Assembly (NCBI RefSeq): GCF_900116175.1
Contig: NZ_FPCH01000004.1
Location: 186,001 to 250,000 of the forward strand
Reading direction: 5' to 3'
DNA: 64,000 nt
Origin: Hyphomicrobium facile
GTDB taxonomy: Bacteria; Pseudomonadota; Alphaproteobacteria; Rhizobiales; Hyphomicrobiaceae
Each line of letters opens with the position of its first letter. Position 1 is the stretch's first letter. The notes under the pieces are model-generated. The model saw only the letters and a program-made list of their open reading frames with translations, was not told where the DNA came from and made no database searches. This document shows, piece by piece, positions 1-64,000 of the stretch. Made by a program: the position numbers and the translations under genes.

Positions 1-112
1 GTTCGGGCAAGCGATGAAGAAGACCTGGGTCGACTACAAGCGTGACGAGTGGCTGAGCTACCTCAATCACGTCTCCGACTGGGAACGCGCCCGCTACCTG
101 AAGTTCTACTGA
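1..112 (+). CDS. Glutamine synthetase family protein, C-terminal end only
   Basis: Only the last 36 codons are present, reading from base 2 to a TGA at 110-112; the gene begins outside the window. The tail has a KKTWVDYKRDEW stretch followed by a SYLNHVSDWE segment and ends RYLKFY, which resembles the C-terminus of GlnT-type glutamine synthetases and of the related gamma-glutamylmethylamide synthetases of methylotrophs. Which substrate it uses cannot be told from this fragment. It ends 10 bases before the creatininase-family gene on the same strand, so the two are probably co-transcribed. Confidence 0.7.
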   Translation, partial: FGQAMKKTWVDYKRDEWLSYLNHVSDWERARYLKFY

Positions 113-122
113 AGGCGCGCCG

Positions 123-878
123 ATGAATTGGGCGGAAAGAACATGGAGCGAATTGCCGGGCGACTTGGCGAATGCCAGCCACTCGGCAATTCTACCCGTA
201 GGCGCGACCGAGCAGCACGGACCGCATCTCGGCACAGGCATGGACTACGTTTTGGCGGATCGCCTCTGCCGGAAAGTTGCAGAGCGGACGAGCGTTCCGA
301 TGCTCCCCGTTCTGCCCTACGGGTGCTCGATCGGTCATAGTCGCCGCTGGCCCGGCACGATTGCACTTCAGCCGATAACGCTGATCAATGTCGTGAAGGA
401 AATCGGCGACTGGGCCTATCACAGCGGCGTGCGGCGGCTCTTCATCGTCAACAGTCACGTGACGAACTACGCGCCACTCCGATGCGCTCTCGAAATGCTT
501 CGAGCCGAGCACGACGACATGATGGTCGCGCTCATCAACACGGCGACGGTCAGCGACCGGGTGCGCGCCGCGCATTTTGCCGACGGTGACGACTGGCACG
601 CGAACGCCGCCGAGACGTCGCTCATGCTCGCGGCAGCTCCCGAAATCGCGAGGCCAGATTTGATCGCAAGCTCGGATGACCCGGATCGCACAGGCGGTCT
701 CGTCTTTTCACACCCCGTGAACAGAACGAGTCTCAACGGGGTTACGGGAAAGCCGAGCCTCGCGAACGTCGACCAGGGACTCGAGCTTTTCAACTGGATG
801 GTCGAGGACCTTGCCGCAATCATAGAACGAGGCAAATCCGAACGGCCGCCAATTGATCAGTCCTATTTCGGCGGCTGA
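123..878 (+). CDS. Creatininase family amidohydrolase
   Basis: This 251-residue protein has the hallmark N-terminal motif PVGATEQHGPHL (about residues 26-37), where Glu and His are metal ligands in creatinine amidohydrolases, and GMDYVLAD after it with a conserved Asp. Further conserved segments are GHSRRWPGT, NSHVTNYAPL and DWHANAAETSLML, the latter matching the HAGxxETS metal and substrate region of the family. Length agrees with the family (about 240-270). It is a predicted metal-dependent cyclic amide or amide hydrolase; true creatininase activity, or a role in removing an amide made by the upstream glutamine-synthetase-like enzyme, is only inference. The start is the first ATG after the upstream stop. 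Confidence 0.85.
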   Translation: MNWAERTWSELPGDLANASHSAILPVGATEQHGPHLGTGMDYVLADRLCRKVAERTSVPMLPVLPYGCSIGHSRRWPGTIALQPITLINVVKEIGDWAYHSGVRRLFIVNSHVTNYAPLRCALEMLRAEHDDMMVALINTATVSDRVRAAHFADGDDWHANAAETSLMLAAAPEIARPDLIASSDDPDRTGGLVFSHPVNRTSLNGVTGKPSLANVDQGLELFNWMVEDLAAIIERGKSERPPIDQSYFGG

Positions 879-1177
879 GGCCCGATTTGATGCCACGACC
901 CGATTTGATGACGCGAATTGATCGCGCGCAACGATTGCGAGAGTGGCGGCCAGGAGTCAGGGCCAGCAGTGGCGGCCAGGAGTTGCGGGATGAGCACCCC
1001 CTGCCGCCACATACCTCCCCGCTCCTGAAGGGGCGTGCACCCCTTTCTCCGCCATGCTAGCCTCGCGTGGGCGGCCGAGTTCTCTCGCACATGATGACAA
1101 CATCAGGCGCCTGAACGGGCCGGATTGCTTCGAAAGAACAAGCCGCTTGCTCGTCCTTTCGAAACCAGGAGGGTGGT
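879..1177. repeat. Intergenic region with two short tandem direct repeats
   Basis: No gene is supported here. Two direct repeats stand out: a 12-base unit CCCGATTTGATG at 881-892 and 899-910, and a 16-base unit AGTGGCGGCCAGGAGT at 942-957 and 968-983 (period 26). They look like local slippage duplications rather than a known element. The last bases hold the strong Shine-Dalgarno of the next gene. Confidence 0.5.
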
Positions 1178-1459
1178 ATGCCGAACTTTGGAATTCCTCG
1201 CCGGGTCGCGTCGGATTTCAAGGCCGAATCTGTGTCCGTCAACTGGAGACGCGGCCTGTTTCGAGTCTGGATGCTGATCTCGGCAGGCTGGATCATGGGA
1301 TGGACGATCTACCTTATACTCGAAGGCGTCCAAGGCAGCCTGAGCACGAGAGGCGATTTCATCGAGGTCCCGATATTGCTCTTCGCCCCGCCGATTGCGC
1401 TTTGGCTATTCGGCTTGGCCGCAGCCTGGGCGATCCGCGGATTCGAAGTCGAGAGATAA
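1178..1459 (+). CDS. Small two-helix membrane protein, unknown function
   Basis: A 93-residue protein preceded by a near-perfect Shine-Dalgarno (CCAGGAGGGTGGT then ATG), which supports it as real. Two hydrophobic stretches are visible, about residues 29-48 (VWMLISAGWIMGWTIYLILE) and 65-87 (PILLFAPPIALWLFGLAAAWAI), with a short basic C-terminus ending GFEVER. The N-terminus is cytoplasmic-like and basic. I do not recognise a named family. It stands alone between the creatininase-family gene and an opposite-strand gene. Confidence 0.65.
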   Translation: MPNFGIPRRVASDFKAESVSVNWRRGLFRVWMLISAGWIMGWTIYLILEGVQGSLSTRGDFIEVPILLFAPPIALWLFGLAAAWAIRGFEVER

Positions 1460-1529
1460 AAACCGCGGCGCCAATCGGCGACGTCGCGGCTACGAACGAA
1501 TTAGGAAATCTAGTTGGCCGCCGGCGCGA

Positions 1530-1847
1530 TCACGTCGCGTCGGATTGCGCGCGTGCGTGATCGGGCGAACCCTTCGTCTTCCAGAACCGGTGAGCGCGCG
1601 CTTCCTCGTTGTCGCTTTTCGTCAGCGACAAATGTTCTGCGAGTGCTTTCGAATCCTTGATGACGTCTTCCCAGGTCAGGTCGGCAGCCTGCAACATTTC
1701 CGAAGCCTTCAAGGCCGCCGACGCTCGCTCGCCTTCATTGGGAGAGGCGAGCATCGCGCAGAGCTTCATGAAGCGGGAAATGTCGAGAGCAACGGGACGC
1801 CGCTCGGCCGAACCGACGGATTGAATGCGACGACGCCACTTGGCCAT
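1530..1847 (-). CDS. DUF2786-like small helical protein
   Basis: A 105-residue protein with the segment KLCAMLASPNEGERASAALKASEML (two short pieces of it: LASPNEGERASAA and LQAADLTWEDV), a pattern common in alphaproteobacterial conserved hypotheticals and in the N-terminal part of DUF2786 proteins, where it forms a helical hairpin. There is no signal peptide or membrane segment, so it is probably cytoplasmic. Function is unknown. It faces the preceding membrane protein convergently. Confidence 0.6.
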   Translation of the reverse strand: MAKWRRRIQSVGSAERRPVALDISRFMKLCAMLASPNEGERASAALKASEMLQAADLTWEDVIKDSKALAEHLSLTKSDNEEARAHRFWKTKGSPDHARAQSDAT

Positions 1848-1998
1848 GTCACCCTCTGAAAGCCGTGCCCCAACTCTTGGGTGCCCCTAAGTCTTTGTAC
1901 TCTGCGTTTCAACAGCTTGGTAGTTACTTGCGCGACGCCCCGCGAAACAGCCGAGCCTCTTATACGTCTTTGATTTTATGGAGAAATTTTGGAGAAGT

Positions 1999-2072
1999 TG
2001 GAGCGGGTGATGGGAATCGAACCCACGTATTCAGCTTGGAAGGCTGCTGCTCTACCATTGAGCTACACCCGC
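1999..2072 (-). tRNA. tRNA-Gly (anticodon UCC), CCA encoded
   Basis: On the minus strand the sequence opens GCGGGTGTAGCTCAATGGT, closes with the matching acceptor strand, and encodes a terminal CCA. The anticodon loop reads CTTCCAA, giving anticodon UCC (glycine). The T-arm GGTTCGATTCC is canonical. Total length is 74 bases including CCA. Confidence 0.95.
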
Positions 2073-2328
2073 GCCGCGGCGAATTCCGCGTTTTGTAGCG
2101 AATTTTTTCTGATCCGCAACGGCCTTTGACGAGGGCCGCGATGTTGACCACACCTTGACGCTCCGCCTGCTTCCATCAGCACCGCATTAAAACGCCGCTA
2201 TAACGGACAAGATTCAGCGCGCGACGTCCACAATAGCGTCCGGCCCGTGTTGATTGTGTCGCGCCCCCCATGCAAGAAAGACGGAAAAAAGCAGCGACGA
2301 ACTGCCGTATATTTTTGGGGGAACAACA

Positions 2329-4020
2329 ATGAGTGTAACGAGCCCGGCGGATGCGTCCGCTCCCGGTTTGCTTGATCGAGAACGTATCGTCGCGAAGGCC
2401 GGCTTCAATCGCTGGCTCGTCCCGCCAGCGGCTCTCGCCATCCATCTCTGCATCGGCATGGCCTATGGCTTCTCCGTTTTTTGGAAGCCGCTGCAAGCGG
2501 CGCTCCTCGGCGCCGACGGCAAACCTCTGCCGGAATGCTCCGCCGGTGCGGTAACCTTCAGCGAGAAGGCCGCAGGCACGCTCAAAGCCCTGTCCGCCAC
2601 CGACTGCAATTGGAGCCAGTTCGATCTCGGCTGGATGTTCACATTCTTCTTCGTCCTGCTCGGCGTCTCCGCCGCGATCTGGGGCGGGTGGCTTGAACGG
2701 GCCGGCCCGCGCAAAGCAGGTGTCGTCGCGGCAATCTGCTGGTGCGGCGGCCTCGTGATTTCCGCCCTCGGCGTCCATCAGCATCAGCTCTGGCTCATGT
2801 GGCTCGGCGCCGGCGTCATCGGCGGTGTCGGCCTCGGACTGGGCTACATCTCGCCGGTATCGACCCTGATCAAATGGTTTCCCGACCGTCGCGGCATGGC
2901 AACTGGCCTCGCCATCATGGGCTTCGGCGGCGGCGCGATGATCGGCTCGCCGCTGGCCACACTCCTCATGAACCACTTCAAGACGGAAGGCGATCCCGGC
3001 GTCTGGCAGACCTTCCTCGTCATGGCCGCGATCTACGCCGTATTCATGCTCATCGGTGCCTTTGCCTATCGCCTGCCGCCGGCCGGATGGAAGCCGGAAG
3101 GCTGGACCCCGCCGGCGTCGACGAACGCCATGATCACGTCGAACCAGGTGCATCTCGCCAACGCGCACAAGACGCCCCAGTTCTGGCTTTTGTGGCTTGC
3201 GCTCTGCCTCAACGTTTCGGCTGGTATCGGCATCATCGGAGCCGCTTCGCCAATGTTGCAGGAGACATTTGGCGGTGCCCTGATCGGCCATCCCGAACTT
3301 GCATTCGCCGATGTCAAAAAGGACGCCGCTCTTGCAGCTCAAGCAGCTGGCGTCGCGGCTGGGTTCGTCGGCCTCATCTCGCTCTTCAACATCTTCGGGC
3401 GAATTGCGTGGGCCTCGTCCTCGGACGCGCTCGGCAGGAAGCAGACCTACTTCATCTTCTTCGTGCTAGGAGCGACGCTCTACGCACTCGCAACGCAAGC
3501 GGCCGAATGGAAGTCGCTGGCGCTCTTCGTCGCCTGCTTCTGCATCATAGCATCGATGTACGGCGGCGGCTTTGCGACGATACCTGCCTACCTCGCCGAC
3601 ATGTTCGGCACCCAGTTCGTCGGCGCCATCCACGGCCGTCTCCTCACCGCCTGGTCGACAGCCGGCATCGTCGGTCCCGTGATCGTCAACTACCTGCACG
3701 ACACCCGGCAGGCCGAAGGCATTCCTGCCGATCAGATCTACGGGCCCATATTCTACGTGCTGGCGGGGCTGTTGGTTGTCGGGTTCCTCGCCAACCTGCT
3801 CGTGCGTCCCGTTAATCCGAAATGGAACATGACGGACGCCGAAATCGCCGAAGAACGCGCCAAACTGCATGAGAAGGGCGGCGCCAAAGTCTCAGGCTCG
3901 TTCGGCATCGGCAAGGGCGGCATCGATGCGAAGGCCGTGCCCTTCTGGCTCCTCGTCCTGATCCCGCTCGGCTGGGGAATCTGGATTACGGTGCAGAAGA
4001 CAGTTGCGCTGTTCGGTTAG
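2329..4020 (+). CDS. OFA (oxalate/formate antiporter) family MFS transporter
   Basis: A 563-residue inner-membrane transporter of the major facilitator superfamily with about 12 hydrophobic helices. Family signatures are the early HLCIGMAYGFSVFWKPL helix, the loop WFPDRRGMATGLAIMGFGGGA (helix 4-5 region) and GRIAWASSSDALGRKQTY after helix 8. OFA members exchange small carboxylates such as oxalate and formate; the actual substrate is not readable. It has a long second loop with two Cys and an extended C-terminus with an extra terminal helix (about residues 540-558). I take the ATG at 2329 rather than an in-frame codon at 2254 because family similarity begins after it and GGGGGAAC precedes it. 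Confidence 0.85.
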   Translation: MSVTSPADASAPGLLDRERIVAKAGFNRWLVPPAALAIHLCIGMAYGFSVFWKPLQAALLGADGKPLPECSAGAVTFSEKAAGTLKALSATDCNWSQFDLGWMFTFFFVLLGVSAAIWGGWLERAGPRKAGVVAAICWCGGLVISALGVHQHQLWLMWLGAGVIGGVGLGLGYISPVSTLIKWFPDRRGMATGLAIMGFGGGAMIGSPLATLLMNHFKTEGDPGVWQTFLVMAAIYAVFMLIGAFAYRLPPAGWKPEGWTPPASTNAMITSNQVHLANAHKTPQFWLLWLALCLNVSAGIGIIGAASPMLQETFGGALIGHPELAFADVKKDAALAAQAAGVAAGFVGLISLFNIFGRIAWASSSDALGRKQTYFIFFVLGATLYALATQAAEWKSLALFVACFCIIASMYGGGFATIPAYLADMFGTQFVGAIHGRLLTAWSTAGIVGPVIVNYLHDTRQAEGIPADQIYGPIFYVLAGLLVVGFLANLLVRPVNPKWNMTDAEIAEERAKLHEKGGAKVSGSFGIGKGGIDAKAVPFWLLVLIPLGWGIWITVQKTVALFG

Positions 4021-4036
4021 AAACTTCGCTGACGCG

Positions 4037-4065
4037 TGCAGCCCGCTCGCCTAAGGCGGGTTGCA
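4037..4065 (+). terminator. Hairpin after MFS transporter gene
   Basis: A 10-base-pair stem (4037-4046 with 4056-4065, one G-T pair) encloses a 9-base loop just downstream of the transporter stop. There is no U-run, so it may act as a weak or Rho-assisted terminator between convergent genes. Confidence 0.4.
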
Positions 4066-4153
4066 TGCGCCATCAAATCTGACTGGTACAAAAGCCCACC
4101 ACAAGGCCGCGCTGGCGGCCGGCTCCGCGCAGCGGAGTCGCCAGCGCCAAACA

Positions 4154-4459
4154 TTAGTGCGTCCAGTTGGTCGTCCGGCCGTAGCGGAAATTATCGGCGT
4201 AGGCCTTGCGGATCGGCTTGCGCGGCTTCGGCTCCGTCAACGTATAGGCAAGACCGGCGCGCGTCGCGTACGCGACCGCCTCTTCCTTCGTGTCGAATTC
4301 CAGCCGTACCTGCGATTGCATATCGCGAGAACTCGTCCAGCCCATCAGCGGATCGATATCGCGCGGGCTCGCCGGTCCGAACTCGAGCACCCACTCCTTC
4401 GTGCGCGCTTCCCCCGACTGCATGGCAGTCTTGGCGGGTTTGAAGATCCGTGCCGTCAT
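4154..4459 (-). CDS. NDUFS4-like accessory subunit of respiratory complex I
   Basis: This 101-residue protein matches the ETC complex I subunit (NDUS4, 18 kDa) family: it opens MTARIFKPAKTAMQSG, has W-x-L-EF at the first strand, DPLMGWTSSRDMQSQVRL and the F-DTKEEAVAYA segment, and ends with the basic KPRKPIRKAYADNFRYGR tail. The family is a supernumerary subunit of NADH:ubiquinone oxidoreductase in alphaproteobacteria and mitochondria, helping assemble the N-module. Start at ATG 4459 gives the usual length; a longer in-frame extension upstream lacks family similarity. Confidence 0.9.
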   Translation of the reverse strand: MTARIFKPAKTAMQSGEARTKEWVLEFGPASPRDIDPLMGWTSSRDMQSQVRLEFDTKEEAVAYATRAGLAYTLTEPKPRKPIRKAYADNFRYGRTTNWTH

Positions 4460-4701
4460 GGTGGCTCCGCGTAGAAATCGACGACTGACCGGGCCAACCT
4501 CGAACGAACACGCGAGAAAGGCCGAGACTCCCGCTTGCCCGCCGAACCCACCCTGGATGGTCAACGGCTGGCAAACGTCAGATGTGCCATTAGCATTTTG
4601 AACTGAGCTTTTCGACCCCAATTTCGGACGACGACATCCTGCCGCTCCAGAGCCCCAGGATCGGTAAATGCCGTTGAGGATCAGGATCCTCAGGCGCCCG
4701 C

Positions 4702-4992
4702 TTATTTCATCTGGTTCTTTTCCTGAGTGGTGATCGACTGGCTAGGCCCTGTCTGCGACGAATCCGGCAGCACATCAGGGGCCGCCGAATTGTTCATCTG
4801 GTTCTGTTCCTGTTGGGGAATCGACTGGCTGGGCCCTGTCTGCGATGAATCCGGCAGCACATCAGGAGCGGCCGAATTATTCATCTGGTTTTTCTCCTGC
4901 TGCTCAACGGACTGCGCGTACGCCGGTGAGACGCCAAGCAGTGCAACGGCGACTAAAATCGCCAGCACCGAATGCTTGCTGATGATCGTCAT
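4702..4992 (-). CDS. Small secreted protein with tandem 29-residue repeats
   Basis: A 96-residue protein starting at ATG 4992 behind a GGAG Shine-Dalgarno. Residues 1-27 form a clear signal peptide (LAILVAVALLGVSPAYA, cut after AYA). The mature part is two almost identical 29-residue units built on EKNQMNNSAAPDVLPDSS and QTGPSQSI, with a third partial unit at the end. It is hydrophilic, rich in Asn, Gln, Ser and Pro, has no Cys, and looks disordered. I recognise no family; a periplasmic or extracellular role is inferred from the signal peptide only. Confidence 0.7.
   Translation of the reverse strand: MTIISKHSVLAILVAVALLGVSPAYAQSVEQQEKNQMNNSAAPDVLPDSSQTGPSQSIPQQEQNQMNNSAAPDVLPDSSQTGPSQSITTQEKNQMK
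4733..4906. repeat. 87-bp tandem duplication inside the small secreted protein gene
   Basis: Two copies of an 87-base unit start at 4733 and 4820 and differ at a handful of bases, most silent. The unit is an exact multiple of three, so copy number can change without breaking the frame. Confidence 0.85.
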
Positions 4993-5363
4993 GAAATGTG
5001 ACTCCAAAAATCAATCATCTTCGGGGATTCCGCGACATCAAAAACGAGCATCCCGTCGGACGCTCAAAGCGACCCGGTCGACATCGTGTCAGGATCGAAG
5101 GATCCTTCTAGCGGCCGTTCGTTGATGGAAGTTCTCGAAAACGCCGACAAGACGTCTCGAACTGGATGATTTGATCCGTCCACGGCATAGATGGGTTGGT
5201 CCCGCGTCACGCGAATTCGGGCGGCGCAATATTGCGCGCGCACCCGCCAGCTTGGTTGCAGAATGCTCGCGTTCGCCGAGCGAAGCTGGTCTTGGCGAAG
5301 CAAAGGTGCATGATGCCTGTCTAAAAGCTAAGCCGCAGCGGGCCGGCGCGCACCGGGGGACCA

Positions 5364-6410
5364 ATGGAACTGACTTATGCTCAAAACATGGAGGACTACC
5401 ATCTTTGGCAGGCGCTAGGGCACAAGACTTCGGGCTTTTATATCGACATTGGTGCAGGTCATCCCATCGCGGACAGCGTTTCGTTCTGGTTTTATGAGCG
5501 CGGATGGCAAGGCATTTGCGTCGAGCCTCAGCCGCATCTTGCTGCGCTGTATGCTGAGATCCGGCCCCGCGACCAAGTCCTGGAGGCTCTCGTTGGCAGC
5601 CACAGCGGCGTGATGGATTTCTACGTCGTGAACCGGCTGCACGCCCTCTCCACGACGATAAAATCTCACGCGGAAGCTGCAGAAAAATATGGCGCTAGCC
5701 ATCGCACCGTGTCGATGCCCGTCGTGACTCTGGCTCAGTTGTGCGGGCGCTACGGCGTTACAGAGATCGACTTTCTCAAGATCGACGTCGAAGGCGCTGA
5801 GGCCAGCATTCTGGCCGGCAATGATTGGAACCGCTTTCGGCCCAAGGTGATCCTGGCCGAGGCGGTGTCGCCCGCAAGTGGCGCACCCTCCTGGCTGGAA
5901 TGGGAGCCAAATCTCCTGGCGCAAGGCTACGTGCTCACCCTTTTCGACACTCTAAATCGCTTCTACGTCGCGCAGGAGGCGAAGGACGCACTCGCTGCTG
6001 CACCCCGCGAGCGGGCTCAGTGGGATGCCGTGCCGCACCTCTATCAAATCGGCCGCGCCCCAGAGTGTGCTGAGCACCCGGACAATCATCTGGCCGGCGA
6101 ACTTGCCCGCGGATTTTGGGCCAGTTTACCTTCGATTGATAAGCGTCTCCTTGCGTCCCTCCTCGCTCGCGACCGTGGGATCACAGATCCGGTCGAGGTT
6201 GAACAACTCGTCATGGATCTTGAGACAGATCGGATGCGTGGCGCTCTGGGTCGCATCGCCTGCGGATACGATGGTGGCCAGCTCTGGCCGATATCTTCCG
6301 ACGAAAAAAACTCCCGCTTAGCCAAATTGCAGTCGTCGGTCACTGCGCGGCTACGTTCAGCACGCATTCGTTTGGCGGCAAAGAAGCGGCATCTCGCACA
6401 GGAAGCATGA
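5364..6410 (+). CDS. FkbM family methyltransferase
   Basis: A 348-residue protein whose first 210 residues match FkbM-type SAM-dependent methyltransferases: the opening ELTYAQNMEDYHLWQAL, the SAM-binding strand GFYIDIGAGHP, the acidic end of strand 2 GICVEPQP, and the FLKIDVEGAE motif near residue 140. These enzymes usually O-methylate sugars or lipids of surface glycans or secondary metabolites. The C-terminal 130 residues (from about 215) are not part of the methyltransferase fold and include a basic tail. The gene stands alone; start at ATG 5364. Confidence 0.85.
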   Translation: MELTYAQNMEDYHLWQALGHKTSGFYIDIGAGHPIADSVSFWFYERGWQGICVEPQPHLAALYAEIRPRDQVLEALVGSHSGVMDFYVVNRLHALSTTIKSHAEAAEKYGASHRTVSMPVVTLAQLCGRYGVTEIDFLKIDVEGAEASILAGNDWNRFRPKVILAEAVSPASGAPSWLEWEPNLLAQGYVLTLFDTLNRFYVAQEAKDALAAAPRERAQWDAVPHLYQIGRAPECAEHPDNHLAGELARGFWASLPSIDKRLLASLLARDRGITDPVEVEQLVMDLETDRMRGALGRIACGYDGGQLWPISSDEKNSRLAKLQSSVTARLRSARIRLAAKKRHLAQEA

Positions 6411-6751
6411 TCCGTGAGAACGACCGCGGAATTCATGAAATGAAATGTGATCGCCGGCTGCTTTCGCACCTGCCGTGACCCGGATTCATTCTGCAGGCCC
6501 AATAAATTCGGCATTTATCGGCGGGCAATAGCCACTATTGAAGCCTCGATTCAAAGAGAATGAGTATTTCTCGAACCCATTTTCGCCATCCCGCAATCGA
6601 ATTGTGCGATTGGGGAAATCAAAGTACGGGATTGGCGCATCTCATATACGGAATTCGCCGCTTGAGATAATTGGGCCAAATGCGGCTCATTTGCCTTCCG
6701 GCGCATTCACGACGCCGTCCCGCGCCGCATACGAGACCGGAAGAACGTGCG
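6411..6751. other. Gene-free stretch
   Basis: No coding region, RNA or repeat can be supported here. The base composition is more AT-rich than neighbours around 6500-6680, compatible with a promoter for the following pair of genes. Confidence 0.3.
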
Positions 6752-6985
6752 ATGGCGACAACGCTTATCGAATTGATCGTCCTGTTCCTGTACCCCCTCG
6801 TTTTATCGGCCATTGCCGGGATTATTTTCAGAGCCGCAATGACCGGACGAGACGGCATTTCTGAAGTCGTCGAAGCCTTGATCCATACAAATGGGCTCGA
6901 GGAGCGCGCAAAACGCGCCACAGGCTTCTCCCAAAATACAAACGGTGAAAGGCCACTCAATGAAAAAAATGCGTCTCGGCAATAG
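6752..6985 (+). CDS. Small single-helix membrane protein, unknown
   Basis: From ATG 6752 a 77-residue protein reads MATTLIELIVLFLYPLVLSA with a single hydrophobic segment near the N-terminus (about residues 5-25), then a hydrophilic charged tail. It overlaps the start of the downstream YceI gene by 26 bases in another frame, which suggests translational coupling if real. The Shine-Dalgarno is weak (GGAAG). No family is recognised. Confidence 0.4.
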   Translation: MATTLIELIVLFLYPLVLSAIAGIIFRAAMTGRDGISEVVEALIHTNGLEERAKRATGFSQNTNGERPLNEKNASRQ

Positions 6986-7649
6986 CCGTCGCCAGAGTAA
7001 TGCCGAAACCCAAGACCTATTGGGCGAGATCGAACTCTCAAGACGCGCGTCGTCACTCAAAGCGGCGGCATCTTTGCGAATGGCATGTCTTGCACTGCTT
7101 GCCGCAGAACTGACAGTCGCCGGTGCACCGGCAGTTGAGGCCCGTCGCTTTGAATTCGACCAGCGGCGAACGGAGGTTCGTTTCGCTTATAAGATGGCTT
7201 ACGCGACGCAGCGTGGCCGCTTCACGAAGGTCAGCGGCACACTCGACTATGACGAAGCCGCCCCTGGAAAGAGCAAGGTCAGCGCCTCGATCTCCGCTGC
7301 GAGCCTCACGACCGGCGAAGACTTCATCGACAACGAGTTGAGAGGCGCGGATTTCTTCAACGTTGAGCGCTCGCCCGTCATCGCCTTTAAGAGCGTCGGG
7401 GTCCGAACAGGCTCGCCGACGGCCGCGGAGCTTTTGGGCGAGATCACGGTCAACGGCATCACCAAGCCGGTGACGCTCCAGGTCAGCATCGAGCAACACG
7501 ACGATCCCGCACTCAAGCACGACGCCGGCGCGCGCAGATTTATCGCCAAAACGCGCATTCAGCGCAGCGCATTCAACATGACGAACTACCAATCGATGGT
7601 CGACGATGACGTCGACATCGAGATCGACGCCATCGCCCGGCCTAGATAA
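6960..7649 (+). CDS. YceI family lipid-binding-type periplasmic protein
   Basis: A 229-residue protein starting at ATG 6960. A charged N-terminus of about 35 residues leads to a hydrophobic signal segment (ACLALLAAELTVAGAPAVEA) and then a YceI lipocalin-like domain: FEFDQRRTEVRFAYKM, RGRFTKVSGTLDYDE, DNELRGADFFNVERSPVIAFKS, LLGEITVNGITKPVTL and FIAKTRIQRSAFNMTNY. YceI proteins bind isoprenoid chains such as polyprenyl quinone-like molecules in a beta-barrel. The unusually long N-terminus before the signal is odd and could indicate a later true start. A strong terminator follows. Confidence 0.88.
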   Translation: MKKMRLGNSRRQSNAETQDLLGEIELSRRASSLKAAASLRMACLALLAAELTVAGAPAVEARRFEFDQRRTEVRFAYKMAYATQRGRFTKVSGTLDYDEAAPGKSKVSASISAASLTTGEDFIDNELRGADFFNVERSPVIAFKSVGVRTGSPTAAELLGEITVNGITKPVTLQVSIEQHDDPALKHDAGARRFIAKTRIQRSAFNMTNYQSMVDDDVDIEIDAIARPR

Positions 7650-7691
7650 GACGCCGGGCGCTCCGGCCCCCAGGTCAGAAACTATCCTAAT

Positions 7692-7727
7692 AGCTTCGCC
7701 GTCGTCCCCGACGGCGAAGCTTTTTTT
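7692..7727 (+). terminator. Rho-independent terminator of the YceI gene
   Basis: A perfect 13-base-pair stem (7692-7704 with 7709-7721), a TCCC loop, and a run of seven T from 7721. It sits 43 bases after the YceI stop and before the converging outer-membrane protein gene. Confidence 0.92.
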
Positions 7728-7735
7728 GAGGTCGC

Positions 7736-9421
7736 TCAGAACTTGCTGCGCAGCTCCGTACGGACCCCGAAATTATCTTCGGCCCCTTCCTGGATCTGAT
7801 AAGTCGCATCGGCGCGGAACAGCCACGACCTGGTGAGCGGGATCTGATAGCGAGCGCCGAAGCCGTACTGTGCGCCCTTGGGACCTATATTGTCATTCTC
7901 GAAGGGCTGCACCGTCGCCACCTCGAAGACGATCTGCTGATCCAGATTGAAGAGATACTGCACGCCAAGCGCGCCGCCGAAGGTATTGGAGGCCGTGTCG
8001 TCGAGCTTCGGGTAGCCCGTCAGGGCGTCGGTCTCGAAGTTGATGCCGACGTTCTTCAGTATGCCCGCGTTGTTGCCATCGACCAGGGGCTCGGGGTTCC
8101 CAACGCCAACAAAGAAGTTCGCGTATGGAAGAAGCGTGCTCGGCAAAGGCGTGATCAAGCTGTTCTCTGAAATGAGGGCAACGCCGTCGCCATTTCCGCG
8201 GCCATCCTCCCCGAAGTTCGCGAACAAGCGGGTCGAGTTTGAGATCGTGTTGGCATAGCGCCGAGTATATGCGGCCGTCAGGAAATGCTGCTCGACGCCG
8301 TCCTGAACACCGGTGCCCTGTAGAAAGCCATAACCCGCTTCGACATAGCCGTTGAAAGCGTCGGCGAAGGCCGTGACGCCGAAGAGGTTGGCATTGTTGT
8401 TGTCGACTTTGCCGTTTGCATTCACGAAGCTGGCGTTGTCGATGTTGTCGAAGCCCGCGAAGAAGGTAATGTCGAAGTTGGAGAGACCGAGTGCCGCCGA
8501 ATTCCGCGCGGGCAGCGTCACCGCACCACCCAGGATCGCGTCATTCGCCCAGATCCCGTTCTGCAGGAACAGTGGGAAGAGACCGACGGTGAAGGGCAAG
8601 TCGAACGAGGCGTGCTGTCCGGTCATGCCGGAATAAATGGAACCCGCGTCACCCTCGAAGTACAGAATCTGCGGAGTGAAATCGAACTCACCGTTGAACT
8701 TCTGATCGCCATCGCGGCCGCCGAACTCGAAGCGAGTAAATTTCGCGTTGCCGTCCTGAAACGGCGTGAAGAACGCGTGGATGCGTTCTGTTGCCGTGAG
8801 CTTGAAATCGACGTCGAGATTCAACCGCGTCGCGACCTGCGCGATATCCTTGCCGTTATTGCGATTGTAGGCGATGGCTGTCCGCCAATCCCCGTAGACG
8901 GCGAGCCCCGGAAGCAGCGGGTTCAATTTCCCGAGGACCGTGCTGCTCTCGTCGTATATTCCCGAGGTGTATTGCTCGCGGCCAATCTCGAGCAGCGGAC
9001 GCGGCGGCTCGACTGCGGTTTTCCCGCCATAGATGTCGGCTTGTTCCTCGGAGTCGTACGCGTGTGTGTACTGCGGATCGGAGCGGAAGGCGCTCTCGGT
9101 TGGTTTTGCTTTTTTGGGAGTCTTCTTGCCCTCTTCTGGTTTCGCGTTCGATTTGTCCGCGTCGCCGACATCGGCGCCGAGGTACTGCTTTGCAACGATT
9201 GTCTCGTTGTAGCGTTTCCCTACGGACTGGGACGCGGCTGGAGACTCGCTGGACAAAGTCGTAATCCAGCTCTCGTCTTTGCCGGTCTCGGCGCCGCTTT
9301 CACGGGGTTCAGTTTTTGCGGTCGTGCCGGACATCGTCAGATAGCTTCCGGCCATCAGAACAATAGCAGCAGTCGTCACACTCGTTCGGTATCGAAGGTT
9401 GCCCTTCGCATCGCAGGTCAT
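7736..9421 (-). CDS. Predicted outer-membrane beta-barrel protein next to multiheme cytochromes
   Basis: A 561-residue protein with an N-terminal signal-like segment (TTAAIVLMAGSYLTMSG, about residues 17-33), a charged low-complexity region to about residue 110, then repeated amphipathic strands such as TRLNLDVDFKLTATERIHAFF, FEFGGRDGDQKFNGEFDFT and GFGARYQIPLTRSWLFRADA. It ends in ELRSKF: a C-terminal Phe is the typical outer-membrane insertion signal. I do not recognise it as MtrB/PioB, which are longer and carry an N-terminal CxxC. It lies behind the pentaheme cytochrome gene on the same strand (125 bases apart), which suggests a shared job in moving electrons across or to the outer membrane; this is inference. 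Confidence 0.65.
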   Translation of the reverse strand: MTCDAKGNLRYRTSVTTAAIVLMAGSYLTMSGTTAKTEPRESGAETGKDESWITTLSSESPAASQSVGKRYNETIVAKQYLGADVGDADKSNAKPEEGKKTPKKAKPTESAFRSDPQYTHAYDSEEQADIYGGKTAVEPPRPLLEIGREQYTSGIYDESSTVLGKLNPLLPGLAVYGDWRTAIAYNRNNGKDIAQVATRLNLDVDFKLTATERIHAFFTPFQDGNAKFTRFEFGGRDGDQKFNGEFDFTPQILYFEGDAGSIYSGMTGQHASFDLPFTVGLFPLFLQNGIWANDAILGGAVTLPARNSAALGLSNFDITFFAGFDNIDNASFVNANGKVDNNNANLFGVTAFADAFNGYVEAGYGFLQGTGVQDGVEQHFLTAAYTRRYANTISNSTRLFANFGEDGRGNGDGVALISENSLITPLPSTLLPYANFFVGVGNPEPLVDGNNAGILKNVGINFETDALTGYPKLDDTASNTFGGALGVQYLFNLDQQIVFEVATVQPFENDNIGPKGAQYGFGARYQIPLTRSWLFRADATYQIQEGAEDNFGVRTELRSKF

Positions 9422-9546
9422 AAGGAAGCTCCCACTTCATGCCCCTGGCTCGTGCGTTCGAGTTTCAGGAGACTTCAGAGAGGCTTCGGACCCGCTATTT
9501 TGGCCCCTTGGCGGGACCAAATCCGAAACACTCGGCTCTTTGATTT

Positions 9547-11430
9547 TTATCCTTTCACGTCGACATCGACGGCGAAGTCATGGAAGTTCATGATCCGCTC
9601 GTTCATGCTCTGCTCCATGGCCCTGGTGGCACCGACGAAGCGCATGAAATAGATAGGCTCGGCACGGCTACGCATGCGGAACGCAAGGCGATATTTGCCG
9701 GGCTTTTTGATCAACTTTCCAGGTACCGAATATTTGGCCACCTTCTCCCCTAGCGGCGCCAGAGAATGGTTCTCCATGCGCACGAGCGGCGGATGATTGA
9801 GAACCGTGGTCGGGATTTGCGGCGGACGAAGGTGCGGCAACTGATCGATATCGAAGTTTACCGGCAGGTACATCTCCCGGTCCGTGCCCTTGACGTTGGT
9901 CGTCAGGAATTTGGTTTGAAAATTCACCAGCATTTGATCGGTGTCGATGCGGCCAGCCGCGACGTCCAAACTATGTAGATCCGCCATGTCCCCGTTGCTG
10001 TCGACGTAGCCCGACTCCCAGATGTTCTTCCCATCAGGATCGACGAGGGCGACGTTCACCCAAAGCTGCGGTTGCGCACCGAGCGAGCCGGACGGCAGGT
10101 TGTGCCCCGTATTGACGTTCTTGATCTTGTAGGAGAACGCCAGCTCTTTACCGATCCGCGGTGTGCCCTGGACATAGGGACCGTCGACCTTGCTGCTGTT
10201 CTCCATCACCTCGCGCCGGAGCTTGTCACGCTCGTCGAGCTTCTTCAGATTTTCATCGATGATCTCACGGGCATCTTCGCGATCGCTCGCATCGGCCCAT
10301 CGCTTTGGAAAATCGACCTTGATCTTTCCAGCCGCAACCTTGTCTTCGAACTTCCGGCTACCCCAGCCGGCGCGCCAGTCGAACTCCAACCAGTCCTTGA
10401 TACTCGTGGCCTGCGCCTTCGTGTTGTGCGGGAAGATACCAGGGTGCGCGATAGAATAACCCGGACCGATAAACCGGTGGTTTGCGTGCTTGCGCCCGGG
10501 GTTGACCTCTTTGCCGCCGACGATCGCAGAAGGCGCGGTCGCATACCCGTCGGGCTTCCCCGGCGTTTTGCCCATATGGCAATCCTGGCAGCTGACGCCG
10601 GCTTTGCGTGCCGGGCTGTCGCGATATTGATCCCAGACGATTTCCAACTTGATGCCGAGGTTGACCGCAACCTGATGGCAGCTGACGCAGAACTCCGACT
10701 TGGTGATCTGATCGTTGGTGATCATGCCCTCGTGAATGTCGTTGCCGCGCCCGTCGGCACCCGTTTTGACGGAGTAGGTATCCTTGTTGGCGAGCACGTC
10801 TTTGATGACGCTCTTTTCGCCGCTGCCGTAGACAGGCTCGTAGATTTTTCCGGGCTCGATCCGGCGCTCGCCGTTGACCTTGCCGTACTGCTCCTTGACC
10901 CGGTGACAGGTGATGCAGGTTACGCCCTCGCGCGAGATCTGACTGCGCTCCCAGAGTGGCGCTTCGCGGGCTTCGCCGATCTGCGTGCCGACCTGTTGAT
11001 GGCATCGCACGCAAAAAGTGCCGACCGTTCCTTGAGTGAGCGATTGGAACTTCTGCTCGAACTTATGGAACATCGGAGATATCGACGCATAGGCATGCTG
11101 CGACGACGACCACTCTTCATAAATCTGCTTGTGACAGGCGCCGCATTGCGCGGCTGTAGGATATAGAGACTCGTCGACGCCCTGGCCGCTGTGCGGATCG
11201 GACTTGGACTTTACGATCTCGATGCTCGTCCCTTTGGCTGCCGCGCTGCCGCCGGCAGCTTCGCTATTCTGCGCGAATTTCAGTCCCGAACGACTCTGTT
11301 GAGTTTGACTTTGTGCCTCGGCGAATGAGCGAGACCCTGCGACGGCATCTTGCCGAGAGAACGTAACGCAGACCAGCATCGTGCCTGCCCATGCGCAGGC
11401 AAGCAGTGAAACACGCGAAACTTGTACCAT
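9547..11430 (-). CDS. Pentaheme c-type cytochrome, cytochrome c554-like
   Basis: A 627-residue protein with a signal peptide (LLACAWAGTMLVCVTFSRQDAVA, cut near residue 32) and five CxxCH heme sites at about residues 96, 140, 172, 248 and 281 (CGACH, CVRCH, CITCH, CVSCH, CQDCH). The heme part matches the cytochrome c554 / multiheme family. From about residue 350 a heme-free region follows, with a GHNLPSG motif near residue 440 and predicted beta-strands, which may be a sandwich domain for partner binding. It should be periplasmic or at the outer membrane. The divergent gene across an AT-rich gap is the 2Fe-2S reductase; the next gene on its own strand is the beta-barrel. Confidence 0.85.
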   Translation of the reverse strand: MVQVSRVSLLACAWAGTMLVCVTFSRQDAVAGSRSFAEAQSQTQQSRSGLKFAQNSEAAGGSAAAKGTSIEIVKSKSDPHSGQGVDESLYPTAAQCGACHKQIYEEWSSSQHAYASISPMFHKFEQKFQSLTQGTVGTFCVRCHQQVGTQIGEAREAPLWERSQISREGVTCITCHRVKEQYGKVNGERRIEPGKIYEPVYGSGEKSVIKDVLANKDTYSVKTGADGRGNDIHEGMITNDQITKSEFCVSCHQVAVNLGIKLEIVWDQYRDSPARKAGVSCQDCHMGKTPGKPDGYATAPSAIVGGKEVNPGRKHANHRFIGPGYSIAHPGIFPHNTKAQATSIKDWLEFDWRAGWGSRKFEDKVAAGKIKVDFPKRWADASDREDAREIIDENLKKLDERDKLRREVMENSSKVDGPYVQGTPRIGKELAFSYKIKNVNTGHNLPSGSLGAQPQLWVNVALVDPDGKNIWESGYVDSNGDMADLHSLDVAAGRIDTDQMLVNFQTKFLTTNVKGTDREMYLPVNFDIDQLPHLRPPQIPTTVLNHPPLVRMENHSLAPLGEKVAKYSVPGKLIKKPGKYRLAFRMRSRAEPIYFMRFVGATRAMEQSMNERIMNFHDFAVDVDVKG

Positions 11431-11914
11431 CGCCCCCAGTCCAGACTGCCCATACCCGTTGGGCAGAACTCAAAATTGCATTGATCGCGCGAAATGCAGT
11501 CCGATTTATGCGATCCCCCGTTGGAAACAAAACAATAGGGGAAACGGGGCAGCGATATGGCCAGATTTAATAGCGGACGAAATTGAATATAGTTAATTCG
11601 GAATCGAAAAAACGTTTCTATTCCACTCGATGTGAATATAAAAGGAATTATGCTCATCTAAATAATTATAGACATCGCCGACAAGCCATTGAAGTAGCGA
11701 CACGTTTTAAGTCAGCGCGTTCTTGTCGTAGCGAGCAAAACATAGATGGCAGCCAGCGTTCCGCTTAATGCATAATTCGAGTTTATTCGCAGAAATAATT
11801 CGCCTTCAATCCATGTTTCATTTTATTCGATCCGCCGGGGGCCATTGTCTAACCATAATAGATGGATAGCTCCCCAATTCCGAATTCCTTGAAACGGCAA
11901 GAATTGAGCACGTG
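11431..11914. promoter_or_regulatory. AT-rich divergent intergenic region between pentaheme cytochrome and reductase
   Basis: About 480 bases with no gene. The middle (11560-11890) is much richer in A and T than its surroundings, and both flanking genes are transcribed away from it, so it must hold both promoters. I could not identify a convincing consensus for a known regulator. Confidence 0.5.
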
Positions 11915-12991
11915 ATGGCAGGTAGCCATAAAATTACGATCGATGGGAAAAGCTTTGAGGCACGCCCTGGTGAGTTGCTGCTAGACGCAGCTCTGAATAA
12001 CGGCATCGACCTGCCTTACGATTGCCGCGCCGGACACTGCGGCACATGCTGCGTTCGGCTGGTTTCGGGCGACGTCGAAGGCGGCGAAGGCTCCGAGCCC
12101 GGCATCGTTCATGCGTGCCAGTGCCGCATCGCCAGTAACGCGGTCCTGGAGAGCAACCGCCAGACAAATATCCGAGCCGTCGAAGGCGTGTTGAGTTCGC
12201 TGCGTCCCCTGTCCTCCGAGGTGATCGAGGTCGGCATCAAGACTGACCGCGCGCTGCCGTATCATGCTGGACAGTATGCGCAGGTGTGCTTCAAGGGCTA
12301 TCCGCGCCGTCCCTTCAGCATCACTCATCCCCTGCGCGGCGATCCGGACACGAGTTCTATCTGGTTTCATGTCCGTCGCATGAAGGGCGGCCGTGTCACC
12401 TCGTCGCTCGGCAAGCGCATCACGCCGGGACATCGAGTGACTTTGACCGGGCCGTACGGCTCGGCACATTTGCGGCCCAATCTGGAAGGCCGCCTCATTC
12501 TCGTCGCCACCAATACCGGCTTCGCACCGATCTGGTCGATCGCCGTCGCCGCTTTGCGAGAGAGGCCGGAGCGAAGGATGATGATCATCGCCGGCGGCCG
12601 TACCCTCGAGTCTCTATATATGGGCCAAGCCCTCGTGAAGCTCGCGCGTTTCCCCAACGTCCTCGTCGTGCCTGTCTGCAGTTCGCCGCAGGCTTTGCCG
12701 AACGCCATCATGCCCGGCCGGCCGACCGACTATCTGCCGCGGCTGTTGCCGACCGATGTTCTCTACGCCTGCGGCGCGCCGGGAATGGTCGAGTCAGTCA
12801 AAAACATCGCCGCGCATGTTGGTGCGACCTGCCATGCGGATCCGTTCCTGCCGAACGCCGATGGCACGAGCGAAGGCGGCGTTCTGACCCGGGCGATAAA
12901 AAAACTCGCCGTGCCCCTCAGCCGCCCGAAGCGTAATCCGGATTTCGATCGCTCCCGCGACCTCGCAATCACGTTCGATACGAGCGCTTAA
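11915..12991 (+). CDS. 2Fe-2S ferredoxin / flavin / NAD(P)H oxidoreductase
   Basis: A 358-residue three-domain reductase. Residues 1-85 are a plant-type ferredoxin with CRAGHCGTC and a fourth Cys in VHACQCR. Residues 90-190 form an FAD-binding domain with the RRPFSITHPL flavin motif (RxYS type). Residues 190-300 carry the NAD(P)H domain (LILVATNTGFAPIWSIA, CGAPGMVESV). This layout is that of MmoC, phenol hydroxylase reductase and similar enzymes that pass electrons from NAD(P)H to one-electron acceptors. There is no oxygenase nearby; instead tetraheme, diheme b and decaheme genes follow in the same direction, suggesting it feeds or drains that chain. A GTG lies one codon upstream of the ATG chosen. 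Confidence 0.85.
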   Translation: MAGSHKITIDGKSFEARPGELLLDAALNNGIDLPYDCRAGHCGTCCVRLVSGDVEGGEGSEPGIVHACQCRIASNAVLESNRQTNIRAVEGVLSSLRPLSSEVIEVGIKTDRALPYHAGQYAQVCFKGYPRRPFSITHPLRGDPDTSSIWFHVRRMKGGRVTSSLGKRITPGHRVTLTGPYGSAHLRPNLEGRLILVATNTGFAPIWSIAVAALRERPERRMMIIAGGRTLESLYMGQALVKLARFPNVLVVPVCSSPQALPNAIMPGRPTDYLPRLLPTDVLYACGAPGMVESVKNIAAHVGATCHADPFLPNADGTSEGGVLTRAIKKLAVPLSRPKRNPDFDRSRDLAITFDTSA

Positions 12992-13020
12992 GGCTCGCCG
13001 ACGCAAGGCTCGACACCACT

Positions 13021-14079
13021 GTGGTTCTAGATCGTTTGAGTTTCAGTTCTTCGCTTCCCGGCACACGGCGCCTTTCTCGCCTCGCCTACTTTCTCTCCGC
13101 CTCGCTGATCATGTGTTTTGCCGCGTGTGGCGCGGCCCTATCCGATGCCGCGCAGGTCGTCGGGCCGAATGCCTGCGCCGAGTGCCACAAGCAGGAAACC
13201 GAAGCCTGGAAGACAACGCACCATTTCAAAACGTTTCGAGATCTTCCGCGCAACGGCGAAGCGAAGAAAATCGCCGATAAAATGGGAGTGAGACGCATCA
13301 AATCGGAAGGGTTGTGCGTCACTTGTCACTTCACGGTTCAGCAGAAGGACGACGGCAAAGAGCCTGTCGCAGGCATCTCCTGCGAGTCTTGCCACAGCGC
13401 GGGCAAAGACTGGATCAAAGTTCACAGCAGCTACAGCGGCAAGACCGCAAAGACAGAGACGAAAGCCGAGGCAGCAGCACGCTGGAAACTTGCCGATTCC
13501 AAAGGGATGATAAGGACCAGCGCAATCTACCAGCTGGCGAAGAACTGCTACGGCTGCCACGTCGTGCCGCAAGAAGAACTCGTGAACAAAGGCGGCCATC
13601 GCGCCGGCAGCGCCTTCGATCTGGTTTCCTGGTCGCAGGGCGAGGTGCGCCACAATACTTGGTATTCCAAAGGCAAGGAGAACGCCGCCGCGAACACGAC
13701 GCGCAGGCGGATGCTCTATCTTGTCGGCCTTGGCGTTGAACTCGAGACGTCCTTGCGCGGCGTCGCTAAAGCCACGGTGAGAAAGCCTTACGCGTTCTTC
13801 ATGGCCCAGCGCGTTGACCGGGTACGAAAGCAACTTGCCGCTGCGGCGAAAGCAGCGCCGAACGTGCCAGAAATCGCCAAGTTGGTCGAATATGCCCATT
13901 CGGCATCGCTGAAACTCAACAATGAGCGCCTGCTGACCGCTGCTGCCGATAGCGTTTCCAAGCTGCTCACGGGCCTCACCGAAAAATACGACGGCAGCAC
14001 GATGGCCGGGCTCGATGCGCTCATTCCGGGACCGGAGAAGTACGTGGGGACAGTGAGGCAACCGAGTGCAACCAACTGA
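13021..14079 (+). CDS. Tetraheme cytochrome c, cytochrome c554-like
   Basis: A 352-residue exported cytochrome with four CxxCH sites at about residues 52, 99, 121 and 176 (CAECH, CVTCH, CESCH, CYGCH). Cytochrome c554 of nitrifiers is also a tetraheme protein, and the AWKTTHH segment after the first site fits that family. The N-terminus has a hydrophobic export segment, LAYFLSASLIMCFAACGAA; the FAAC part is close to a lipobox, so it may be a lipoprotein, but this is uncertain. The C-terminal half is heme-free and helical. It starts at GTG 13021, 29 bases after the reductase stop, so an operon is likely. Confidence 0.82.
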   Translation: MVLDRLSFSSSLPGTRRLSRLAYFLSASLIMCFAACGAALSDAAQVVGPNACAECHKQETEAWKTTHHFKTFRDLPRNGEAKKIADKMGVRRIKSEGLCVTCHFTVQQKDDGKEPVAGISCESCHSAGKDWIKVHSSYSGKTAKTETKAEAAARWKLADSKGMIRTSAIYQLAKNCYGCHVVPQEELVNKGGHRAGSAFDLVSWSQGEVRHNTWYSKGKENAAANTTRRRMLYLVGLGVELETSLRGVAKATVRKPYAFFMAQRVDRVRKQLAAAAKAAPNVPEIAKLVEYAHSASLKLNNERLLTAAADSVSKLLTGLTEKYDGSTMAGLDALIPGPEKYVGTVRQPSATN

Positions 14080-14155
14080 TCTCGGCGCGATGTCGGCATC
14101 AGCCGCCTGACACGCACGATGGGGGAATGACGATGAATGATTTTGGCGGGCCGCC

Positions 14156-15061
14156 GTGAAATTCGTGGCGCGGCGCGCGGCCAACGGGTCTGTGGGAGTA
14201 CGCTCTCCCGGCTCGATGCGAGGGGTCAGCGGCCAGGCAATCACAGCGATACTGATCGTCGCCATCTCCGGCGGCCTATTCTGGCTTGTCGAAATCTACA
14301 CCTCTGCACTTCGCGACCCACGCTATCTCGACGGCTGGCTTCTGGCCGGTGGAATGAGCCTGCAGCTCTTCTTTCACGTCGCCACCAAAACGGGCCGGCT
14401 ATCGCCAAAATCCATCATGCGGTGGCGGACGTTCCATATTTTCGTGGGCTACCTGCTGGTCGCAGCATTCCTTTCACATTCGAATTTCGCCCTTCCGAAT
14501 TCGGCTTTCGATTGGACGTTGTGGACAGGCTTCGTGCTCGTAACTCTGAGCGGGCTTTTCGGCACCTATCTGGCTTGGTCGCTTAAGACCAAGAGCCGCG
14601 TCGACGAGCGCATTGGGTATGACCGCATTCCCGCGCGCGTCGCTGAACTCGCGCAAGATGTGAAAGCAGTCGTTGCAATGCCCGATCCGTCTGCCGACGC
14701 GATCGCGTTGCCCGCGGCGCCCTATGACGCCTGGATCACAGATCTCTACACCAACCACCTGCAGGACTTTTTCGAGGGGCCGCGCAATTTCTCGTCCCAT
14801 CTGGTCGCTTCGCAACGCCCGCTCAAGCGGCTGATCGACGAAATCAATCACCTCGCGCCCTACGTTGACGCTCAGGGCCAGGAAAAGCTTTCCAGAATCT
14901 GGAACCTGGTAACCGAAAAAGATGCGCTCGATTTCGCGCGCGTCCATTTCGGGCTCACCAGGGCCTGGCTATTTGTACATGTGCCCGTCACCTACGGGCT
15001 GTTCGTGCTCTCGGTGCTGCACGTCCTCGTCGTCTACTCCTACGCGTCGGGGGCACTGTGA
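14156..15061 (+). CDS. Integral membrane diheme cytochrome b-like protein
   Basis: A 301-residue protein with membrane helices at about 29-48, 59-78, 92-110, 120-140 and 270-296, and a soluble loop of about 120 residues between the fourth and fifth. Helix 3 has His94 and His108, helix 5 has His275 and His289; both pairs are 14 apart, the spacing that binds two stacked b hemes in cytochrome b and related quinol or ferric reductase proteins. A further His74 lies in helix 2. I infer that it carries electrons across the cytoplasmic membrane, exchanging them with quinone or with the periplasmic multiheme cytochromes encoded on either side. It starts at GTG and its TGA overlaps the ATG of the next gene. 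Confidence 0.7.
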   Translation: MKFVARRAANGSVGVRSPGSMRGVSGQAITAILIVAISGGLFWLVEIYTSALRDPRYLDGWLLAGGMSLQLFFHVATKTGRLSPKSIMRWRTFHIFVGYLLVAAFLSHSNFALPNSAFDWTLWTGFVLVTLSGLFGTYLAWSLKTKSRVDERIGYDRIPARVAELAQDVKAVVAMPDPSADAIALPAAPYDAWITDLYTNHLQDFFEGPRNFSSHLVASQRPLKRLIDEINHLAPYVDAQGQEKLSRIWNLVTEKDALDFARVHFGLTRAWLFVHVPVTYGLFVLSVLHVLVVYSYASGAL

Positions 15062-17439
15062 TGTGGCGCTTTTTCTGGCCGCAAGAGAGCGACAGTCCGA
15101 AGCCTCCGAGTTTTCGGCGCGACCGTCTGGCGCTGCTCGTGGCGCTCGTCACGGCTGCCTCCACGTTCACCGCTTTCTTTCTGTCGAAGGGCACGCAGTT
15201 CCTCATGCCCGGGCCGATGACGAGCGCGCATGCGTCGATTGAAAATTGCTCTTCCTGTCATAGCAAAAGCGGTGACGGCAAGTTGAGTTGGATTCACGGC
15301 CTTGTTGCGGGCAACCCGATCGCCGACAGCAAGGCCTGCATCACCTGCCACAAGATGCCGGAAACGGCCTTCTTCCCGCACGGTGCTTCGGCCGATGTCC
15401 TGCTAGCGAGCACCAAGCGGCTGACCAAGATTGCCGCGACTACGCCCGAGCCGCTATCGGCGCGCGCCCAAAACGCAGCCTTCCCGGCCCACGATGTCGT
15501 TTCGCGCGGCCTTACTTGCGCGACCTGCCACCAGGAGCATAAAGGCGCCAATTTCAAACTGGGCAAGATCTCCAACGAGCAGTGCCGCTCGTGCCATGTC
15601 GTGAAGTTCGACAGCTTCGACGGCCATCATCCGCAATTCGAAAACTATCCGTTCGATCGGCGCACGCGGATCGTCTACGATCATGCCAGCCATTTCGATA
15701 AACACTTTCCCGAAGTGGCGAAGAAGGACGCAGCAAAGCGCATTCCGGACTCCTGCTCGACCTGTCACGACAGTCAGAAGGACAGGCGAGTCATGGCGGT
15801 CGCGCCATTTGAGAAGACCTGCACCGGCTGCCATCTCGACCAGATCACAGGCAAGGAGCGGGCGACCGGTCCGAAAGGCATCGCCTTCCTCGCGCTCCCT
15901 GGCCTCGACCTCCCAACCCTGAAGCAGAAAAATGCCGCGATCGGCGAATGGCCGGAGGCGTCTGAAGCCGGGCTGACGCCCTTCATGAAGGTGATGATCA
16001 GCCGGACCGAAAAGGGCCGCGCGCTTATCAACACCGTGGACAAATTGAACCTCCAGGATCTGGCCAATGCAAGCGACGACCAGATAACGGCGGTGAAGGA
16101 GCTGGCCTGGGAGATCAAGAGGCTGCTGTATGCGCTCATCTCCGGCAAGGCTTCGGACGTCCTCGGCGACCTCAACATCGGCAGCGGCGGAAAGCTGAGT
16201 GCGTCTCTCGTTGCCGATCTGACCGCGAGCATACCGCGTGATGTCGTCGTCGGCGCCCAGCAGCAGTGGCTGCCCAATCTCGCGAGCGAAATCACGGGCG
16301 GTCCGGTGCCCGCCAATCCGCAACCCGTCGCCAATGATCCCGAACCGAGCAATTCGAGCGCGGCGACCACCGAGGAGCCCGCTGCCGCAGATACGACGAC
16401 GCCTTCGGAAGAACCTCAGTCATCGGCCGAGACTGAGGAGAAGGAGGCACCGACTGAAAATGCCGGCAGCGCCAAATACGATCCGCCCGCATGCCTCATG
16501 CGCGTTCTTGGTCAGTGCCTCATGCCCGCGGGACAGGAGAAGAAGGCTGAAGGCGCCAATCCCGAAGCAGCCACCGGAAAGGACGATAGCGCCAACGCGA
16601 AGTCGAACGGCGGCAAGGAAAAACGCGCCGGCAACCTGCCCGAACCGATGAGAGCAGGCTTGCAGGACGCACGACCGGCGGAGACTTCTCAAGCGGCGAG
16701 CGAAAAGGCGGCGAGCCAATCCGACGAACTCCTCCGCCCCACGGAGGAAGAGCTTCGCGAGATAAAGTCGCGCGGCAATGACCGCGTCAGAGCGCCAGAA
16801 CCGCGCGCAATTCCATCGCAGTCGCAAGCCGCGTCCGCATCTCCGGCGAAGACCGCGCCTGTGATCAGCATAGAAAGCAATATCGATCCGGAGAGCTGGG
16901 CCGAATACGGCGGCTGGTACCGCCAGGATTATGCGATTTTCTATCGCCCAGTAGGCCACAAGGACAAATTCATCTACTCATGGCTCTTCCTCACCGGGCC
17001 ACAGGCACCGAAGGGTGACCGAAGCCCCGCAGCAGCCGTCTTCGATTTCCTGACGAGCAAGGACGCTCAAGGATCATGCACGAAGTGCCACAGCGTGGAC
17101 GACATTCAAGGCAAAGGACGCGTCGTCAACTTCTCACCGGCATCGACTGAGACGAAACAGGGGCGCTTTACGACTTTCATCCATGAGCCGCATTTGGGCG
17201 TCGTGCAAAACCGCGGCTGCCTGACCTGCCACAGCCTCGACAAGAGCCGCCCGTACCTGAAGAGCTACGAGCAGGGCAATCCGCATAACTTTGCCTCCAA
17301 TTTTGGAGCCGTGAGCAAGGACCTTTGCCAGAGCTGTCACGCCACCAAAAAGGTGCGCCAAGACTGCCTCACCTGCCACAAGTATCATGTGAATGGCGTG
17401 ATCACGCCGATCATGCAGACGAAGATCCCGACGCAGTAG
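15061..17439 (+). CDS. Decaheme c-type cytochrome with long acidic linker
   Basis: A 792-residue protein with an uncleaved-looking N-terminal membrane segment (about 24-42) and ten CxxCH sites. Six are in the first part (about residues 63, 93, 153, 175, 232, 254) and four near the C-terminus (about 673, 720, 756, 769). Between them lie a helical region and about 185 residues of low-complexity sequence rich in Ala, Glu, Ser, Pro and Thr (about 415-600), with two Cys outside any heme motif near 478 and 486. Extra His residues (DGHHPQF, HASHFDKH, HEPHLG) are candidates for distal ligands. ATG 15061 overlaps the upstream stop as TGATG. It is probably anchored to the membrane facing the periplasm and takes electrons from the diheme b protein. 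Confidence 0.85.
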   Translation: MWRFFWPQESDSPKPPSFRRDRLALLVALVTAASTFTAFFLSKGTQFLMPGPMTSAHASIENCSSCHSKSGDGKLSWIHGLVAGNPIADSKACITCHKMPETAFFPHGASADVLLASTKRLTKIAATTPEPLSARAQNAAFPAHDVVSRGLTCATCHQEHKGANFKLGKISNEQCRSCHVVKFDSFDGHHPQFENYPFDRRTRIVYDHASHFDKHFPEVAKKDAAKRIPDSCSTCHDSQKDRRVMAVAPFEKTCTGCHLDQITGKERATGPKGIAFLALPGLDLPTLKQKNAAIGEWPEASEAGLTPFMKVMISRTEKGRALINTVDKLNLQDLANASDDQITAVKELAWEIKRLLYALISGKASDVLGDLNIGSGGKLSASLVADLTASIPRDVVVGAQQQWLPNLASEITGGPVPANPQPVANDPEPSNSSAATTEEPAAADTTTPSEEPQSSAETEEKEAPTENAGSAKYDPPACLMRVLGQCLMPAGQEKKAEGANPEAATGKDDSANAKSNGGKEKRAGNLPEPMRAGLQDARPAETSQAASEKAASQSDELLRPTEEELREIKSRGNDRVRAPEPRAIPSQSQAASASPAKTAPVISIESNIDPESWAEYGGWYRQDYAIFYRPVGHKDKFIYSWLFLTGPQAPKGDRSPAAAVFDFLTSKDAQGSCTKCHSVDDIQGKGRVVNFSPASTETKQGRFTTFIHEPHLGVVQNRGCLTCHSLDKSRPYLKSYEQGNPHNFASNFGAVSKDLCQSCHATKKVRQDCLTCHKYHVNGVITPIMQTKIPTQ

Positions 17440-17549
17440 CGACGTATGTTCTACTCCGATCAAACCGATTGCCGACGAGACATCGGCATCGGCGCCTCAT
17501 CATCATTTTTTGTCGCGCGAAACCATTGTGCCGATGCCTCATTTTGCGA

Positions 17550-17588
17550 CCCATTCCTCGGCGAAAAAAAAACTTCGCGAGGAATGGG
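17550..17588 (+). promoter_or_regulatory. Perfect inverted repeat sequestering the ribosome binding site of the TPR gene
   Basis: An 11-base perfect inverted repeat (17550-17560 and 17578-17588) encloses a 17-base loop with a run of nine A. The right arm contains the GAGGA Shine-Dalgarno and stops three bases before the ATG at 17592, so in RNA the stem would hide the ribosome site. No T-run follows, so a terminator is unlikely. Confidence 0.6.
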
Positions 17589-17591
17589 ACA

Positions 17592-18479
17592 ATGACACAG
17601 CACTATATGATGGTCGCCACGGGAACAGCCGCCACGCTGCTGGCGACAGCGCTACTTCTCTTTCGTGTTAAATTGCACGGTCACCGGCCGGCAGTGGCGC
17701 TCGTCAGACGCTGGATCGCGGTGAGCTTTCCCTCATCCGGTCTCGTATTGCTTCCGCTCGCTGCGATCGCCGCCCTTTGTTTTGCAGGCGTCGCTCAGAA
17801 CGAGTTGAGCTCTTCCAGCGCCGGAGCATCCCTGAGTGATACGCCGTCCGCGCCGCATTCGGCATTCGCCTCTGACGATGACTCGAATGCGTTGGAGTCT
17901 CTGCGAGCATACGCAAATTCGATAGACGCGCATCCGGAAATGGGGGCGGCTCAATCGCCCGCTTCAAACGCGGTCGATTTGCCTGACGTCGATACGATGA
18001 TCGTGAAGCTCGTGACGAGGCTCGAAAAAGATCCGAACGATGTGAACGGCTGGAAAATGCTCGGATGGTCTTACCTCAATACGGATAAGCCAGACGATGC
18101 GGCCAAGGCCTACGAAACCGCCCTGAAGCTCGACCCCGGCAATGTGGAAATCAAGAAAGCCCTCGAGCAAATAAAGTCGGCGCACGTCGCGGCAAGTAAT
18201 TCGCCGTCCGCTTCAACATCAGAGCCTGCCACAGGGGACACCGCTTCTCAGCGGAACGACATGATCCACGGCATGGTCGACAATCTCGCCGCCCGGCTCG
18301 AAGCCTCTCCGAACGACGAGAACGGCTGGATGCGCCTTATGAGTTCGCGCATGACCCTCGGCGAGAAGGACGCTGCCAAAGCAGCACTGACGAAAGCCCT
18401 CGCGGCCTTTGCAAACGACGCCGCTGCAAAGACCCGTCTGACCTCCGCAGCGCGCGAACTCGGCATCGACGCCGAATAG
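17592..18479 (+). CDS. TPR protein resembling cytochrome c assembly factor CcmI/CycH
   Basis: A 295-residue protein with two N-terminal membrane helices (about 5-21 and 41-62), a linker, and two tetratricopeptide regions: LVTRLEKDPNDVNGWKMLGW with the following KAYETALKLDPGN, and LAARLEASPNDENGWMRL near the C-terminus. This order (two helices, then periplasmic TPR) matches CcmI/CycH, which holds apocytochrome for heme attachment. Location right after three multiheme genes supports a dedicated assembly role. It is shorter than typical CcmI and no other ccm genes are here, so another scaffold function is possible. Start at ATG 17592 behind a hairpin; a longer in-frame reading upstream overlaps the decaheme gene and has no family similarity. 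Confidence 0.7.
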   Translation: MTQHYMMVATGTAATLLATALLLFRVKLHGHRPAVALVRRWIAVSFPSSGLVLLPLAAIAALCFAGVAQNELSSSSAGASLSDTPSAPHSAFASDDDSNALESLRAYANSIDAHPEMGAAQSPASNAVDLPDVDTMIVKLVTRLEKDPNDVNGWKMLGWSYLNTDKPDDAAKAYETALKLDPGNVEIKKALEQIKSAHVAASNSPSASTSEPATGDTASQRNDMIHGMVDNLAARLEASPNDENGWMRLMSSRMTLGEKDAAKAALTKALAAFANDAAAKTRLTSAARELGIDAE

Positions 18480-18913
18480 TCAGCTGGCCGCCAGCTGAAG
18501 ACAGGTCGTCGCGGCGCGTAACGGACAACTGGTCGCGACCCTACCTGGGTAGTTTTCAGCCGGGGTTACTCCTGGACAGACCACGTCACTCTGAAGCGTG
18601 CTTCCAGCGGAGAGCGCAGGTTCCCTTGTGACCTGAAGAGTTCGGCGCATCCACTTGATGCATAACAATTTTGCGGCAGCAAGCCATTTCAAGACCGCGA
18701 ACTCACGCCGGTATGTCAAGTCAGTCTCAGCTTCAATTGCCCGAGACGGAAAACGCGGCCCGATGGTCCATTCGGCGACCATACGCCACGAAGTTTCAGG
18801 ACAGAGCGCTCAACGCCTTCCCTCACACATCCTTGCGTCTCTTCAGGTAACAGTCCATCACACATGGCGCAGGAAAGAAGACGGATCAAAAAGAGCGCAC
18901 CTAGGGATCACGA
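18480..18913. other. Gene-free stretch
   Basis: I see no supported gene or RNA. The last bases carry AGGGAT as a plausible ribosome site for the ParA gene. Confidence 0.3.
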
Positions 18914-19576
18914 ATGCCTTTGATCGTGTCATTCGTCAGTCAAAAAGGCGGCGTCGGCAAAAGTACGCTCGCCCGAGCCCTGGCCGCAGTCGGCGCGACG
19001 GGCAAGCTGAAGGTCAAGCTCGCAGACCTTGATATCCAACAGCAGACTTCGGTCCGATGGGGAAAGGCGCGTAAGCAGAGAGGGACTGCCTCTCCCATCG
19101 ACGTCGGAGCCTTCCGATCATTCGACGATGCGCTCGCAGATAGTGAAGCTTTCGATCTCATCATCGTCGATACACCGGGCCATACGAGTCCATCGACAGG
19201 CACGGTCGCCCGCGCCTCTCACATGGTCGTGGTGCCGACGAGCGCGACCATTGATGATTTGTATCCGACTGTTCTGCTCCTCCGCGCCCTTGAGGAAATA
19301 GGAATTCCTCAAAGCCGCCTGGCAGTCGCCCTCTGCCGTGTATTGGAACCAAGCGAGGAGAAAGTTGCGAGGAACTACGTTGCTGCGGCGGGATACGAAT
19401 TATTGCCCGGGTTCATCCCAGAACGCGCATCGTACCGAAATGCGCAGAACCGTGGACAAGCGCTCACCGAAACCATCGACGGAACCGAAAACGAGTCGGC
19501 GGATGCGCTCATAGAAAGTCTGCTAAGAAAAATAGCCGGACAATCTGATAGAACGCGAAATTGGAGCGGCGACTGA
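18914..19576 (+). CDS. ParA-like P-loop ATPase (orphan)
   Basis: A 220-residue protein with the deviant Walker A KGGVGKST at residues 11-18, the Walker A' region VKLADLDIQQQTSV, and Walker B LIIVDTPGH. These are the features of ParA/Soj/MinD ATPases that position plasmids, chromosomes or protein complexes. There is no ParB or parS-like array next to it, and it is a short, HTH-less type, like those on plasmids and integrated elements. It may be a remnant of a mobile element or position another cargo. Start at ATG 18914. Confidence 0.85.
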   Translation: MPLIVSFVSQKGGVGKSTLARALAAVGATGKLKVKLADLDIQQQTSVRWGKARKQRGTASPIDVGAFRSFDDALADSEAFDLIIVDTPGHTSPSTGTVARASHMVVVPTSATIDDLYPTVLLLRALEEIGIPQSRLAVALCRVLEPSEEKVARNYVAAAGYELLPGFIPERASYRNAQNRGQALTETIDGTENESADALIESLLRKIAGQSDRTRNWSGD

Positions 19577-19655
19577 CGTCAGCCTCATCCCCACTTGACA
19601 ACCTGCTGCCCCACCACAGGCTCAAGGAAGAAGCGGGACCGGGCGTCGATCAGCG

Positions 19656-19793
19656 TCAGCGAAGGCCGTAAGTCGAGACAACCCCAAAAACGAACAGAGA
19701 GACGAAGACAAGGCCAACAAGTACGCTGAAGATCGCACCCGTCCTGTTTGGTCGGGGTGAAAAGTAGTCCCCCGAATGCGAATAGTAATTCAT
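19656..19793 (-). CDS. 45-residue single-helix membrane microprotein
   Basis: From ATG 19793 to TGA at 19656-19658 (minus strand) a 45-residue protein reads MNYYSHSGDYFSPRPNRT, then a hydrophobic helix GAIFSVLVGLVFVSLFVFGV, and a short tail ending YGLR. A GAGGTG Shine-Dalgarno lies 6 bases before the ATG. Positively charged residues just before the helix suggest an N-in orientation. No family is known to me. The good ribosome site and clean helix argue against chance, but the length keeps confidence moderate. Confidence 0.5.
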   Translation of the reverse strand: MNYYSHSGDYFSPRPNRTGAIFSVLVGLVFVSLFVFGVVSTYGLR

Positions 19794-20191
19794 GGGCACC
19801 TCACGATCAGCCAAGACTTGTCCGAATCTAAGCGGCTAACAAGTCCTTCTTCTGTAGGATAGAGTTTTGGGCCGAAGGCCGGCATCACACGGGCCTTCAA
19901 ATGGCTTGCCGATCCCAAATCTCCCTCCTCGCGATACTCGATTTCGCTAGCGTCCCGCAATTCACGAATTTTTCCGCTCCCTGCGCGGCCCCTCTCTGGA
20001 ACGGGTTTTGTCACTCTGTGTTGGGAAGAAAGAAAGACCGTGAACGAACCGGCCGGCACGCCCGCGCCAGGATGTTCCAACGCCAGACATTGGTCGGCAT
20101 TTTCGGCCAGTCTGGAAAATGATTGCTTGCCCGGGCAGAGACAATCAGTTGTCCGCGCATAGCTTTCATCTAGACCTTGCGAGGCAAGGAC
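19794..20191. other. Gene-free stretch
   Basis: Only low-quality reading frames are present (for example a 150-residue minus-strand frame without recognisable domains that overlaps the PAP2 start). I see no repeat, RNA or regulatory motif to report. Confidence 0.3.
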
Positions 20192-20890
20192 GTGAATGCA
20201 GTTGATGCCCAAGTGATGCGCGTACTTGGACAATACGCTCATAGATCTGAAACCGCCGACCGATTCATCATCGGCTTTCTAGGTTTGGGCAGCATCAAGC
20301 TGCTGCCAATCGTGGCCTTGGTGTGGGCGTTGTGGTTCCGCAAGCATGAAAGAGAACTGAACCGATCCGATATTGCCTCTGGTTTGATTGGTGTGATAGC
20401 AGCATTCGTGATCAGCCGATTTTTGCAGGATATTCTACCCGAGCGACCACGCCCCTTCTTTTCGGGCGCTCATGATTTCGTTCTTCCGTTTTACGCTGAC
20501 GACCGTGGGATGGAAAAATGGAGTTCATTTCCAAGTGATCACGCGGTCATCAGCTTCGCGCTCGCAACCATTATCTTCTTGATCTCTCGTCCTCTCGGCC
20601 TTGTTAGCTACTTCTGGTCATTCTTCGTCGTCTGTCTGCCAAGGGTCTATGGCGGGCTTCACTACGCAAGCGACATCCTCGCGGGAGCGTTGATCGGGAT
20701 CTCGGCTGTCGTTGTTTCTGTCAAAGCCTTTTCTAAGTGGCCCTGGCTAGCTCAACGACTGCTCGCAATGGAGATGAAATATCCAAGCGCGTTCTACGGC
20801 TCCGCATTTTTTTTCTCGTATCAGATCGTCACCCTTTTCGACGACTTCCGCAAATCCGCTCAAGCAGTGGGAACACTGTTTCTTTGGTAA
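20192..20890 (+). CDS. PAP2 family membrane phosphatase
   Basis: A 232-residue membrane protein with the three phosphatase motifs of the PAP2/haloperoxidase superfamily: LQDILPERPRP (motif 1, with the usual Lys replaced), PSDHAV (motif 2, with Asp where most members have Gly), and PRVYGGLHYASD (motif 3, with catalytic His and Asp). Hydrophobic helices surround them. Such enzymes remove phosphate from lipids such as phosphatidic acid or undecaprenyl diphosphate at the periplasmic face. The start is taken as GTG 20192 behind GAGG; a TTG lies 15 bases upstream. Changes in motifs 1 and 2 may alter activity. Confidence 0.82.
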   Translation: MNAVDAQVMRVLGQYAHRSETADRFIIGFLGLGSIKLLPIVALVWALWFRKHERELNRSDIASGLIGVIAAFVISRFLQDILPERPRPFFSGAHDFVLPFYADDRGMEKWSSFPSDHAVISFALATIIFLISRPLGLVSYFWSFFVVCLPRVYGGLHYASDILAGALIGISAVVVSVKAFSKWPWLAQRLLAMEMKYPSAFYGSAFFFSYQIVTLFDDFRKSAQAVGTLFLW

Positions 20891-21026
20891 AGGATACAGA
20901 CCGCAGAGCACGGAGCGCTCATGTTTGGCCGCAAGTTCCGCCGCCCACGGCCCAAGACCGTCGATGCGTGCGCCCTGCGAAAGGTGTGCGGCAGCGCCGG
21001 GCCGCCGCTTGACCACGAATAAGGGA

Positions 21027-21701
21027 TCAGGGTTTCTTTTTTTGAAGGTCGAGATAATGCAGATCGAGACCGTAGATTTCTTTCCGGCGCGCGTTTAGCT
21101 GCGAGATCAGGGCAAAAATCGAGACCGTGTTAAACAGCAGCACGAGGCCGCCTGAGATCGCAAGGGCGAGCATGACGTCACCCGAACCCGCGTAGTCACG
21201 CATTTCATAGAAAATGAACGCATATAGGGCCCAGAGTACCGCGACACCGACTAGTGACCAATTCCGATCTGAAGAGAATTTGCGCTCAATTCGGGGATCT
21301 TCCTCGAATGGTTTCAAGACGTCCTCCATGATCAAATGTTTATTGTGCCCAGGGTCTTCAAAACGCTCAAAATTTTGGGCCGCAATCGATGCGCGTACAG
21401 TGGCACTTCGGGCTCCACCGGTTGACGGACAGGTCATATAGTTTTTCAGTAGTTCACGGAGCCCGACGGCGAACAACGGACGCCGTCCAGACGGGGAGCG
21501 CCCAAACGTCAGCATAGAGATTAAGTGATTTAATGCAAATATTTTAGACTTATTGCGCTGCATCAGCGACGGCCGCTTATGCGGGACACGCTCATCAACT
21601 GCGTCGCCCCACGGGCGAGGCTGAATGATCTTGAAATAATTCGAGGTAGTTCCCGCTGCGCGAACTTTGTTCTCGCTCTCCCAAGACATCGCGAGAATCA
21701 A
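21027..21701 (-). CDS. Membrane protein with two C-terminal helices, unknown
   Basis: The reading frame is open for 224 residues, but only the last 100 look like a typical protein: from an internal ATG at 21329 it reads MEDVLKPFEEDPRIERKF, then two helices (WSLVGVAVLWALYAFIFYE and VMLALAISGGLVLLFNTVSIFAL) and a basic tail ending DLQKKKP. The upstream part has a basic, unstructured composition and may or may not be translated. No family is recognised. It diverges from the secreted hydrolase gene. Confidence 0.45.
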   Translation of the reverse strand: MILAMSWESENKVRAAGTTSNYFKIIQPRPWGDAVDERVPHKRPSLMQRNKSKIFALNHLISMLTFGRSPSGRRPLFAVGLRELLKNYMTCPSTGGARSATVRASIAAQNFERFEDPGHNKHLIMEDVLKPFEEDPRIERKFSSDRNWSLVGVAVLWALYAFIFYEMRDYAGSGDVMLALAISGGLVLLFNTVSIFALISQLNARRKEIYGLDLHYLDLQKKKP

Positions 21702-21790
21702 CTGTGACTGTTCAAGATTGCCGGAATTGGCAATCGCTGACCCGAGCCCAACAGCTTGCGAAGCGGCATCAGAACTGGGGAGAGGTCGTC

Positions 21791-23317
21791 ATGTTGTTGA
21801 GTAAGACTGGAAGTAGCGGGCGCGGAGGCGGGCTCACGCTTGGTGCCACCCTTATATGCGCCACGGCCGCGACGGGCGCATGGGCGGCGTCCAACCAATC
21901 CACCATCCCAAGCTTCTATCCGACGCCCACGCGCCACTACCTGAAGCACAGCGTGAATGTCTGCGACCAGGGCAGCTTCTTCGTCGGCGGCATGCTCAAG
22001 CGGACCTACTACGAGCGTTCCTCGGTGCGCAGCGCTAATCCCCAGGTCGTGATGATCGGGCAGATGTACGTCCAGTTCCAGATCCCGATGAAGTTCAACG
22101 ATTACCCAGTCATCTTCGTCAGCGGCGGCGCACATACAGGCGCGTCCCTTGAATCGACACCGGATGGCCGCGAAGGCTGGGCGCCCTACGCGTTTCGCAA
22201 GGGCATCCCAACCTTCGTCGTCGACCAATCCGGACGCGGACGCTCCGGTTTCGACGTGAGCGCTATCCACGAGGGCGTCGCCAAGCTGACCGATTCAGAT
22301 CCTTCGAACGATGCTGAAGGACGCGCCCTTATTCCCAATACGCTCGTCTTAGGTCCGTCAGATTGGTGGCAAGGCACGTTCGGCCATCTGGTTAACCCTC
22401 AGACGGGTCAACCGACCAATGGACCTGGCACCGCCAACATATTTGTCGACCAACTGGTCCCGCACGGGTGGAGCCCGCTCGATCCCGACACCACGCACAG
22501 GCCAGGCGTAAAGCCGCAGTTCCCGATCCACACGACGAGCGCGGAACTCATTCCTCCCAATCTCATTCCCAAGGGAGAGCAGGTGCCCGGCACGCTTGCG
22601 GGACCGAAGGATTACTATCTCCTGCACTATTGGCGCCAGCTCGTACCGAACGCGGAGCAAACGCTACCGGGCGGACAGTGTCCGACGTGCACGCCCACGA
22701 CAATTAGCGCCGGTGGGTTTGCAAGCGGACATACGTGGACGCCGGTAAATGTCGCCGAGCTGGTCGAGCAGCTCGGCAAGATCTACGGCGGTGCAGTGAT
22801 CGCGACGCACTCGCAAAGCGGGCCGATCGGGCACCACGCGGTCCGCTACTTGAAGCAGAACGGCGCCCTGAAGTACCTCAAGGGCCTGATTACCGTCGAG
22901 GGCACGCCCGTCACGCTTGCTAACGCCGGCCTGACGGAAGCGGACTTCGACGACATCCCGTATGTAGTGGTGAAGGGTGACTATTCGGCGACGAGCGCGC
23001 AGTCGCAAGACATCGTGAATGCGCTCATCGCTCGTCGCAAGGCTCGCAATGGCAGCGCCGCTGTCGAGTACATCAAGCTGGACGAGGCGCCGAGCAATGC
23101 CAATGCCTGGCCCTCTCCGCTGAAGCGACCGGTCATGGAGGGCATCACCCACATGATGATGGACGGCACCGACGAGGGTCTCGGCAACGACAGCAACGAC
23201 ATCATGCAGGTCATCCTGAACTGGAGCAATTCGCGCATTCCTAAGATGAAAAAAGCGATTTCGTGCAACAAGGGCGATGACCGCGATCGTGGTGGGCACG
23301 GGGCCAAGCGCCGCTGA
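21791..23317 (+). CDS. Secreted alpha/beta hydrolase
   Basis: A 508-residue protein with an N-terminal signal peptide (LTLGATLICATAATGAWA) and an alpha/beta-hydrolase fold. Visible elements are the strand and oxyanion region PVIFVSGGAHTGASLE, the FVVDQSGRGRSG loop, the nucleophile elbow THSQSGPIG (Ser near residue 355), and a late HMMMDGTDEG segment that could supply the catalytic His. The family is found in proteobacteria as uncharacterised secreted esterases; the substrate is unknown. An in-frame codon at 21704 gives a longer version, but the ATG at 21791, after GGAGAGG, puts the signal peptide in the right place. Confidence 0.75.
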   Translation: MLLSKTGSSGRGGGLTLGATLICATAATGAWAASNQSTIPSFYPTPTRHYLKHSVNVCDQGSFFVGGMLKRTYYERSSVRSANPQVVMIGQMYVQFQIPMKFNDYPVIFVSGGAHTGASLESTPDGREGWAPYAFRKGIPTFVVDQSGRGRSGFDVSAIHEGVAKLTDSDPSNDAEGRALIPNTLVLGPSDWWQGTFGHLVNPQTGQPTNGPGTANIFVDQLVPHGWSPLDPDTTHRPGVKPQFPIHTTSAELIPPNLIPKGEQVPGTLAGPKDYYLLHYWRQLVPNAEQTLPGGQCPTCTPTTISAGGFASGHTWTPVNVAELVEQLGKIYGGAVIATHSQSGPIGHHAVRYLKQNGALKYLKGLITVEGTPVTLANAGLTEADFDDIPYVVVKGDYSATSAQSQDIVNALIARRKARNGSAAVEYIKLDEAPSNANAWPSPLKRPVMEGITHMMMDGTDEGLGNDSNDIMQVILNWSNSRIPKMKKAISCNKGDDRDRGGHGAKRR

Positions 23318-23667
23318 CATCTGGCAGCCCCGATAGGCCAAGAGGCTTTATTCCCGCCCGGAGAAATCTGGGCGGGACCCGTCACCTAGCTGAGCGCTGT
23401 GTGGAGGGTACCCGAACATCCATCTTGGCTCCATTCGCCCTCATGCCATGATCGCGGGGCCGGCGATGCTCGTCCCTCGAGCACCTTCAAAATAGGTCAC
23501 TTATTGACAACGTGTGATGTCCGCATCTGGCCCGCAGCGGAGATCGGGAGGGAACGATTGTTCGGTCTGATATCAGAATAGGAGCCGAACATTGCGTCGA
23601 CGAATTTCTGGTAGTCAGCCGGAAATGTAAAACCGACCACGAAAATTTCCCGGATATTTCGGGGACT
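23318..23667. other. Left flank of the tRNA-fragment cassette region
   Basis: No gene is supported. The last 70 bases (about 23600-23667) resemble the sequence left of the third tRNA fragment (about 28910-28970): both carry AGTCAGC, then GGAAA, TGTAAAAC and CGAAAATTTCC in the same order, which suggests that a common element end lies here. Confidence 0.45.
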
Positions 23668-23712
23668 TGGTGGGTGATCACGGGCTCGAACCGTGGACTC
23701 GCTGATTAAGAG
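23668..23712 (-). pseudogene. tRNA-Lys(CUU) 3' half, copy 1 (attachment-site-like)
   Basis: On the minus strand this is the 3' half of a tRNA: anticodon loop CTCTTAA (anticodon CUU, lysine), variable region, T-arm ACGGTTCGAGCCCGT, acceptor strand ATCACCC, discriminator A and encoded CCA. The 5' side (D-arm and 5' acceptor strand) is missing, and homology stops inside the anticodon loop. A tRNA 3' end cut at the anticodon loop is what site-specific integration at a tRNA gene leaves behind. Confidence 0.8.
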
Positions 23713-23813
23713 ACAACGCGATTTCCAATGAAATCAAAGGGGTTTTACATCTCCACGTCATCAGCAGCGCTCATCAAGCGTCAAGAGTGATCACGGGTAT
23801 CGCTCTTTTTACA
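23668..23813. repeat. 146-bp imperfect repeat, copy A
   Basis: The tRNA fragment and about 100 bases to its right are repeated at 26448-26594 with scattered mismatches. Shared blocks include AGAGACAACG, AATGAAATCAA, GGGGTTTTACA, AGCGCTCATC and TCAAGAGTGATCAC. Confidence 0.85.
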
Positions 23814-24170
23814 AAAATTGAAGACCCGTCCGCTCCCGACGCATGAGCAGAAGTCGGGCAGCCCGAGGCTCAAAGTCTGCTTTTTGACCCAAAGCAGAAC
23901 TCAGCCGCGCCGACAACAGTGTCTGCTTTCGGACGCAAAGGGACGACGGCTGGTATCCGGAAGCTGAAATCCGGCATGAAGTAAGCTCGGATTGGTCGCC
24001 GCAATTATGTCTGCATGGATCGCCGACGGCGGTTCAGATCATTGATGATTCCCACTGTCCGCGCATGGGGTGCACCAACGAGCCGCTTTGAAGGCGGATG
24101 GAGCCGGACATCGGATGCACGATTAGCGTGGCGCAGCGGACTCTCTCCAACTGCGCCACGAACACATCAA

Positions 24171-25208
24171 TTACTGCCCAATGTGCGCGCGTATGCCTTC
24201 GCTCGCCTGCCGGAGCGCTGCCTGGGTCGAAGGCAAGTCCCGCAAGGCGTTGAGCAAGACGAAGTCGTGGATGGTGCCGTTGTAGCGAACGGCATCGACG
24301 CTCACGCCGGCGTCCTTCAGCTTGCGGGCATAGGCCTCGCCTTCGTCGCGCAGAGGATCGTTTTCTGCAGTGATAATGAGCGCTGGCGGAAGACCCTTGA
24401 GTTGATCAGGGCTCGCTCTCAGCGGCGAGACGTAGGGCAGGTTCCGCGTCTTCTCATCCGGTGCATAAAGGTCCCAGCCGTACTTCATGAATGCCCGCGC
24501 TAGGAAACGCCCAGTCGCAAAGTCCTTGTAAGACTGGGTGTCGACGCTTCCGTCGGTGGCCGGAATCAACAGCACCTGATAGCTGATCTTCGGCCCGTTG
24601 CGATCCTTCGCCATCAAAGTCAGTGCGGCGCTCATATTGCCGCCGACAGAATTGCCGGCTACGGCGATACGGCTGCCATCGGCGCCGAATTCGCTGGCGT
24701 GAGCGGCGGCCCACTTCAGAGCGGTGTAGCACTCTTCGGGCTGCGTGGGATACGTGGCTGCAGGAAGCGAGGTATATTCGACGAACACACCGACCTGACC
24801 CGACCCGACCACAAGGTCGCGCAGCAATCGCTTGTGGTTATCGAAATTGCCGGCGATCCAGACGCCGCCGTGAATGAAGAAGAGTACTCCGGGCTTACCG
24901 GTCACATGCTCAGGCGTCATGATGTAGATCTTCACGCTGCGGCCGTCTTCGGTAATCGTTCTCTCGACCGTCTTCACTCCAGATACGTCGACAGGCGTTT
25001 TGCTTTGCAGGCCGGAGAGAATGTCCTGCGGCTTAGGCTGAGCCAATTCCCAAAAAGGACTCGGATCCTTGTTCAAATCTATGAGCAGCGCACGAACTTG
25101 CGAGTCGATATGCGGATCTGTTGCGGGGTCTACCTGAGCGGAAACGGGCGTGGTCATAATGCAGGCTCCTATTAAGATCGTAAAAGTAAGGCTGGCGATC
25201 CGGATCAT
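24171..25208 (-). CDS. Secreted alpha/beta hydrolase of the HSL (GDXG-like) type
   Basis: A 345-residue protein with a signal peptide (LTFTILIGACIMTTPVSAQ) and an alpha/beta-hydrolase domain: the FFIHGGVW oxyanion motif, the nucleophile elbow AVAGNSVGGNMS, the acid in TAENDPLRDEG and the His in GTIHDFVLL. This is the hormone-sensitive-lipase-like esterase layout, often with short-chain esters as substrates. It is exported, so substrates are periplasmic. It is divergent from a LysR regulator 128 bases away, the usual arrangement for a regulator and its target, and both lie between tRNA fragments 1 and 2. Confidence 0.88.
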   Translation of the reverse strand: MIRIASLTFTILIGACIMTTPVSAQVDPATDPHIDSQVRALLIDLNKDPSPFWELAQPKPQDILSGLQSKTPVDVSGVKTVERTITEDGRSVKIYIMTPEHVTGKPGVLFFIHGGVWIAGNFDNHKRLLRDLVVGSGQVGVFVEYTSLPAATYPTQPEECYTALKWAAAHASEFGADGSRIAVAGNSVGGNMSAALTLMAKDRNGPKISYQVLLIPATDGSVDTQSYKDFATGRFLARAFMKYGWDLYAPDEKTRNLPYVSPLRASPDQLKGLPPALIITAENDPLRDEGEAYARKLKDAGVSVDAVRYNGTIHDFVLLNALRDLPSTQAALRQASEGIRAHIGQ

Positions 25209-25336
25209 GGCTTATCCAATCTAATTTGCTGCCGGTGCGGCAGTCGGATACGCCAATCGCTTCATCCGCACATCAACCAATCATCAATAGAGACTATAAT
25301 TGCCACTTATGAGATATTGAGCAGTGCAATGACATT

Positions 25337-26272
25337 ATGGGATTGATGATGGTCGACCTTAAAAGCTTCGATTTGAATTTGTTACGAGTGCTAAATGTCT
25401 TGTTCGAGCTACGGAGCATCACAAAGACAGCGCGGCGGTTAGGAGTGAGCCAGCCGATGGTAAGCATTTCATTGAAAAAACTTCGCCAAAGTCTAGGCGA
25501 CGAACTATTCGTGCACTCCGGTAGCGAAATGATTCCGACCGCGCGTGCCTTGGCTTTTGAGGAGCCATTGCGCAACATAATCCAGGAAATCCGGCACCAG
25601 ATTCTTGAGGAGGCCGCGTTCGATCCCGAACGCGAAGGCAGCGTACAGATTTGTTTATCCGATATCGGAGAACTCGAATTCGTTCCCAATCTCGTGCGCC
25701 GGGCACAACTCGAAGCTCCAGGAATGGTTATTCGATCTGTAGTGGTCGATCCGCCCGAATTGGCGCGTAGACTTGAATCCGGTGAAGTTGACTTGGCCAT
25801 CGGGTATTTTCCCGATTTGGTATCAAGCAACTTTCAACAGCAATTGCTCTTTGAACATCGTTTCGCATGCATGGCACGCCGCGGACATCCGGATATTCAC
25901 GACCAGATATCAATGGACGAGTTTCTGTCCCTACGCCACGTAGTGGTCGAACATCCGACGCGCCGCCGTGATCTTTTCGAATTGACGCTGGATAAGGCGG
26001 GTTTGTCGCGCTCGGTGGGGCTCTATTTGTCGAACCACGTCACCATGCCATTTATCCTTCAAGATTCCGATCTCATCGGAACGATACCGAGGCCGTTGGC
26101 GAACAAGTTGGCGCCATTGTGCGATCTGCAGATTTTCGAACCGCCCCTCGTCACCGCCCCGATTGTGGTCAAGCCGTTCTGGCACAGGCGCTACCAGCGC
26201 AGTCCGCGCCACACTTGGTTGCGCGGAATCATCCGCGAGATTTCCCAGAACAAGCCGTATCTGACGGCGTAG
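25337..26272 (+). CDS. LysR family transcriptional regulator
   Basis: A 311-residue LysR-type regulator with an N-terminal winged HTH (FDLNLLRVLNVLFELRSI, then TARRLGVSQPMVS) and a C-terminal periplasmic-binding-type effector domain starting near residue 95. The HTH and the domain order resemble NodD/NahR-like members. Start at ATG 25337; a second ATG four codons later is possible. It probably controls the divergent esterase gene, with the effector unknown. Confidence 0.9.
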   Translation: MGLMMVDLKSFDLNLLRVLNVLFELRSITKTARRLGVSQPMVSISLKKLRQSLGDELFVHSGSEMIPTARALAFEEPLRNIIQEIRHQILEEAAFDPEREGSVQICLSDIGELEFVPNLVRRAQLEAPGMVIRSVVVDPPELARRLESGEVDLAIGYFPDLVSSNFQQQLLFEHRFACMARRGHPDIHDQISMDEFLSLRHVVVEHPTRRRDLFELTLDKAGLSRSVGLYLSNHVTMPFILQDSDLIGTIPRPLANKLAPLCDLQIFEPPLVTAPIVVKPFWHRRYQRSPRHTWLRGIIREISQNKPYLTA

Positions 26273-26447
26273 ATCGGTGCTCAGCAGTGAAGAGCGGCTC
26301 GCTTGCGCGCAAAAGAGCGCGAGCAGCGCAGCAGCAAAAAGGCGTTAAGACGGCGGAGCCGAGCGCGTCTGAAGCTCCGGTCCATCCAGGCACCGTCACT
26401 CGGAAGATGCCGGATTGCCAAACTTTCCGATAAGTCCCTGAAACATT

Positions 26448-26492
26448 TGGTGGGTGATCACGGGCTCCAACCGTGGACCCGCTGATTAAGAG
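26448..26492 (-). pseudogene. tRNA-Lys(CUU) 3' half, copy 2
   Basis: The same 45-base fragment as copy 1, from encoded CCA to the anticodon loop CTCTTAA. It differs in the T-loop (a G replaces C in GGTTCGA), which would damage a tRNA, and keeps GGGTCC rather than GAGTCC after the anticodon stem. The 5' half is missing. Confidence 0.8.
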
Positions 26493-26594
26493 ACAACGTG
26501 ATTTCGAATGAAATCAATGGGGTTTTACACTCCCATGTCGTCACGAGCGCTCATCGAGCATCAAGAGTGATCACAGGCACTCAATCGTTTTACA
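26448..26594. repeat. 147-bp imperfect repeat, copy B
   Basis: Second copy of the repeat at 23668-23813, in the same orientation, 2.78 kb apart. It separates the esterase/LysR cassette from the RclR/RclC-like cassette. Confidence 0.85.
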
Positions 26595-26862
26595 TCAATC
26601 GCAACGCAACCCCGAATTGGTCGACGTCCGTCCGCTTTGCCGAGGAAACGGACCTACGATTCGATCCGTCGTGGTGCACAGAGGATGCTTTCGAGGTCGC
26701 CTTCTGCAATTCCGAAAGCGGACATTCGCCCAAGTGCAGCTTTGGGCCAGAAGTGAAATGTCGGGTCATGGTCTCTGAGTGAAGTTACCGCTTTGGGCTT
26801 CTATTTACGAAACGGAGCCCTAGGCGCCTCTTCTGCGGGGACATCGCACCGCAGCTTGTAAG
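26595..26862. other. Gene-free stretch after repeat copy B
   Basis: A 94-codon reading frame covers 26498-26782, but it begins inside the tRNA-derived repeat and shows no domain, so I do not call it a gene. Nothing else is seen. Confidence 0.3.
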
Positions 26863-27828
26863 TCACCTCGAACTCTTTGCGTCCATCGCCGCTCGACGCC
26901 GGTACTCTGCCGGCGTGAATCCGACGTGCTGCTTAAACGCCCGCTGGAATGCAGCCTCGGACTGGTAGCCTACATCCTCGCCGATCGCCGCGACCGAGTT
27001 GGAGGTGGCTCGCAAGGCGTTTGCCGCCGCTGTCATGCGCACATCGGTTAGCAGTTCCGTAGCGGAGCGGCCGAGGCTCTGCTGGAACTGGCGGATGAAC
27101 GTGGCCCTCGACATTCCGCAGAGGCTGGCGAGTTCCGGCAGGGTCCAAGGGCGACCTGGAGCAGCCAACATGGCCGACAAGGCTCCGGCTAGGTGCGGAT
27201 GGCCGGCCAGCGCAAGCAATCCGGTAGGAGCGTCACGATCCTCGCTCGCAAGGCGCAGCGTGAGAGTGAAGAGCACTGTCGACAAGGCTCCAAGCATAGC
27301 TTGACCCCCAAGGTTCTCCTCCGCCGATTCCGATCGCATCAAACCCACTAAGTTGGCGAGCCGAGCTCGCGCGCCGGGTCTAGCTGCGATCGCCGAGTGC
27401 TCAGCCGCGTTGACGACCAGACGCGGTGGTAGATGATCGTGGATCAGGCGCGCGTGGGCTGCTGAGAAGATAAAGCGGCCGCAGAGCATATCGAGCCGCT
27501 CGCCGTGACCATCATTTTCATCGACCGTGATCGTGGCGCCGATCCTCTGCCGGATGGGCGATGCGGATCGGCCTCCGCCGTCGTGAAGGACGTGCGCTGC
27601 CCCCCGGGTCAAGAGCAGGATATCGCCGGCCCTTAGTGCTCGCGGAGGTTCGCCATCGGCCCCCTCAAGGATCGCAGAGCCGGCGAGGATGACGTGGTAG
27701 GGGATTTCCCCTGGCTCCGAACTCGCGCTCTCCAACCGCCACGGCGCAGCGAAGAAGCAGCGGTGCTCAGCTCGTCCGGTGACCGGTACGATGTCCAGCA
27801 ACCGGCTCAGCCAATCTATGTGCTCCAT
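26863..27828 (-). CDS. AraC family regulator, RclR-like (reactive chlorine sensor type)
   Basis: A 321-residue regulator. The N-terminal cupin-like domain opens with DWLSRLLDIVPVTGRAEHRCF and contains ALRAGDILLLTRGAAHVLHD; the C-terminal 100 residues are a double HTH AraC domain (LCGMSRATFIRQFQQSLG, then IGEDVGYQSEAAFQRAFKQH and FTPAEYRR). This is the architecture of E. coli RclR. RclR senses hypochlorous acid through two Cys; here Cys24 and Cys116 (in LCG) occupy comparable places. The divergent neighbour is a DUF417 membrane protein, the family of RclC, a known RclR target, which strengthens the call. Confidence 0.75.
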   Translation of the reverse strand: MEHIDWLSRLLDIVPVTGRAEHRCFFAAPWRLESASSEPGEIPYHVILAGSAILEGADGEPPRALRAGDILLLTRGAAHVLHDGGGRSASPIRQRIGATITVDENDGHGERLDMLCGRFIFSAAHARLIHDHLPPRLVVNAAEHSAIAARPGARARLANLVGLMRSESAEENLGGQAMLGALSTVLFTLTLRLASEDRDAPTGLLALAGHPHLAGALSAMLAAPGRPWTLPELASLCGMSRATFIRQFQQSLGRSATELLTDVRMTAAANALRATSNSVAAIGEDVGYQSEAAFQRAFKQHVGFTPAEYRRRAAMDAKSSR

Positions 27829-27978
27829 CGCGCAGCCTCCGTCTGAGACGATGGAGCATATAATCGAGCCAAACCAGCATTATCAATCTCATTTTCTGAA
27901 CTATTGTGACACCCATCGGCATCAACGCAGATGCGATCCGTCCCCCGGCTCGTCCGGCCTGTTCAGAGGAGAAAACAA

Positions 27979-28500
27979 ATGAACGCCATCGCCCAACTTC
28001 TCGGCCGCTCAGGCCTCCTGAAGCCTGACCTCGATTACAACCTGCTCCGCGCCGCAATGGTGATCATCTTCGCGTGGTTCGGATACGACAAATGGTTCGA
28101 ATCGGAGATCAGAGGGCTGTTGCCTATCATTACCCATGGCCCGCTCATCTCTTGGACGATCCCGGTGTTGGGAATTCGCGGCACCGCCATTTTCCTCGGC
28201 GCCTCGGAATGGATCTTTGGCACGTTGCTGCTTCTGGGTTTCTGGAACAAGAAGGCCGGCATGCTCGGCGCGCTCGGTGCCACCGTCACCTTCATCTCTA
28301 CCCTCACGGTCATGCCGTTCGTGCCAGACGCATGGGATGCCGGCGCCGGAGGCTTTCCGGCGATGACAATAAATTCGGCCTTCCTTCTGAAGGATCTGGT
28401 GCTGCTCGCCGTCTCTGTCTACCTCCTGAAGGAAGACGTTCAACGGGTCCTCGACGAAGACGCTCCAAGGCTGCCTGCCGGTGCGAACGTGAACGCTTGA
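27979..28500 (+). CDS. DUF417 (YkgB/RclC) family inner-membrane protein
   Basis: A 173-residue protein with four hydrophobic helices and family segments DYNLLRAAMVIIFAWFGYDKWF, PVLGIRGTAIFLGASEWIFG and DAGAGGFPAMTINSAFLLKDLVLL (quoted in pieces). RclC/YkgB of E. coli belongs to this family and contributes to resistance to reactive chlorine species by an unknown mechanism. The start is ATG 27979 with an AGAGGAG Shine-Dalgarno. It is divergent from the RclR-like gene, 150 bases away. E. coli also has the flavoprotein RclA, for which I see no copy here. Confidence 0.82.
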   Translation: MNAIAQLLGRSGLLKPDLDYNLLRAAMVIIFAWFGYDKWFESEIRGLLPIITHGPLISWTIPVLGIRGTAIFLGASEWIFGTLLLLGFWNKKAGMLGALGATVTFISTLTVMPFVPDAWDAGAGGFPAMTINSAFLLKDLVLLAVSVYLLKEDVQRVLDEDAPRLPAGANVNA

Positions 28501-28584
28501 GTTGGCCGCCGGCGATCAGGCCGCGCATCTGAACGGCTGCCATCCACCTTGATATCGAAGAACCAGGGTAGGCAATTCCGTAGG

Positions 28585-28639
28585 CACCTAATCCCCTTGG
28601 GATTGGGTGCAGTACCCGGGGGTGGCAACTACCCCCGGG
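28585..28639 (+). other. Two adjacent stem-loops downstream of the RclC-like gene
   Basis: An 11-bp stem (28585-28595 with 28599-28609, one G-T pair, 3-base loop) is followed by a perfect 9-bp stem (28615-28623 with 28631-28639, 7-base loop). No T-run follows either. They may stabilise or end the transcript, or belong to a small RNA. Confidence 0.45.
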
Positions 28640-28969
28640 AGATGCCGACCCTTAAGTGGCACAAGCTGATGAAGGATGCGGAAGCATTCGCCGCCAACGT
28701 CCTGTTCAAGTTGCTGATTAGAACTCATCGATGTCTGCTTTCTCCGCGTCGCGGACTTCGACGCCCAACGCTCAGTCACGGCCGTCATCAAGTTCGCGGA
28801 TGTCGGCTGTTGGGATTAAGCAGAAATCGCTTTGCATCGCCGATTGCGAGCGCGTGGTTCTTGCTGATGTCCGCAAATGTATAGGAGCGGAAGTTTTCGC
28901 CGGGGATTTTGAGGAGTCAGCGGAAAGTGTAAAACTTAGTGCGAAAATTTCCGCGAAAACTCAGCCAGT
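28640..28969. other. Gene-free stretch left of tRNA fragment 3
   Basis: No gene is supported. The right part (28900-28969) matches the sequence left of tRNA fragment 1, as noted there. Confidence 0.3.
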
Positions 28970-29019
28970 TAGTGGGTGATCACGGGCTCGAACCATGGGC
29001 TCGCTGATTAAGAGTCAGC
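28970..29019 (-). pseudogene. tRNA-Lys(CUU) 3' part with full anticodon stem, copy 3
   Basis: On the minus strand it has a complete anticodon stem-loop GCTGA-CTCTTAA-TCAGC, the variable region, T-arm and acceptor 3' strand, but the encoded CCA is changed to CTA. Upstream of the anticodon stem only a trace of the D-stem (AAGCA) is left, and no 5' acceptor strand pairs with the 3' strand. It is the least trimmed of the three copies. Confidence 0.78.
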
Positions 29020-29206
29020 TGCTTCGATCGAGACCCTAGCAACCTTTTCGAGATGGTCGAACACTATGCGCGCGAGGTTAGCCAGAGGAAGCTCGCGGTG
29101 GCTGCGATCGCGAAGTGGGAGAACGCCGAGCGAACCGAATTTGTACAACGGGACAGCTCGCCTTGTACAACGCCCCCGGTCGCGATCAGCAAGTCTCTGA
29201 AATTAT

Positions 29207-29283
29207 TGGTCGGGGCGACATGATTCGAACACGCGACCCTCTGCTCCCAAAGCAGATGCTCTACCAGGCTGAGCTACGCCCCG
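29207..29283 (-). tRNA. tRNA-Pro (anticodon UGG), CCA encoded
   Basis: On the minus strand it opens CGGGGCGTAGCTCAGCCTGG, has the anticodon loop TTTGGGA with anticodon UGG, a T-arm GTGTTCGAATCAT, and closes with CGCCCCG, A and CCA. It is 77 bases long with all four arms pairing. Confidence 0.95.
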
Positions 29284-29357
29284 ACATCGCTCTCATCTGC
29301 CGCTTTCGCCCGCTAAGGTCAAGTCGCGGCTAACGAAAGCGGTGCGGCATCCCGCTT

Positions 29358-29891
29358 TCACGGCCCCGCCGCACCGGAAAAAATCGGATAACGCACTTTG
29401 TCGCCGGCTTTAATGCCGAGCCGCGACGCCGTACCCCCCGGAATTTCCAGAACCGCGAGCACGGTCGCACCCGACGAAATCACCCGATCCGATAGCGGCT
29501 CAGCCCCCTCCTCGATCCGCGCAATCGTACCGTCGGCGCGAATGAAAAGCATATCGAGCGGGATGTACGTGTTGCGCATCCACATCTGCAAACCGCGCTC
29601 GGCCGAATAGGGGAAGAGCATGCCCTCGCTCTCTCCGAGCGACGTGCGGAACATGAGCCCCAGCGCCTTCTCCTGTTCCGTCGACGCGACCTCGACGGTA
29701 AACGGATGCTCGACCCCGCCTTGAGCAGAAACGATCGTCAACTTGTCCTGGCGCATCTTGGCGTATGCGGCCGGAACGAGATCGATCAACCGGTTGAGAA
29801 CTGGGAAGCTCGCCGCGAACACGGGCAGAAAAATAAAAAGGGCCACGCAAATCGCGGCCCCCTTCGTTGAACTCGACATGACTGTCGCCAT
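29358..29891 (-). CDS. DUF192 family exported protein
   Basis: A protein of about 177 residues with an N-terminal membrane or signal segment (AAICVALFIFLPVFAASFP) and a DUF192 domain: ALGLMFRTSLGESEGMLFPY, the MWMRNTYIPLDMLFI core, and the C-terminal AVLEIPGGTASRLGIKAGD. DUF192 proteins are small beta-barrel proteins of unknown function, common in proteobacteria and archaea. Start may be ATG 29891 or 29879. It follows the double cold-shock gene on the same strand by 10 bases, a pairing seen in many alphaproteobacteria, so an operon is likely. Confidence 0.85.
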   Translation of the reverse strand: MATVMSSSTKGAAICVALFIFLPVFAASFPVLNRLIDLVPAAYAKMRQDKLTIVSAQGGVEHPFTVEVASTEQEKALGLMFRTSLGESEGMLFPYSAERGLQMWMRNTYIPLDMLFIRADGTIARIEEGAEPLSDRVISSGATVLAVLEIPGGTASRLGIKAGDKVRYPIFSGAAGP

Positions 29892-29901
29892 CGTTCCCGC
29901 G

Positions 29902-30501
29902 TCAGTTACGGGACGGCAGCCCCGTCGGCACACCGTCCGGCCTGAGTTCCGCAGCCATGCAGCCCTTCGATCCATAGCCCCAGCGGACTTGGACGATCTG
30001 GCCCGGCCGTAGCTCAGTGAAGCCGAAGCGGCGCAACGTTTCCATGTGGCAGAAGATATCGGGCGTGCCTTCGCCGCGGGTCAGGAACCCGAAACCGCGT
30101 ACGCGATTGAACCATTTCACGTAAGCCCGGCACCAATCGCTTTCCGGCTGCACGATGACATGGGTGCGTTGCGGAAGCTGCGACGGATGTATAGCCGAGC
30201 TTTCGTCCATGCTGAGAATTCGAAATGCCTGCATGCCTTTTGGCCTGCGCAGAACTTCGCAGTGAAGGCGTGCACCTTCGTAAGCTGTTTGAAATCCACC
30301 GGCCCGGAGGCAGGTGACGTGCAGAAGTATGTCCGGCAGGCCATTGTCAGGAACAATGAAGCCGTAGCCTTTCGAAGCATCGAACCATTTGATTGTTCCG
30401 GCGACCTCGAAAACTTCGGCCGCCGCGTCGTCGAGCGCTTCGGGACCAATCGGACCCGGTTCAAAATATTCTGAAAGCCCGGGACGTTTATTATCCCCCA
30501 T
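29902..30501 (-). CDS. Protein with two cold-shock domains
   Basis: A 199-residue protein with two nucleic-acid-binding cold-shock domains joined by a linker. The first spans about 30-98 with GTIKWFDASKGYGFIVPD and DILLHVT, the second about 124-190 with AYVKWFNRVRGFGFLTRG and DIFCHMETL; these are the RNP1 and RNP2 motifs. Typical CspA is about 70 residues with one domain; fused pairs are typical of alphaproteobacteria. It binds single-stranded RNA or DNA as an RNA chaperone. The long gap upstream probably holds its promoter and leader. Confidence 0.9.
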   Translation of the reverse strand: MGDNKRPGLSEYFEPGPIGPEALDDAAAEVFEVAGTIKWFDASKGYGFIVPDNGLPDILLHVTCLRAGGFQTAYEGARLHCEVLRRPKGMQAFRILSMDESSAIHPSQLPQRTHVIVQPESDWCRAYVKWFNRVRGFGFLTRGEGTPDIFCHMETLRRFGFTELRPGQIVQVRWGYGSKGCMAAELRPDGVPTGLPSRN

Positions 30502-31086
30502 ACTTGCTTACCCCGCGTGTACTGTGCGTCAAACGATAACGAGTATTCCGCGGTTGCCGTCCTCGCGTCCGTTCTGGAAGAGCCCTCTTCAGAAGCGAAC
30601 GCTGAAACGCAACTGCGCAACGACGTAAACCATAACACTGGCTCTGCCCGGAACTAGGGGCAATATTTTGGCCACTCCCCCTTGACCGCGAGTTGTGGTG
30701 CCTCAATCCACATCGTATGTCACACACTAAGCCAATGATAACCTGTAAAAAAACGCAGTCGTGATTCATCCCCAGTTTCGATTGTGTGCGCAGTTCGGTG
30801 CAGAATTCCTCCACATGCGTGCATAAGTTTTGCACTGCGAATCATCGCGACGTGATTCGCTCATCTCGTCTTGTTTCCCATGAGCTTCCGACATGCCGTC
30901 GCGCATGCAGAAGCGAAAGTCTTCAATGGTCATCCACAGTTACGCAAAAACGCGAGATAAGGCGACCCGGTGCCGCGAGACGTTTAGAGCCGCACTGTGG
31001 CACAGCTGCAGCGCATGAATTCCGGCGCGCGAATTTTGCCGCTGACGACTTGCAGCAACCTCGGAAGTTCGAAGGAAAGGGGAGCG
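30502..31086. promoter_or_regulatory. Divergent gap between cold-shock and glyoxalase genes
   Basis: About 585 bases with no supported gene. Both neighbours are transcribed away, so promoters lie here, and cold-shock genes often have long untranslated leaders. I see no recognisable operator. Confidence 0.4.
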
Positions 31087-31527
31087 ATGCGCTACTTGCA
31101 CACGATGGTCCGCATCAAGGAGATCGCGCCGAGCCTGAAGTTCTACTGTGACGCTCTCGGGCTGAAAGAAATCCGTCGCATGGAAAGTGAGAAGGGCCGC
31201 TTCACGTTGATCTTCCTCGCAGCGCCAGAGGACGAAGCGCGCGCCCTGAGCGAAAAGGCGCCGATGCTCGAGCTCACCTATAATTGGGACCCCGAAGACT
31301 ACGGATCGAGCCGGCACTTCGGCCACATCGCGTTTCAGGTGGATGACATCTACGCAACATGCGAGCGGCTCAGGGCGGCCGGTGTCACGATCAACAGGCC
31401 GCCGCGCGACGGACACATCGCGTTCGTGCGCTCGCCCGACCTCGTCTCAATTGAACTTTTGCAGAAGGGCACACCCTTGGCCCCAACTGAACCGTGGGTC
31501 TCCATGCCGAATACGGGAACATGGTGA
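31087..31527 (+). CDS. gloA: Lactoylglutathione lyase (glyoxalase I)
   Basis: A 146-residue metal-dependent glyoxalase I that converts the hemithioacetal of methylglyoxal and glutathione to S-lactoylglutathione. It opens LHTMVRIKEIAPSLKFY, with metal ligands expected at His5, Glu62 (in LELTYNW), His80 (in HFGHIAFQV) and Glu123 (SIELLQ). The NWDPEDYGSSRHFGH stretch is diagnostic for the bacterial enzyme. Start at ATG 31087 behind GGGGAG. The last codons overlap the ATG of the FAD oxidoreductase, so the two are translationally coupled. Confidence 0.94.
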   Translation: MRYLHTMVRIKEIAPSLKFYCDALGLKEIRRMESEKGRFTLIFLAAPEDEARALSEKAPMLELTYNWDPEDYGSSRHFGHIAFQVDDIYATCERLRAAGVTINRPPRDGHIAFVRSPDLVSIELLQKGTPLAPTEPWVSMPNTGTW

Positions 31528-32780
31528 GCGCCGCAGCCCCCCGCGACGTCGCTGTCATCGGTGCGGGACCCGCCGGTCTCTATGCCGCCGAGATCATTGC
31601 GAATGCCGGACATCGCGTCACCGTTTACGAGCGCATGCCCTCACCCGCCCGCAAGTTCCTGCTCGCCGGACGCGGTGGCCTGAACCTCACGCACAGCGAA
31701 CCGCTCGAAAGTTTCCTGACCCGATACGGGACGGACGCAGAAAACGTTCGCGCCATGGTCGAGAGCTTTCCGCCCGCGACCCTCATCGAATGGGCGAACG
31801 GGCTCGGCGCCGACACATTCATCGGCTCGAGCGGGCGCGTCTTCCCGCGGGCGATGAAAGCCTCCCCTCTTTTGCGCGCGTGGCTGCGCCGTCTGGGCGA
31901 GCTCGGTGTCGCGATCAAAACGAGGCACCGCTGGACCGGCTTCACGCCGGAGCGCGAGCGCGGTCTCCTTTTTGAAACACCCGAAGGAACCGTCACGGCG
32001 ACGCCTGACGCAACGCTCTTCGCGCTCGGAGGTGCAAGCTGGCCGAAGCTCGGCTCAGACGCGGACTGGGCCGGGACCTTCAGCGCCGCAGGCATTCCGG
32101 TAACGCCGCTTGCTCCCGCCAACTGCGGCGTGCGGATCGCGTGGTCCGAGATCTTCAAATCACGCTTCGAAGGCGCCGCATTGAAGCGCATCGCGCTCAC
32201 TTGTGCGGGTGCCACGACGCGGGGCGAAGCCATCGTGACCAGCGCCGGCCTCGAAGGCGGAGCGATTTACGCGCTCATACCGCACATACGTTCGGCGCTA
32301 CACTCAGGGACGAGCGCAACACTCGCCATCGACCTGAAGCCCGACATGGATCAGTCCGTTTTGGCCGAACGGCTCGCTAAGCCGCGCGGCAAGGAAACGC
32401 TGACGAACTTTCTGCGGAAGGCGACACATCTCGATCCGGTCGCGCTCGCCCTCCTGCGCGAAGCAGGCACAAGCCTCCCCGCCGGAAGCGAAGCTCTGGC
32501 GGCCCGCATCAAGTCGGTTCCGCTCTCGGTCGCAGGCCTTGCCGGCATGGAGCGCGCCATCTCCACCGCCGGCGGCATCGACTGGGCCGCCCTCGATCGT
32601 GACATGATGATCAAGGGGCACCCCGGCGTCTTCGCAGCCGGCGAGATGCTCGACTGGGAAGCGCCGACCGGGGGCTATCTGCTGCAGGCGACATTCGCAA
32701 CCGCGACGCGGGCAGCAAACGGATTGCTGGCTTGGCTCGCACGAGAACGCGGTGGTCCCGGGCTAAATTCGTTGTCGTGA
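31521..32780 (+). CDS. HI0933-like FAD-dependent oxidoreductase (TIGR03862 type)
   Basis: A 419-residue flavoprotein with a GxGxxG FAD site near the start (AVIGAGPAGLYAAEIIANAG), RKFLLAGRGGLNLTHS, the TLFALGGASWPKLGSDADW segment and a C-terminal FAD closure GVFAAGEMLDWEAPTGGYLL. These identify the BaiN/HI0933 group of oxidoreductases, TIGR03862 subgroup. The substrate is unknown. It overlaps gloA by seven bases. A decayed copy of its last 29 codons occurs at 34912-35000. Confidence 0.88.
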   Translation: MVSAAAPRDVAVIGAGPAGLYAAEIIANAGHRVTVYERMPSPARKFLLAGRGGLNLTHSEPLESFLTRYGTDAENVRAMVESFPPATLIEWANGLGADTFIGSSGRVFPRAMKASPLLRAWLRRLGELGVAIKTRHRWTGFTPERERGLLFETPEGTVTATPDATLFALGGASWPKLGSDADWAGTFSAAGIPVTPLAPANCGVRIAWSEIFKSRFEGAALKRIALTCAGATTRGEAIVTSAGLEGGAIYALIPHIRSALHSGTSATLAIDLKPDMDQSVLAERLAKPRGKETLTNFLRKATHLDPVALALLREAGTSLPAGSEALAARIKSVPLSVAGLAGMERAISTAGGIDWAALDRDMMIKGHPGVFAAGEMLDWEAPTGGYLLQATFATATRAANGLLAWLARERGGPGLNSLS

Positions 32781-32896
32781 ACATGCAGCGCCTTCGAAAG
32801 CCACTGCTCGTCGAATGCCGCGATCTGAATTCGCTCCAGTAAATCCCAAGGGGACTAACCGGAAGAAGGCGGCGGAACCATCTGCCGCTCTGGGGG

Positions 32897-33793
32897 CTAA
32901 GCCACTAGACCTTTTTCAACGCCAAACATATGCCTTGATATGTCGATTTCGGCCTCTACCGGGATAAACGATTGTCCCCCACCCGCGTGGCTATGCGTAA
33001 TTTCTCCGACGAAAAACTCCTTCTCGTCCGTATAAATATCCAATCGCACGAAAGAGAAGTAGGCTGCTATCGCATTTGCCACCGCTTTTATCTCGTCGAG
33101 ATTTTTTGGTTTTTCGGCCAGTTCTGCAAGCGGGTAGCCCATGGAGCAATTGCAGTCTTGCCATTCAGCCGTATAAATCCTTCTCCTCCGAGAGGTCTTC
33201 GCAAATTTGTTGCCGTATTGCCTAATGATAATTTTGACTTCGCCATTATAGCAAAACAGGCTCAATTCGTAAAACTCGCGCCCATCGAAAACCGGTGACT
33301 CGACGATGATTTTCGGCCGCAAGTCCCTGTAATTGCCCTCGCGCTTCTTTTCATAGTAGCTGTGATTGAGCCACTCACTCAAAACATCATAGTTTATTGG
33401 CTCACCATTTTGCCTGAATATATTGCGGCCAGAAGAGTGCGTCGCTTTGATAAAGCACCGCTCCGGAAAACGAAATGCCGCCAGATCAGCGTGAGATCTT
33501 ATAACCCCTATCGTAGGGACGTTGTAAGAAGGACCAACGACACCGCTGATGAAGATTTTTGCCAGCTCCTTGTCCGTTGTAAAAGTCCTGGCCGGATCGA
33601 GCAGTTCTGATCCCGATTTAATTCGGTACAAGACATCGCTGAAGACCAATCTTCTGATCGGGTATCTTCGGTGGTGTTTGATGAACTTGGCTAAAGCATC
33701 AATTCGATCCTTAAGCCGACTGCTAGGAATCGACCATACGGCAATTGCCAAAAGACAATACGGTATTGTCAGCTTGAGAAAATGGAAGACCAT
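32897..33793 (-). CDS. TupA-like ATP-grasp protein (glycan biosynthesis)
   Basis: A protein of about 298 residues that matches the TupA-like ATP-grasp family: YRIKSGSELLDPARTFTTDK, VPTIGVIRSHADL, CFIKATHSSGRNIF, and SFVRLDIYTDEKEFFVGEITH near the end, where Asp and Glu bind metal and ATP. TupA was first described in teichuronopeptide synthesis; in Gram-negatives the family sits in surface polysaccharide loci, adding amino acids or similar groups. Base composition is clearly more AT-rich than its neighbours, suggesting transfer. A TTG at 33850 would give a longer N-terminus; I use ATG 33793. Confidence 0.78.
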   Translation of the reverse strand: MVFHFLKLTIPYCLLAIAVWSIPSSRLKDRIDALAKFIKHHRRYPIRRLVFSDVLYRIKSGSELLDPARTFTTDKELAKIFISGVVGPSYNVPTIGVIRSHADLAAFRFPERCFIKATHSSGRNIFRQNGEPINYDVLSEWLNHSYYEKKREGNYRDLRPKIIVESPVFDGREFYELSLFCYNGEVKIIIRQYGNKFAKTSRRRRIYTAEWQDCNCSMGYPLAELAEKPKNLDEIKAVANAIAAYFSFVRLDIYTDEKEFFVGEITHSHAGGGQSFIPVEAEIDISRHMFGVEKGLVA

Positions 33794-34089
33794 TGTATGC
33801 CCCACACCGGCCAAAACCGGCGACCGGAATTGGGCGATGTATGTCGGCAAATTGGCCTTCGGTCCAGAGCATAGCGGAGCGGTGTCACCGGGGCGACACG
33901 TCGCAGCAAAATCTATCGAATCCGCTTTCTGACTATCCTTGTGGAAAGCATTTTTTCGAATCGCCGCTTGTGCGGCGCCGAATTATACGAGGCCATGACC
34001 CACAGCATGACCCACAGACCGTGCACTGCTAAGACTTTAACCGATCCTGACGCACGCGGGGCGCCTAGGAAGGACACGAGGCATCTACA

Positions 34090-34794
34090 ATGATCGTTTC
34101 ACACGCTCGACGCTTCATCTTCGTCAAGACCAGCAAGACCGCCGGCACGAGCATCGAAATATCGCTTTCTGAACTTTGTGGAGCGGACGACATCATCGCG
34201 CCGGCGAGAGAATCCAAGGAACGAAAATACCCGGCCTACCGGGCCCGCAACCTTGCAATTCCACTTTATCGCGCTGCGTATGTGTCGCTTCCGATACCTC
34301 CGCTCTCCCCCGTCTCCAAACACTTTCGATTTCGCAAGGCGTTTTACGAACACATGCCCGCCGTCCGAGTGCGGCGCGCGTTGCCCAAATCGGTGTGGGA
34401 CAGCTACTTCAAATTCACCATCGTTCGCAATCCATACGACCGGGCGTTGAGCCAATACTTCTGGAACAATCGAAAGACCAGCACGCATACCAAGGAAACG
34501 ATCAACAAGTATCTTTTGGAAAAGTCGACGCCTTCCCTGCTGACGAATTGGTTCATGTATACGTCAGGGGGCGACGTGCTAGTCGACCATTTTATCCGCT
34601 ACGAAGAACTGGAGAGTGGTTTTCAATCCACGTTGAGTCGATTGGGCATCGACCAACCGCTCACACTGCCAAATGCCAAGGGCGGAGTACGTCCGAATGA
34701 AATCCATTATCGAGATGTCATCACTCCTGCGGCCCGTCAGCATATTGAAAGATTTGCACGCCCCGAACTGGACCTCTTCGACTACGCGTGGTGA
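34090..34794 (+). CDS. Sulfotransferase family 2 protein
   Basis: A 234-residue sulfotransferase with the 5'-phosphosulfate-binding loop FVKTSKTAGTSIE near residue 10 and the 3'-phosphate-binding motif FTIVRNPYDRALSQYF near residue 115. Such enzymes transfer sulfate from PAPS to carbohydrates or lipids, often of the cell surface. It lies beside a TupA-like glycan gene and just upstream of the sulfate assimilation operon. Start at ATG 34090. Confidence 0.87.
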   Translation: MIVSHARRFIFVKTSKTAGTSIEISLSELCGADDIIAPARESKERKYPAYRARNLAIPLYRAAYVSLPIPPLSPVSKHFRFRKAFYEHMPAVRVRRALPKSVWDSYFKFTIVRNPYDRALSQYFWNNRKTSTHTKETINKYLLEKSTPSLLTNWFMYTSGGDVLVDHFIRYEELESGFQSTLSRLGIDQPLTLPNAKGGVRPNEIHYRDVITPAARQHIERFARPELDLFDYAW

Positions 34795-35016
34795 TTGAAA
34801 AGCGAAGCGATCGCCGTTGGCCTCAAACTGGCCGCTCTCTCAGAGCCGATGCTTGTCCGGGCAGGCGCGCCGCTATTGGGCGGGCGCAAACCTGCCCGAG
34901 GGTGGCGATGGGCGCCAACCCGGGGCCATCTGCTGCAGCCAACCTTAGCAACCGCCAAGCGGGCCGCAAACGGACTGGTCGCCTGGCTCGCCCGGGCGAA
35001 CCGCCAGAAGTTGTAG
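34795..35016 (+). pseudogene. Decayed copy of the 3' end of the FAD oxidoreductase gene
   Basis: The 73-codon frame contains APTRGHLLQPTLATAKRAANG followed by LVAWLARA (34912-35000). Of 29 residues, 22 match the end of the intact flavoprotein at 31521-32780 (APTGGYLLQATFATATRAANG, LLAWLARE). The rest of the gene is missing and the segment preceding the match is not similar, so this is a remnant and not a functional gene. Confidence 0.75.
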
Positions 35017-35235
35017 GAGCAGCAGCCCCGCGGCACCCTCCGCTTCCTCCCACCCGAAACGGAGACCCGGAACGGCCTGTCGCAGGGCCCAAACGCATCC
35101 GGGTTCTACGGACCTCGACGGCGACAAAAACGCCTTCCAGCCTTACATCCCGGAATAATATCCTATTCTTATTTGTGAAAATGGCTTCTCAGGGGAATGA
35201 TTTACCCCTATGTATCCCAGCACTGGAGGCCTTCC

Positions 35236-36045
35236 ATGACGCTGTTCGAAGCACCCGCGTCCGCTCCTGGCGGACCGGCGGGCAATGATCATTCCGCGCC
35301 GCAACATGCGGTTGCCGCTGACCTTGACGCGAAGCTCGCGAGCTTGACGACGCTCGAGGAGCGCCTCGCCGCCATCCGTGCGGCCATCGACGGCACGATC
35401 GCATTCTCGACGAGTCTCGGCATCGAGGATCAGGCGATCACGCACGCCGTGGCGACCACAGCAACGAACATCGACATTTTCACCCTCGATACCGGCCGGC
35501 ACTTCCCCGAGACGCTCGACACGCTGTTCGAAACCGAAGGCAAGTACGGCATCAAGATCCGCGTGATGTTTCCGGACTCAGCCGAAGTCGAGGACCTCGT
35601 TTCGAACGACGGCATTTACGGCTTTCGCTATTCCATAGAAGCGCGGAAGGCCTGCTGCGAAATACGCAAGGTCCGCCCGCTCAATCGCGCGCTCGAAGGC
35701 GCAGCCGCCTGGCTGACCGGCCTCCGCCGCGAGCAATCGCAAGGCCGCTCGCACGTACCGTTCGCGAGCTACGACGCGGGCGCCAAACTCATCAAGCTGA
35801 ACCCCATCGCCGATTGGACGCTGGCTCAGCTCGAAGACTACGTGGCGGGGAACAAAATTCCCGTCAACGCACTCCATGCCCAAGGCTTCCCGTCGATCGG
35901 CTGCCAGCCGTGCACGCGCGCCATCAAGCCCGGCGAAGACATTCGCGCCGGGCGCTGGTGGTGGGAAAACGAGAACGGCAAGGAATGCGGACTTCACACG
36001 CAGTCCGAAGACCCCGGATTTGAACCAGAGGACCGCGCCGCATGA
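35236..36045 (+). CDS. cysH: Adenylylsulfate/phosphoadenylylsulfate reductase, 4Fe-4S type
   Basis: A 269-residue assimilatory reductase that reduces APS (or PAPS) to sulfite. The PP-loop nucleotide site is [12 protein letters not shown] (about 57-68). Cys140-Cys141 (KACCEIRK) and Cys223/Cys226 (GCQPCTR) are the CC...CxxC iron-sulfur ligands that mark APS-using enzymes, and ECGLH at residue 251 is the catalytic Cys. PAPS-only reductases lack the cluster. Start at ATG 35236 with GGAGG before it. It overlaps cysD by ATGA. Confidence 0.95.
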
Positions 36046-36947
36046 CGGCTTCGCCTTCACATCTTGATCTACTCGAATCCGAGAGCATCCACATCTTCCG
36101 CGAGGCGGCGGCGCAGTTCCGCAAGCCCGTGCTGATGTATTCGATCGGCAAGGATTCGACCGTTCTCCTGCACCTCGCGCGCAAGGCGTTCTTCCCGCAA
36201 GCCGTGCCCTTCCCGCTCCTTCACGTCGATACGACGTGGAAGTTCCGGGACATGATCGCATTCCGCGATCGCACGGCCCGCGAACTCGGATTGAATCTGA
36301 TCGTCCACACGAACGAGGAAGGCATCAAGCGCGGGATCAATCCGATCGATCACGCGCCGTCGATCCACACCGACGTGCTGAAGACGCAGGCGCTGAAGCA
36401 GGCGCTCGACAAGTATGGCTTCGATGCTGCGTTCGGCGGCGCCCGCCGCGACGAAGAAGCAAGCCGCGCGAAAGAGCGTGTCTTCTCGTTCCGTGCCTCC
36501 GGCCACCGCTGGGACCCGCGCAAACAGCGCCCCGAGATGTGGCACCTGTTGAACGGCCGTCTCGGAACCGGCGAGACCGTCCGCGTCTTCCCGATGTCGA
36601 ATTGGACCGAAAAGGACGTCTGGCGCTACATCCTGCGCGAGAAGCTCGAGGTGGTGCCGCTCTATTACGCCGCCGAGCGACCGACGATCGTCCGCAACGG
36701 ACAAATCCTGATGCAGGACGACCAGCGCCTCCAACCGCGCGATGGCGAAAAAGTCGAGATGCGAAAGATCCGCTTCCGCACCCTCGGCGATTATCCCCTC
36801 ACCGCCGCCGTCGAATCCGACGCCGATACGATTGAATCCGTCGTCGCTGAAACCATCAACGCGCAGACTTCGGAACGCCAAGGCCGCTTGATCGATCACG
36901 ATCAGGCCGGCGCAATGGAAAAGAAGAAGCAGGAAGGCTATTTCTGA
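36042..36947 (+). CDS. cysD: Sulfate adenylyltransferase subunit 2
   Basis: A 301-residue ATP sulfurylase catalytic subunit: with CysN it makes APS from sulfate and ATP. It opens with [19 protein letters not shown], has the PP-loop [13 protein letters not shown], the [20 protein letters not shown] region and the ending EKKKQEGYF seen in CysD. Overlaps cysH and shares one base with cysN (TGATG), so all three are translated together. Confidence 0.97.
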
Positions 36948-38482
36948 TGTCGGTGCACGCACTGCATAAAACGGAAGCCACGCAGAAGGCTGCCCCCCAT
37001 CTCGAAGTCGTGCCCAATCTGGTGCGCGAGCTTGGCGGCATCACGCATCTTCTGACCTGCGGCTCCGTCGACGACGGCAAATCGACCTTGATCGGCCGCC
37101 TGCTTTGGGATGCCTCCGATCTCTACGAGGATCAGCGCGAGAACGTGCGCCGCTCCGGCCGCAAGGCCGCGGGCACCGATCTTCCCGATTTCTCGATGCT
37201 GCTCGACGGCCTCGTTGCTGAGCGCGAGCAAGGCATCACGATCGACATCGCCTGGAAGTATTTCGATACCGACACGCGCCGTTTCGTCATCATCGATTCC
37301 CCCGGCCACGAGCAGTACACGCGCAACATGGCATCGGGCGCGTCCCACGCCGACGTCGCGATCGTGCTCGTCGACGCGCGCTCGGGCGTGAAGAAGCAAA
37401 CGAAGCGCCATACCGCGATCCTCGATCTCGTCGGCGTCAAGCACGTCGTGCTCGCCGTCAATAAGATGGACCTCGTCGGCTGGTCGGAAGACGTGTTCCG
37501 AAAAATCGAGGCTGACTTCCGCACGCTGTGCTGGAAATTCAATTTCTGGGACGCGACCGCGATTCCGCTGTCCGCCGTCTTCGGCGACAACGTATCAGCC
37601 GGCTCCGGCAACATGCCCTGGTACACGGGCCCGACGCTGATCCAGCATCTGGAGAAAACGCCGAGCCGTACCAGCGAAGCCGGCTCCGTCTTTCGCTTTC
37701 CCGTGCAGACCGTGCTCCGCGACGGCCAGGATTTCCGCGGCCTCGCCGGCACCGTCACGTCAGGCTCGGTGAAAGTCGGCGACATCGTCGTCGATGCCCT
37801 GAGCAACGCCAGCGGCAAGGTCATCCGCATCGCGACGATGAACGGCGACCTTCCAAGCGCCTCCGCCGGTCAGGCCGTCGCCCTTCAGCTCGACGTCGAT
37901 ATCGACGTGTCGCGTGGCGCCGTGCTGTCGGCGCCCGAGATGCGTCCCGTTCCGGCACAAACGATCGAAGCCCGCTTTGTGTGGCTCTCGGAAGACGCAT
38001 TCAGCCCGACGGCCGGCTATCTCTTGCGGACGTCCACCGACCTCATCCCGATCTCCAACATCGAGATCAAAGCGCTCCTCGATCTCGAAACGATGGCGTC
38101 GCGTCCGGCGCGCAGCTGCAGTGCGAACGACATCGCGATTGCGAAAATTTCGCTCGGCCGTGCCGCCTCCATCGACGTCTTCACCGAGACGCCGGAAACC
38201 GGCACGCTGTTGCTCGTCGATTCCGTCACCGGCGCAACGATGGCCGGCGGCATCGCGACATCCGTCAATGCCAAGGCGGAACAACCGGCCGAGGGTCACT
38301 TCGTACTGAAGCGCGATATGCTCGCAAACGGCCTCAATCGCGACCTGTCGATGAGTTCGAGCGATCGCGAGGAGTTCATGCGCCGCGCCAACGAGGTCGC
38401 GATCATTCTGCGCTCGGCCGGCGTCTCCGTGGCGATCGAACCGCCGCCGCCGGTCGATGACGGGATGGACCCGGGCCTCTAA
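36947..38482 (+). CDS. cysN: Sulfate adenylyltransferase subunit 1 (GTPase)
   Basis: A 511-residue translation-factor-like GTPase that drives APS formation by CysD. G-motifs are GSVDDGKSTLIGRLLWD (G1), DSPGHEQYTRNM (G3) and NKMDLV (G4), followed by two beta-barrel domains. Length is about right for CysN alone; CysNC fusions carry a further APS kinase domain of about 180 residues, absent here. The gene ends the cysHDN operon. Confidence 0.96.
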   Translation: MSVHALHKTEATQKAAPHLEVVPNLVRELGGITHLLTCGSVDDGKSTLIGRLLWDASDLYEDQRENVRRSGRKAAGTDLPDFSMLLDGLVAEREQGITIDIAWKYFDTDTRRFVIIDSPGHEQYTRNMASGASHADVAIVLVDARSGVKKQTKRHTAILDLVGVKHVVLAVNKMDLVGWSEDVFRKIEADFRTLCWKFNFWDATAIPLSAVFGDNVSAGSGNMPWYTGPTLIQHLEKTPSRTSEAGSVFRFPVQTVLRDGQDFRGLAGTVTSGSVKVGDIVVDALSNASGKVIRIATMNGDLPSASAGQAVALQLDVDIDVSRGAVLSAPEMRPVPAQTIEARFVWLSEDAFSPTAGYLLRTSTDLIPISNIEIKALLDLETMASRPARSCSANDIAIAKISLGRAASIDVFTETPETGTLLLVDSVTGATMAGGIATSVNAKAEQPAEGHFVLKRDMLANGLNRDLSMSSSDREEFMRRANEVAIILRSAGVSVAIEPPPPVDDGMDPGL

Positions 38483-38537
38483 GCCGGCTGCCAACCACGC
38501 GCAGCCGTGTTGCATCGCGCGAACGCACACCAGCAAT

Positions 38538-38627
38538 GTCATCCTCGGGCTCGTCCCGAGGATGCATTAATCCAATAGCTCGATGCTGCATGGCGCGATG
38601 GATCCTCGGCATAGCGCCGGGCTGACA
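38538..38627. repeat. Paired-hairpin intergenic repeat, copy 1
   Basis: Starts with ATCCTCGGG-CTCGT-CCCGAGGAT (9-bp stem at 38541-38549/38555-38563) and ends with a second, weaker inverted repeat GGATCCTCGGC...GCCGGGCTGAC. This two-hairpin layout is a common alphaproteobacterial intergenic palindrome and is seen again downstream. Confidence 0.75.
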
Positions 38628-38725
38628 ACCTGACCTTGGTTCCGCGCTATATCAGCACAAAATCCGCAATTGCAGATCGGGGTGATCTCGCGTAGGTCAG
38701 TCCGTCAACCGCGCAACGGAATCCC

Positions 38726-39526
38726 ATGCCCGAATTCGATTTGCACACCCTGTGGCCAATGGTGATTACGGGCGGCTTCGTCGTCGGCTTCCTCGTCGGT
38801 ATGACGGGCGTCGGCGCGGGCTCGCTGATGACTCCCTTCTTGATTACGAATATCGGTGTGCCGCCCGCGCTGGCCGTCGGCACCGACTTGCTGTTCGCCT
38901 CCATCACCAAGGCATCGGCCGCCTGGCCCCATCACAATTTCGGAAACGTCAATTGGCACCTCGTCGGCTGGCTCGCGTTGGGCAGCGTCCCCGGCTCCGT
39001 CGCGATGCTTGTCGTTCTGCACCTGCTCAATCCCGACACCGCGGCGCTTGCTCATTTCATCAAGCAGGCGCTCGTCGCGGCGCTTGTGCTGAGTTCACTC
39101 GCGATCCTGATCTATCCGTTCGTCGTTCGCGGCCATGCCCACGTCGGCGAACCGGTAGAGATCAAAGTCCGCCGCTTGCCGACGATGCTGCTTGGCTTGA
39201 CGCTCGGCTCTATCGTAACGCTGACGTCGGTCGGCGCAGGCGCCATTGGCGTGGTTATCTTGACTCTGCTCTATCCGATGCTCCGCACGCGCCGCCTGAT
39301 CGGCACCGACATCGTGCACGCAGTGCCGCTGACGCTCGTCTCGGGCCTTGGCCACATGTCGATCGGGAATACGAGCTTCGAACTCTTGGGACTGCTGCTC
39401 GTCGGCTCGATCCCAGGCATCGCTATCGGATCGCGCTTGACCGGGATTCTACCCGATCAACTGCTGCGTATCTTCCTGGCGGCGATCCTCTGCTTCGCCG
39501 CCTACCAGCTCTCGCTGAAGGCTTAG
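38726..39526 (+). CDS. TauE/SafE family sulfite/anion exporter
   Basis: A 266-residue membrane permease with about 8 helices and the duplicated TSUP motif: GFLVGMTGVGAGSLMTPFL near the N-terminus and LTLGSIVTLTSVGAGAIG in the second half. TauE/SafE proteins export sulfite, sulfoacetate or related anions. Its position between cysN and cysJI supports a role in sulfur metabolism, perhaps export of excess sulfite, but direction and substrate are inferred. Start at ATG 38726. Confidence 0.9.
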   Translation: MPEFDLHTLWPMVITGGFVVGFLVGMTGVGAGSLMTPFLITNIGVPPALAVGTDLLFASITKASAAWPHHNFGNVNWHLVGWLALGSVPGSVAMLVVLHLLNPDTAALAHFIKQALVAALVLSSLAILIYPFVVRGHAHVGEPVEIKVRRLPTMLLGLTLGSIVTLTSVGAGAIGVVILTLLYPMLRTRRLIGTDIVHAVPLTLVSGLGHMSIGNTSFELLGLLLVGSIPGIAIGSRLTGILPDQLLRIFLAAILCFAAYQLSLKA

Positions 39527-39553
39527 CTGGCCGAAAAAAGCCCGCGCAGAATA

Positions 39554-39639
39554 TCATCCCCGCACAGGCGGGGATCCGTCCAGGCTTCTGTTCTTCGCTA
39601 TTCAGGCTTGGATGGATCCCGGCCTTCGCCGGGATGACG
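39554..39639. repeat. Paired-hairpin intergenic repeat, copy 2
   Basis: Two hairpins: ATCCCCGC-ACAG-GCGGGGAT (39556-39575) and ATCCCGGC-CTTC-GCCGGGAT (39616-39635), about 40 bases apart. Same layout as the copy at 38538-38627. Located between the convergent TauE and cysI genes, where it could stop transcription from both sides. Confidence 0.8.
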
Positions 39640-39659
39640 AAAGAAACGGTTCAGGGCTC

Positions 39660-41390
39660 CTAAACCAGCTTCACGTCGCTGTGGAACTGATTGCCGGCCG
39701 GCGTGATCGCCACGGCGCCATGCCGGATCGCGAAATCGCCGAAGTGCTCGCCCTTCTCGCGCTCTTTCGAATAAGCGATGAACAGCGGCTCGAGCAGCGA
39801 AACGATGCGCTGCTTGTCGACATCCTGCGCGTAAAGCTTCGACAGTCGCGACCCGTTGAACGCCGCGCCGAGATAGAGGTTGTAAAGCCCCGGATTGCGG
39901 CCGACGAGGCCGATCTCCGCAAGATACGGCCGCGCGCAGCCATTCGGGCAACCCGTCATGCGGATGACGATGTCGTCATCGTTGAGACCGGCTTTGTCGA
40001 GACTTTCTTCGAGCGCGGTGACGAGATCGGGAAGGAAGCGTTCGGCTTCCGCCAGTGCCAAACCGCACGTCGGCAGCGCGACGCACGACATCGCATTGCG
40101 CCGAAGCCCCGACGACACGTCGAGCGAAACCCCATGCGATTTGAAGACCGCCTCGATCTTGGACTTAGCTTTGGCCGTGGCGTTCGCGAGAATGACGTTC
40201 TGGTTCGCCGTGCAGACGAAATCGCAGATACCGAGTTCAGCGATCTCGCGCAGCGCCGTACGCAAGGCATAGCCCGGGCGATCCTTGATGCGCCCGTTCT
40301 CGACGAAGAGCGTGAGATGCCAGGCCTTGTCCGAAGTCTTCTTCGCGTCGATCGTTTGCCGCCAGCCGATTTTGTCCCCCGTGCCGGTGAACTTGAACGG
40401 CTTCGGCTTCTCGAACTTGAACCCGAGACGCCGCTCGACTTCATCGCGGAAATTATCGAGCCCACGATCTTCGATCGTATACTTCAGTCGCGCCCGCGCG
40501 CGGTTTTCGCGATTGCCCCAGTCCCGCTGAACGGTGACGACCTTTTCGGCAACGTCTATCGCCTGATCGGGCTTGCAGAAGCCAAGAAGATCCGCCGTAC
40601 GCGGGAAGGTATTCGTATCGCCGTGCGTCATGCCCATGCCGCCGCCGACGGTAACGTTCCAGCCGACGAGTTCGCCCTTCTCGACGATGGCGATATAGCC
40701 GAGGTCGTGCGCATAAATATCGACGTCGTTATCGGGCGGCACCGCCACGACGACCTTGAACTTGCGCGGCAGGTAATGCACGCCGTAGATCGGCTCTTCG
40801 TCTTTCTTCGCGGGCCGCGACGCGTCTTCGACCTTCTCGCCATCGAGCCAGATCTCGTGATAGGCGCCCGTTCGCGGAAGCAAGTGCTCGCTGATCGCCT
40901 TGCCGAGATCGTAGGCTTGCTTATGCGCCTTCGACAGATGCGGATTGGCCGCCGTCATCACGTTGCGATTGACGTCGCCGCAAGCAGCCAGCGTATCGAG
41001 GCAGATGTCGTTGAACGACTGCATCGTGCGCTTGAGGTTCGACTTGATGACGCCGTGAAACTGGAATGTTTCGCGCGTCGTCAGCCGCATCGTGCCGTTC
41101 GCATACGTACTCGCGATGGTATCGAGCCCGAGCCATTGCTTCGGTGTCACGACACCGCCCGGAATGCGCAGGCGGATCATGAAGGAGTAAGCCTTCTCGA
41201 GCTTCTTCTTTCCCCGCTCGCCGCGAACGTCGCGATCGTCCTGAATGTAGGAGCCGTGGAACTTGATCAGCTGCTGATCGTCTTCCGCGATGGCGCCTGT
41301 TTCGACTTTGAGCAGACCCTCAGCCAGCGTACCGCGCAGCTGATGACTGTGCTCTTTGATGATCTCGTTCTTCGAACGCTTGTCGGTCAT
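39660..41390 (-). CDS. cysI: Assimilatory sulfite reductase hemoprotein subunit
   Basis: A 576-residue siroheme/4Fe-4S enzyme that reduces sulfite to sulfide with six electrons from CysJ. The N-terminal part opens KNEIIKEHSHQLRGTL; siroheme and cluster ligands are in SCVALPTCGLALAE and TGCPNGCARPY (CxxxxxC and CxxxC), and FHGSYIQDDRDVR is typical. ATG 41390 after a GGGGAA site is chosen; a TTG at 41444 gives 18 further residues. It lies 59 bases after cysJ on the same strand, so both form an operon. Ends facing the TauE gene. Confidence 0.95.
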   Translation of the reverse strand: MTDKRSKNEIIKEHSHQLRGTLAEGLLKVETGAIAEDDQQLIKFHGSYIQDDRDVRGERGKKKLEKAYSFMIRLRIPGGVVTPKQWLGLDTIASTYANGTMRLTTRETFQFHGVIKSNLKRTMQSFNDICLDTLAACGDVNRNVMTAANPHLSKAHKQAYDLGKAISEHLLPRTGAYHEIWLDGEKVEDASRPAKKDEEPIYGVHYLPRKFKVVVAVPPDNDVDIYAHDLGYIAIVEKGELVGWNVTVGGGMGMTHGDTNTFPRTADLLGFCKPDQAIDVAEKVVTVQRDWGNRENRARARLKYTIEDRGLDNFRDEVERRLGFKFEKPKPFKFTGTGDKIGWRQTIDAKKTSDKAWHLTLFVENGRIKDRPGYALRTALREIAELGICDFVCTANQNVILANATAKAKSKIEAVFKSHGVSLDVSSGLRRNAMSCVALPTCGLALAEAERFLPDLVTALEESLDKAGLNDDDIVIRMTGCPNGCARPYLAEIGLVGRNPGLYNLYLGAAFNGSRLSKLYAQDVDKQRIVSLLEPLFIAYSKEREKGEHFGDFAIRHGAVAITPAGNQFHSDVKLV

Positions 41391-41449
41391 TTCGTATTCC
41401 CCGGCTCCCTTCGGCCTCGGCGGCTGCGAAGGGATTTCGTGCAATTGAA

Positions 41450-43234
41450 TTAGTAGATGTCGCGTTGATAGCGGCCGGCCTTCGTCAGCTCCTTGAGCTT
41501 CGCGCGGCCCGCCTCTTCATCGCCCTTCAGCGGTTCGGCAAGAACCTTGACGAGCGTCGCATCGACGTCCTTCGCCATGCCCTTCTCGTCGCCGCAGACG
41601 TAAATGTGCGCGCCTTCCTGCAGCCACGCATTGATGTCCGCTCGCCTTTCCCAGATGCGATGCTGGACATAGATCTTTTCCGGCTGATCGCGCGAGAATG
41701 CAACATCGATCCGAGAGAGATCGCCCGACGCCAGATAGTCCTGCCACTCGAGCTGATAGAGGAAGTCATTGGTGAAGTTCCGCTCGCCGAAGAAGAGCCA
41801 GCTCTTGCCCTTGGCGCCGTCCGCAATGCGCTCTTCGACGAAGCCGCGATAGGGCGCAACGCCTGTTCCCGCGCCGATCATGATGATCGGCGTGTGCCCG
41901 TCCGCCGGCAGACGGAAATGCCGGTTCGGCTTGACGTAGATGCGGCCCGTCTGGCCGATCCTGCGGCGCTCGCCGAGGAACGTCGAAGCTACGCCCTTGC
42001 GCTCGCGGCCATGTGATTGCCAGCGAACCGCGCCGACGAGAAGATGCGCTTCACCCGGATGCGCTTTGAGGCTCGACGCGACCGAGTAGAGCCGTCCCGG
42101 CAACGGCCGCAAAAGACCTGTCAGCTGTTCCGGGGTGAGCTTCTCCGGGTACGCCAGGAAAAGGTCGATGAGCTGCCGGTCGGAAGCAAACTTCGGATAA
42201 GCCTCGCCCTCGAGCAACGCCTTGACGTCGGCGCGCCCTGTCAGCTTCGCGTAGTTCTCGACGGCCGCTCGCGACAGCGTCGTGACGTCATAGGATTTCT
42301 GCAGCTTCAGGAACAGCGCGGCATCCGAACCGAGTCCGACAGCCTGCAGAAGATCATCAACGAGACCCGGATCGTTTTCCGGCAGCAGGCCGATCGCATC
42401 TCCCGGCTGATAGGTGAAAGCCGGATCGTCGAACGCGAATTCCGTGTGCCACGTTTCGCGCGTCGAGCCGCTGCCGTTCAAATTGACGAGCGCCGAGATC
42501 TCGGCTTCGAGCGGCTGCTCCGCGGTGAACTTGGGTTCGTCATCGTCGGCCTGCGGAAAGGCGCCGCCGAAATCGACATGCACGACCGTTCCGCCCGCAG
42601 CCTGCGTGTCTTCCGGTGCGAGCTTGGCAAGCGCACCTTCCGTCCACTCCGCAGCCTTCTTGGCATAATCGAGATCGAGATCGACGCGATCGAACGTCCG
42701 CACACCACCTAATTCTTCGAGCCGCTGATCGATGGCTTTGCCGATTGCGCAAAACTGTGTGTAGGCCGTATCGCCCAGCGCCAGAACCGCGAACCGAACG
42801 CCATCGATGCGCGGTGCCGCGTCGCTCATCAGCGCTTGATAGAAATCGACAGCGCGGGCGGGCGGATCGCCCTCGCCCCAGGTCGCGGCGTACACGACGA
42901 TGTTCTTCGCCTTGGCCAGCAGCGCCATATCGGCGTCGGCCATATCGAAGACCTTCGCGTCGAGACCGTGCTTCTGGGCGGCCTTCTTTGCCTTGCTTGC
43001 GAGGGCTTCGGAGTTACCGCTTTCGCTCGCATAGAGAATAGTGAGCGGCGCACGCGGCTTGGATGCCGGCACCACCTGGGCCATGCCGCCGCCTTGCGCG
43101 GCCTCGAAACCCGCGAAAAATCCGGCAAGCCACGAACGCTGCTGCGGAGTTGTCCGCGCAACCACTTTGTTCAACAGTTCGATGTCTTCCGGCAGAAAGG
43201 GCGCATTGCGCGGAAGCAGTGGGGTCGCGGTCAC
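41450..43234 (-). CDS. cysJ: Sulfite reductase (NADPH) flavoprotein subunit
   Basis: A 594-residue diflavin reductase: an FMN flavodoxin domain (LTILYASESGNSEALASKA, about 67-205), an FAD domain with LPGRLYSVASSL, and an NADPH domain (MIGAGTGVAPYRGFVEER, FFGERNFTNDFLYQLEW, HIYVCGDEKGMAKDV). It ends YQRDIY, the conserved C-terminus that covers the flavin. It carries electrons from NADPH to CysI. The start is GTG 43234 with GAGGAG eight bases upstream. Confidence 0.95.
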   Translation of the reverse strand: MTATPLLPRNAPFLPEDIELLNKVVARTTPQQRSWLAGFFAGFEAAQGGGMAQVVPASKPRAPLTILYASESGNSEALASKAKKAAQKHGLDAKVFDMADADMALLAKAKNIVVYAATWGEGDPPARAVDFYQALMSDAAPRIDGVRFAVLALGDTAYTQFCAIGKAIDQRLEELGGVRTFDRVDLDLDYAKKAAEWTEGALAKLAPEDTQAAGGTVVHVDFGGAFPQADDDEPKFTAEQPLEAEISALVNLNGSGSTRETWHTEFAFDDPAFTYQPGDAIGLLPENDPGLVDDLLQAVGLGSDAALFLKLQKSYDVTTLSRAAVENYAKLTGRADVKALLEGEAYPKFASDRQLIDLFLAYPEKLTPEQLTGLLRPLPGRLYSVASSLKAHPGEAHLLVGAVRWQSHGRERKGVASTFLGERRRIGQTGRIYVKPNRHFRLPADGHTPIIMIGAGTGVAPYRGFVEERIADGAKGKSWLFFGERNFTNDFLYQLEWQDYLASGDLSRIDVAFSRDQPEKIYVQHRIWERRADINAWLQEGAHIYVCGDEKGMAKDVDATLVKVLAEPLKGDEEAGRAKLKELTKAGRYQRDIY

Positions 43235-43808
43235 TAAAAGCTCTCCTCGTCAGGGTATCAGCCCGGCGTTCAAGGCGCGGGCGTAGCGCGCCTCCGAGCT
43301 CCGGAAAAGCCCAAACATGCCGGCCGGCCGCGTGAGCTGGCCGCGCATTCTTAAAGGTCAATCCTTAACAGCCGACCGAGAAAGCCGAACGTCACGCTGC
43401 CAAGGCCGATTGCATACGATATTGTAGAACAATTTTCTACGCACCTGCGGCATTCCACCCCAAAGATAAGAATATTTTTCTAATATCCCAGATCTAGCCC
43501 GGCGGAAATTCGGGTTGCAGATGGCGCGCTGAAATGGACTCGAATCCGGCAGGCCCGAGGGTGAAATCCCAAACCAGGCATAACGGGCAAGCGCCGGGTC
43601 AATTCGTTCACACGCAGACGTGAAGCGCATTGATTTGAAAAGAAGACCCGGAACATGATCTACATCAGTGGACAGCGGCAACCAGCCTTGACTTTGGTCA
43701 GCTGATCCGCAGATTGGGGCGGCACGACAAAAGTGCCTGCACCGATCTGGTGGGCCCTCGGCGGGGTCTGCGAAGACGTAAGCAGTTTACCGCTTTGGAG
43801 GAAACACT
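43235..43808. promoter_or_regulatory. Divergent gap between cysJ and pqqA
   Basis: About 570 bases. A 107-codon minus-strand frame at 43358-43681 shows no domain and I do not call it. The region must contain the promoters of cysJI and pqqA; bases 43420-43500 are AT-rich. No operator is recognised. Confidence 0.45.
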
Positions 43809-43898
43809 ATGAAGATTTGGACCAAACCCGCAGTGCGCGAGCAGGAAGTTGGCCTTGAGGTCACGAGCTACCTGCCGGCCGAGATCGACCTCATCTAA
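43809..43898 (+). CDS. pqqA: PQQ precursor peptide
   Basis: A 29-residue peptide, too short for most gene finders, with GGAGG nine bases before the ATG. It reads MKIWTKPAVREQEVGLEVTS then YLPAEIDLI. Glu17 and Tyr21 in the EVTSY motif are the two side chains that are cross-linked by PqqE and become the PQQ skeleton. It lies 144 bases ahead of pqqB. Confidence 0.97.
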   Translation: MKIWTKPAVREQEVGLEVTSYLPAEIDLI

Positions 43899-44042
43899 CC
43901 GATGAAGTCTTCGGTCTCGCAAGGTTTGTGAGACACCGGCGCGGCGGTCGATGCATCATCGGCCGCCGCGGCCGTTTCATCTCGAATAATTGAGAGCGCT
44001 GCCGGCTTCGGCGACCCGTCGGCGCAACCACATTCAGCGCAT

Positions 44043-44975
44043 ATGATCATCAAAGTACTCGGGTCCGCCGCTGGGGGCGGATTCCCGCAATGGAATTGCA
44101 ATGGCTTTCACTCATCCAAAGTGAGAGCCGGCGTAGCGGGATATAAGGCAAGGCTGCAATCGTCTCTCGCCGTCAGTGCTGATGGCTCGAACTGGGTATT
44201 GCTCAACGCCTCGCCCGATATCCGCCAGCAGATCAACGAAACACCGGAACTCCAGCCGGCTAAGGCGGGCGCACTGCGCAATTCGCCGATCAAGGCCGTC
44301 GTCCTGACCAACGCCGACGTGGACCACATCACCGGCCTGCTCAGCCTCCGCGAAGGCCAGCCGTTCTCGATCTACGCCGCAGACCGCGTTCTGGCGACCC
44401 TGAACGCCAATAGCATTTTCGAAGTGCTTGCCCGGGACAAGGTTTCCCGCAACACCTTCGAACTCGACCAGCCGACGCGCCTCGAAGGCGGCGGCGTCGA
44501 CCTCGGCCTCGTCGTCGAAGCCTTCGCCGTACCCGGCAAAGTCGCGCTCTTTCTGGAGAAAGGCGACGCCGGCAATAACTTCGGCAGCCGCGACGGCGAC
44601 ACCATCGGCCTCAAAGTCACCGATGCCAAAACCGGGAAATCGTTTTTCTACATTCCGGGCGTCGCCGAGATCGACCCTCCGCTCGCCGACAAGATCCGCG
44701 GCGCCGATTTGATCTTCCTGGACGGCACTCTCTTCGTTGACGACGAGATGCTGACTCAGGGACTGCTGAATAAGACCGGCAAGCGCATGGGCCATATCTC
44801 GGTCTCCGGCCCCGACGGTTCGATTTCGGCATTGCGCCAGCTCAATGTGAAGCGCCGGATCTACGTCCACATCAACAATTCCAACCCAATCCTGGACGAG
44901 AACTCAGAAGCCCGTAAAGTCGTCGATGCTGCCGGATGGGAAGTTGGCTTCGACGGCATGGAGGTCCGCTTATGA
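44043..44975 (+). CDS. pqqB: PQQ biosynthesis protein PqqB
   Basis: A 310-residue metallo-beta-lactamase-fold protein. It opens IIKVLGSAAGGGFPQWNCN, the PqqB signature, and has the metal-site segment TNADVDHITGLLSL. PqqB acts as an iron-dependent hydroxylase on the tyrosine of the cross-linked intermediate. Its TGA overlaps the ATG of pqqC. Confidence 0.97.
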   Translation: MIIKVLGSAAGGGFPQWNCNGFHSSKVRAGVAGYKARLQSSLAVSADGSNWVLLNASPDIRQQINETPELQPAKAGALRNSPIKAVVLTNADVDHITGLLSLREGQPFSIYAADRVLATLNANSIFEVLARDKVSRNTFELDQPTRLEGGGVDLGLVVEAFAVPGKVALFLEKGDAGNNFGSRDGDTIGLKVTDAKTGKSFFYIPGVAEIDPPLADKIRGADLIFLDGTLFVDDEMLTQGLLNKTGKRMGHISVSGPDGSISALRQLNVKRRIYVHINNSNPILDENSEARKVVDAAGWEVGFDGMEVRL

Positions 44976-45754
44976 ACCCTGTCAGCCTCGAAAAGAAAAA
45001 CGCCGAACGCCGTGAAAACGAGCCGCCGATGTCGCCCGCGGAATTCGAAGCCGCCATCCGCGCCGTCGGACCGGAGCGCTATCACGACCTGCACCCCTTC
45101 CATCACATGCTGCATGGGGGCAAACTCAATCGCGGCCAGGTCCAAGCCTGGGCGTTGAACCGCTTCTGCTATCAATCCGCAGTGCCGCGCAAGGATGCTG
45201 CCCTCATCAGCCGTGCCTATGACCGCGAGCTGCGCCGGGAATGGACGCACCGCATTCTCGACCACGACGGCCTTCCGCCGGACGAGCCGGGCGGCATCGA
45301 ACGCTGGCTTATCTTGACGGACGGTCTCGGTCTCGATCGTGAATATGTGATCTCGCGGCGCGGCGCGCTACCTGCCACCATTTTCGCCGTCGAGGCCTAC
45401 GTCACATTCGTCCGCGAGCAGCCATTGACGATCGCCGTCGCATCGTCGCTGACGGAACTCTTCGCGCCGAAGATCCATAAAGAGCGGATCGCCGGCATGC
45501 TCGAGAACTACGATTTCATTGACGACAAGGTGATGGCCTACTTCAAGCGCCGGCTGACCCAGGCGCCGCGCGACGCCGACTTCGCGTTGCAGTACATCCT
45601 GAAGAACGCCAAGACGCGCGACGAACAGGAAGCCTGCGTCGAGGCCGTGCGTTTCAAGTGTAACGTGCTGTGGGTGCAGCTCGATGCGCTCCACCACGCC
45701 TACATTGATGGACACATTCCGCCGGGCGCATTCCGGCCAGAGGCTGATCGATGA
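44972..45754 (+). CDS. pqqC: Pyrroloquinoline-quinone synthase
   Basis: A 260-residue helical oxidase of the TenA/heme-oxygenase-like fold that performs the last step, ring closure and eight-electron oxidation of AHQQ to PQQ. Family segments are YHDLHPFHHMLHGGKLNRGQ, NRFCYQSAVPRKDAA and HRILDHDG. Start at ATG 44972 overlapping the pqqB stop; stop overlaps pqqD as ATGA. Confidence 0.97.
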   Translation: MNPVSLEKKNAERRENEPPMSPAEFEAAIRAVGPERYHDLHPFHHMLHGGKLNRGQVQAWALNRFCYQSAVPRKDAALISRAYDRELRREWTHRILDHDGLPPDEPGGIERWLILTDGLGLDREYVISRRGALPATIFAVEAYVTFVREQPLTIAVASSLTELFAPKIHKERIAGMLENYDFIDDKVMAYFKRRLTQAPRDADFALQYILKNAKTRDEQEACVEAVRFKCNVLWVQLDALHHAYIDGHIPPGAFRPEADR

Positions 45755-46053
45755 GCGGCGAAGCACATCGCACACGTGTGATCATAGCGCCGGCTTCAAA
45801 GCCGGCGCTGCCACCCCATATTAAGTTACGGCACGATCCCGGCCGCGGCCGTTGGCACGTGCTAGCGCCTGAACGCGTCTTCGAGCCCGATCCAATCGCT
45901 ATCGAAATCTTGAAGCGCTGTGATGGCGTGAACTCGGTCGAGCAGATCGCGTCGGAGCTTGCGAAAGAGTACAACGCGCCACTGCAGGAAATACTCGCAG
46001 ACACCATATCCATGCTCCAGGAGCTTTCGGATAAGGGCGTAATCAGAGCTTAA
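45751..46053 (+). CDS. pqqD: PQQ peptide chaperone PqqD
   Basis: A 100-residue RiPP recognition element that binds PqqA and delivers it to the radical SAM enzyme PqqE. Family segments are [38 protein letters not shown] and [15 protein letters not shown]. The length is normal for stand-alone PqqD. It overlaps pqqC by four bases and lies 29 bases before pqqE. Confidence 0.96.
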
Positions 46054-46082
46054 GAACTCGGGACAAAACGGAGCTGACGTCA

Positions 46083-47243
46083 ATGAACGAAGTAGCACCG
46101 ATGGAGCAGTTCTCCGAGAAGCCCCTGGTTGAGGCTTGCGCCCGCGCACCGGTCGGCCTCCTTGCGGAGCTGACGCACCGCTGCCCGCTCCAGTGCCCTT
46201 ACTGCTCGAACCCGCTTGAGCTCGACCGCGTCAACAGCGAGCTGACGACCGCCGAGTGGCAGGACGTCATGCGCCAGGCTGCCGACCTCGGCATCCTGCA
46301 AATCCATCTTTCAGGTGGCGAACCGACCGTTCGCAAGGATCTCGAAGACATCGTCGAGGTTGCAGCGAAGGTGGGTCTTTACACCAACCTCATCACCGCC
46401 GGCGTAACGCTCACGCGCGACCGCCTGAAACGTCTGAAAGAACTGGGGCTCGACCACGTCCAGCTCTCCATCCAGGACGTCGACGAAGCGAACGCCGAAA
46501 AAATCTCGGCCTACAAGAACGGCCTCGCCAAGAAGCGCGAAGTCGGCAAGTGGGTGCGCGAATTCGACATGCCGCTCACCATCAACGCCCCGATACATCG
46601 CCATAATATCGAGAACCTGCCGAACATCATCAATTTCGCCGTCGAGATGGGCGCCGGCCGCATCGAAGTTGCGAACATCCAGTACTACGCCTGGGCGTTG
46701 AAGAACCGCGCGAGCCTTATGCCGACGCGCGCGCAGGTTCTGAAGAGCGCTGAAATCGTCGAAGAAGCCAAAGAGCGCCTGAAGGGCATCATGGTCTTCG
46801 ATTTCGTCGTACCGGACTACTACGCCAAGACGCCGAAGCCCTGCATGGGCGGCTGGGGCCGTGGCGTCATGAACGTGACCCCGCAGGGCCGCGTCCTCCC
46901 CTGCCATGCTGCAGAATCGGTACCGGGCCTCGAGTTCGACAACGTCAAAGACCGGCGTCTGGCCGACATCTGGCTACACGGTCAGGCGTTCGAAAAATAT
47001 CGTGGCACCAGCTGGATGAAGGAACCCTGCCGGGGCTGCCCGCGCGCCGAAATCGATTTTGGCGGCTGCCGCTGCCAGGCGATGGCGTTTACCGGCGATC
47101 CGACGAACACCGATCCGGCCTGCAAGCTCTCGCCACACCACCTGGCGTTCGTTGCCGCCGCCGAGGCCGAAAGCGGTGTCGCCAATCCTCCCGCGTTCGT
47201 CTACCGCCGCATGAGCCCTGTCAAAGCCACGGCGGCCGAATAA
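46083..47243 (+). CDS. pqqE: PQQ radical SAM enzyme PqqE
   Basis: A 386-residue radical SAM enzyme that cross-links Glu and Tyr of PqqA. The SAM cluster motif is CPLQCPYC (Cys34, Cys38, Cys41). The C-terminal SPASM domain carries Cys residues for auxiliary clusters in [34 protein letters not shown] and DPACKLSP. Start at ATG 46083. It ends the pqqABCDE set; no pqqF protease gene is seen in the window. Confidence 0.97.
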
Positions 47244-47455
47244 GGGTTGGTCAGGAACGACCGGCGAGCAATGTTCATTTAACCGAGCCTGAGCCCGCGC
47301 GCGCAGTGCAGCGAAATCGCATGGGATTTTTTTTTGCCCGGTGCGGCATTCTGTTCGGTCGCGGTTCAGAAAAAAAATGGCAACTTCCTGCCACTGAGCT
47401 ATGAGTTGGAGCGTTTCTAAAAATGCCACTCAGGCGAAACGGGAAGGAAAACGAA

Positions 47456-47812
47456 ATGCGCAAGTGGGTTCTGGCGATTGCAATGATCGCAGCAGTTCCG
47501 ACCGCTGCCATGTCCGCCGATGCGGATGCCGGCAAGACGGTCTTCAATAAGTGCAAGGCCTGCCATCAGGTAGGTAAGAACGGGGTAGGCCCTCATCTTG
47601 ACGGCGTCTTCGGCCGCGTTGCTGGAAGCCTGCCGGATTACAACTATTCGGATGCGCTGAAGAAGTCCGGCATCACCTGGGATGAAGCCTCGCTCGACAA
47701 ATGGCTGCAGGGTCCCGCCAAGGACGTCCCCGGCACCAAGATGATCTTCGCCGGCCTCAAGGATGAAGGCGACCGCGCCAACCTCATCGAATATCTCAAG
47801 ACGCTGAAGTAA
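47456..47812 (+). CDS. Class I c-type cytochrome (c2/c550-like)
   Basis: A 118-residue periplasmic monoheme cytochrome with a signal peptide (WVLAIAMIAAVPTAAMSA) and one CKACH heme site followed by GPHLDGVFGR, with the axial Met in TKMIFAGLKD near the end. This is the mitochondrial-c/c2 type. Directly behind pqqE, it may be the cytochrome that passes electrons from the methanol dehydrogenase cytochrome cL to the oxidase (a cytochrome cH role), which is inference. ATG 47456 follows GGAAGG. Confidence 0.92.
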   Translation: MRKWVLAIAMIAAVPTAAMSADADAGKTVFNKCKACHQVGKNGVGPHLDGVFGRVAGSLPDYNYSDALKKSGITWDEASLDKWLQGPAKDVPGTKMIFAGLKDEGDRANLIEYLKTLK

Positions 47813-47844
47813 TCAGAACTCGTCGTCTGAGTTCCGTTTAATAG

Positions 47845-47886
47845 AAAGCGCAGCGAAGATCGGATTCTTCGCTGCGCTTTTCTTTT
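47845..47886 (+). terminator. Strong Rho-independent terminator after the pqq-cytochrome block
   Basis: A perfect 15-bp stem (47845-47859 with 47866-47880), a 6-base loop and a T-rich tail TTTTCTTTTT. It lies 32 bases after the cytochrome stop. Confidence 0.95.
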
Positions 47887-47913
47887 TGCCCGCTGGAGCG
47901 TCACCGAGGTTCA

Positions 47914-48441
47914 TCACGGTTGAACCGCTTCGACCTCGCTTCGGTCGAGCGTCTCCAGCATCGCATCGATCGACCGGCCGTTGAGCCTCAGCTCCGGCGC
48001 GACATCCTTGAGCGGCACCAGCACGAACGCACGCTCGGCGATGAGCGGATGCGGAACGGTGAGGTCCGGCTCCGCGATGGTGAGGTCCTGGAACGTCAGG
48101 ATATCGACGTCGATGATGCGCGGGCCCCATCGGAGAGTACGTACGCGTCCCATATCGTTTTCGACCGTCTGGCAGCGCTTGAGGAGTTCGTGCGGCGACA
48201 GGGTCGTTTGGATCGCAATGCACGCATTGATGAACCAATCCTGGTCCGTGACACCCCACGGAGCCGATCGATAGAGCTTCGATCGCGAGACGAGCCGGAT
48301 TGATCCGTCGGCCGTGAGCCAGCGGATCGCTTCCTCGATATTTTCAATGCGGTCGCCGAGGTTCGTGCCGAGCGCCAAAATGGCATCGTATGCCCTAGCA
48401 GACCCTTGCAGCTCCGCTCGCGCCCTCTCGGCGTCCGCCAT
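47914..48441 (-). CDS. folK: 2-amino-4-hydroxy-6-hydroxymethyldihydropteridine diphosphokinase
   Basis: A protein of about 175 residues that transfers pyrophosphate from ATP to hydroxymethyldihydropterin in folate synthesis. Motifs are ILALGTNLGDRIENIEEA, the YRSAPWGVTDQDWFINA stretch and the signature RWGPRIIDVDILTF with the metal-binding Asp pair. An alternative start is 48462. Its setting among H4MPT genes suggests the shared pterin pool, but folate synthesis is the known role. A pterin dehydratase-like gene lies just upstream on the same strand. Confidence 0.94.
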   Translation of the reverse strand: MADAERARAELQGSARAYDAILALGTNLGDRIENIEEAIRWLTADGSIRLVSRSKLYRSAPWGVTDQDWFINACIAIQTTLSPHELLKRCQTVENDMGRVRTLRWGPRIIDVDILTFQDLTIAEPDLTVPHPLIAERAFVLVPLKDVAPELRLNGRSIDAMLETLDRSEVEAVQP

Positions 48442-48465
48442 TGAACTTGCCTCCGGCCGCAACGT

Positions 48466-48843
48466 TCAGTCGTATTTGATGTACGCAAACCGCATGTCGC
48501 CGGAGGGCGTGCCTTCGAGGCCTTTGCCCTCTTTGCCCGGCTGCCAGTGCACGACCTCTTCGATCTTTTTCGCGAGCTCGAGATCCTTCGAGGTGATGCC
48601 CTTGGACGCATGGTTCATCAGGCGAACCTCGACCCAAGCATACGAGAGCGTCATATCCGGGTGATGCCACGCCGCTTCGGCGAGATGGCCGACGGTATTG
48701 ACGACCATGAGCGTGCCCTTCCAGCTCGCTGTCTTGTATGTGCGGCGTATCCAGCCGTTCTCGAGCTTCCAGGTCGGAAGGTTGGCGGCCAGCCAAGCAT
48801 TAACATCGGCGTCGGCCATCGGTTTTTCGCGTTCTGCACTCAT
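48466..48843 (-). CDS. Pterin-4a-carbinolamine dehydratase-like protein
   Basis: A 125-residue member of the PCD/DCoH family with the HHPDM-type active site (EAAWHHPDMTLSYAWVEV) and a TWKLENGWIRRTY start. In bacteria with no aromatic amino acid hydroxylase nearby such proteins are often tied to other pterins; in methylotrophs a pcd homologue is known from H4MPT gene islands. It should be cytoplasmic. The C-terminal extension after LAKKIEEVV is longer than in classic PCD. It ends 24 bases before folK, so the two form an operon. Confidence 0.85.
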   Translation of the reverse strand: MSAEREKPMADADVNAWLAANLPTWKLENGWIRRTYKTASWKGTLMVVNTVGHLAEAAWHHPDMTLSYAWVEVRLMNHASKGITSKDLELAKKIEEVVHWQPGKEGKGLEGTPSGDMRFAYIKYD

Positions 48844-48922
48844 CTTGCCCTCGACCTCCAATTATCGGACAACTCGCTTCTTTAAATCCTACCGCCGCCG
48901 CAACCGGTCAACAATCAAACGG

Positions 48923-49936
48923 ATGCCCCCCGGCGGCTATCAGAAAGGACTGTCTTACGTGAGGCCTTTTCCGGCAACCTCTGCCGCGATCCGCGTCACG
49001 GCTCCCGCGCGACTGCACCTCGGCTTCCTCGATTTGAACGGGGGCCTAGGCCGGCGCTACGGAAGCATTGGCTTGAGCATCGACCGACCGAGCACCGAAC
49101 TCACGCTAGCGAATGCCGGCCGCCATTCGGCCACCGGACCCGAAAGCCAGCGAGCCGTTGCCCTTCTCCACAAATTCGCAGGCGAAAACCAAGACAACGG
49201 CTACGCCATAACTGTTTCCGAAGCCATCCCCGCGCATGCAGGCCTCGGATCGGGAACACAACTCGCCCTTGCTGTCGGCGCGGCGGTAGCGCGGATGGAG
49301 GGACGCGAGCTTTCAGCGGCAGACCTCGCGGCCCTGGGTGATCGCGGAGCCCGTTCCGGCATCGGGCTCGAAGCATTCCGGTCAGGCGGCTTCATCATCG
49401 ACGGAGGCAAAGGCAAAGAGGACAGGCCCCCGCCCCTGACGCTGCGCTCCGACTTCCCGGTTGAATGGCGGGTGATGCTCATCCTGGACCCACGCAATGC
49501 AGGCGTTTCCGGAGAAGCCGAGACCACGGCATTTGCCGGGCTCCCCCCCTTTCCCGAAACGAGCGCCGCGCATATCTGCCATTTGGTCCTGATGAAACTC
49601 GTGCCCGGGTTGAAAGAGGAAGACCTCGGCGCGTTTGGCTCTGCGCTGACGGAAATTCAGGAGATCGTCGGCGGGCATTTCGCGGCGAAACAGGGCGGTA
49701 GCGCCTGGACAAGTAGAGCCGTCGGACATCTCGCAGCGCGAATGCGAGAACTCGGTGCAACCGGCATCGGACAAAGCTCCTGGGGTCCAACCGGGTTCGC
49801 CTTTGTCGAAAGCCAAAAAGCGGCAGAACGCCTCTATCATTCTTTATACGAAGAGGCTAAAGGCGTCGGTCTCGAAATCCAGATTGCACAGGGCCGCAAT
49901 TCCGGCGCCACCATAGAATCGCTGCGAAATTCCTAA
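48923..49936 (+). CDS. mptG: Beta-ribofuranosylaminobenzene 5'-phosphate synthase family protein
   Basis: A protein of about 337 residues of the GHMP-kinase superfamily that catalyses the first committed step of methanopterin synthesis, joining p-hydroxybenzoate or p-aminobenzoate to phosphoribosyl pyrophosphate. Recognisable parts are TAPARLHLGFLDLNGGLGRR, AIPAHAGLGSGTQLALAVG (the Gly/Ser-rich loop), RSGIGLEAFRSGGFI and GIGQSSWGPTGFAF. The start could be ATG 48923 or GTG 48959; the latter has AGGA at proper spacing. First gene of the plus-strand H4MPT operon, with mtdB 20 bases downstream. Confidence 0.88.
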   Translation: MPPGGYQKGLSYVRPFPATSAAIRVTAPARLHLGFLDLNGGLGRRYGSIGLSIDRPSTELTLANAGRHSATGPESQRAVALLHKFAGENQDNGYAITVSEAIPAHAGLGSGTQLALAVGAAVARMEGRELSAADLAALGDRGARSGIGLEAFRSGGFIIDGGKGKEDRPPPLTLRSDFPVEWRVMLILDPRNAGVSGEAETTAFAGLPPFPETSAAHICHLVLMKLVPGLKEEDLGAFGSALTEIQEIVGGHFAAKQGGSAWTSRAVGHLAARMRELGATGIGQSSWGPTGFAFVESQKAAERLYHSLYEEAKGVGLEIQIAQGRNSGATIESLRNS

Positions 49937-49956
49937 CGAACGGAGCAATAAATCAA

Positions 49957-50862
49957 ATGAGCGACGCCACACCTATTCTGCATATGCTCGCGCCGCAGAA
50001 GCACATGAGCCCCTTCGACGTGAACATGGCGGCTGACGCTGGCTACAAGGTGATCGTTCCCTACATCAACGTGGAATTAGGTGAAGTGACCGGCCTCATC
50101 CAGGACGCGATTTTCTCGCGCCCCCCGAATTACGGCGTACGCACCGGATTCTTCATGGGCGGCAAGGATGCGATCCTCGCCCTCGACATGCTCGACGCAG
50201 CGAAGAAGGCGATGGTCCCCCCGTTCGAATGCTCGGTATTCGCCGACCCGGCAGGCTCGTTCACGACCGCGGCCGCGATGGTCGCCTGCGTCGAGAAGCT
50301 TCTGAAGGACAAGTTCAATAAAGACTGGAAGGGCGTGAAGGTTGCAGTCTTCGGCGCAACCGGCGTCGTCGGATTTGCTTCCTCCATCATCTCCGCCCTT
50401 GAAGGCGCCGACGTCCAGCTCGTCGCCCACCGCGGCGTCGAGCGCGTCATCAAGAGCGCCGAGGTTTCGAAGGCCCGCTTCGGCGTCGACCTGAAGGCCG
50501 TCCCCGGCGAAACCGACGCGCAAAAGGCTGAGATCATCGCCAACGCTGACGTGATCTTCGCGGCAGCGGCAGCCGGCGTTCAGGTCGTCTCGAAGGAACA
50601 CAAAGCCCTCGCCAAGAACCTGAAGGTCATCGCCGACGTCAACGCCGTGCCGCCCGCAGGCGTCGAAGGCATGGAGCTTTTCATGAATGGCGAAAAGCTC
50701 CCCGGTTGCGACGCCCTCGGCGTCGGCCCGCTCGCGATCGGCGACATCAAGTACAAATGTGAATCGGGCCTGTTCAAGCAGATGATCGATTCCGACAAGC
50801 CGCTCGTGCTCGACTTCCGCGATGCCTACACCTTCGCGAAGAAGCTCGTCGGACTGGCTTGA
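49957..50862 (+). CDS. mtdB: NAD(P)-dependent methylene-tetrahydromethanopterin dehydrogenase
   Basis: A 301-residue enzyme oxidising methylene-H4MPT to methenyl-H4MPT. It opens with ILHMLAPQKHMSPFDVNMA, and has FFMGGKDAILALDML, VPPFECSVFADPAGSFTTAA and the nucleotide-binding AVFGATGVVGFASSIISAL. The APQKHMSPFDVN start distinguishes MtdB from MtdA, which uses both folate and H4MPT. Start at ATG 49957 behind CGGAGCAA. It feeds Mch, encoded two genes on. Confidence 0.93.
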   Translation: MSDATPILHMLAPQKHMSPFDVNMAADAGYKVIVPYINVELGEVTGLIQDAIFSRPPNYGVRTGFFMGGKDAILALDMLDAAKKAMVPPFECSVFADPAGSFTTAAAMVACVEKLLKDKFNKDWKGVKVAVFGATGVVGFASSIISALEGADVQLVAHRGVERVIKSAEVSKARFGVDLKAVPGETDAQKAEIIANADVIFAAAAAGVQVVSKEHKALAKNLKVIADVNAVPPAGVEGMELFMNGEKLPGCDALGVGPLAIGDIKYKCESGLFKQMIDSDKPLVLDFRDAYTFAKKLVGLA

Positions 50863-50884
50863 GGCCTGACGCCGGAGAAAAACG

Positions 50885-52054
50885 GTGAGCGGCGAAACGG
50901 TTCTCATCGCCGCTTTTTCCGGGCGGAGCCTCGCGCAATCCGCCCGGCGCGCCGGTTATAGACCGCTCGTCGCCGATGCCTTCGGCGATCTCGATACACA
51001 AGTCGCCGCCGAGGACTTTCGCGTTCTCGACGGCGCCATGCAAACCGGCTTCCGCACGAAACCGATCATTGCAGCGTTGACGGAGCTTTCGCAATCCGCG
51101 CGATCTGCCCCGATCGGCCTCGTCCTGGGTTCGGGCTTCGAGGATAAACCTCGTCTCGTCGCCGCACTCGCAAGCCGGTTCAAGCTGCTCGGCTCCGGCG
51201 CCTCGACCTACAAAGTCTGCAAGGACCCGCAGAGCTTCTTCGGGGTTCTCGACAGGCTCGGTATTCCGCATCCCGAAACGCGAACGTCTCCACCCGCCGA
51301 TCCGGGCGGTTGGATCTCGAAGCGTGTCGGCGGCAGTGGCGGCCGCCATATCCGTGCCTGTCACGGGCCTCAAGCCGCCAAGCCGCGCCGCTATTTCCAG
51401 AAGTTGCTCGATGGCGAACGCATTTCCGCAGGCGCCGTATTCACGCCGCAAGGAAGCGCCGTCTCACTCACGCGTCAATGGATCTCGCCGTCCGACGAGC
51501 ACCCATTTCGTTTCGGCGGTTGCGTTTCGATGCCGGACCTCGATGAACGGCTCAGCGAAGAGATATCGCGCGCCGTCCGCACCGTAGCGGCCGACATCGG
51601 CCTGCACGGCATGGCATCGTTCGATTTCCTCGTCCCATCCGCGCCGGGCGCAAACCAAGAGCGCGCAAACGAAAACTCTCGCACACCGCACCTGCTCGAA
51701 ATCAATCCCCGGCCAGGAGCGTCCCTCGACGTGCTCGACAGCGACGACGGCCAACTCTTCGCCGATCACATCGCTGCCTGGACCGCCGGGACACCCACCG
51801 CGAGGGATCCCGGCCCAGCCAAATCGGCGAAAGCCGCCGCCATCCTGCACGCCGACCGCTGGTCCATAATTCTTAATGATATTCCATGGCCCGACTGGGC
51901 TGCCGACCGGGGGCCGCCTGGCACGTTCATCCCCCTGGGCGCCCCCTTGGCGACGGCTTTGGCTGAGGCCCCGACGGCTGATGCGGCAGAAGCCCTCGCC
52001 CGCGCCCGCTTGGCGGAACTTGAAGACCTGATATACGGACACGCCAAATCCTGA
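50885..52054 (+). CDS. ATP-grasp protein of the H4MPT/methylofuran gene set
   Basis: A 389-residue ATP-grasp ligase-type protein. The N-terminal pre-ATP domain (SGETVLIAAFSGRSLAQSARRAG) is followed by FKLLGSGASTYKVCKDPQSFF, the ATP-binding GGWISKRVGGSGGRHI and the metal-binding LLEINPRPGASLDVLD. ATP-grasp enzymes join a carboxylate to an amine or thiol. In methylotrophs a homologue sits between mtdB and mch. Tyramine-glutamate ligase (MfnD) of methanofuran synthesis is also an ATP-grasp enzyme, so that role is a reasonable guess for this one. Starts at GTG 50885 with GGAG before it. Confidence 0.75.
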   Translation: MSGETVLIAAFSGRSLAQSARRAGYRPLVADAFGDLDTQVAAEDFRVLDGAMQTGFRTKPIIAALTELSQSARSAPIGLVLGSGFEDKPRLVAALASRFKLLGSGASTYKVCKDPQSFFGVLDRLGIPHPETRTSPPADPGGWISKRVGGSGGRHIRACHGPQAAKPRRYFQKLLDGERISAGAVFTPQGSAVSLTRQWISPSDEHPFRFGGCVSMPDLDERLSEEISRAVRTVAADIGLHGMASFDFLVPSAPGANQERANENSRTPHLLEINPRPGASLDVLDSDDGQLFADHIAAWTAGTPTARDPGPAKSAKAAAILHADRWSIILNDIPWPDWAADRGPPGTFIPLGAPLATALAEAPTADAAEALARARLAELEDLIYGHAKS

Positions 52055-52067
52055 CCCGGAGTTCCCA

Positions 52068-53027
52068 ATGCCAAAGCAGCCCAGCGTCTCGGCCGGCGCC
52101 GCAAAGATCGTCGACGACATCGTAGCCAACGCCGACGCACTCCGCATCTCCGTCACGAAAGGCAGCCTCGGCGAACGCCTTATCGATATGGGCGCGAACG
52201 TCATCGGCGGACTTGAAGCCGGCCGCCGTCTCGGCGAAGTCTGCATGGGCGGCCTCGGCACCGTCGCATTCACGCAATCGTCCGGCCTTCAGAATTGGCC
52301 GCTCGGCGTCGTCGTCTCCTCGAACAATCCGGTCATTGCCTGCCTCGCCAGCCAGTACGCCGGCTGGACGATCAGCGACGAAGCTTCGGGCTTCTTCGCG
52401 CTCGGCTCCGGACCGGCCCGCGCGCTGTCGCGCGTCGAAGACTTGTACAAAGAACTCGGCTACGTCGACCACCACCCGCAGGCGACGCTCGTCATCGAGG
52501 GCGATAAGGCCCCGCCGTCGGCAGTCATCGCGAAGCTGTCGACCAGCTGCGGCATCGATCCGACCGGCCTGACCATCATGTACGCGACGACCTGGAGCCT
52601 CGCCGGCACCGTGCAGATTGCAGCCCGCGTTCTCGAGGTCGCGATCCACAAAGCCCACGCCCTGCACTTCCCGCTCGAAAACATCCTCGACGGCACGGGG
52701 ACGACGCCGATCGCGCCGCCGGTTCCCGATTTCGTCAAGGCGATGGGGCGCACCAACGATGCGATCATCTATGGCGGCCGCATCCATCTCTTCGTCAAAG
52801 GTCCCGACACCGATGCGAAGCGGCTTGCAGAGAACCTGCCGTCCAGCACGTGCAGCGCCTATGGCAAACCGTTCGCCGAAATCTTCGCCGACGTTAACGG
52901 CGACTTCTATAAGATCGACCCGATGCTGTTCTCACCCGCTCAGGTGATCGTCTCGAACGTCGAGACGGGCAATTCCTTCCGCGCAGGCGAGCTGGCGCCG
53001 GAGATCGTCGATGCGAGCTTCCGCTGA
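52068..53027 (+). CDS. mch: Methenyltetrahydromethanopterin cyclohydrolase
   Basis: A 319-residue enzyme that hydrolyses methenyl-H4MPT to formyl-H4MPT. Diagnostic stretches are GERLIDMGANVIGGLEAGRR, EVCMGGLGTVAF, SGFFALGSGPARALSR and the MFSPAQVIVSNVETG end. Length fits the family (about 310-325). Start at ATG 52068 after GGAG. Its last 17 bases overlap the next gene. Confidence 0.97.
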   Translation: MPKQPSVSAGAAKIVDDIVANADALRISVTKGSLGERLIDMGANVIGGLEAGRRLGEVCMGGLGTVAFTQSSGLQNWPLGVVVSSNNPVIACLASQYAGWTISDEASGFFALGSGPARALSRVEDLYKELGYVDHHPQATLVIEGDKAPPSAVIAKLSTSCGIDPTGLTIMYATTWSLAGTVQIAARVLEVAIHKAHALHFPLENILDGTGTTPIAPPVPDFVKAMGRTNDAIIYGGRIHLFVKGPDTDAKRLAENLPSSTCSAYGKPFAEIFADVNGDFYKIDPMLFSPAQVIVSNVETGNSFRAGELAPEIVDASFR

Positions 53028-53982
53028 GATAAAGCCTGATCCTTCGGGAGCTCCAGGCGATGGTCTTCACCTCGCCCTTCTGATCGAGGAAGGGCGGGGC
53101 GAATGGCACGCGCGCCGCATCGTGCGCTCGCTCGAAGCCATGGGCGCCCGCGTTACGGTTTCCTCGCTTCCCCATTGCGCCTTCGATACCGGGCTCGAAA
53201 GCGGCATCGACATTCCGGGCTTCAAAGGCCGCTTGCCCGACGGCGTATTCGTCCGCTCGATCTCGGCGGGCACGCTCGAGCAGATCACGTTCCGGTTGGG
53301 CCTCTTGCATGCGCTGCGCGAAAGCGGCGTGCGCGTCTGGAACGATGCACGCGCCATCGAGCGCTGCGTGGATAAATCGCAAACCACGTTTCTTCTGCAC
53401 AAGAACGGCATCCCGACCCCGCGCACGCGCGTCTGCGAAACGCTTCCTCACGCCCTCGAATATACCGAAGGTCTCGATCGCCCGCTTGTCGTGAAGCCTA
53501 TCTTCGGCAGCCAGGGCAAAGGCATCGGCAGGATCGAACAGCAGAGCGAACTGCCTGCACCCGAAACCGTCGATCAGATGTACTACATGCAGGATTACGT
53601 CCCGCCGAAGGATGGCCTCTACGAAGACTGGCGCGTTCTCGCGACGAGGCATCGCGTCGTCGCGGCCATGACACGCCGGGGCACCAATTGGGTGACGAAC
53701 ATTCATCAGGGCGGCAAGGCCCGGGTCCATCTTCCCGACGCCGAGATGGTCAGCGTCTCGATGGCCGCGATGCGCGCCGTCGATGCCGATTACGCCGGCA
53801 TCGATCTCATTCGAACGGCTGATGGCGAGCTGCAGGTGTTGGAAGTCAATTCCAATCCCGCATGGCGCGGCCTACAAGGCGTGGCCGACGTCAACATCGC
53901 GTGGTCCATCGCCGAGGACTTCTTGAAAACCGTCCTTGAGCACCGCGCGGCGTCGGGCATCCCCGTCGCAGTGGAATCATGA
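53011..53982 (+). CDS. RimK-type ATP-grasp protein (orf5-like) of the H4MPT gene set
   Basis: A 323-residue ATP-grasp protein with VWNDARAIERCVDKSQTTF, the ATP-binding VVKPIFGSQGKGIGRI and the metal site ADGELQVLEVNSNPAWRGL, as in RimK and MptN-type alpha-L-glutamate ligases. Its position directly after mch matches orf5 of methylotroph H4MPT clusters. It may add glutamate or another carboxylate to a pterin or furan cofactor, which is inference. The start overlaps mch by 17 bases, and its stop overlaps the next gene by ATGA. Confidence 0.82.
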   Translation: MRASAEIKPDPSGAPGDGLHLALLIEEGRGEWHARRIVRSLEAMGARVTVSSLPHCAFDTGLESGIDIPGFKGRLPDGVFVRSISAGTLEQITFRLGLLHALRESGVRVWNDARAIERCVDKSQTTFLLHKNGIPTPRTRVCETLPHALEYTEGLDRPLVVKPIFGSQGKGIGRIEQQSELPAPETVDQMYYMQDYVPPKDGLYEDWRVLATRHRVVAAMTRRGTNWVTNIHQGGKARVHLPDAEMVSVSMAAMRAVDADYAGIDLIRTADGELQVLEVNSNPAWRGLQGVADVNIAWSIAEDFLKTVLEHRAASGIPVAVES

Positions 53983-54842
53983 AGCGCCCGCGTCAACCGG
54001 CCGAGATAACCGCGGCCTTCCTCGACGCTTGCTACGCCGAACTTAACGCGTTGAAGCCTGGCAATGTCCACCGCCATTCCGCCGGGCACGGCATGGAGGT
54101 GCTCCATTTCGAGCAGGCGGCGAAAGCCGCAGCGGGTCCGATCGCGGATCCCTCACTGAGCGTCGGCAAACGCATCCTCCGCGCAACTGAAGCAAGCGTT
54201 GCCGCGACTGGCATGAATACCAACCTCGGCATCGTGCTTCTTTGCGCGCCGCTCGCGAAAGCTGCGAGCGAGACGACGTTCGACGTCGGCCTCCGCCGCC
54301 GCCTCGGCAACATTCTTTCGGCCCTCGATGTAGCGGACGCCGAAGACGCGTTCGAAGCAATCCGCATCGCCAATCCCGCGGGCCTCGGCGCAGTCGGTGA
54401 CGGAGACGTTCGCGCTGACGCAAACCGGCTCACGCTCATTGCTGCAATGCACCTCGCCGCCGAACGCGATCGCATCGCGAACGCCTATGTGAACGTCTTC
54501 GCAGATGTTTTCGATTTCGCTTTGCCCGTCCTCCACGCAGCGCGGGCTGCGCCTGGTGCCGACCCGGCCCTATCGATAACGACGTTGCATATGTCGCTTC
54601 TGGCCGAGTTCCCCGACACACACATCACGCGGAAATACGGTCTCGAAACCGCCGTCGATGTGCAGCGCGAAGCACACGCGCTGAAGTCAAGCTGGTTTCC
54701 TGTTGCAACTGCGAAATCGCTGCCCGCGCTTCTGGACTTTGACGCAAAGTTGAAACAGAGCCGTCTCAATCCAGGTACGACTGCCGATTTTGTAGTCACC
54801 ACCCTTTTCGCCGACGCGTTAATCGAGCGGAAACACTCCTGA
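53979..54842 (+). CDS. CitG-like triphosphoribosyl-dephospho-CoA synthase family protein (orf7-like)
   Basis: A 287-residue helical protein. The opening LDACYAELNALKPGNVHRHS and later GMNTNLGIVLLCAPLA match the CitG/MdcB family, which attaches ADP-ribose-type groups to dephospho-CoA. No citrate or malonate decarboxylase genes are present; instead it sits between mch and fae, as orf7 does in methylotroph H4MPT clusters. A role in building the ribosyl part of H4MPT is plausible but unproven. Start at ATG 53979 overlaps the upstream stop. Confidence 0.85.
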   Translation: MKRPRQPAEITAAFLDACYAELNALKPGNVHRHSAGHGMEVLHFEQAAKAAAGPIADPSLSVGKRILRATEASVAATGMNTNLGIVLLCAPLAKAASETTFDVGLRRRLGNILSALDVADAEDAFEAIRIANPAGLGAVGDGDVRADANRLTLIAAMHLAAERDRIANAYVNVFADVFDFALPVLHAARAAPGADPALSITTLHMSLLAEFPDTHITRKYGLETAVDVQREAHALKSSWFPVATAKSLPALLDFDAKLKQSRLNPGTTADFVVTTLFADALIERKHS

Positions 54843-55073
54843 ATGCCGCCGCGCCCGATTTTAAGGGCTTGTCTCGTTCGTTGACCTAGGGCAATACAGG
54901 CGCCGTGTCCGCATTCGCTGCGGACCTATCCATTGTGCCTGACGCTGGTACTCATGACACCAGGGCGCCGACGTGCTTGGATATTCATCGCCAGAGCAAC
55001 ACAGCGAAATCCCGCCTTTTGACGGGGGAGCGTTGGTGCTCATATCGTTTATTTCGTGGGAGGAACCCCCCTA

Positions 55074-55586
55074 ATGGCCAAAATTAATAAAGTCATGGTC
55101 GGCGAGTCGCTCGTCGGCGACGGCAACGAAGTCGCTCACATCGACCTCATCATCGGACCGCGCGGTTCGGCTGCTGAGACGGCTTTCTGCAACGCCCTGA
55201 CGAACAACAAGGACGGCTTCACGACGCTCCTCGCCGTCATTGCGCCGAACCTGGCCTGCAAGCCGAACACGATCCTTTACAACAAGGTCACGATCAAGGA
55301 CGCCCGTCAGGCCGTTCAGATGTTCGGACCCGCTCAGTACGGCGTTGCAAAGGCCGTTCAGGACTCGGTTGCTGAAGGCGTCATCCCGGCTGCTGAAGCT
55401 GATGATCTCTACATCTGCGTTGGCGTGTTCATCCACTGGGAAGCTGCCGACGACGCCAAGATCCAGGACTACAACTACCGCGCCGTGAAGGAATCGATCG
55501 CACGCGCTGTTGCAGGCAAGCCGACGGCTGCCGAAGCAACCGCTCAGCGTAACTCGGCTCAGCATCCGTTCGCTGCTAAGACTTGA
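55074..55586 (+). CDS. fae: Formaldehyde-activating enzyme
   Basis: A 170-residue enzyme that condenses formaldehyde with H4MPT to methylene-H4MPT, the entry point of the pathway. It opens with [20 protein letters not shown], where His23 is the known catalytic base region, and has [33 protein letters not shown] and [16 protein letters not shown]. Codon choice is uniform and the AGGAGGAAC-like site is strong, typical of a highly expressed gene. A 230-base gap before it may carry its own promoter. Confidence 0.98.
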
Positions 55587-55707
55587 AGCGGAAACCGTCC
55601 TCAGCAGGTCGAAAACAAAAATAATACTGCCCCTCCCATGAAGGGGGGTCTGCTGCAGCGATTGGGTAGACTGCTCTCCGGCCGTTACAGCGGTTGACAA
55701 CCGAGAA

Positions 55708-55732
55708 GAAGCCAAGGCCGCAACTTGGCTTC
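55708..55732. terminator. Hairpin between convergent fae and HisA-like genes
   Basis: A perfect 9-bp stem (55708-55716 with 55724-55732) with a 7-base loop and no T-run. A G/C-rich inverted repeat CCCCTCC...GGGGGG also occurs at 55630-55648. Either may help stop the strong fae transcript. Confidence 0.45.
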
Positions 55733-55773
55733 GAACTCGGATTGAGCGGCTGCTGCCAATTCTGGACTGGACA

Positions 55774-56481
55774 TCACCGGCCGGCGACTTCCTTGAGGTC
55801 GCCGGCCGAAATTTTTCCCGAATGCAATGCCGAAGAGACGAGCGCGCCTTTGACGCCGATCTTTCGGAGCGCATCGAGATCTTCGCGATTTCGAACACCG
55901 CCGGCCGCGTAGACGCGGCGCGCGCCCGCGCGCGACACGATATCTGTGAGCTTTTGGAAATCGGGGCCTGCGTTCGCGCCAACGCGATCGAGCGTCATGA
56001 CGATGACCCGCGAGGGCCAAAGCGACGAATCGGTCAGCAGCGTCTCCGGCCCCATGAATTCGTCATGCCTGAAATCGAGAGACAGGATCGTGCGCCCCGG
56101 CGCTTCGGCGGCGATGTCGCCCCAGACGCGCGCCGTCTCGACGCTTTCCGATCCGACGACAAGGGTTGAAACAGGCGCGGCGAGTACGGCACGCGCAGCG
56201 CCGCGCGATCCCGTACCGGCATCTATCCAGATCTCGACACCCGGCAGAACATGGCTGAGCGCCTGAACGAGGTGCTTGTCGCGGCCCCGCCCCTCGATGC
56301 CGTCGAGATCGGCTAAGTAAAGTCTGCGGAACGTAAAAAGCTTAGCGAGGCCACGCGCCAGATCTACAGGGTCCGACGACGCCGCAATCGGCGTTTCGAT
56401 GGGCCGATAAGCCGAACGCTCCCCCTTGACCGCACGAACGACCTGTCCGTGCGCGACATCGATAACCGGAATTACGTCCAC
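55774..56481 (-). CDS. HisA/HisF-related TIM-barrel protein of the H4MPT gene set
   Basis: A 235-residue TIM barrel that resembles HisA: VIPVIDVAHGQVVRAVKG at the start, LYLADLDGIEGRG, TLVVGSESVE and the C-terminal VYAAGGVRNREDLDAL with GVKGALVSSALHSG. True HisA sits with other his genes; none are nearby. Related HisA-like proteins accompany H4MPT genes in methylotrophs and archaea, with unproven roles in cofactor synthesis. It is divergent from the hydantoinase-like gene, with under 60 bases between them. Confidence 0.8.
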   Translation of the reverse strand: MDVIPVIDVAHGQVVRAVKGERSAYRPIETPIAASSDPVDLARGLAKLFTFRRLYLADLDGIEGRGRDKHLVQALSHVLPGVEIWIDAGTGSRGAARAVLAAPVSTLVVGSESVETARVWGDIAAEAPGRTILSLDFRHDEFMGPETLLTDSSLWPSRVIVMTLDRVGANAGPDFQKLTDIVSRAGARRVYAAGGVRNREDLDALRKIGVKGALVSSALHSGKISAGDLKEVAGR

Positions 56482-56540
56482 TGCTTGCCTCCTCGGGCTC
56501 TCAGTGTATCACGAGCAACGATAGTGAAGTGAAGGCCCAA

Positions 56541-57551
56541 ATGACGAAGGTCACAATTGGCTTGGACGTTGGCGGCGCGCACCTCAAGGTCGCGCGCGTA
56601 GAGGACGGCCGCGTCGTCTCCGTGCACCAGATCCCCTGCCCGCTTTGGGAAGGTTTGAATCGGCTCGACCAAGCCCTCCAGGACGCCGCCACGATCATCG
56701 AAGGTCATAGCGTCTGCGCCATCACGATGACCGGCGAACTGACCGAGATCTTCGAAAGCCGCGAAGCGGGTGTTCTGGCGATCGTTCAAAGACTGCGCGA
56801 GCGCCTCCAGGGCGAGCTTCGCATTTTCATGGGCCTCAAAGGCTTCGCCGCGCCGCAAGCGGCAATCGGTGATCCGCTCTCCGTCGCATCGGCAAATTTC
56901 ATCGCAACGGCCGAGCTCGTCGCCCGCCTCCGCCCGAAGTCGCTGCTCATCGACATGGGATCGACGACGACCGACATCATCGCGTGTGATCGCCCGTTGG
57001 GCCTCACCGACGCCGAACGTCTGCAGACCGGCGAGCTGGTCTATACGGGGCTGACGCGAACGTCCGTTGCATCAATCGCGAACCGCGCGCCGCTGGCGGG
57101 CCAGTGGCAGAGTTTGGCCCGCGATGGTTTCGCGACGATGGCCGATGTGCGCCGCATCCTCGGCGATCTGCCCGATGACGTCGACCAGCATCCAACGGCT
57201 GATGGGCGCGGAAAAACCCAAGAAGAAAGTCTCGCCCGCTTCGCCCGCGGATTCGGCCGGGATGCCGAAATGCGCCACCTGCCGACGTGGCAGGTTTCTG
57301 CGGCTTATGTTTCCGAACGGCAGTTGCGATCGATTCACGACGGCGCGCTCCAAGTCCTGTCACGTCCTCGCGGCGAAGTGCGCTCCGTCGTGCTCGCCGG
57401 CATCGGCGCATCGCACGCGGAAAAAATTGCGGACCGATTGCAGCTTCCCGCATACGCATTCGGCACGCTCGTTGATGCGAGCGACGATCAGCGAGAGTGG
57501 GCGACGCGTTGCGCACCAGCCGTAGCCGTAGCACTTCTTCTGCACAAATAA
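56541..57551 (+). CDS. Hydantoinase/oxoprolinase-like ATPase of the H4MPT/methylofuran set (MfnF-like)
   Basis: A 336-residue ASKHA-fold protein: TIGLDVGGAHLKVARVEDG at the N-terminus and the phosphate loop SLLIDMGSTTTDIIA near residue 140, followed by YTGLTRT. It corresponds to the H4MPT-linked C1 transfer pathway protein of methylotrophs, homologous to archaeal MfnF, which couples the furan and tyramine-glutamate halves of methanofuran. That role here is inferred from homology and context. ATG 56541 is preferred; a GTG lies four codons upstream. Confidence 0.85.
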   Translation: MTKVTIGLDVGGAHLKVARVEDGRVVSVHQIPCPLWEGLNRLDQALQDAATIIEGHSVCAITMTGELTEIFESREAGVLAIVQRLRERLQGELRIFMGLKGFAAPQAAIGDPLSVASANFIATAELVARLRPKSLLIDMGSTTTDIIACDRPLGLTDAERLQTGELVYTGLTRTSVASIANRAPLAGQWQSLARDGFATMADVRRILGDLPDDVDQHPTADGRGKTQEESLARFARGFGRDAEMRHLPTWQVSAAYVSERQLRSIHDGALQVLSRPRGEVRSVVLAGIGASHAEKIADRLQLPAYAFGTLVDASDDQREWATRCAPAVAVALLLHK

Positions 57552-57583
57552 ATTCGGCCGCAACAGATACCGTCGCGGCCGAA
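57546..57583 (-). terminator. Terminator-like hairpin for the minus-strand small periplasmic gene
   Basis: A perfect 9-bp stem (57553-57561 with 57575-57583). On the minus strand it is followed by TTTATTTG, 24 bases after the stop of the gene at 57607. On the plus strand an A-run follows, so it works mainly in the minus direction. Confidence 0.55.
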
Positions 57584-57606
57584 CAAAAAAATCAGTGGCG
57601 AATGTC

Positions 57607-57885
57607 TCAGCCGCGTTCGCGACGGAGCCGCACGAGATCGAACGAACCGCCTTCGAGTTCCAGATCGTAAATGTGACCGTTCGCACGCTTGGCGCTATCG
57701 ATCTTCCAATTGCCATGCGACCAGCGGATCTTGCGCCATTCGACGAAGCCCATGTGCTGCAGCCTCTCCGCAACGACCGCCGGATCTTCGCGGACTTCGT
57801 CACGCGCGCTTGCAGGAAGTGCCATAGCCACACTGATAGCGGCAACGGCCGAAGCGAGCCGTACGAAACGGGAGACGTCAATCAT
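57607..57885 (-). CDS. Small periplasmic protein, PepSY-like C-terminus
   Basis: A 92-residue protein with a signal peptide (LASAVAAISVAMALPASA) and a mature part of about 65 residues: ERLQHMGFVEWRKIRWSHGN, then KIDSAKRANGHIYDLELEGGSFDLVRL. The pattern of a helix followed by YDLELEGGSFD strands is like single PepSY domains, which bind or inhibit other proteins in the periplasm. Start at ATG 57885 after AAGAAGG. It stands between the two H4MPT-related operons but need not be part of them. Confidence 0.65.
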   Translation of the reverse strand: MIDVSRFVRLASAVAAISVAMALPASARDEVREDPAVVAERLQHMGFVEWRKIRWSHGNWKIDSAKRANGHIYDLELEGGSFDLVRLRRERG

Positions 57886-58020
57886 CGAGTTCTGCCTTCT
57901 TTTCATGAATTCACTCAGGGGGTCCCGAGCATCAAACATATGAAGCCCGGATGAGTTCCCTCTATACGCATTCCACGTCAGTGAGCAACAAATGAGGCGT
58001 GCAATAAAATCGCAGCGAGA

Positions 58021-59202
58021 CTACTCGACATCCTTGAGTTGTGACTCGAGATGTTGCGTCGAAAAACCGGTAGTATTCTTCAACGCCTGATACTGTTCGC
58101 GCGCCGATACCCGATCCACGTGAGAAGATCTGACCGCCGCAATCAGAATATTCTTTGACGTGTGTTCAGTCGAAACGAACTCGATCAACTTGACTTTGTA
58201 ACCTGACGATTCAAGCAGCAGCGCTCGCGCCGCATCCGTCACGAGATCCGCCTGACGTTGCTTCAGAAGCGGATATTTTATGAGCCCGAGCAAGCCTTCG
58301 CCCGTATCTATGATCTGCGGCGCGATTTCGTGCTGGCAACAGGGTGCGGACAGGATGAGCGCGGCGTTCCCGCGAACGCCAAGCGCCATCGCATCATCCG
58401 TCGCGGTATCGCACGCATGCAGTGCGATGATGATATCGATGCCGGCGCGCGATATCCGCGACGCTTCTTCAGCAACGAAATTCAATCCGCCAAATCCGAG
58501 CTCTCGCGCAAGCCCATTACAGAACGCGACGAGTTCGGCGCGCAACTCGATACCGGCCATCTCGCAACGGTAGCCAAGTTGCGTCGTCAGATAATCGTAG
58601 AACGCGAAGGTCAGATATCCTTTGCCGGAGCCGATATCGACGACCTTGAGCGGCTCATCCTTTTTAAGATCGCTTTCCTTGATCAGATCGTCCGCAATCT
58701 CGATGAACCGGCAAATCTGACGATACTTTCCCTGCATCGACGGCTTGATACGGCCCTCGCTGTCCGCAACCTGCAGCGCCTTGAGATACGGCCTGTCGGG
58801 GGGAACGAGATATGCCTTCTTGCGATCGTGCGACGCGGGCTCCGCCGATTTCAACGTTGCCTTTCCGCTCGCCAAGTGCGGAACACCCTTGCGGCTGTAG
58901 TCGAGGCGAACGTCCCGCGCCGTCGAAAAGAGCGTGGCGCTCATATAGGTTTCGCCGATCGACGAACCGATCGCGCGCAAACCCTCGTCGATTTTGTAGG
59001 TCTTCGTTTCGTCCTTGCGCTGAAAGCTCGTGACGAGCTTCAGATGCGGCACATCCTTGAGCGTCACGATCGTCGCAATCGCCTTGCTCGCTTCGCCCGA
59101 GCCCCGAAATTTTCCGAGCGAGAGCTTGGCGAACGATCCGTCATCGATCGCGTCGGCAAAAGCCTTGATGAACGCACTCTTGGCGTCGCCGCCGGGCTTC
59201 AT
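58021..59202 (-). CDS. SAM-dependent methyltransferase coupled to the H4MPT/methylofuran operon
   Basis: A 393-residue protein. The N-terminal 150 residues are a less conserved domain; from about residue 160 a class I methyltransferase follows, with SAM motif VVDIGSGKGYLTF (about 187-199), IIALHACDTATDDAMALG and LILSAPCCQHEI, which place it in the Methyltransf_32 group. The ATG at 59202 overlaps the stop of the DUF447 gene as ATGA, so it is the last gene of the mfnB-folB-kinase-DUF447 operon. That coupling suggests it acts on an H4MPT or methylofuran intermediate, or on an rRNA/tRNA, as relatives do. The substrate is unknown. Confidence 0.78.
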   Translation of the reverse strand: MKPGGDAKSAFIKAFADAIDDGSFAKLSLGKFRGSGEASKAIATIVTLKDVPHLKLVTSFQRKDETKTYKIDEGLRAIGSSIGETYMSATLFSTARDVRLDYSRKGVPHLASGKATLKSAEPASHDRKKAYLVPPDRPYLKALQVADSEGRIKPSMQGKYRQICRFIEIADDLIKESDLKKDEPLKVVDIGSGKGYLTFAFYDYLTTQLGYRCEMAGIELRAELVAFCNGLARELGFGGLNFVAEEASRISRAGIDIIIALHACDTATDDAMALGVRGNAALILSAPCCQHEIAPQIIDTGEGLLGLIKYPLLKQRQADLVTDAARALLLESSGYKVKLIEFVSTEHTSKNILIAAVRSSHVDRVSAREQYQALKNTTGFSTQHLESQLKDVE

Positions 59203-59780
59203 AACGTCGACTTGTCGAACCGTGCCTGACGCCACGCCGAAACCTTTTCCATCAGCCATTCCCATGCCTCTTCTTCGCGCGGGCCGGCGGTCTTCGAAAT
59301 TGCGATTTCGAGATATTTCAATTCGCCTTCTATCTTCTCCGGCGGCAGCATGTTGAGCCGGGTCGTCAGCACGGCAAGTTCGATGACTGCCGCTTGCGCA
59401 CGATTGAAGCCCTGCCACGCCTTATGCATTTCCTCGTCCACGATGGAGCAAAGAAACCGCGGCCGCTGTTCATCCTCGACGATCTTCTCGACCTTCAGTT
59501 CCCAATGCGAGACGCAATCGGCGAGCCTGTCGCCTTTGATTGTTCGCGTCGGCAGCAGCGGCCAAATTTTGCGTCCCGTCACGGCCCCTGCGAAAACCCG
59601 AACGTCGTCCGTATGGCTCGCCGCCGCGACCGGATTGATGCGGAGATTGTCGAGCGTGGTCGACGGCCGGAACGGCGCAATGATCCAATACGTCCCGTCG
59701 TCGATCAGACCAAGAGGAGCGATATGCGCCTCACCTTCGGCGTTGAAGGTCGTCACGATCGTTTCGACGATACGCGGCAT
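59199..59780 (-). CDS. DUF447 family protein of the H4MPT gene set (orf22-like)
   Basis: A 193-residue protein with PRIVETIVTTFNAEGEAHIA at the N-terminus, FRPSTTLDNLRINPVAAASHTDD and HWELKVEKIVEDEQRPRF, matching DUF447, a flavin-reductase-like split-barrel family found in archaea and in H4MPT clusters of methylotrophs. An oxidoreductase role with a flavin is possible but unproven. The start shares one base with the stop of the kinase gene, and its stop overlaps the methyltransferase gene. Confidence 0.85.
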   Translation of the reverse strand: MPRIVETIVTTFNAEGEAHIAPLGLIDDGTYWIIAPFRPSTTLDNLRINPVAAASHTDDVRVFAGAVTGRKIWPLLPTRTIKGDRLADCVSHWELKVEKIVEDEQRPRFLCSIVDEEMHKAWQGFNRAQAAVIELAVLTTRLNMLPPEKIEGELKYLEIAISKTAGPREEEAWEWLMEKVSAWRQARFDKSTL

Positions 59781-60394
59781 CAGTCGGCTCCTTCGCCGGC
59801 CAGGATTGCGGCCATCGCCTCATCGGCCGCCGGCCCGAAAATGGACCACGAAACCCCGGCCCGCGCAACGATCTCGGGAAAAAACCCATCGACCACGCCT
59901 TGCTGCGCGAGTTCCTCAGCAGAAAGACCATCCGCAACATCGACGGACTTCAGAAGGATGAGCCGCGCGTCCAGAAGTTCGGCGAGCCGCACCGCGAGAC
60001 TATCCGACGTGACCGACCAGTCGGCGGAGACCGACTCGTCGTCGCCGATCATGCGAAGCGGCGCCCAGACGGGAATGTGTCCATCCATGATGCTGTCGGA
60101 AATTTCGTCGAGCGAGCGAGCGACTTTCACACCGGAGCACTGCGAAGCGATCCATTCCGCCATCTGCTCCATGGCAAGCATGGCAAGCCGATGAGCCACC
60201 GCGTCGTTGAAGTTTATCTCACGCTGCAAACTCCGCACGGCATCCGCGAACGGGCCGCCGCCGGGCACGATGACGATCGGTATCTGCGCCGCGCTGAGCA
60301 TCGCCAGCATCTCGCCGAGACGTCCGGTCCCTGCAAGGCTCCCGCCGACTTTGATGACAAGCGGGCGAATGCCGTTTTTGCGGCTCTCAGCCAC
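59780..60394 (-). CDS. Amino acid kinase family protein (MfnE-like)
   Basis: A 204-residue kinase-fold protein with the phosphate loop LVIKVGGSLAGTG, the IVIVPGGGPFADAVR motif and VTSDSLAVRLAELL near the ATP site, typical of the aspartokinase/glutamate kinase superfamily. Its homologue in methanogens, MfnE, phosphorylates aminomethylfuran phosphate in methanofuran synthesis, and methylotrophs have a similar gene (orf19). Next to mfnB this is the likely role. It overlaps folB by eight bases. Confidence 0.85.
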   Translation of the reverse strand: MAESRKNGIRPLVIKVGGSLAGTGRLGEMLAMLSAAQIPIVIVPGGGPFADAVRSLQREINFNDAVAHRLAMLAMEQMAEWIASQCSGVKVARSLDEISDSIMDGHIPVWAPLRMIGDDESVSADWSVTSDSLAVRLAELLDARLILLKSVDVADGLSAEELAQQGVVDGFFPEIVARAGVSWSIFGPAADEAMAAILAGEGAD

Positions 60395-60842
60395 GTCCGA
60401 ACTCGCGTGCGGCGGCTCTCGTCGCTGGCCGAATGATCTCGACGCCTCTCAACGGCCCGCGTTCGAGCTTTTCGAGAACGACGCGAACCGCAACGACACG
60501 TCTGTCCGCGAGCACCTGCGCTGCGATGCGCTCGGCAAACGTCTCGACGAGATTGATGTGGCCGCCGCGCGCGAGGGCGACGATCATGTCGATGATGTCG
60601 GCATAGGACGGAACTTCCGCCATCTGGTCTTCGACGCTGAAGACGTCCTTGTCCAAACGCGCTTCGACCGTGAAGCGAACCTTCTGCGTCACACCCTGTT
60701 CTTCCGCGTAGACGCCGACGTTGCAATCGACGACGTAGTCGCGAACGAAAATGGAATCGCCGAGTTCACGCACGTCTGCGGCTGCCTTCTTCAATGCCAC
60801 TGAACCAGTGTCGTCGGCCTTTACAGGCTTCTTATCTTTCAT
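60387..60842 (-). CDS. folB: Dihydroneopterin aldolase family protein
   Basis: A 151-residue FolB-like protein with IFVRDYVVDCNVGVYAEEQG, VRFTVEARLDKD and the YADIIDMIVALA stretch followed by HINLVETFAERIAAQVL, the family core. FolB splits dihydroneopterin to hydroxymethyldihydropterin, which serves folate and methanopterin synthesis. An extra charged N-terminus of about 30 residues is present. The start overlaps mfnB by ATGA and the stop overlaps the kinase gene, so it belongs to this cofactor operon and probably serves H4MPT. Confidence 0.88.
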   Translation of the reverse strand: MKDKKPVKADDTGSVALKKAAADVRELGDSIFVRDYVVDCNVGVYAEEQGVTQKVRFTVEARLDKDVFSVEDQMAEVPSYADIIDMIVALARGGHINLVETFAERIAAQVLADRRVVAVRVVLEKLERGPLRGVEIIRPATRAAAREFGRG

Positions 60843-61576
60843 GCCGCTGACGTCTCCGATGATACCTTTGCGAGCCGAGCCTGATCGATTGCGCGCCGCA
60901 CCTGAACGACCCGATCAGCTTCGACGGCGCCTTTGCGCCCTGAGGGACACAGCGCGCCGCGGAACCCCAGCATATCGGGTTCGAGGCTGGTAAGCCCCGC
61001 GATATCGCTTTCCCTGAGAGATCCCGCGAGTCCGGCGAACAAATCGTTAGCGCGCGCAACGCGGAGGAATTGGCTCAACTGGCGAACGGAAAGAACCGAT
61101 GTCAAACTGCCGGCAGCCTTGTCGGCGGTATCGAGCATCACGCCCGAGAACCCGGCACGCCGAAGCACCGGCAGAACGTCGAAATCCGGAGCGCGATCCG
61201 CCATCAGCACGGCAACGAGCTGCGCCAGGGGAGAACACGCGGCGCCAGCCGCCGAGATCGCCTCGCGAGGGTCCTCGTCTCCGAAGAAGCCGATCTTCAC
61301 GACGTCGACGCCGGTCTTGGCCATCGCGATCGCCGCCGCGCTCATAACCTCGGGATCGGACGGAAGGTCGCCGACCGTTGCGCTGACCGGAAGTCGCCCG
61401 CCGATGCGACTGACGATATCCCGAACGGTCGAATGAGGCAGCGCGCCGAGCGCGCCCGATACCGGGTCCTTGCAGTCAATGATGTCCGCGCCGCCCTCCA
61501 GCGCGATTTCCGCCTCGTCCGCGTTCGTCACACTGGCGAGAAAGGCGGGTCTGCCTCGTCTCAAACCTTCGATCAT
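60839..61576 (-). CDS. mfnB: (5-formylfuran-3-yl)methyl phosphate synthase
   Basis: A 245-residue TIM-barrel enzyme (formerly DUF556) that makes the furan ring of methanofuran/methylofuran from two glyceraldehyde 3-phosphate molecules. Conserved parts are FLASVTNADEAEIALEGGAD with IIDCKDPVSGALGALP after it, SATVGDLPSD, DVVKIGFFG and LMADRAPDFDVLP. First gene of the minus-strand operon that continues with folB, kinase, DUF447 and methyltransferase. Start at ATG 61576. Confidence 0.92.
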   Translation of the reverse strand: MIEGLRRGRPAFLASVTNADEAEIALEGGADIIDCKDPVSGALGALPHSTVRDIVSRIGGRLPVSATVGDLPSDPEVMSAAAIAMAKTGVDVVKIGFFGDEDPREAISAAGAACSPLAQLVAVLMADRAPDFDVLPVLRRAGFSGVMLDTADKAAGSLTSVLSVRQLSQFLRVARANDLFAGLAGSLRESDIAGLTSLEPDMLGFRGALCPSGRKGAVEADRVVQVRRAIDQARLAKVSSETSAA

Positions 61577-61611
61577 TCCGTCATTCCGAGATTGGTCCGC
61601 CGTCGGCGATT

Positions 61612-62370
61612 CTAGGCGGCGAAGATGCGGTTCTGCTCCGCAAGCACGGCAGCACGGTCATGGCGCTGCGCCTCGGTCAGGTCAATGGTCACATCCTGAA
61701 CGACACTCGCCTTTCCGGGCGCCAAGCGCAAGATGCGCGTTCCGAGCTGAATTGCCTCGGTCCGATCGTGGGTAACGAAGATCACGGTCGTCGGATGGCT
61801 GTGCCAAAGTTCCAGCAACAGGTCCCGCAGGCTCTGCGCGGTCTGCTCGTCGAGCGATACAAACGGCTCGTCCATCAGCAGGATTTCCGGCTCCAGGATG
61901 AACCCGCGAGCCAGCGCCGCACGGCGCTGCATGCCGAGCGACAGGCGCTCCGGATAGGCGTTCATGGCCTGTCCGAGCCCCACGCGCTCGAGCATGGCTG
62001 CGATCCGCGATTGCCTCGGATCGCCGTCAGGCAGAGCCAGTGAGATGTTTTCGTAAACTGTGCGCCACGGCAAGAGCCGGGGCGTCTGAAAGATGAACGC
62101 CAGACGGTCCCTTGCAGGCCCGAGATCGACGCTGCCGTCGTAGTCCCGGTCGAGCCCCGCCATGATGTTGAGCAACGTCGACTTTCCGCATCCGGACGGT
62201 CCGGTGATGACCAGGAAGGACCGGGGCGCGACCTCGAATGAAATGTCTTTCAACACCAGCTGCGCGGCGCGATCGCCGACAGGCGGAAAGACCTTGCGGT
62301 GGACTGAAACGCTGATCGGCGCCCCGCCCGCGACGTCGATTTTGCCGTTTGCCACGTTCAACGACGCCAT
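61612..62370 (-). CDS. ABC transporter ATPase, nitrate/sulfonate/taurine type
   Basis: A 252-residue ATPase with Walker A GPSGCGKST, Q-loop FIFQTPRLLPWRTV, the signature LSLGMQRRAALARGF, Walker B ILLMDEPF and the H-loop VTHDRTEA. The LLPWRTV segment is typical of SsuB/TauB/NrtD ATPases. The signature has Met at LSLGMQ where most have GQ/GE, a mild variation. ATG 62370 overlaps the end of the permease gene by 13 bases. Substrate unknown. Confidence 0.9.
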   Translation of the reverse strand: MASLNVANGKIDVAGGAPISVSVHRKVFPPVGDRAAQLVLKDISFEVAPRSFLVITGPSGCGKSTLLNIMAGLDRDYDGSVDLGPARDRLAFIFQTPRLLPWRTVYENISLALPDGDPRQSRIAAMLERVGLGQAMNAYPERLSLGMQRRAALARGFILEPEILLMDEPFVSLDEQTAQSLRDLLLELWHSHPTTVIFVTHDRTEAIQLGTRILRLAPGKASVVQDVTIDLTEAQRHDRAAVLAEQNRIFAA

Positions 62371-63200
62371 GCGCTCACCCGTGCCTGCAACGGTTGCAAC
62401 AGCAGAAATTCGATAGCCTGCACGATCAGGATGAACGCCAGCGCATAAGCCAGGATCGTGCTGACATCGAATTCCTGGAAAGCGATGCTCAAGCGATAAC
62501 CGACTCCGCTCGACCGTCCGAACGCTTCGACGACAAGCACGATCTTCCAGACGAGCGAAAGACCGGAACGCGCCGACGCCGCGAAGAACGGCGCGAGTTG
62601 CGGCAGCGTCACGTGGCGCAGCGTCTTCCACCAACCGAATTTGTAGATCTTCGCCATCTCGTCGAGATCTTTGGAAAGGCTGCGCGCACCTTCCCGCATA
62701 TTCACGGCGACGTTCGGAATTTTATTGAGCGCCACGGCGGTGATCGCAGCGATGTCGGTCAGACCGAACCAGATATAGCAAAGCGTGATCGTTACGAGCG
62801 CCGGCAGATTGAGGAAAAGGATCAGCCACGCATCGAAGAACTTGTCCGCCGTCTTGAAGCGGCCCAGCGCCAGCCCGATCGCGGTTCCAATGAACATCGA
62901 AACGACGAAGGCCACGGCGACGCGGGCAAGCGTGGCCGACGTATTGATCCAGAGATCGCCGCTCGCGCTCTCGCGCCAGAGCACGTCGAAAACCGTGATC
63001 GGCGTCGGCAGGTATTTATTTTGAACGTAGACGGCGATGAGCTGCCAAAGCACGGCCAGCGCCAAGAGCGAGCCCGCCATCCAAGCGAGCCGCTCCAGCG
63101 CAGCCGTAAAGCCCAAAGGCGCGGCGATCGGCTTAGGTGTGGAAAAGATTCTGGTCGAAATGGGTGCCATCGCCAACGAGTTCCGTATCGCCGAGTTCAA
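62358..63200 (-). CDS. ABC transporter permease, nitrate/sulfonate/taurine type
   Basis: A 280-residue permease (or 270 from an internal ATG at 63170) with six hydrophobic helices and the cytoplasmic coupling helix region MREGARSLSKDLDEMAKIYK followed by FGWWKTLRHVTLPQLAPFF, as in SsuC/TauC. It overlaps the binding protein gene upstream and the ATPase gene downstream. N-terminal location of the gene next to mfnB is suggestive but gives no proof of a C1 substrate. Confidence 0.9.
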   Translation of the reverse strand: MNSAIRNSLAMAPISTRIFSTPKPIAAPLGFTAALERLAWMAGSLLALAVLWQLIAVYVQNKYLPTPITVFDVLWRESASGDLWINTSATLARVAVAFVVSMFIGTAIGLALGRFKTADKFFDAWLILFLNLPALVTITLCYIWFGLTDIAAITAVALNKIPNVAVNMREGARSLSKDLDEMAKIYKFGWWKTLRHVTLPQLAPFFAASARSGLSLVWKIVLVVEAFGRSSGVGYRLSIAFQEFDVSTILAYALAFILIVQAIEFLLLQPLQARVSAWRR

Positions 63201-64000
63201 TGAGAAGGTCCGTCAGCTTCTTTGCTGCCGCCGTTTCCGCCACTCCCCACGATCCCGTGATGCCCGACCTATAGTAATCCCGGATCGCGAAGAGTTCCGC
63301 GTCCGACGCGGGCTTGATCAATGGTCGAAGCCGCTGCCAGGCATCATCGGACGAAGCCAGCACATGGTTGGCATCCACTACGGCGGCAAGCAGCTTATCG
63401 ACAGGAACGCCGTTATCGTGGACCTGTTTCTCCGACCAGATGAAACCGACGAGCGGCGGCGTCGGCGCGACGTCCAGACCTTTGACGACGTCAGCCATCG
63501 TCAGCAGCTGCTGCGCACCTTCTGCCTGGAGCCGCGCTGCGTAGGTCCAGAAGTTCAATACCGCATCGATGCGGCCGTTCCTGAACTCTTCCGTCACCAG
63601 CGGAGCCGCCCCGAAGACGGGCTCGGCAATACTGGCAATGTCTTTGCCGAGCGTCTTGCGCGAGTAAGCCCGCAGCAAGATCCAGCTCTTGTCGATGCCC
63701 GTGCCGGCGACGCCTATCTTTTTTCCCTCGAGATCGGCGAGCGATTTGATCGGGCCGTCCTTGCGGACCATGACGCTGCCGAGAGCCGACGAATAAGGTG
63801 CGAACTTGAGATCGCCCCCCTTCGCCCGTTGCCTGAGCGCCCACGTCCAATCGCTGACGATGACGTCCGCGGCGTGCGAGAGGAGCGCCACCGGCGCCGC
63901 CTGATTGTTCGAAACCTCGACGACCTGCAAATTGAGATCGTGCTTCTTGTCGATCCCTTCCCACCGGATCGTATCGATCAGCCAGCTCACAGAGCCGAAC
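63133..64000 (-). CDS. ABC transporter substrate-binding protein, NMT1/SsuA-like, partial
   Basis: The C-terminal 288 residues of a periplasmic binding protein; the frame stays open to the window edge, so the N-terminus and signal peptide lie outside. Recognisable parts are DLNLQVVEVSNNQAAPVALL, DVIVSDWTWALRQRAKGGDL, SLADLEGKKIGVAGTGIDKS and EEFRNGRIDAVLNFWTYAAR, which fit the NMT1/THI5/SsuA family that binds sulfonates, nitrate, thiamine precursors and similar small molecules. It is the first gene of the three-gene transporter. The ligand is unknown. Confidence 0.88.
   Translation of the reverse strand, partial: FGSVSWLIDTIRWEGIDKKHDLNLQVVEVSNNQAAPVALLSHAADVIVSDWTWALRQRAKGGDLKFAPYSSALGSVMVRKDGPIKSLADLEGKKIGVAGTGIDKSWILLRAYSRKTLGKDIASIAEPVFGAAPLVTEEFRNGRIDAVLNFWTYAARLQAEGAQQLLTMADVVKGLDVAPTPPLVGFIWSEKQVHDNGVPVDKLLAAVVDANHVLASSDDAWQRLRPLIKPASDAELFAIRDYYRSGITGSWGVAETAAAKKLTDLLIELGDTELVGDGTHFDQNLFHT

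Follow-up and report, generated by a model that had tools for sequence, protein, structure and literature searches.

A putative PCC4 Subgroup I gene cluster of Hyphomicrobium facile and its possible direction of electron flow

A stretch of Hyphomicrobium facile DNA (termed here the window, 64,000 nucleotides in full) carries multiheme cytochrome genes grouped with genes for a reductase, a membrane protein and an outer-membrane barrel. The question is which system these genes represent and in which direction electrons would pass through it. CxxCH-type sites, counted in the DNA on both strands of the whole 64 kb, number 24 versus 2.62 expected, and 0/100 shuffled sequences reach 24 sites. Nineteen of the 24 are inside three open reading frames, distributed as 5 + 4 + 10, the same counts that a sequence-only reading of this DNA had given for three multiheme cytochromes. 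The reductase, the TPR protein and the membrane protein with cytochrome b spacing proposed in that reading are also found as open reading frames, and Pfam matches and conserved histidines agree with them.

Open reading frame order in the window reveals two divergent units. On the minus strand are an outer-membrane β-barrel protein of 561 amino acids (OMB; 7736..9421), supported by the open reading frame and an AF2 model, and a pentaheme c cytochrome (C5; 9547..11430), supported by its frame, CxxCH count and conserved histidines. From the layout, the 481-base region between the units (11431..11911, by open reading frame coordinates) is expected to hold the promoters of both. The plus strand unit begins with a 2Fe-2S/FAD/NAD(P)H oxidoreductase (FNR; 11912..12991), which has Pfam matches to Fer2 (2e-16), NAD_binding_1 (4.6e-7) and FAD_binding_6 (5.2e-6). 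This is followed by a tetraheme c554-like cytochrome (C4; 13021..14079), an inner-membrane protein (CYB; 14156..15061) and a decaheme cytochrome (C10; 15058..17439) whose start overlaps the CYB end by 4 bases. A CcmH/CycH-type TPR protein (17592..18479, plus strand; Pfam TPR_CcmH_CycH, 1.2e-16) is encoded next; its start, taken from the open reading frame, is more likely the ATG at ∼17592 than a TTG within the C10 gene. With tblastn the TPR gene is detected in 29/36 close family loci, in part by short matches, and with clustering in 23/36. Its position varies between loci, and the protein is considered accessory and cytochrome c maturation-like. A YceI-like protein (6891..7649, plus strand; Pfam YceI, 5.8e-36) is encoded beside the cluster and is matched in 14/36 close family loci and in one distant locus, L125. 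It is a frequent neighbour, and its membership in the cluster is uncertain.

By its sequence, the cluster is PCC4 Subgroup I, a set already described in 2017. He, Barco, Emerson and Roden reported a putative PCC4 whose Subgroup I is found exclusively in Hyphomicrobium spp. (He et al., 2017; PMC5566968). As in the accessible text of that paper, there is a porin together with multiheme cytochromes of 4, 5 and 10 hemes, an inner-membrane protein with an SGXXG motif and two WX3HX13H motifs (five transmembrane helices in the published account), and a redox gene upstream of the tetraheme gene; a separate 4Fe-4S (PF13247) gene is absent in both. No gene-content difference is found in a comparison with the paper's text alone (PMC5566968). 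The statement in the sequence-only reading that no described system has this exact set is thus superseded, and the likeness it drew to porin-cytochrome systems stands. Extracellular electron transfer by PCC4 is a hypothesis in the accessible text of the 2017 paper (PMC5566968), and PCC4 is also mentioned in the part of PMC13264449 that is accessible. A literature search, thin on subscription journals, found no functional test of PCC4 since 2017. The interpretation presented here differs from the 2017 account with respect to the barrel fold, an anchored decaheme and electron direction.

A failure of the genes to stay together in relatives, which the sequence-only reading had named as a doubt, is not what is found. 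In 32/36 close Hyphomicrobiaceae loci all six core genes are arranged identically in order and orientation, and contig ends truncate the remaining four. These counts were taken from tblastn because the open reading frame caller missed some genes under longer opposite-strand frames. In all 32 uncut loci FNR precedes CYB, C4 being the single gene that separates them, and an FNR of either of two types is present in 21/30 more distant loci. The closest named relatives are Hyphomicrobium MAGs, with CYB identities of 92% and 86%. CYB matches are found in 47/103 genomes of the family at 1e-3 (two lie close to this limit), 18/297 of the order at 1e-10 and 21/398 of the phylum at 1e-5, 14 of these last at 1e-40 or better. 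Four of the seven weak phylum matches were examined (L136-L139) and all occur with another decaheme type. Within the family, loci were examined from 40 of the 46 other genomes with a CYB match; 36 have a close CYB and four (L030-L033) a distant one.

FNR is BenC-like, scoring 110 bits where the cut-off is 430. Among 36 sequences the flavin motif is conserved in 30, the NAD motifs in 35-36 and the Fe-S motif in 35. The protein is probably cytoplasmic, since an N-terminal hydrophobic segment is absent. CYB has two WX3HX13H motifs, W90/H94/H108 and W271/H275/H289, and SGXXG at residues 132-136. Histidines 94, 108, 275 and 289 are invariant in all 38 aligned sequences (38 of 41 candidates), and CYB likely carries two b hemes. 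A simple Kyte-Doolittle scan displays five hydrophobic stretches, two of them overlapping. The b561 or ferric reductase affiliation that had been proposed for checking does not hold in the Pfam search: there is no significant match, DUF4079 and b561 are below significance and FRD (PF01794) is not among the matches at E up to 1. A PDB profile search with CYB gave nothing credible, no solved structure being alike by sequence.

C10 consists of a hydrophobic segment at residues ∼24-42, a 6-heme part, a long spacer with an Ala/Pro/acidic stretch and a 4-heme C-terminal part. Pfam Paired_CXXCH matches the protein, and 37/40 C10 sequences have 10 CxxCH motifs. The hydrophobic segment precedes heme 1 in 61/61 sequences. 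Sites of the A.[AGS] type near its end, counted against an anchor, are present in 10/61. The sole A-x-A-like site near the segment in the window protein is AHA at 57-59, which contains the conserved H58, and cleavage there would remove this likely heme ligand. The sequence pattern suggests that C10 probably keeps an N-terminal anchor in the inner membrane. A Cys-rich N-terminal domain is found in most of the distant, Subgroup II-like decahemes and in none of 35 close family sequences. It occurs largely together with a cNMP/4Fe-4S protein, and this near-parallel occurrence points to direct contact between the two.

Near its N terminus C5 carries a hydrophobic segment that includes an AVA site; a lipobox is absent from the window protein, and a C-terminal β domain bears a GHNLPSG motif. 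C5 is the most conserved protein of the set (median distance 0.227), with 5 CxxCH in 35/35 loci where C5 is matched. Its structure model is poor (pLDDT 51, heme part badly modelled), and a fold search gave no match at E 0.001; the best, at 2.5e-3, was to beta-sandwich domains and was taken as uninformative. The alignments of C5 took in 32/35 candidates in one set and 40/43 in another. C4 has a signal-like N-terminal segment and is probably periplasmic. Four CxxCH are found in 39/40 C4 sequences, the exception, L051, being cut by a contig end. A cytochrome c554 relationship, raised earlier, holds at the domain level, as Pfam Cytochrome_C554 matches both C5 and C4 (C4 at 2.1e-17); it does not extend to Nitrosomonas cytochrome c554 proper (NF043010), where C4 reaches 44.7 bits of the 400 required.

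Of interest are histidines outside the heme motifs. Six are conserved for the 5 hemes of C5, 4 for the 4 of C4 and 11 for the 10 of C10, where conserved means present almost throughout 34-35 sequences of the family and 9-26 distant ones, those with stops, odd lengths or open ends being left out. Others are conserved in the family only: H122, H315, H546 and partly H335 of C5, and H67 of C4. The conserved residues would suffice as second ligands of all 19 hemes, and this possible ligation argues for a wire.

The OMB model, built from 37 of 44 candidate sequences, has a mean pLDDT of 70.2, and the N-terminal part to ∼165 is of low confidence. From residue 169 on it displays 19 strand segments, some short; OprD/Occ channels have 18 strands. 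The best of the fold matches listed is OpdQ (VIA-align Z 27.2, 320 residues aligned, rmsd 2.8), with MOMP (Z 26.3) and AlgE (24.8) matching nearly as well. The outer-membrane barrel of the sequence-only reading is kept as a predicted porin-like barrel, and the model predicts an OprD/Occ channel fold, smaller than MtrB. This is a likeness of fold only: a Pfam search gave no match for OMB, OprD family PF03573 included, a PDB profile search gave nothing credible, and no sequence homology to a Nitratiruptor OprD porin was found. MtrB-type barrels are not among the fold matches listed, an observation that carries no weight.

Several rival explanations have been weighed. An MtrAB/PioAB-like arrangement, with one multiheme cytochrome threaded through OMB across the outer membrane, has in its favour that the porin gene adjoins a multiheme gene, as in all known porin-cytochrome clusters according to the accessible text of He et al. 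(2017; PMC5566968). It is improbable, given that the modelled barrel is OprD-like and judged not wide enough to enclose a multiheme wire, and that the decaheme hydrophobic segment looks uncleaved. That the proteins are not MtrA/MtrB agrees with the lack of a match to MtrB_PioB (PF11854) in the genome, although this is a weak control, all 14 control genomes also being below the cut-off. A catalytic multiheme system for nitrite, hydroxylamine, tetrathionate or sulfite would account for the weak similarity of C5 and C4 to models of cytochrome c554, MccA and nitrite reductase. All NCBIfam scores of both proteins are below curated cut-offs, however, and an open heme site is not evident as conserved histidines are enough for every heme; on these grounds catalysis is considered very improbable. 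In another alternative, C5 exchanges electrons with iron imported by OMB, for uptake or detoxification and not respiration. A pentaheme with almost full-length homology to C5 (hhalign E 4.4e-31, 394 columns) is linked to the FTR1 iron permease: an FTR1 gene is directly 3′ of the C5 relative in 4/5 plasmid records and an imelysin gene upstream in 3/5 (six matched and five examined, H3 having the coordinates of H2 and being left out). By tblastn, however, FTR1 is missing from the surroundings (3.9-11 kb) of 14/14 weaker C5 relatives outside PCC4 loci; it was likewise not found in the locus (4.4 kb) of one further relative and is not among the genes annotated in a Granulicella stretch. The link is thus kept as a rival and not as the main argument, and iron handling of this kind appears unlikely; FTR1-linked pentahemes occur in 2/398 phylum genomes.

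The most serious alternative is the published one, in which extracellular Fe(II) or Mn(II) would feed electrons by way of the porin and the cytochromes of the periplasm into CYB and from there into the quinone pool, with FNR as a side entry or in another role. Flow into the quinone pool is the hypothesis of He et al., who likened the motifs of the inner-membrane protein to those of quinone-active cytochrome b; in the accessible text PCC4 is present in Fe(II)-oxidizing Zetaproteobacteria, in a Hyphomicrobium from a pyrite-oxidizing enrichment and in drinking-water-filter genomes (He et al., 2017; PMC5566968). Yet inward flow alone gives no reason for the NAD(P)H reductase gene that shares a run with CYB in 32/32 uncut close loci; the quinone site is hypothetical and the barrel fold OprD-like. 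Inward flow is a real possibility, if on balance a doubtful one.

The reading favoured here, tentatively and at somewhat less than an even chance, is that the Subgroup I cluster encodes an outward, NAD(P)H-driven envelope electron chain with OMB as an OprD-type channel. On the cytoplasmic side, NAD(P)H would donate electrons to FNR, reducing its FAD and its 2Fe-2S centre, and the pair of b hemes in CYB would carry them over the inner membrane in the manner of NADPH oxidases and ferric reductases. The electrons would enter the anchored C10, whose 4-heme end may extend outward on the long spacer, and continue to tetraheme C4 and pentaheme C5. C5 would then hand them to a small acceptor, for which ferric iron or a chelate is a candidate; the two would meet at the outer membrane or within the periplasm, and OMB would serve as the channel for this substrate or the product. 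As the NAD(P)H reductase is conserved, outward flow is no less likely than the inward route published earlier. Flow from periplasm through a diheme b protein to NAD+ is uphill, against the membrane potential, and NAD(P)H outflow is downhill. A quinone site that could exist in CYB counts against outward flow. A role in trans-envelope electron transfer, the part of the earlier conduit claim that survives, is the best reading of the sequences; the conduit itself stays conjectural, given the narrow predicted barrel and the apparently anchored C10.

A broader proposal, somewhat unlikely, is that PCC4 represents no porin-cytochrome conduit but an envelope-spanning NAD(P)H-powered reductase, formed from a split NADPH oxidase/ferric-reductase core (FNR and CYB) and a tethered multiheme relay. 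The relay would reduce, or in some hosts oxidize, a small substrate let in by the OprD-type channel. Subgroup II would add a second cytoplasmic entry, perhaps signal-gated, made up of its cNMP/4Fe-4S protein together with the Cys-rich domain of its decaheme.

Co-variation in mirror-trees provides a partial picture of the chain. The values are raw Spearman coefficients with no significance test or species-tree correction, from sets without L030-L033 and without sequences with stops or odd lengths. FNR, C4, CYB and C10 co-vary at 0.67-0.85, and only these four stand out. C5 and OMB reach 0.21-0.39 with the other four, below YceI with the same four (0.48-0.61). OMB and C5 give 0.57, YceI with the six core proteins 0.43-0.61 (14 sequences) and TPR 0.19-0.47. 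The low C5 values may be noise, C5 being very conserved. As C5 and OMB co-vary weakly with the other four, one continuous chain remains a proposal. PCC4 has been a candidate iron-oxidation conduit since 2017, and electron direction would decide whether in Hyphomicrobiaceae and their relatives it is a marker of iron oxidizers or of NAD(P)H export. An anchored decaheme and an OprD-like barrel give concrete predictions.

Comparisons with known systems place the cluster among several partial relatives. The 5ze8 pentaheme cytochrome c552 and its relatives (∼405-465 aa) share five hemes with C5 (profile E 1.9e-11; 1.8e-17 by hhalign for a close 5ze8 relative), but the match is limited to the heme part and gene contexts are other. 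FTR1-linked pentahemes of Shinella and Nitratiruptor, and more loosely of Aeromonas, share the five hemes and a GHNLPTG β domain with C5; they differ in having iron permease and usually imelysin genes alongside, and in Shinella HZN7 and Nitratiruptor C4, CYB and C10 are not among the genes annotated there. MtrAB, MtoAB and PioAB similarly have an outer-membrane barrel gene adjoining multiheme cytochrome genes, but here there is another barrel fold, and the decaheme is probably anchored in the inner membrane. The distant loci, placed in PCC4 Subgroup II by this analysis and not by He et al. (2017; PMC5566968, accessible text), have C4, CYB, C10 and FNR, often with C5 and OMB. They are unlike the present cluster in the cNMP-binding/4Fe-4S protein, in the Cys-rich N-terminus usual on the decaheme, and in an FNR that is a flavohemoprotein-like reductase with a C-terminal Fer2. 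NADPH oxidases and ferric reductases likewise pair an NAD(P)H-FAD reductase and a membrane-embedded diheme b protein that has two HX13H motifs (PMC5566968, accessible text), but in the present cluster these are separate polypeptides, and a 2Fe-2S centre and 19 further c hemes are added.

The 64 kb window contains 24 CxxCH-type sites compared with 2.62 expected, a number reached in none of 100 shuffles. Nineteen of the 24 are in three open reading frames that encode a pentaheme (C5, 9547-11430, minus strand), a tetraheme (C4, 13021-14079, plus strand) and a decaheme cytochrome (C10, 15058-17439, plus strand). The genes form two divergent units 481 bases apart. The minus-strand unit consists of C5 followed by the predicted outer-membrane barrel OMB (7736-9421); the plus-strand unit carries the 2Fe-2S/FAD/NAD(P)H reductase FNR (11912-12991), C4, the inner-membrane, probably diheme b protein CYB (14156-15061), C10 and a TPR protein (probably 17592-18479), with a 4-base overlap of the CYB and C10 genes. 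Pfam matches are to the reductase, to c554-type and paired-CXXCH cytochromes and to a CcmH/CycH-type TPR protein, and in the same search OMB has no match and CYB no significant one. By open reading frames, CxxCH counts and Pfam, every component listed in the sequence-only reading is present. Directly beyond the cluster is a ParA-type partition ATPase (18914-19576). Elsewhere are a small, apparently secreted protein (4702-5007, minus strand) whose near-identical repeats contain QMNNSAAPDVLPDSSQTGPSQS, a flavodoxin/FAD/NAD(P) reductase with the layout of a sulfite-reductase flavoprotein or P450-reductase (41453-43234, minus strand), and radical SAM/SPASM, GHMP kinase and ATP-grasp genes together at 46083-52051, perhaps a biosynthetic cluster.

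A CYB match is found in 47 of 103 family genomes (E 1e-3), two of these weak. Forty of the 46 other matching genomes were opened; 36 have a close CYB and four (L030-L033) a distant one. The six core genes (OMB, C5, FNR, C4, CYB and C10) display one order and orientation in 32 of the 36 close loci, the remaining four regions ending at contig ends, and the cluster is thus kept together in related genomes. Heme counts are nearly constant: five for C5 (35/35), four for C4 (39/40) and ten for C10 (37/40), the exceptions being at contig ends (L051, L031, L039) or a shorter open frame (L038). C5 is the most conserved protein of the set (median distance 0.227). CYB profile searches gave matches in 18 of 297 genomes order-wide (1e-10) and in 21 of 398 phylum-wide (1e-5), 14 of the latter strong.

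The putative porin-cytochrome cluster PCC4 is described, in the accessible portion of the paper, as a porin, three periplasmic multihemes (4, 5 and 10 hemes), an inner-membrane protein that is conserved and bears SGXXG and two WX3HX13H motifs, and other redox proteins, present in one Hyphomicrobium draft genome and four Zetaproteobacteria; its Subgroup I is exclusively from Hyphomicrobium and is without the Fe-S gene (He, Barco, Emerson, Roden 2017, PMC5566968). In the alignment the window CYB has W90-H94-H108, SGLFG at 132-136 and W271-H275-H289, and the two named sequences nearest to it come from Hyphomicrobium MAGs. Given the shared gene set, heme numbers, motifs and Hyphomicrobium relatives, the cluster is PCC4 Subgroup I, described already in 2017. 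The earlier statement that no described system has this exact set does not hold, as that part of PMC5566968 gives the same set. The cluster is real, conserved and interesting, and is already in print as a candidate; no functional test of PCC4 was found in the literature searched. What is new here is a changed view of the barrel, the anchor and the direction, together with a new domain in distant decahemes, all as proposals.

Among FNR, C4, CYB and C10 the pairwise distances show correlations of 0.67-0.85, and between OMB and C5 one of 0.57; OMB or C5 against the former four gives 0.21-0.39. The neighbouring genes used as yardsticks give 0.43-0.61 (YceI, 6891-7649, plus strand) and 0.19-0.47 (TPR) against the core six. 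By this descriptive measure the four plus-strand core genes are clearly one unit, which OMB and C5 track only loosely.

OprD/Occ channels are 18-stranded. An AF2 model of OMB (37 sequences, mean pLDDT 70.2) displays a low-confidence N-terminal part to residue ~165, after which, from residue 169, come the 19 strand segments of a barrel. Its best structural match is to these channels (OpdQ, VIA-align Z 27.2, rmsd 2.8, 320 residues aligned), followed by Campylobacter MOMP (Z 26.3) and AlgE (Z 24.8); MOMP, chitoporin and Occ channels top the Foldseek matches. The OMB sequence has no OprD match in Pfam. MtrB, with 28 transmembrane regions according to the accessible part of PMC5566968, forms a wider barrel than that predicted for OMB. 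The narrower predicted fold argues against a wire-in-barrel conduit and would suit a small substrate.

Nearly all members of sets of 34-35 family and 9-26 distant sequences share histidines outside CxxCH: six in C5 (112, 233, 318, 329, 443, 486), four in C4 (68, 135, 193, 211) and eleven in C10. That is enough for all 19 hemes to have a second His ligand, the pattern expected for relays. All 61 C10 sequences have a hydrophobic segment ahead of heme 1. In the window protein the conserved H58 lies inside the sole A-x-A-like site near the segment; cleavage is therefore unlikely, and C10 is probably anchored in the inner membrane. Against this, A.[AGS]-type sites are found in ten of the 61 sequences. 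Hemes 6 and 7 are 269-520 residues apart (median 410; 59 ten-heme sequences), and the Ala-, Pro- and acidic-rich stretch ahead of the 4-heme end could be a tether.

C5 matched six plasmid records, of which five were opened. An FTR1 iron permease gene is directly 3′ of a multiheme, mostly pentaheme, gene in four (two Shinella, Nitratiruptor, Aeromonas; L064-L067), with an imelysin gene upstream of the C5-type gene in three of them; the Granulicella stretch shown has neither annotated. Shinella P0001 shows almost full-length homology to C5 (hhalign E 4.4e-31). The weaker relatives are for the most part pentahemes of ~405-465 amino acids (five CxxCH in 11 of 14 reading frames), one very close to PDB 5ze8. 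Because no FTR1 was found in any of their 14 genome contexts or in one further locus, the iron link is no more than a hint.

Of 30 distant loci, likened to PCC4 Subgroup II, 18 were found to encode a protein combining cNMP-binding domains with 4Fe-4S clusters, typically between C4 and CYB, and FNR has another layout. Ahead of the hydrophobic segment, distant C10 proteins often have a Cys-rich N-terminal domain: 18 of 26 distant sequences have 4 or more Cys there, compared with none of 35 close family sequences. In L125, L117, L129 and others it comprises ~100 residues with 8 or more Cys, often C..GPD; L030, inside the family, has a shorter stretch with 3 Cys. Two examples gave no Pfam match, and the accessible part of PMC5566968 does not mention the domain. 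Among 26 distant loci, 16 have both protein and domain, six neither, two the protein only (L119, L132) and two the domain only (L131, L133), a parallel occurrence that suggests joint action. Locus L137, from a weak CYB match, has a cNMP/Fe-S protein, another decaheme type and a 1375-amino-acid protein (13388-17512, minus strand) with 10 CxxCH, related to ExtM of a selenite/tellurite operon (E 7.9e-20, far below cut-off).

As to direction, FNR keeps its flavin (30/36), NAD (35-36/36) and 2Fe-2S (35/36) motifs and shares a gene run with CYB in every close family locus that is not cut by a contig end. FNR would take electrons from cytoplasmic NAD(P)H, and CYB would move them outward. Transfer the other way through such a pair would be uphill and would oppose the membrane potential, unless proton flow were coupled to it. 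The published model of PCC4 has electrons flowing inward and is held to be somewhat less likely. Outward flow is tentatively preferred, at somewhat under an even chance, on the conserved FNR in the gene run of CYB, the energetics and the likeness of the pair to ferric reductases and NADPH oxidases, in which a cytoplasmic NAD(P)H reductase and a diheme b protein move electrons outward.
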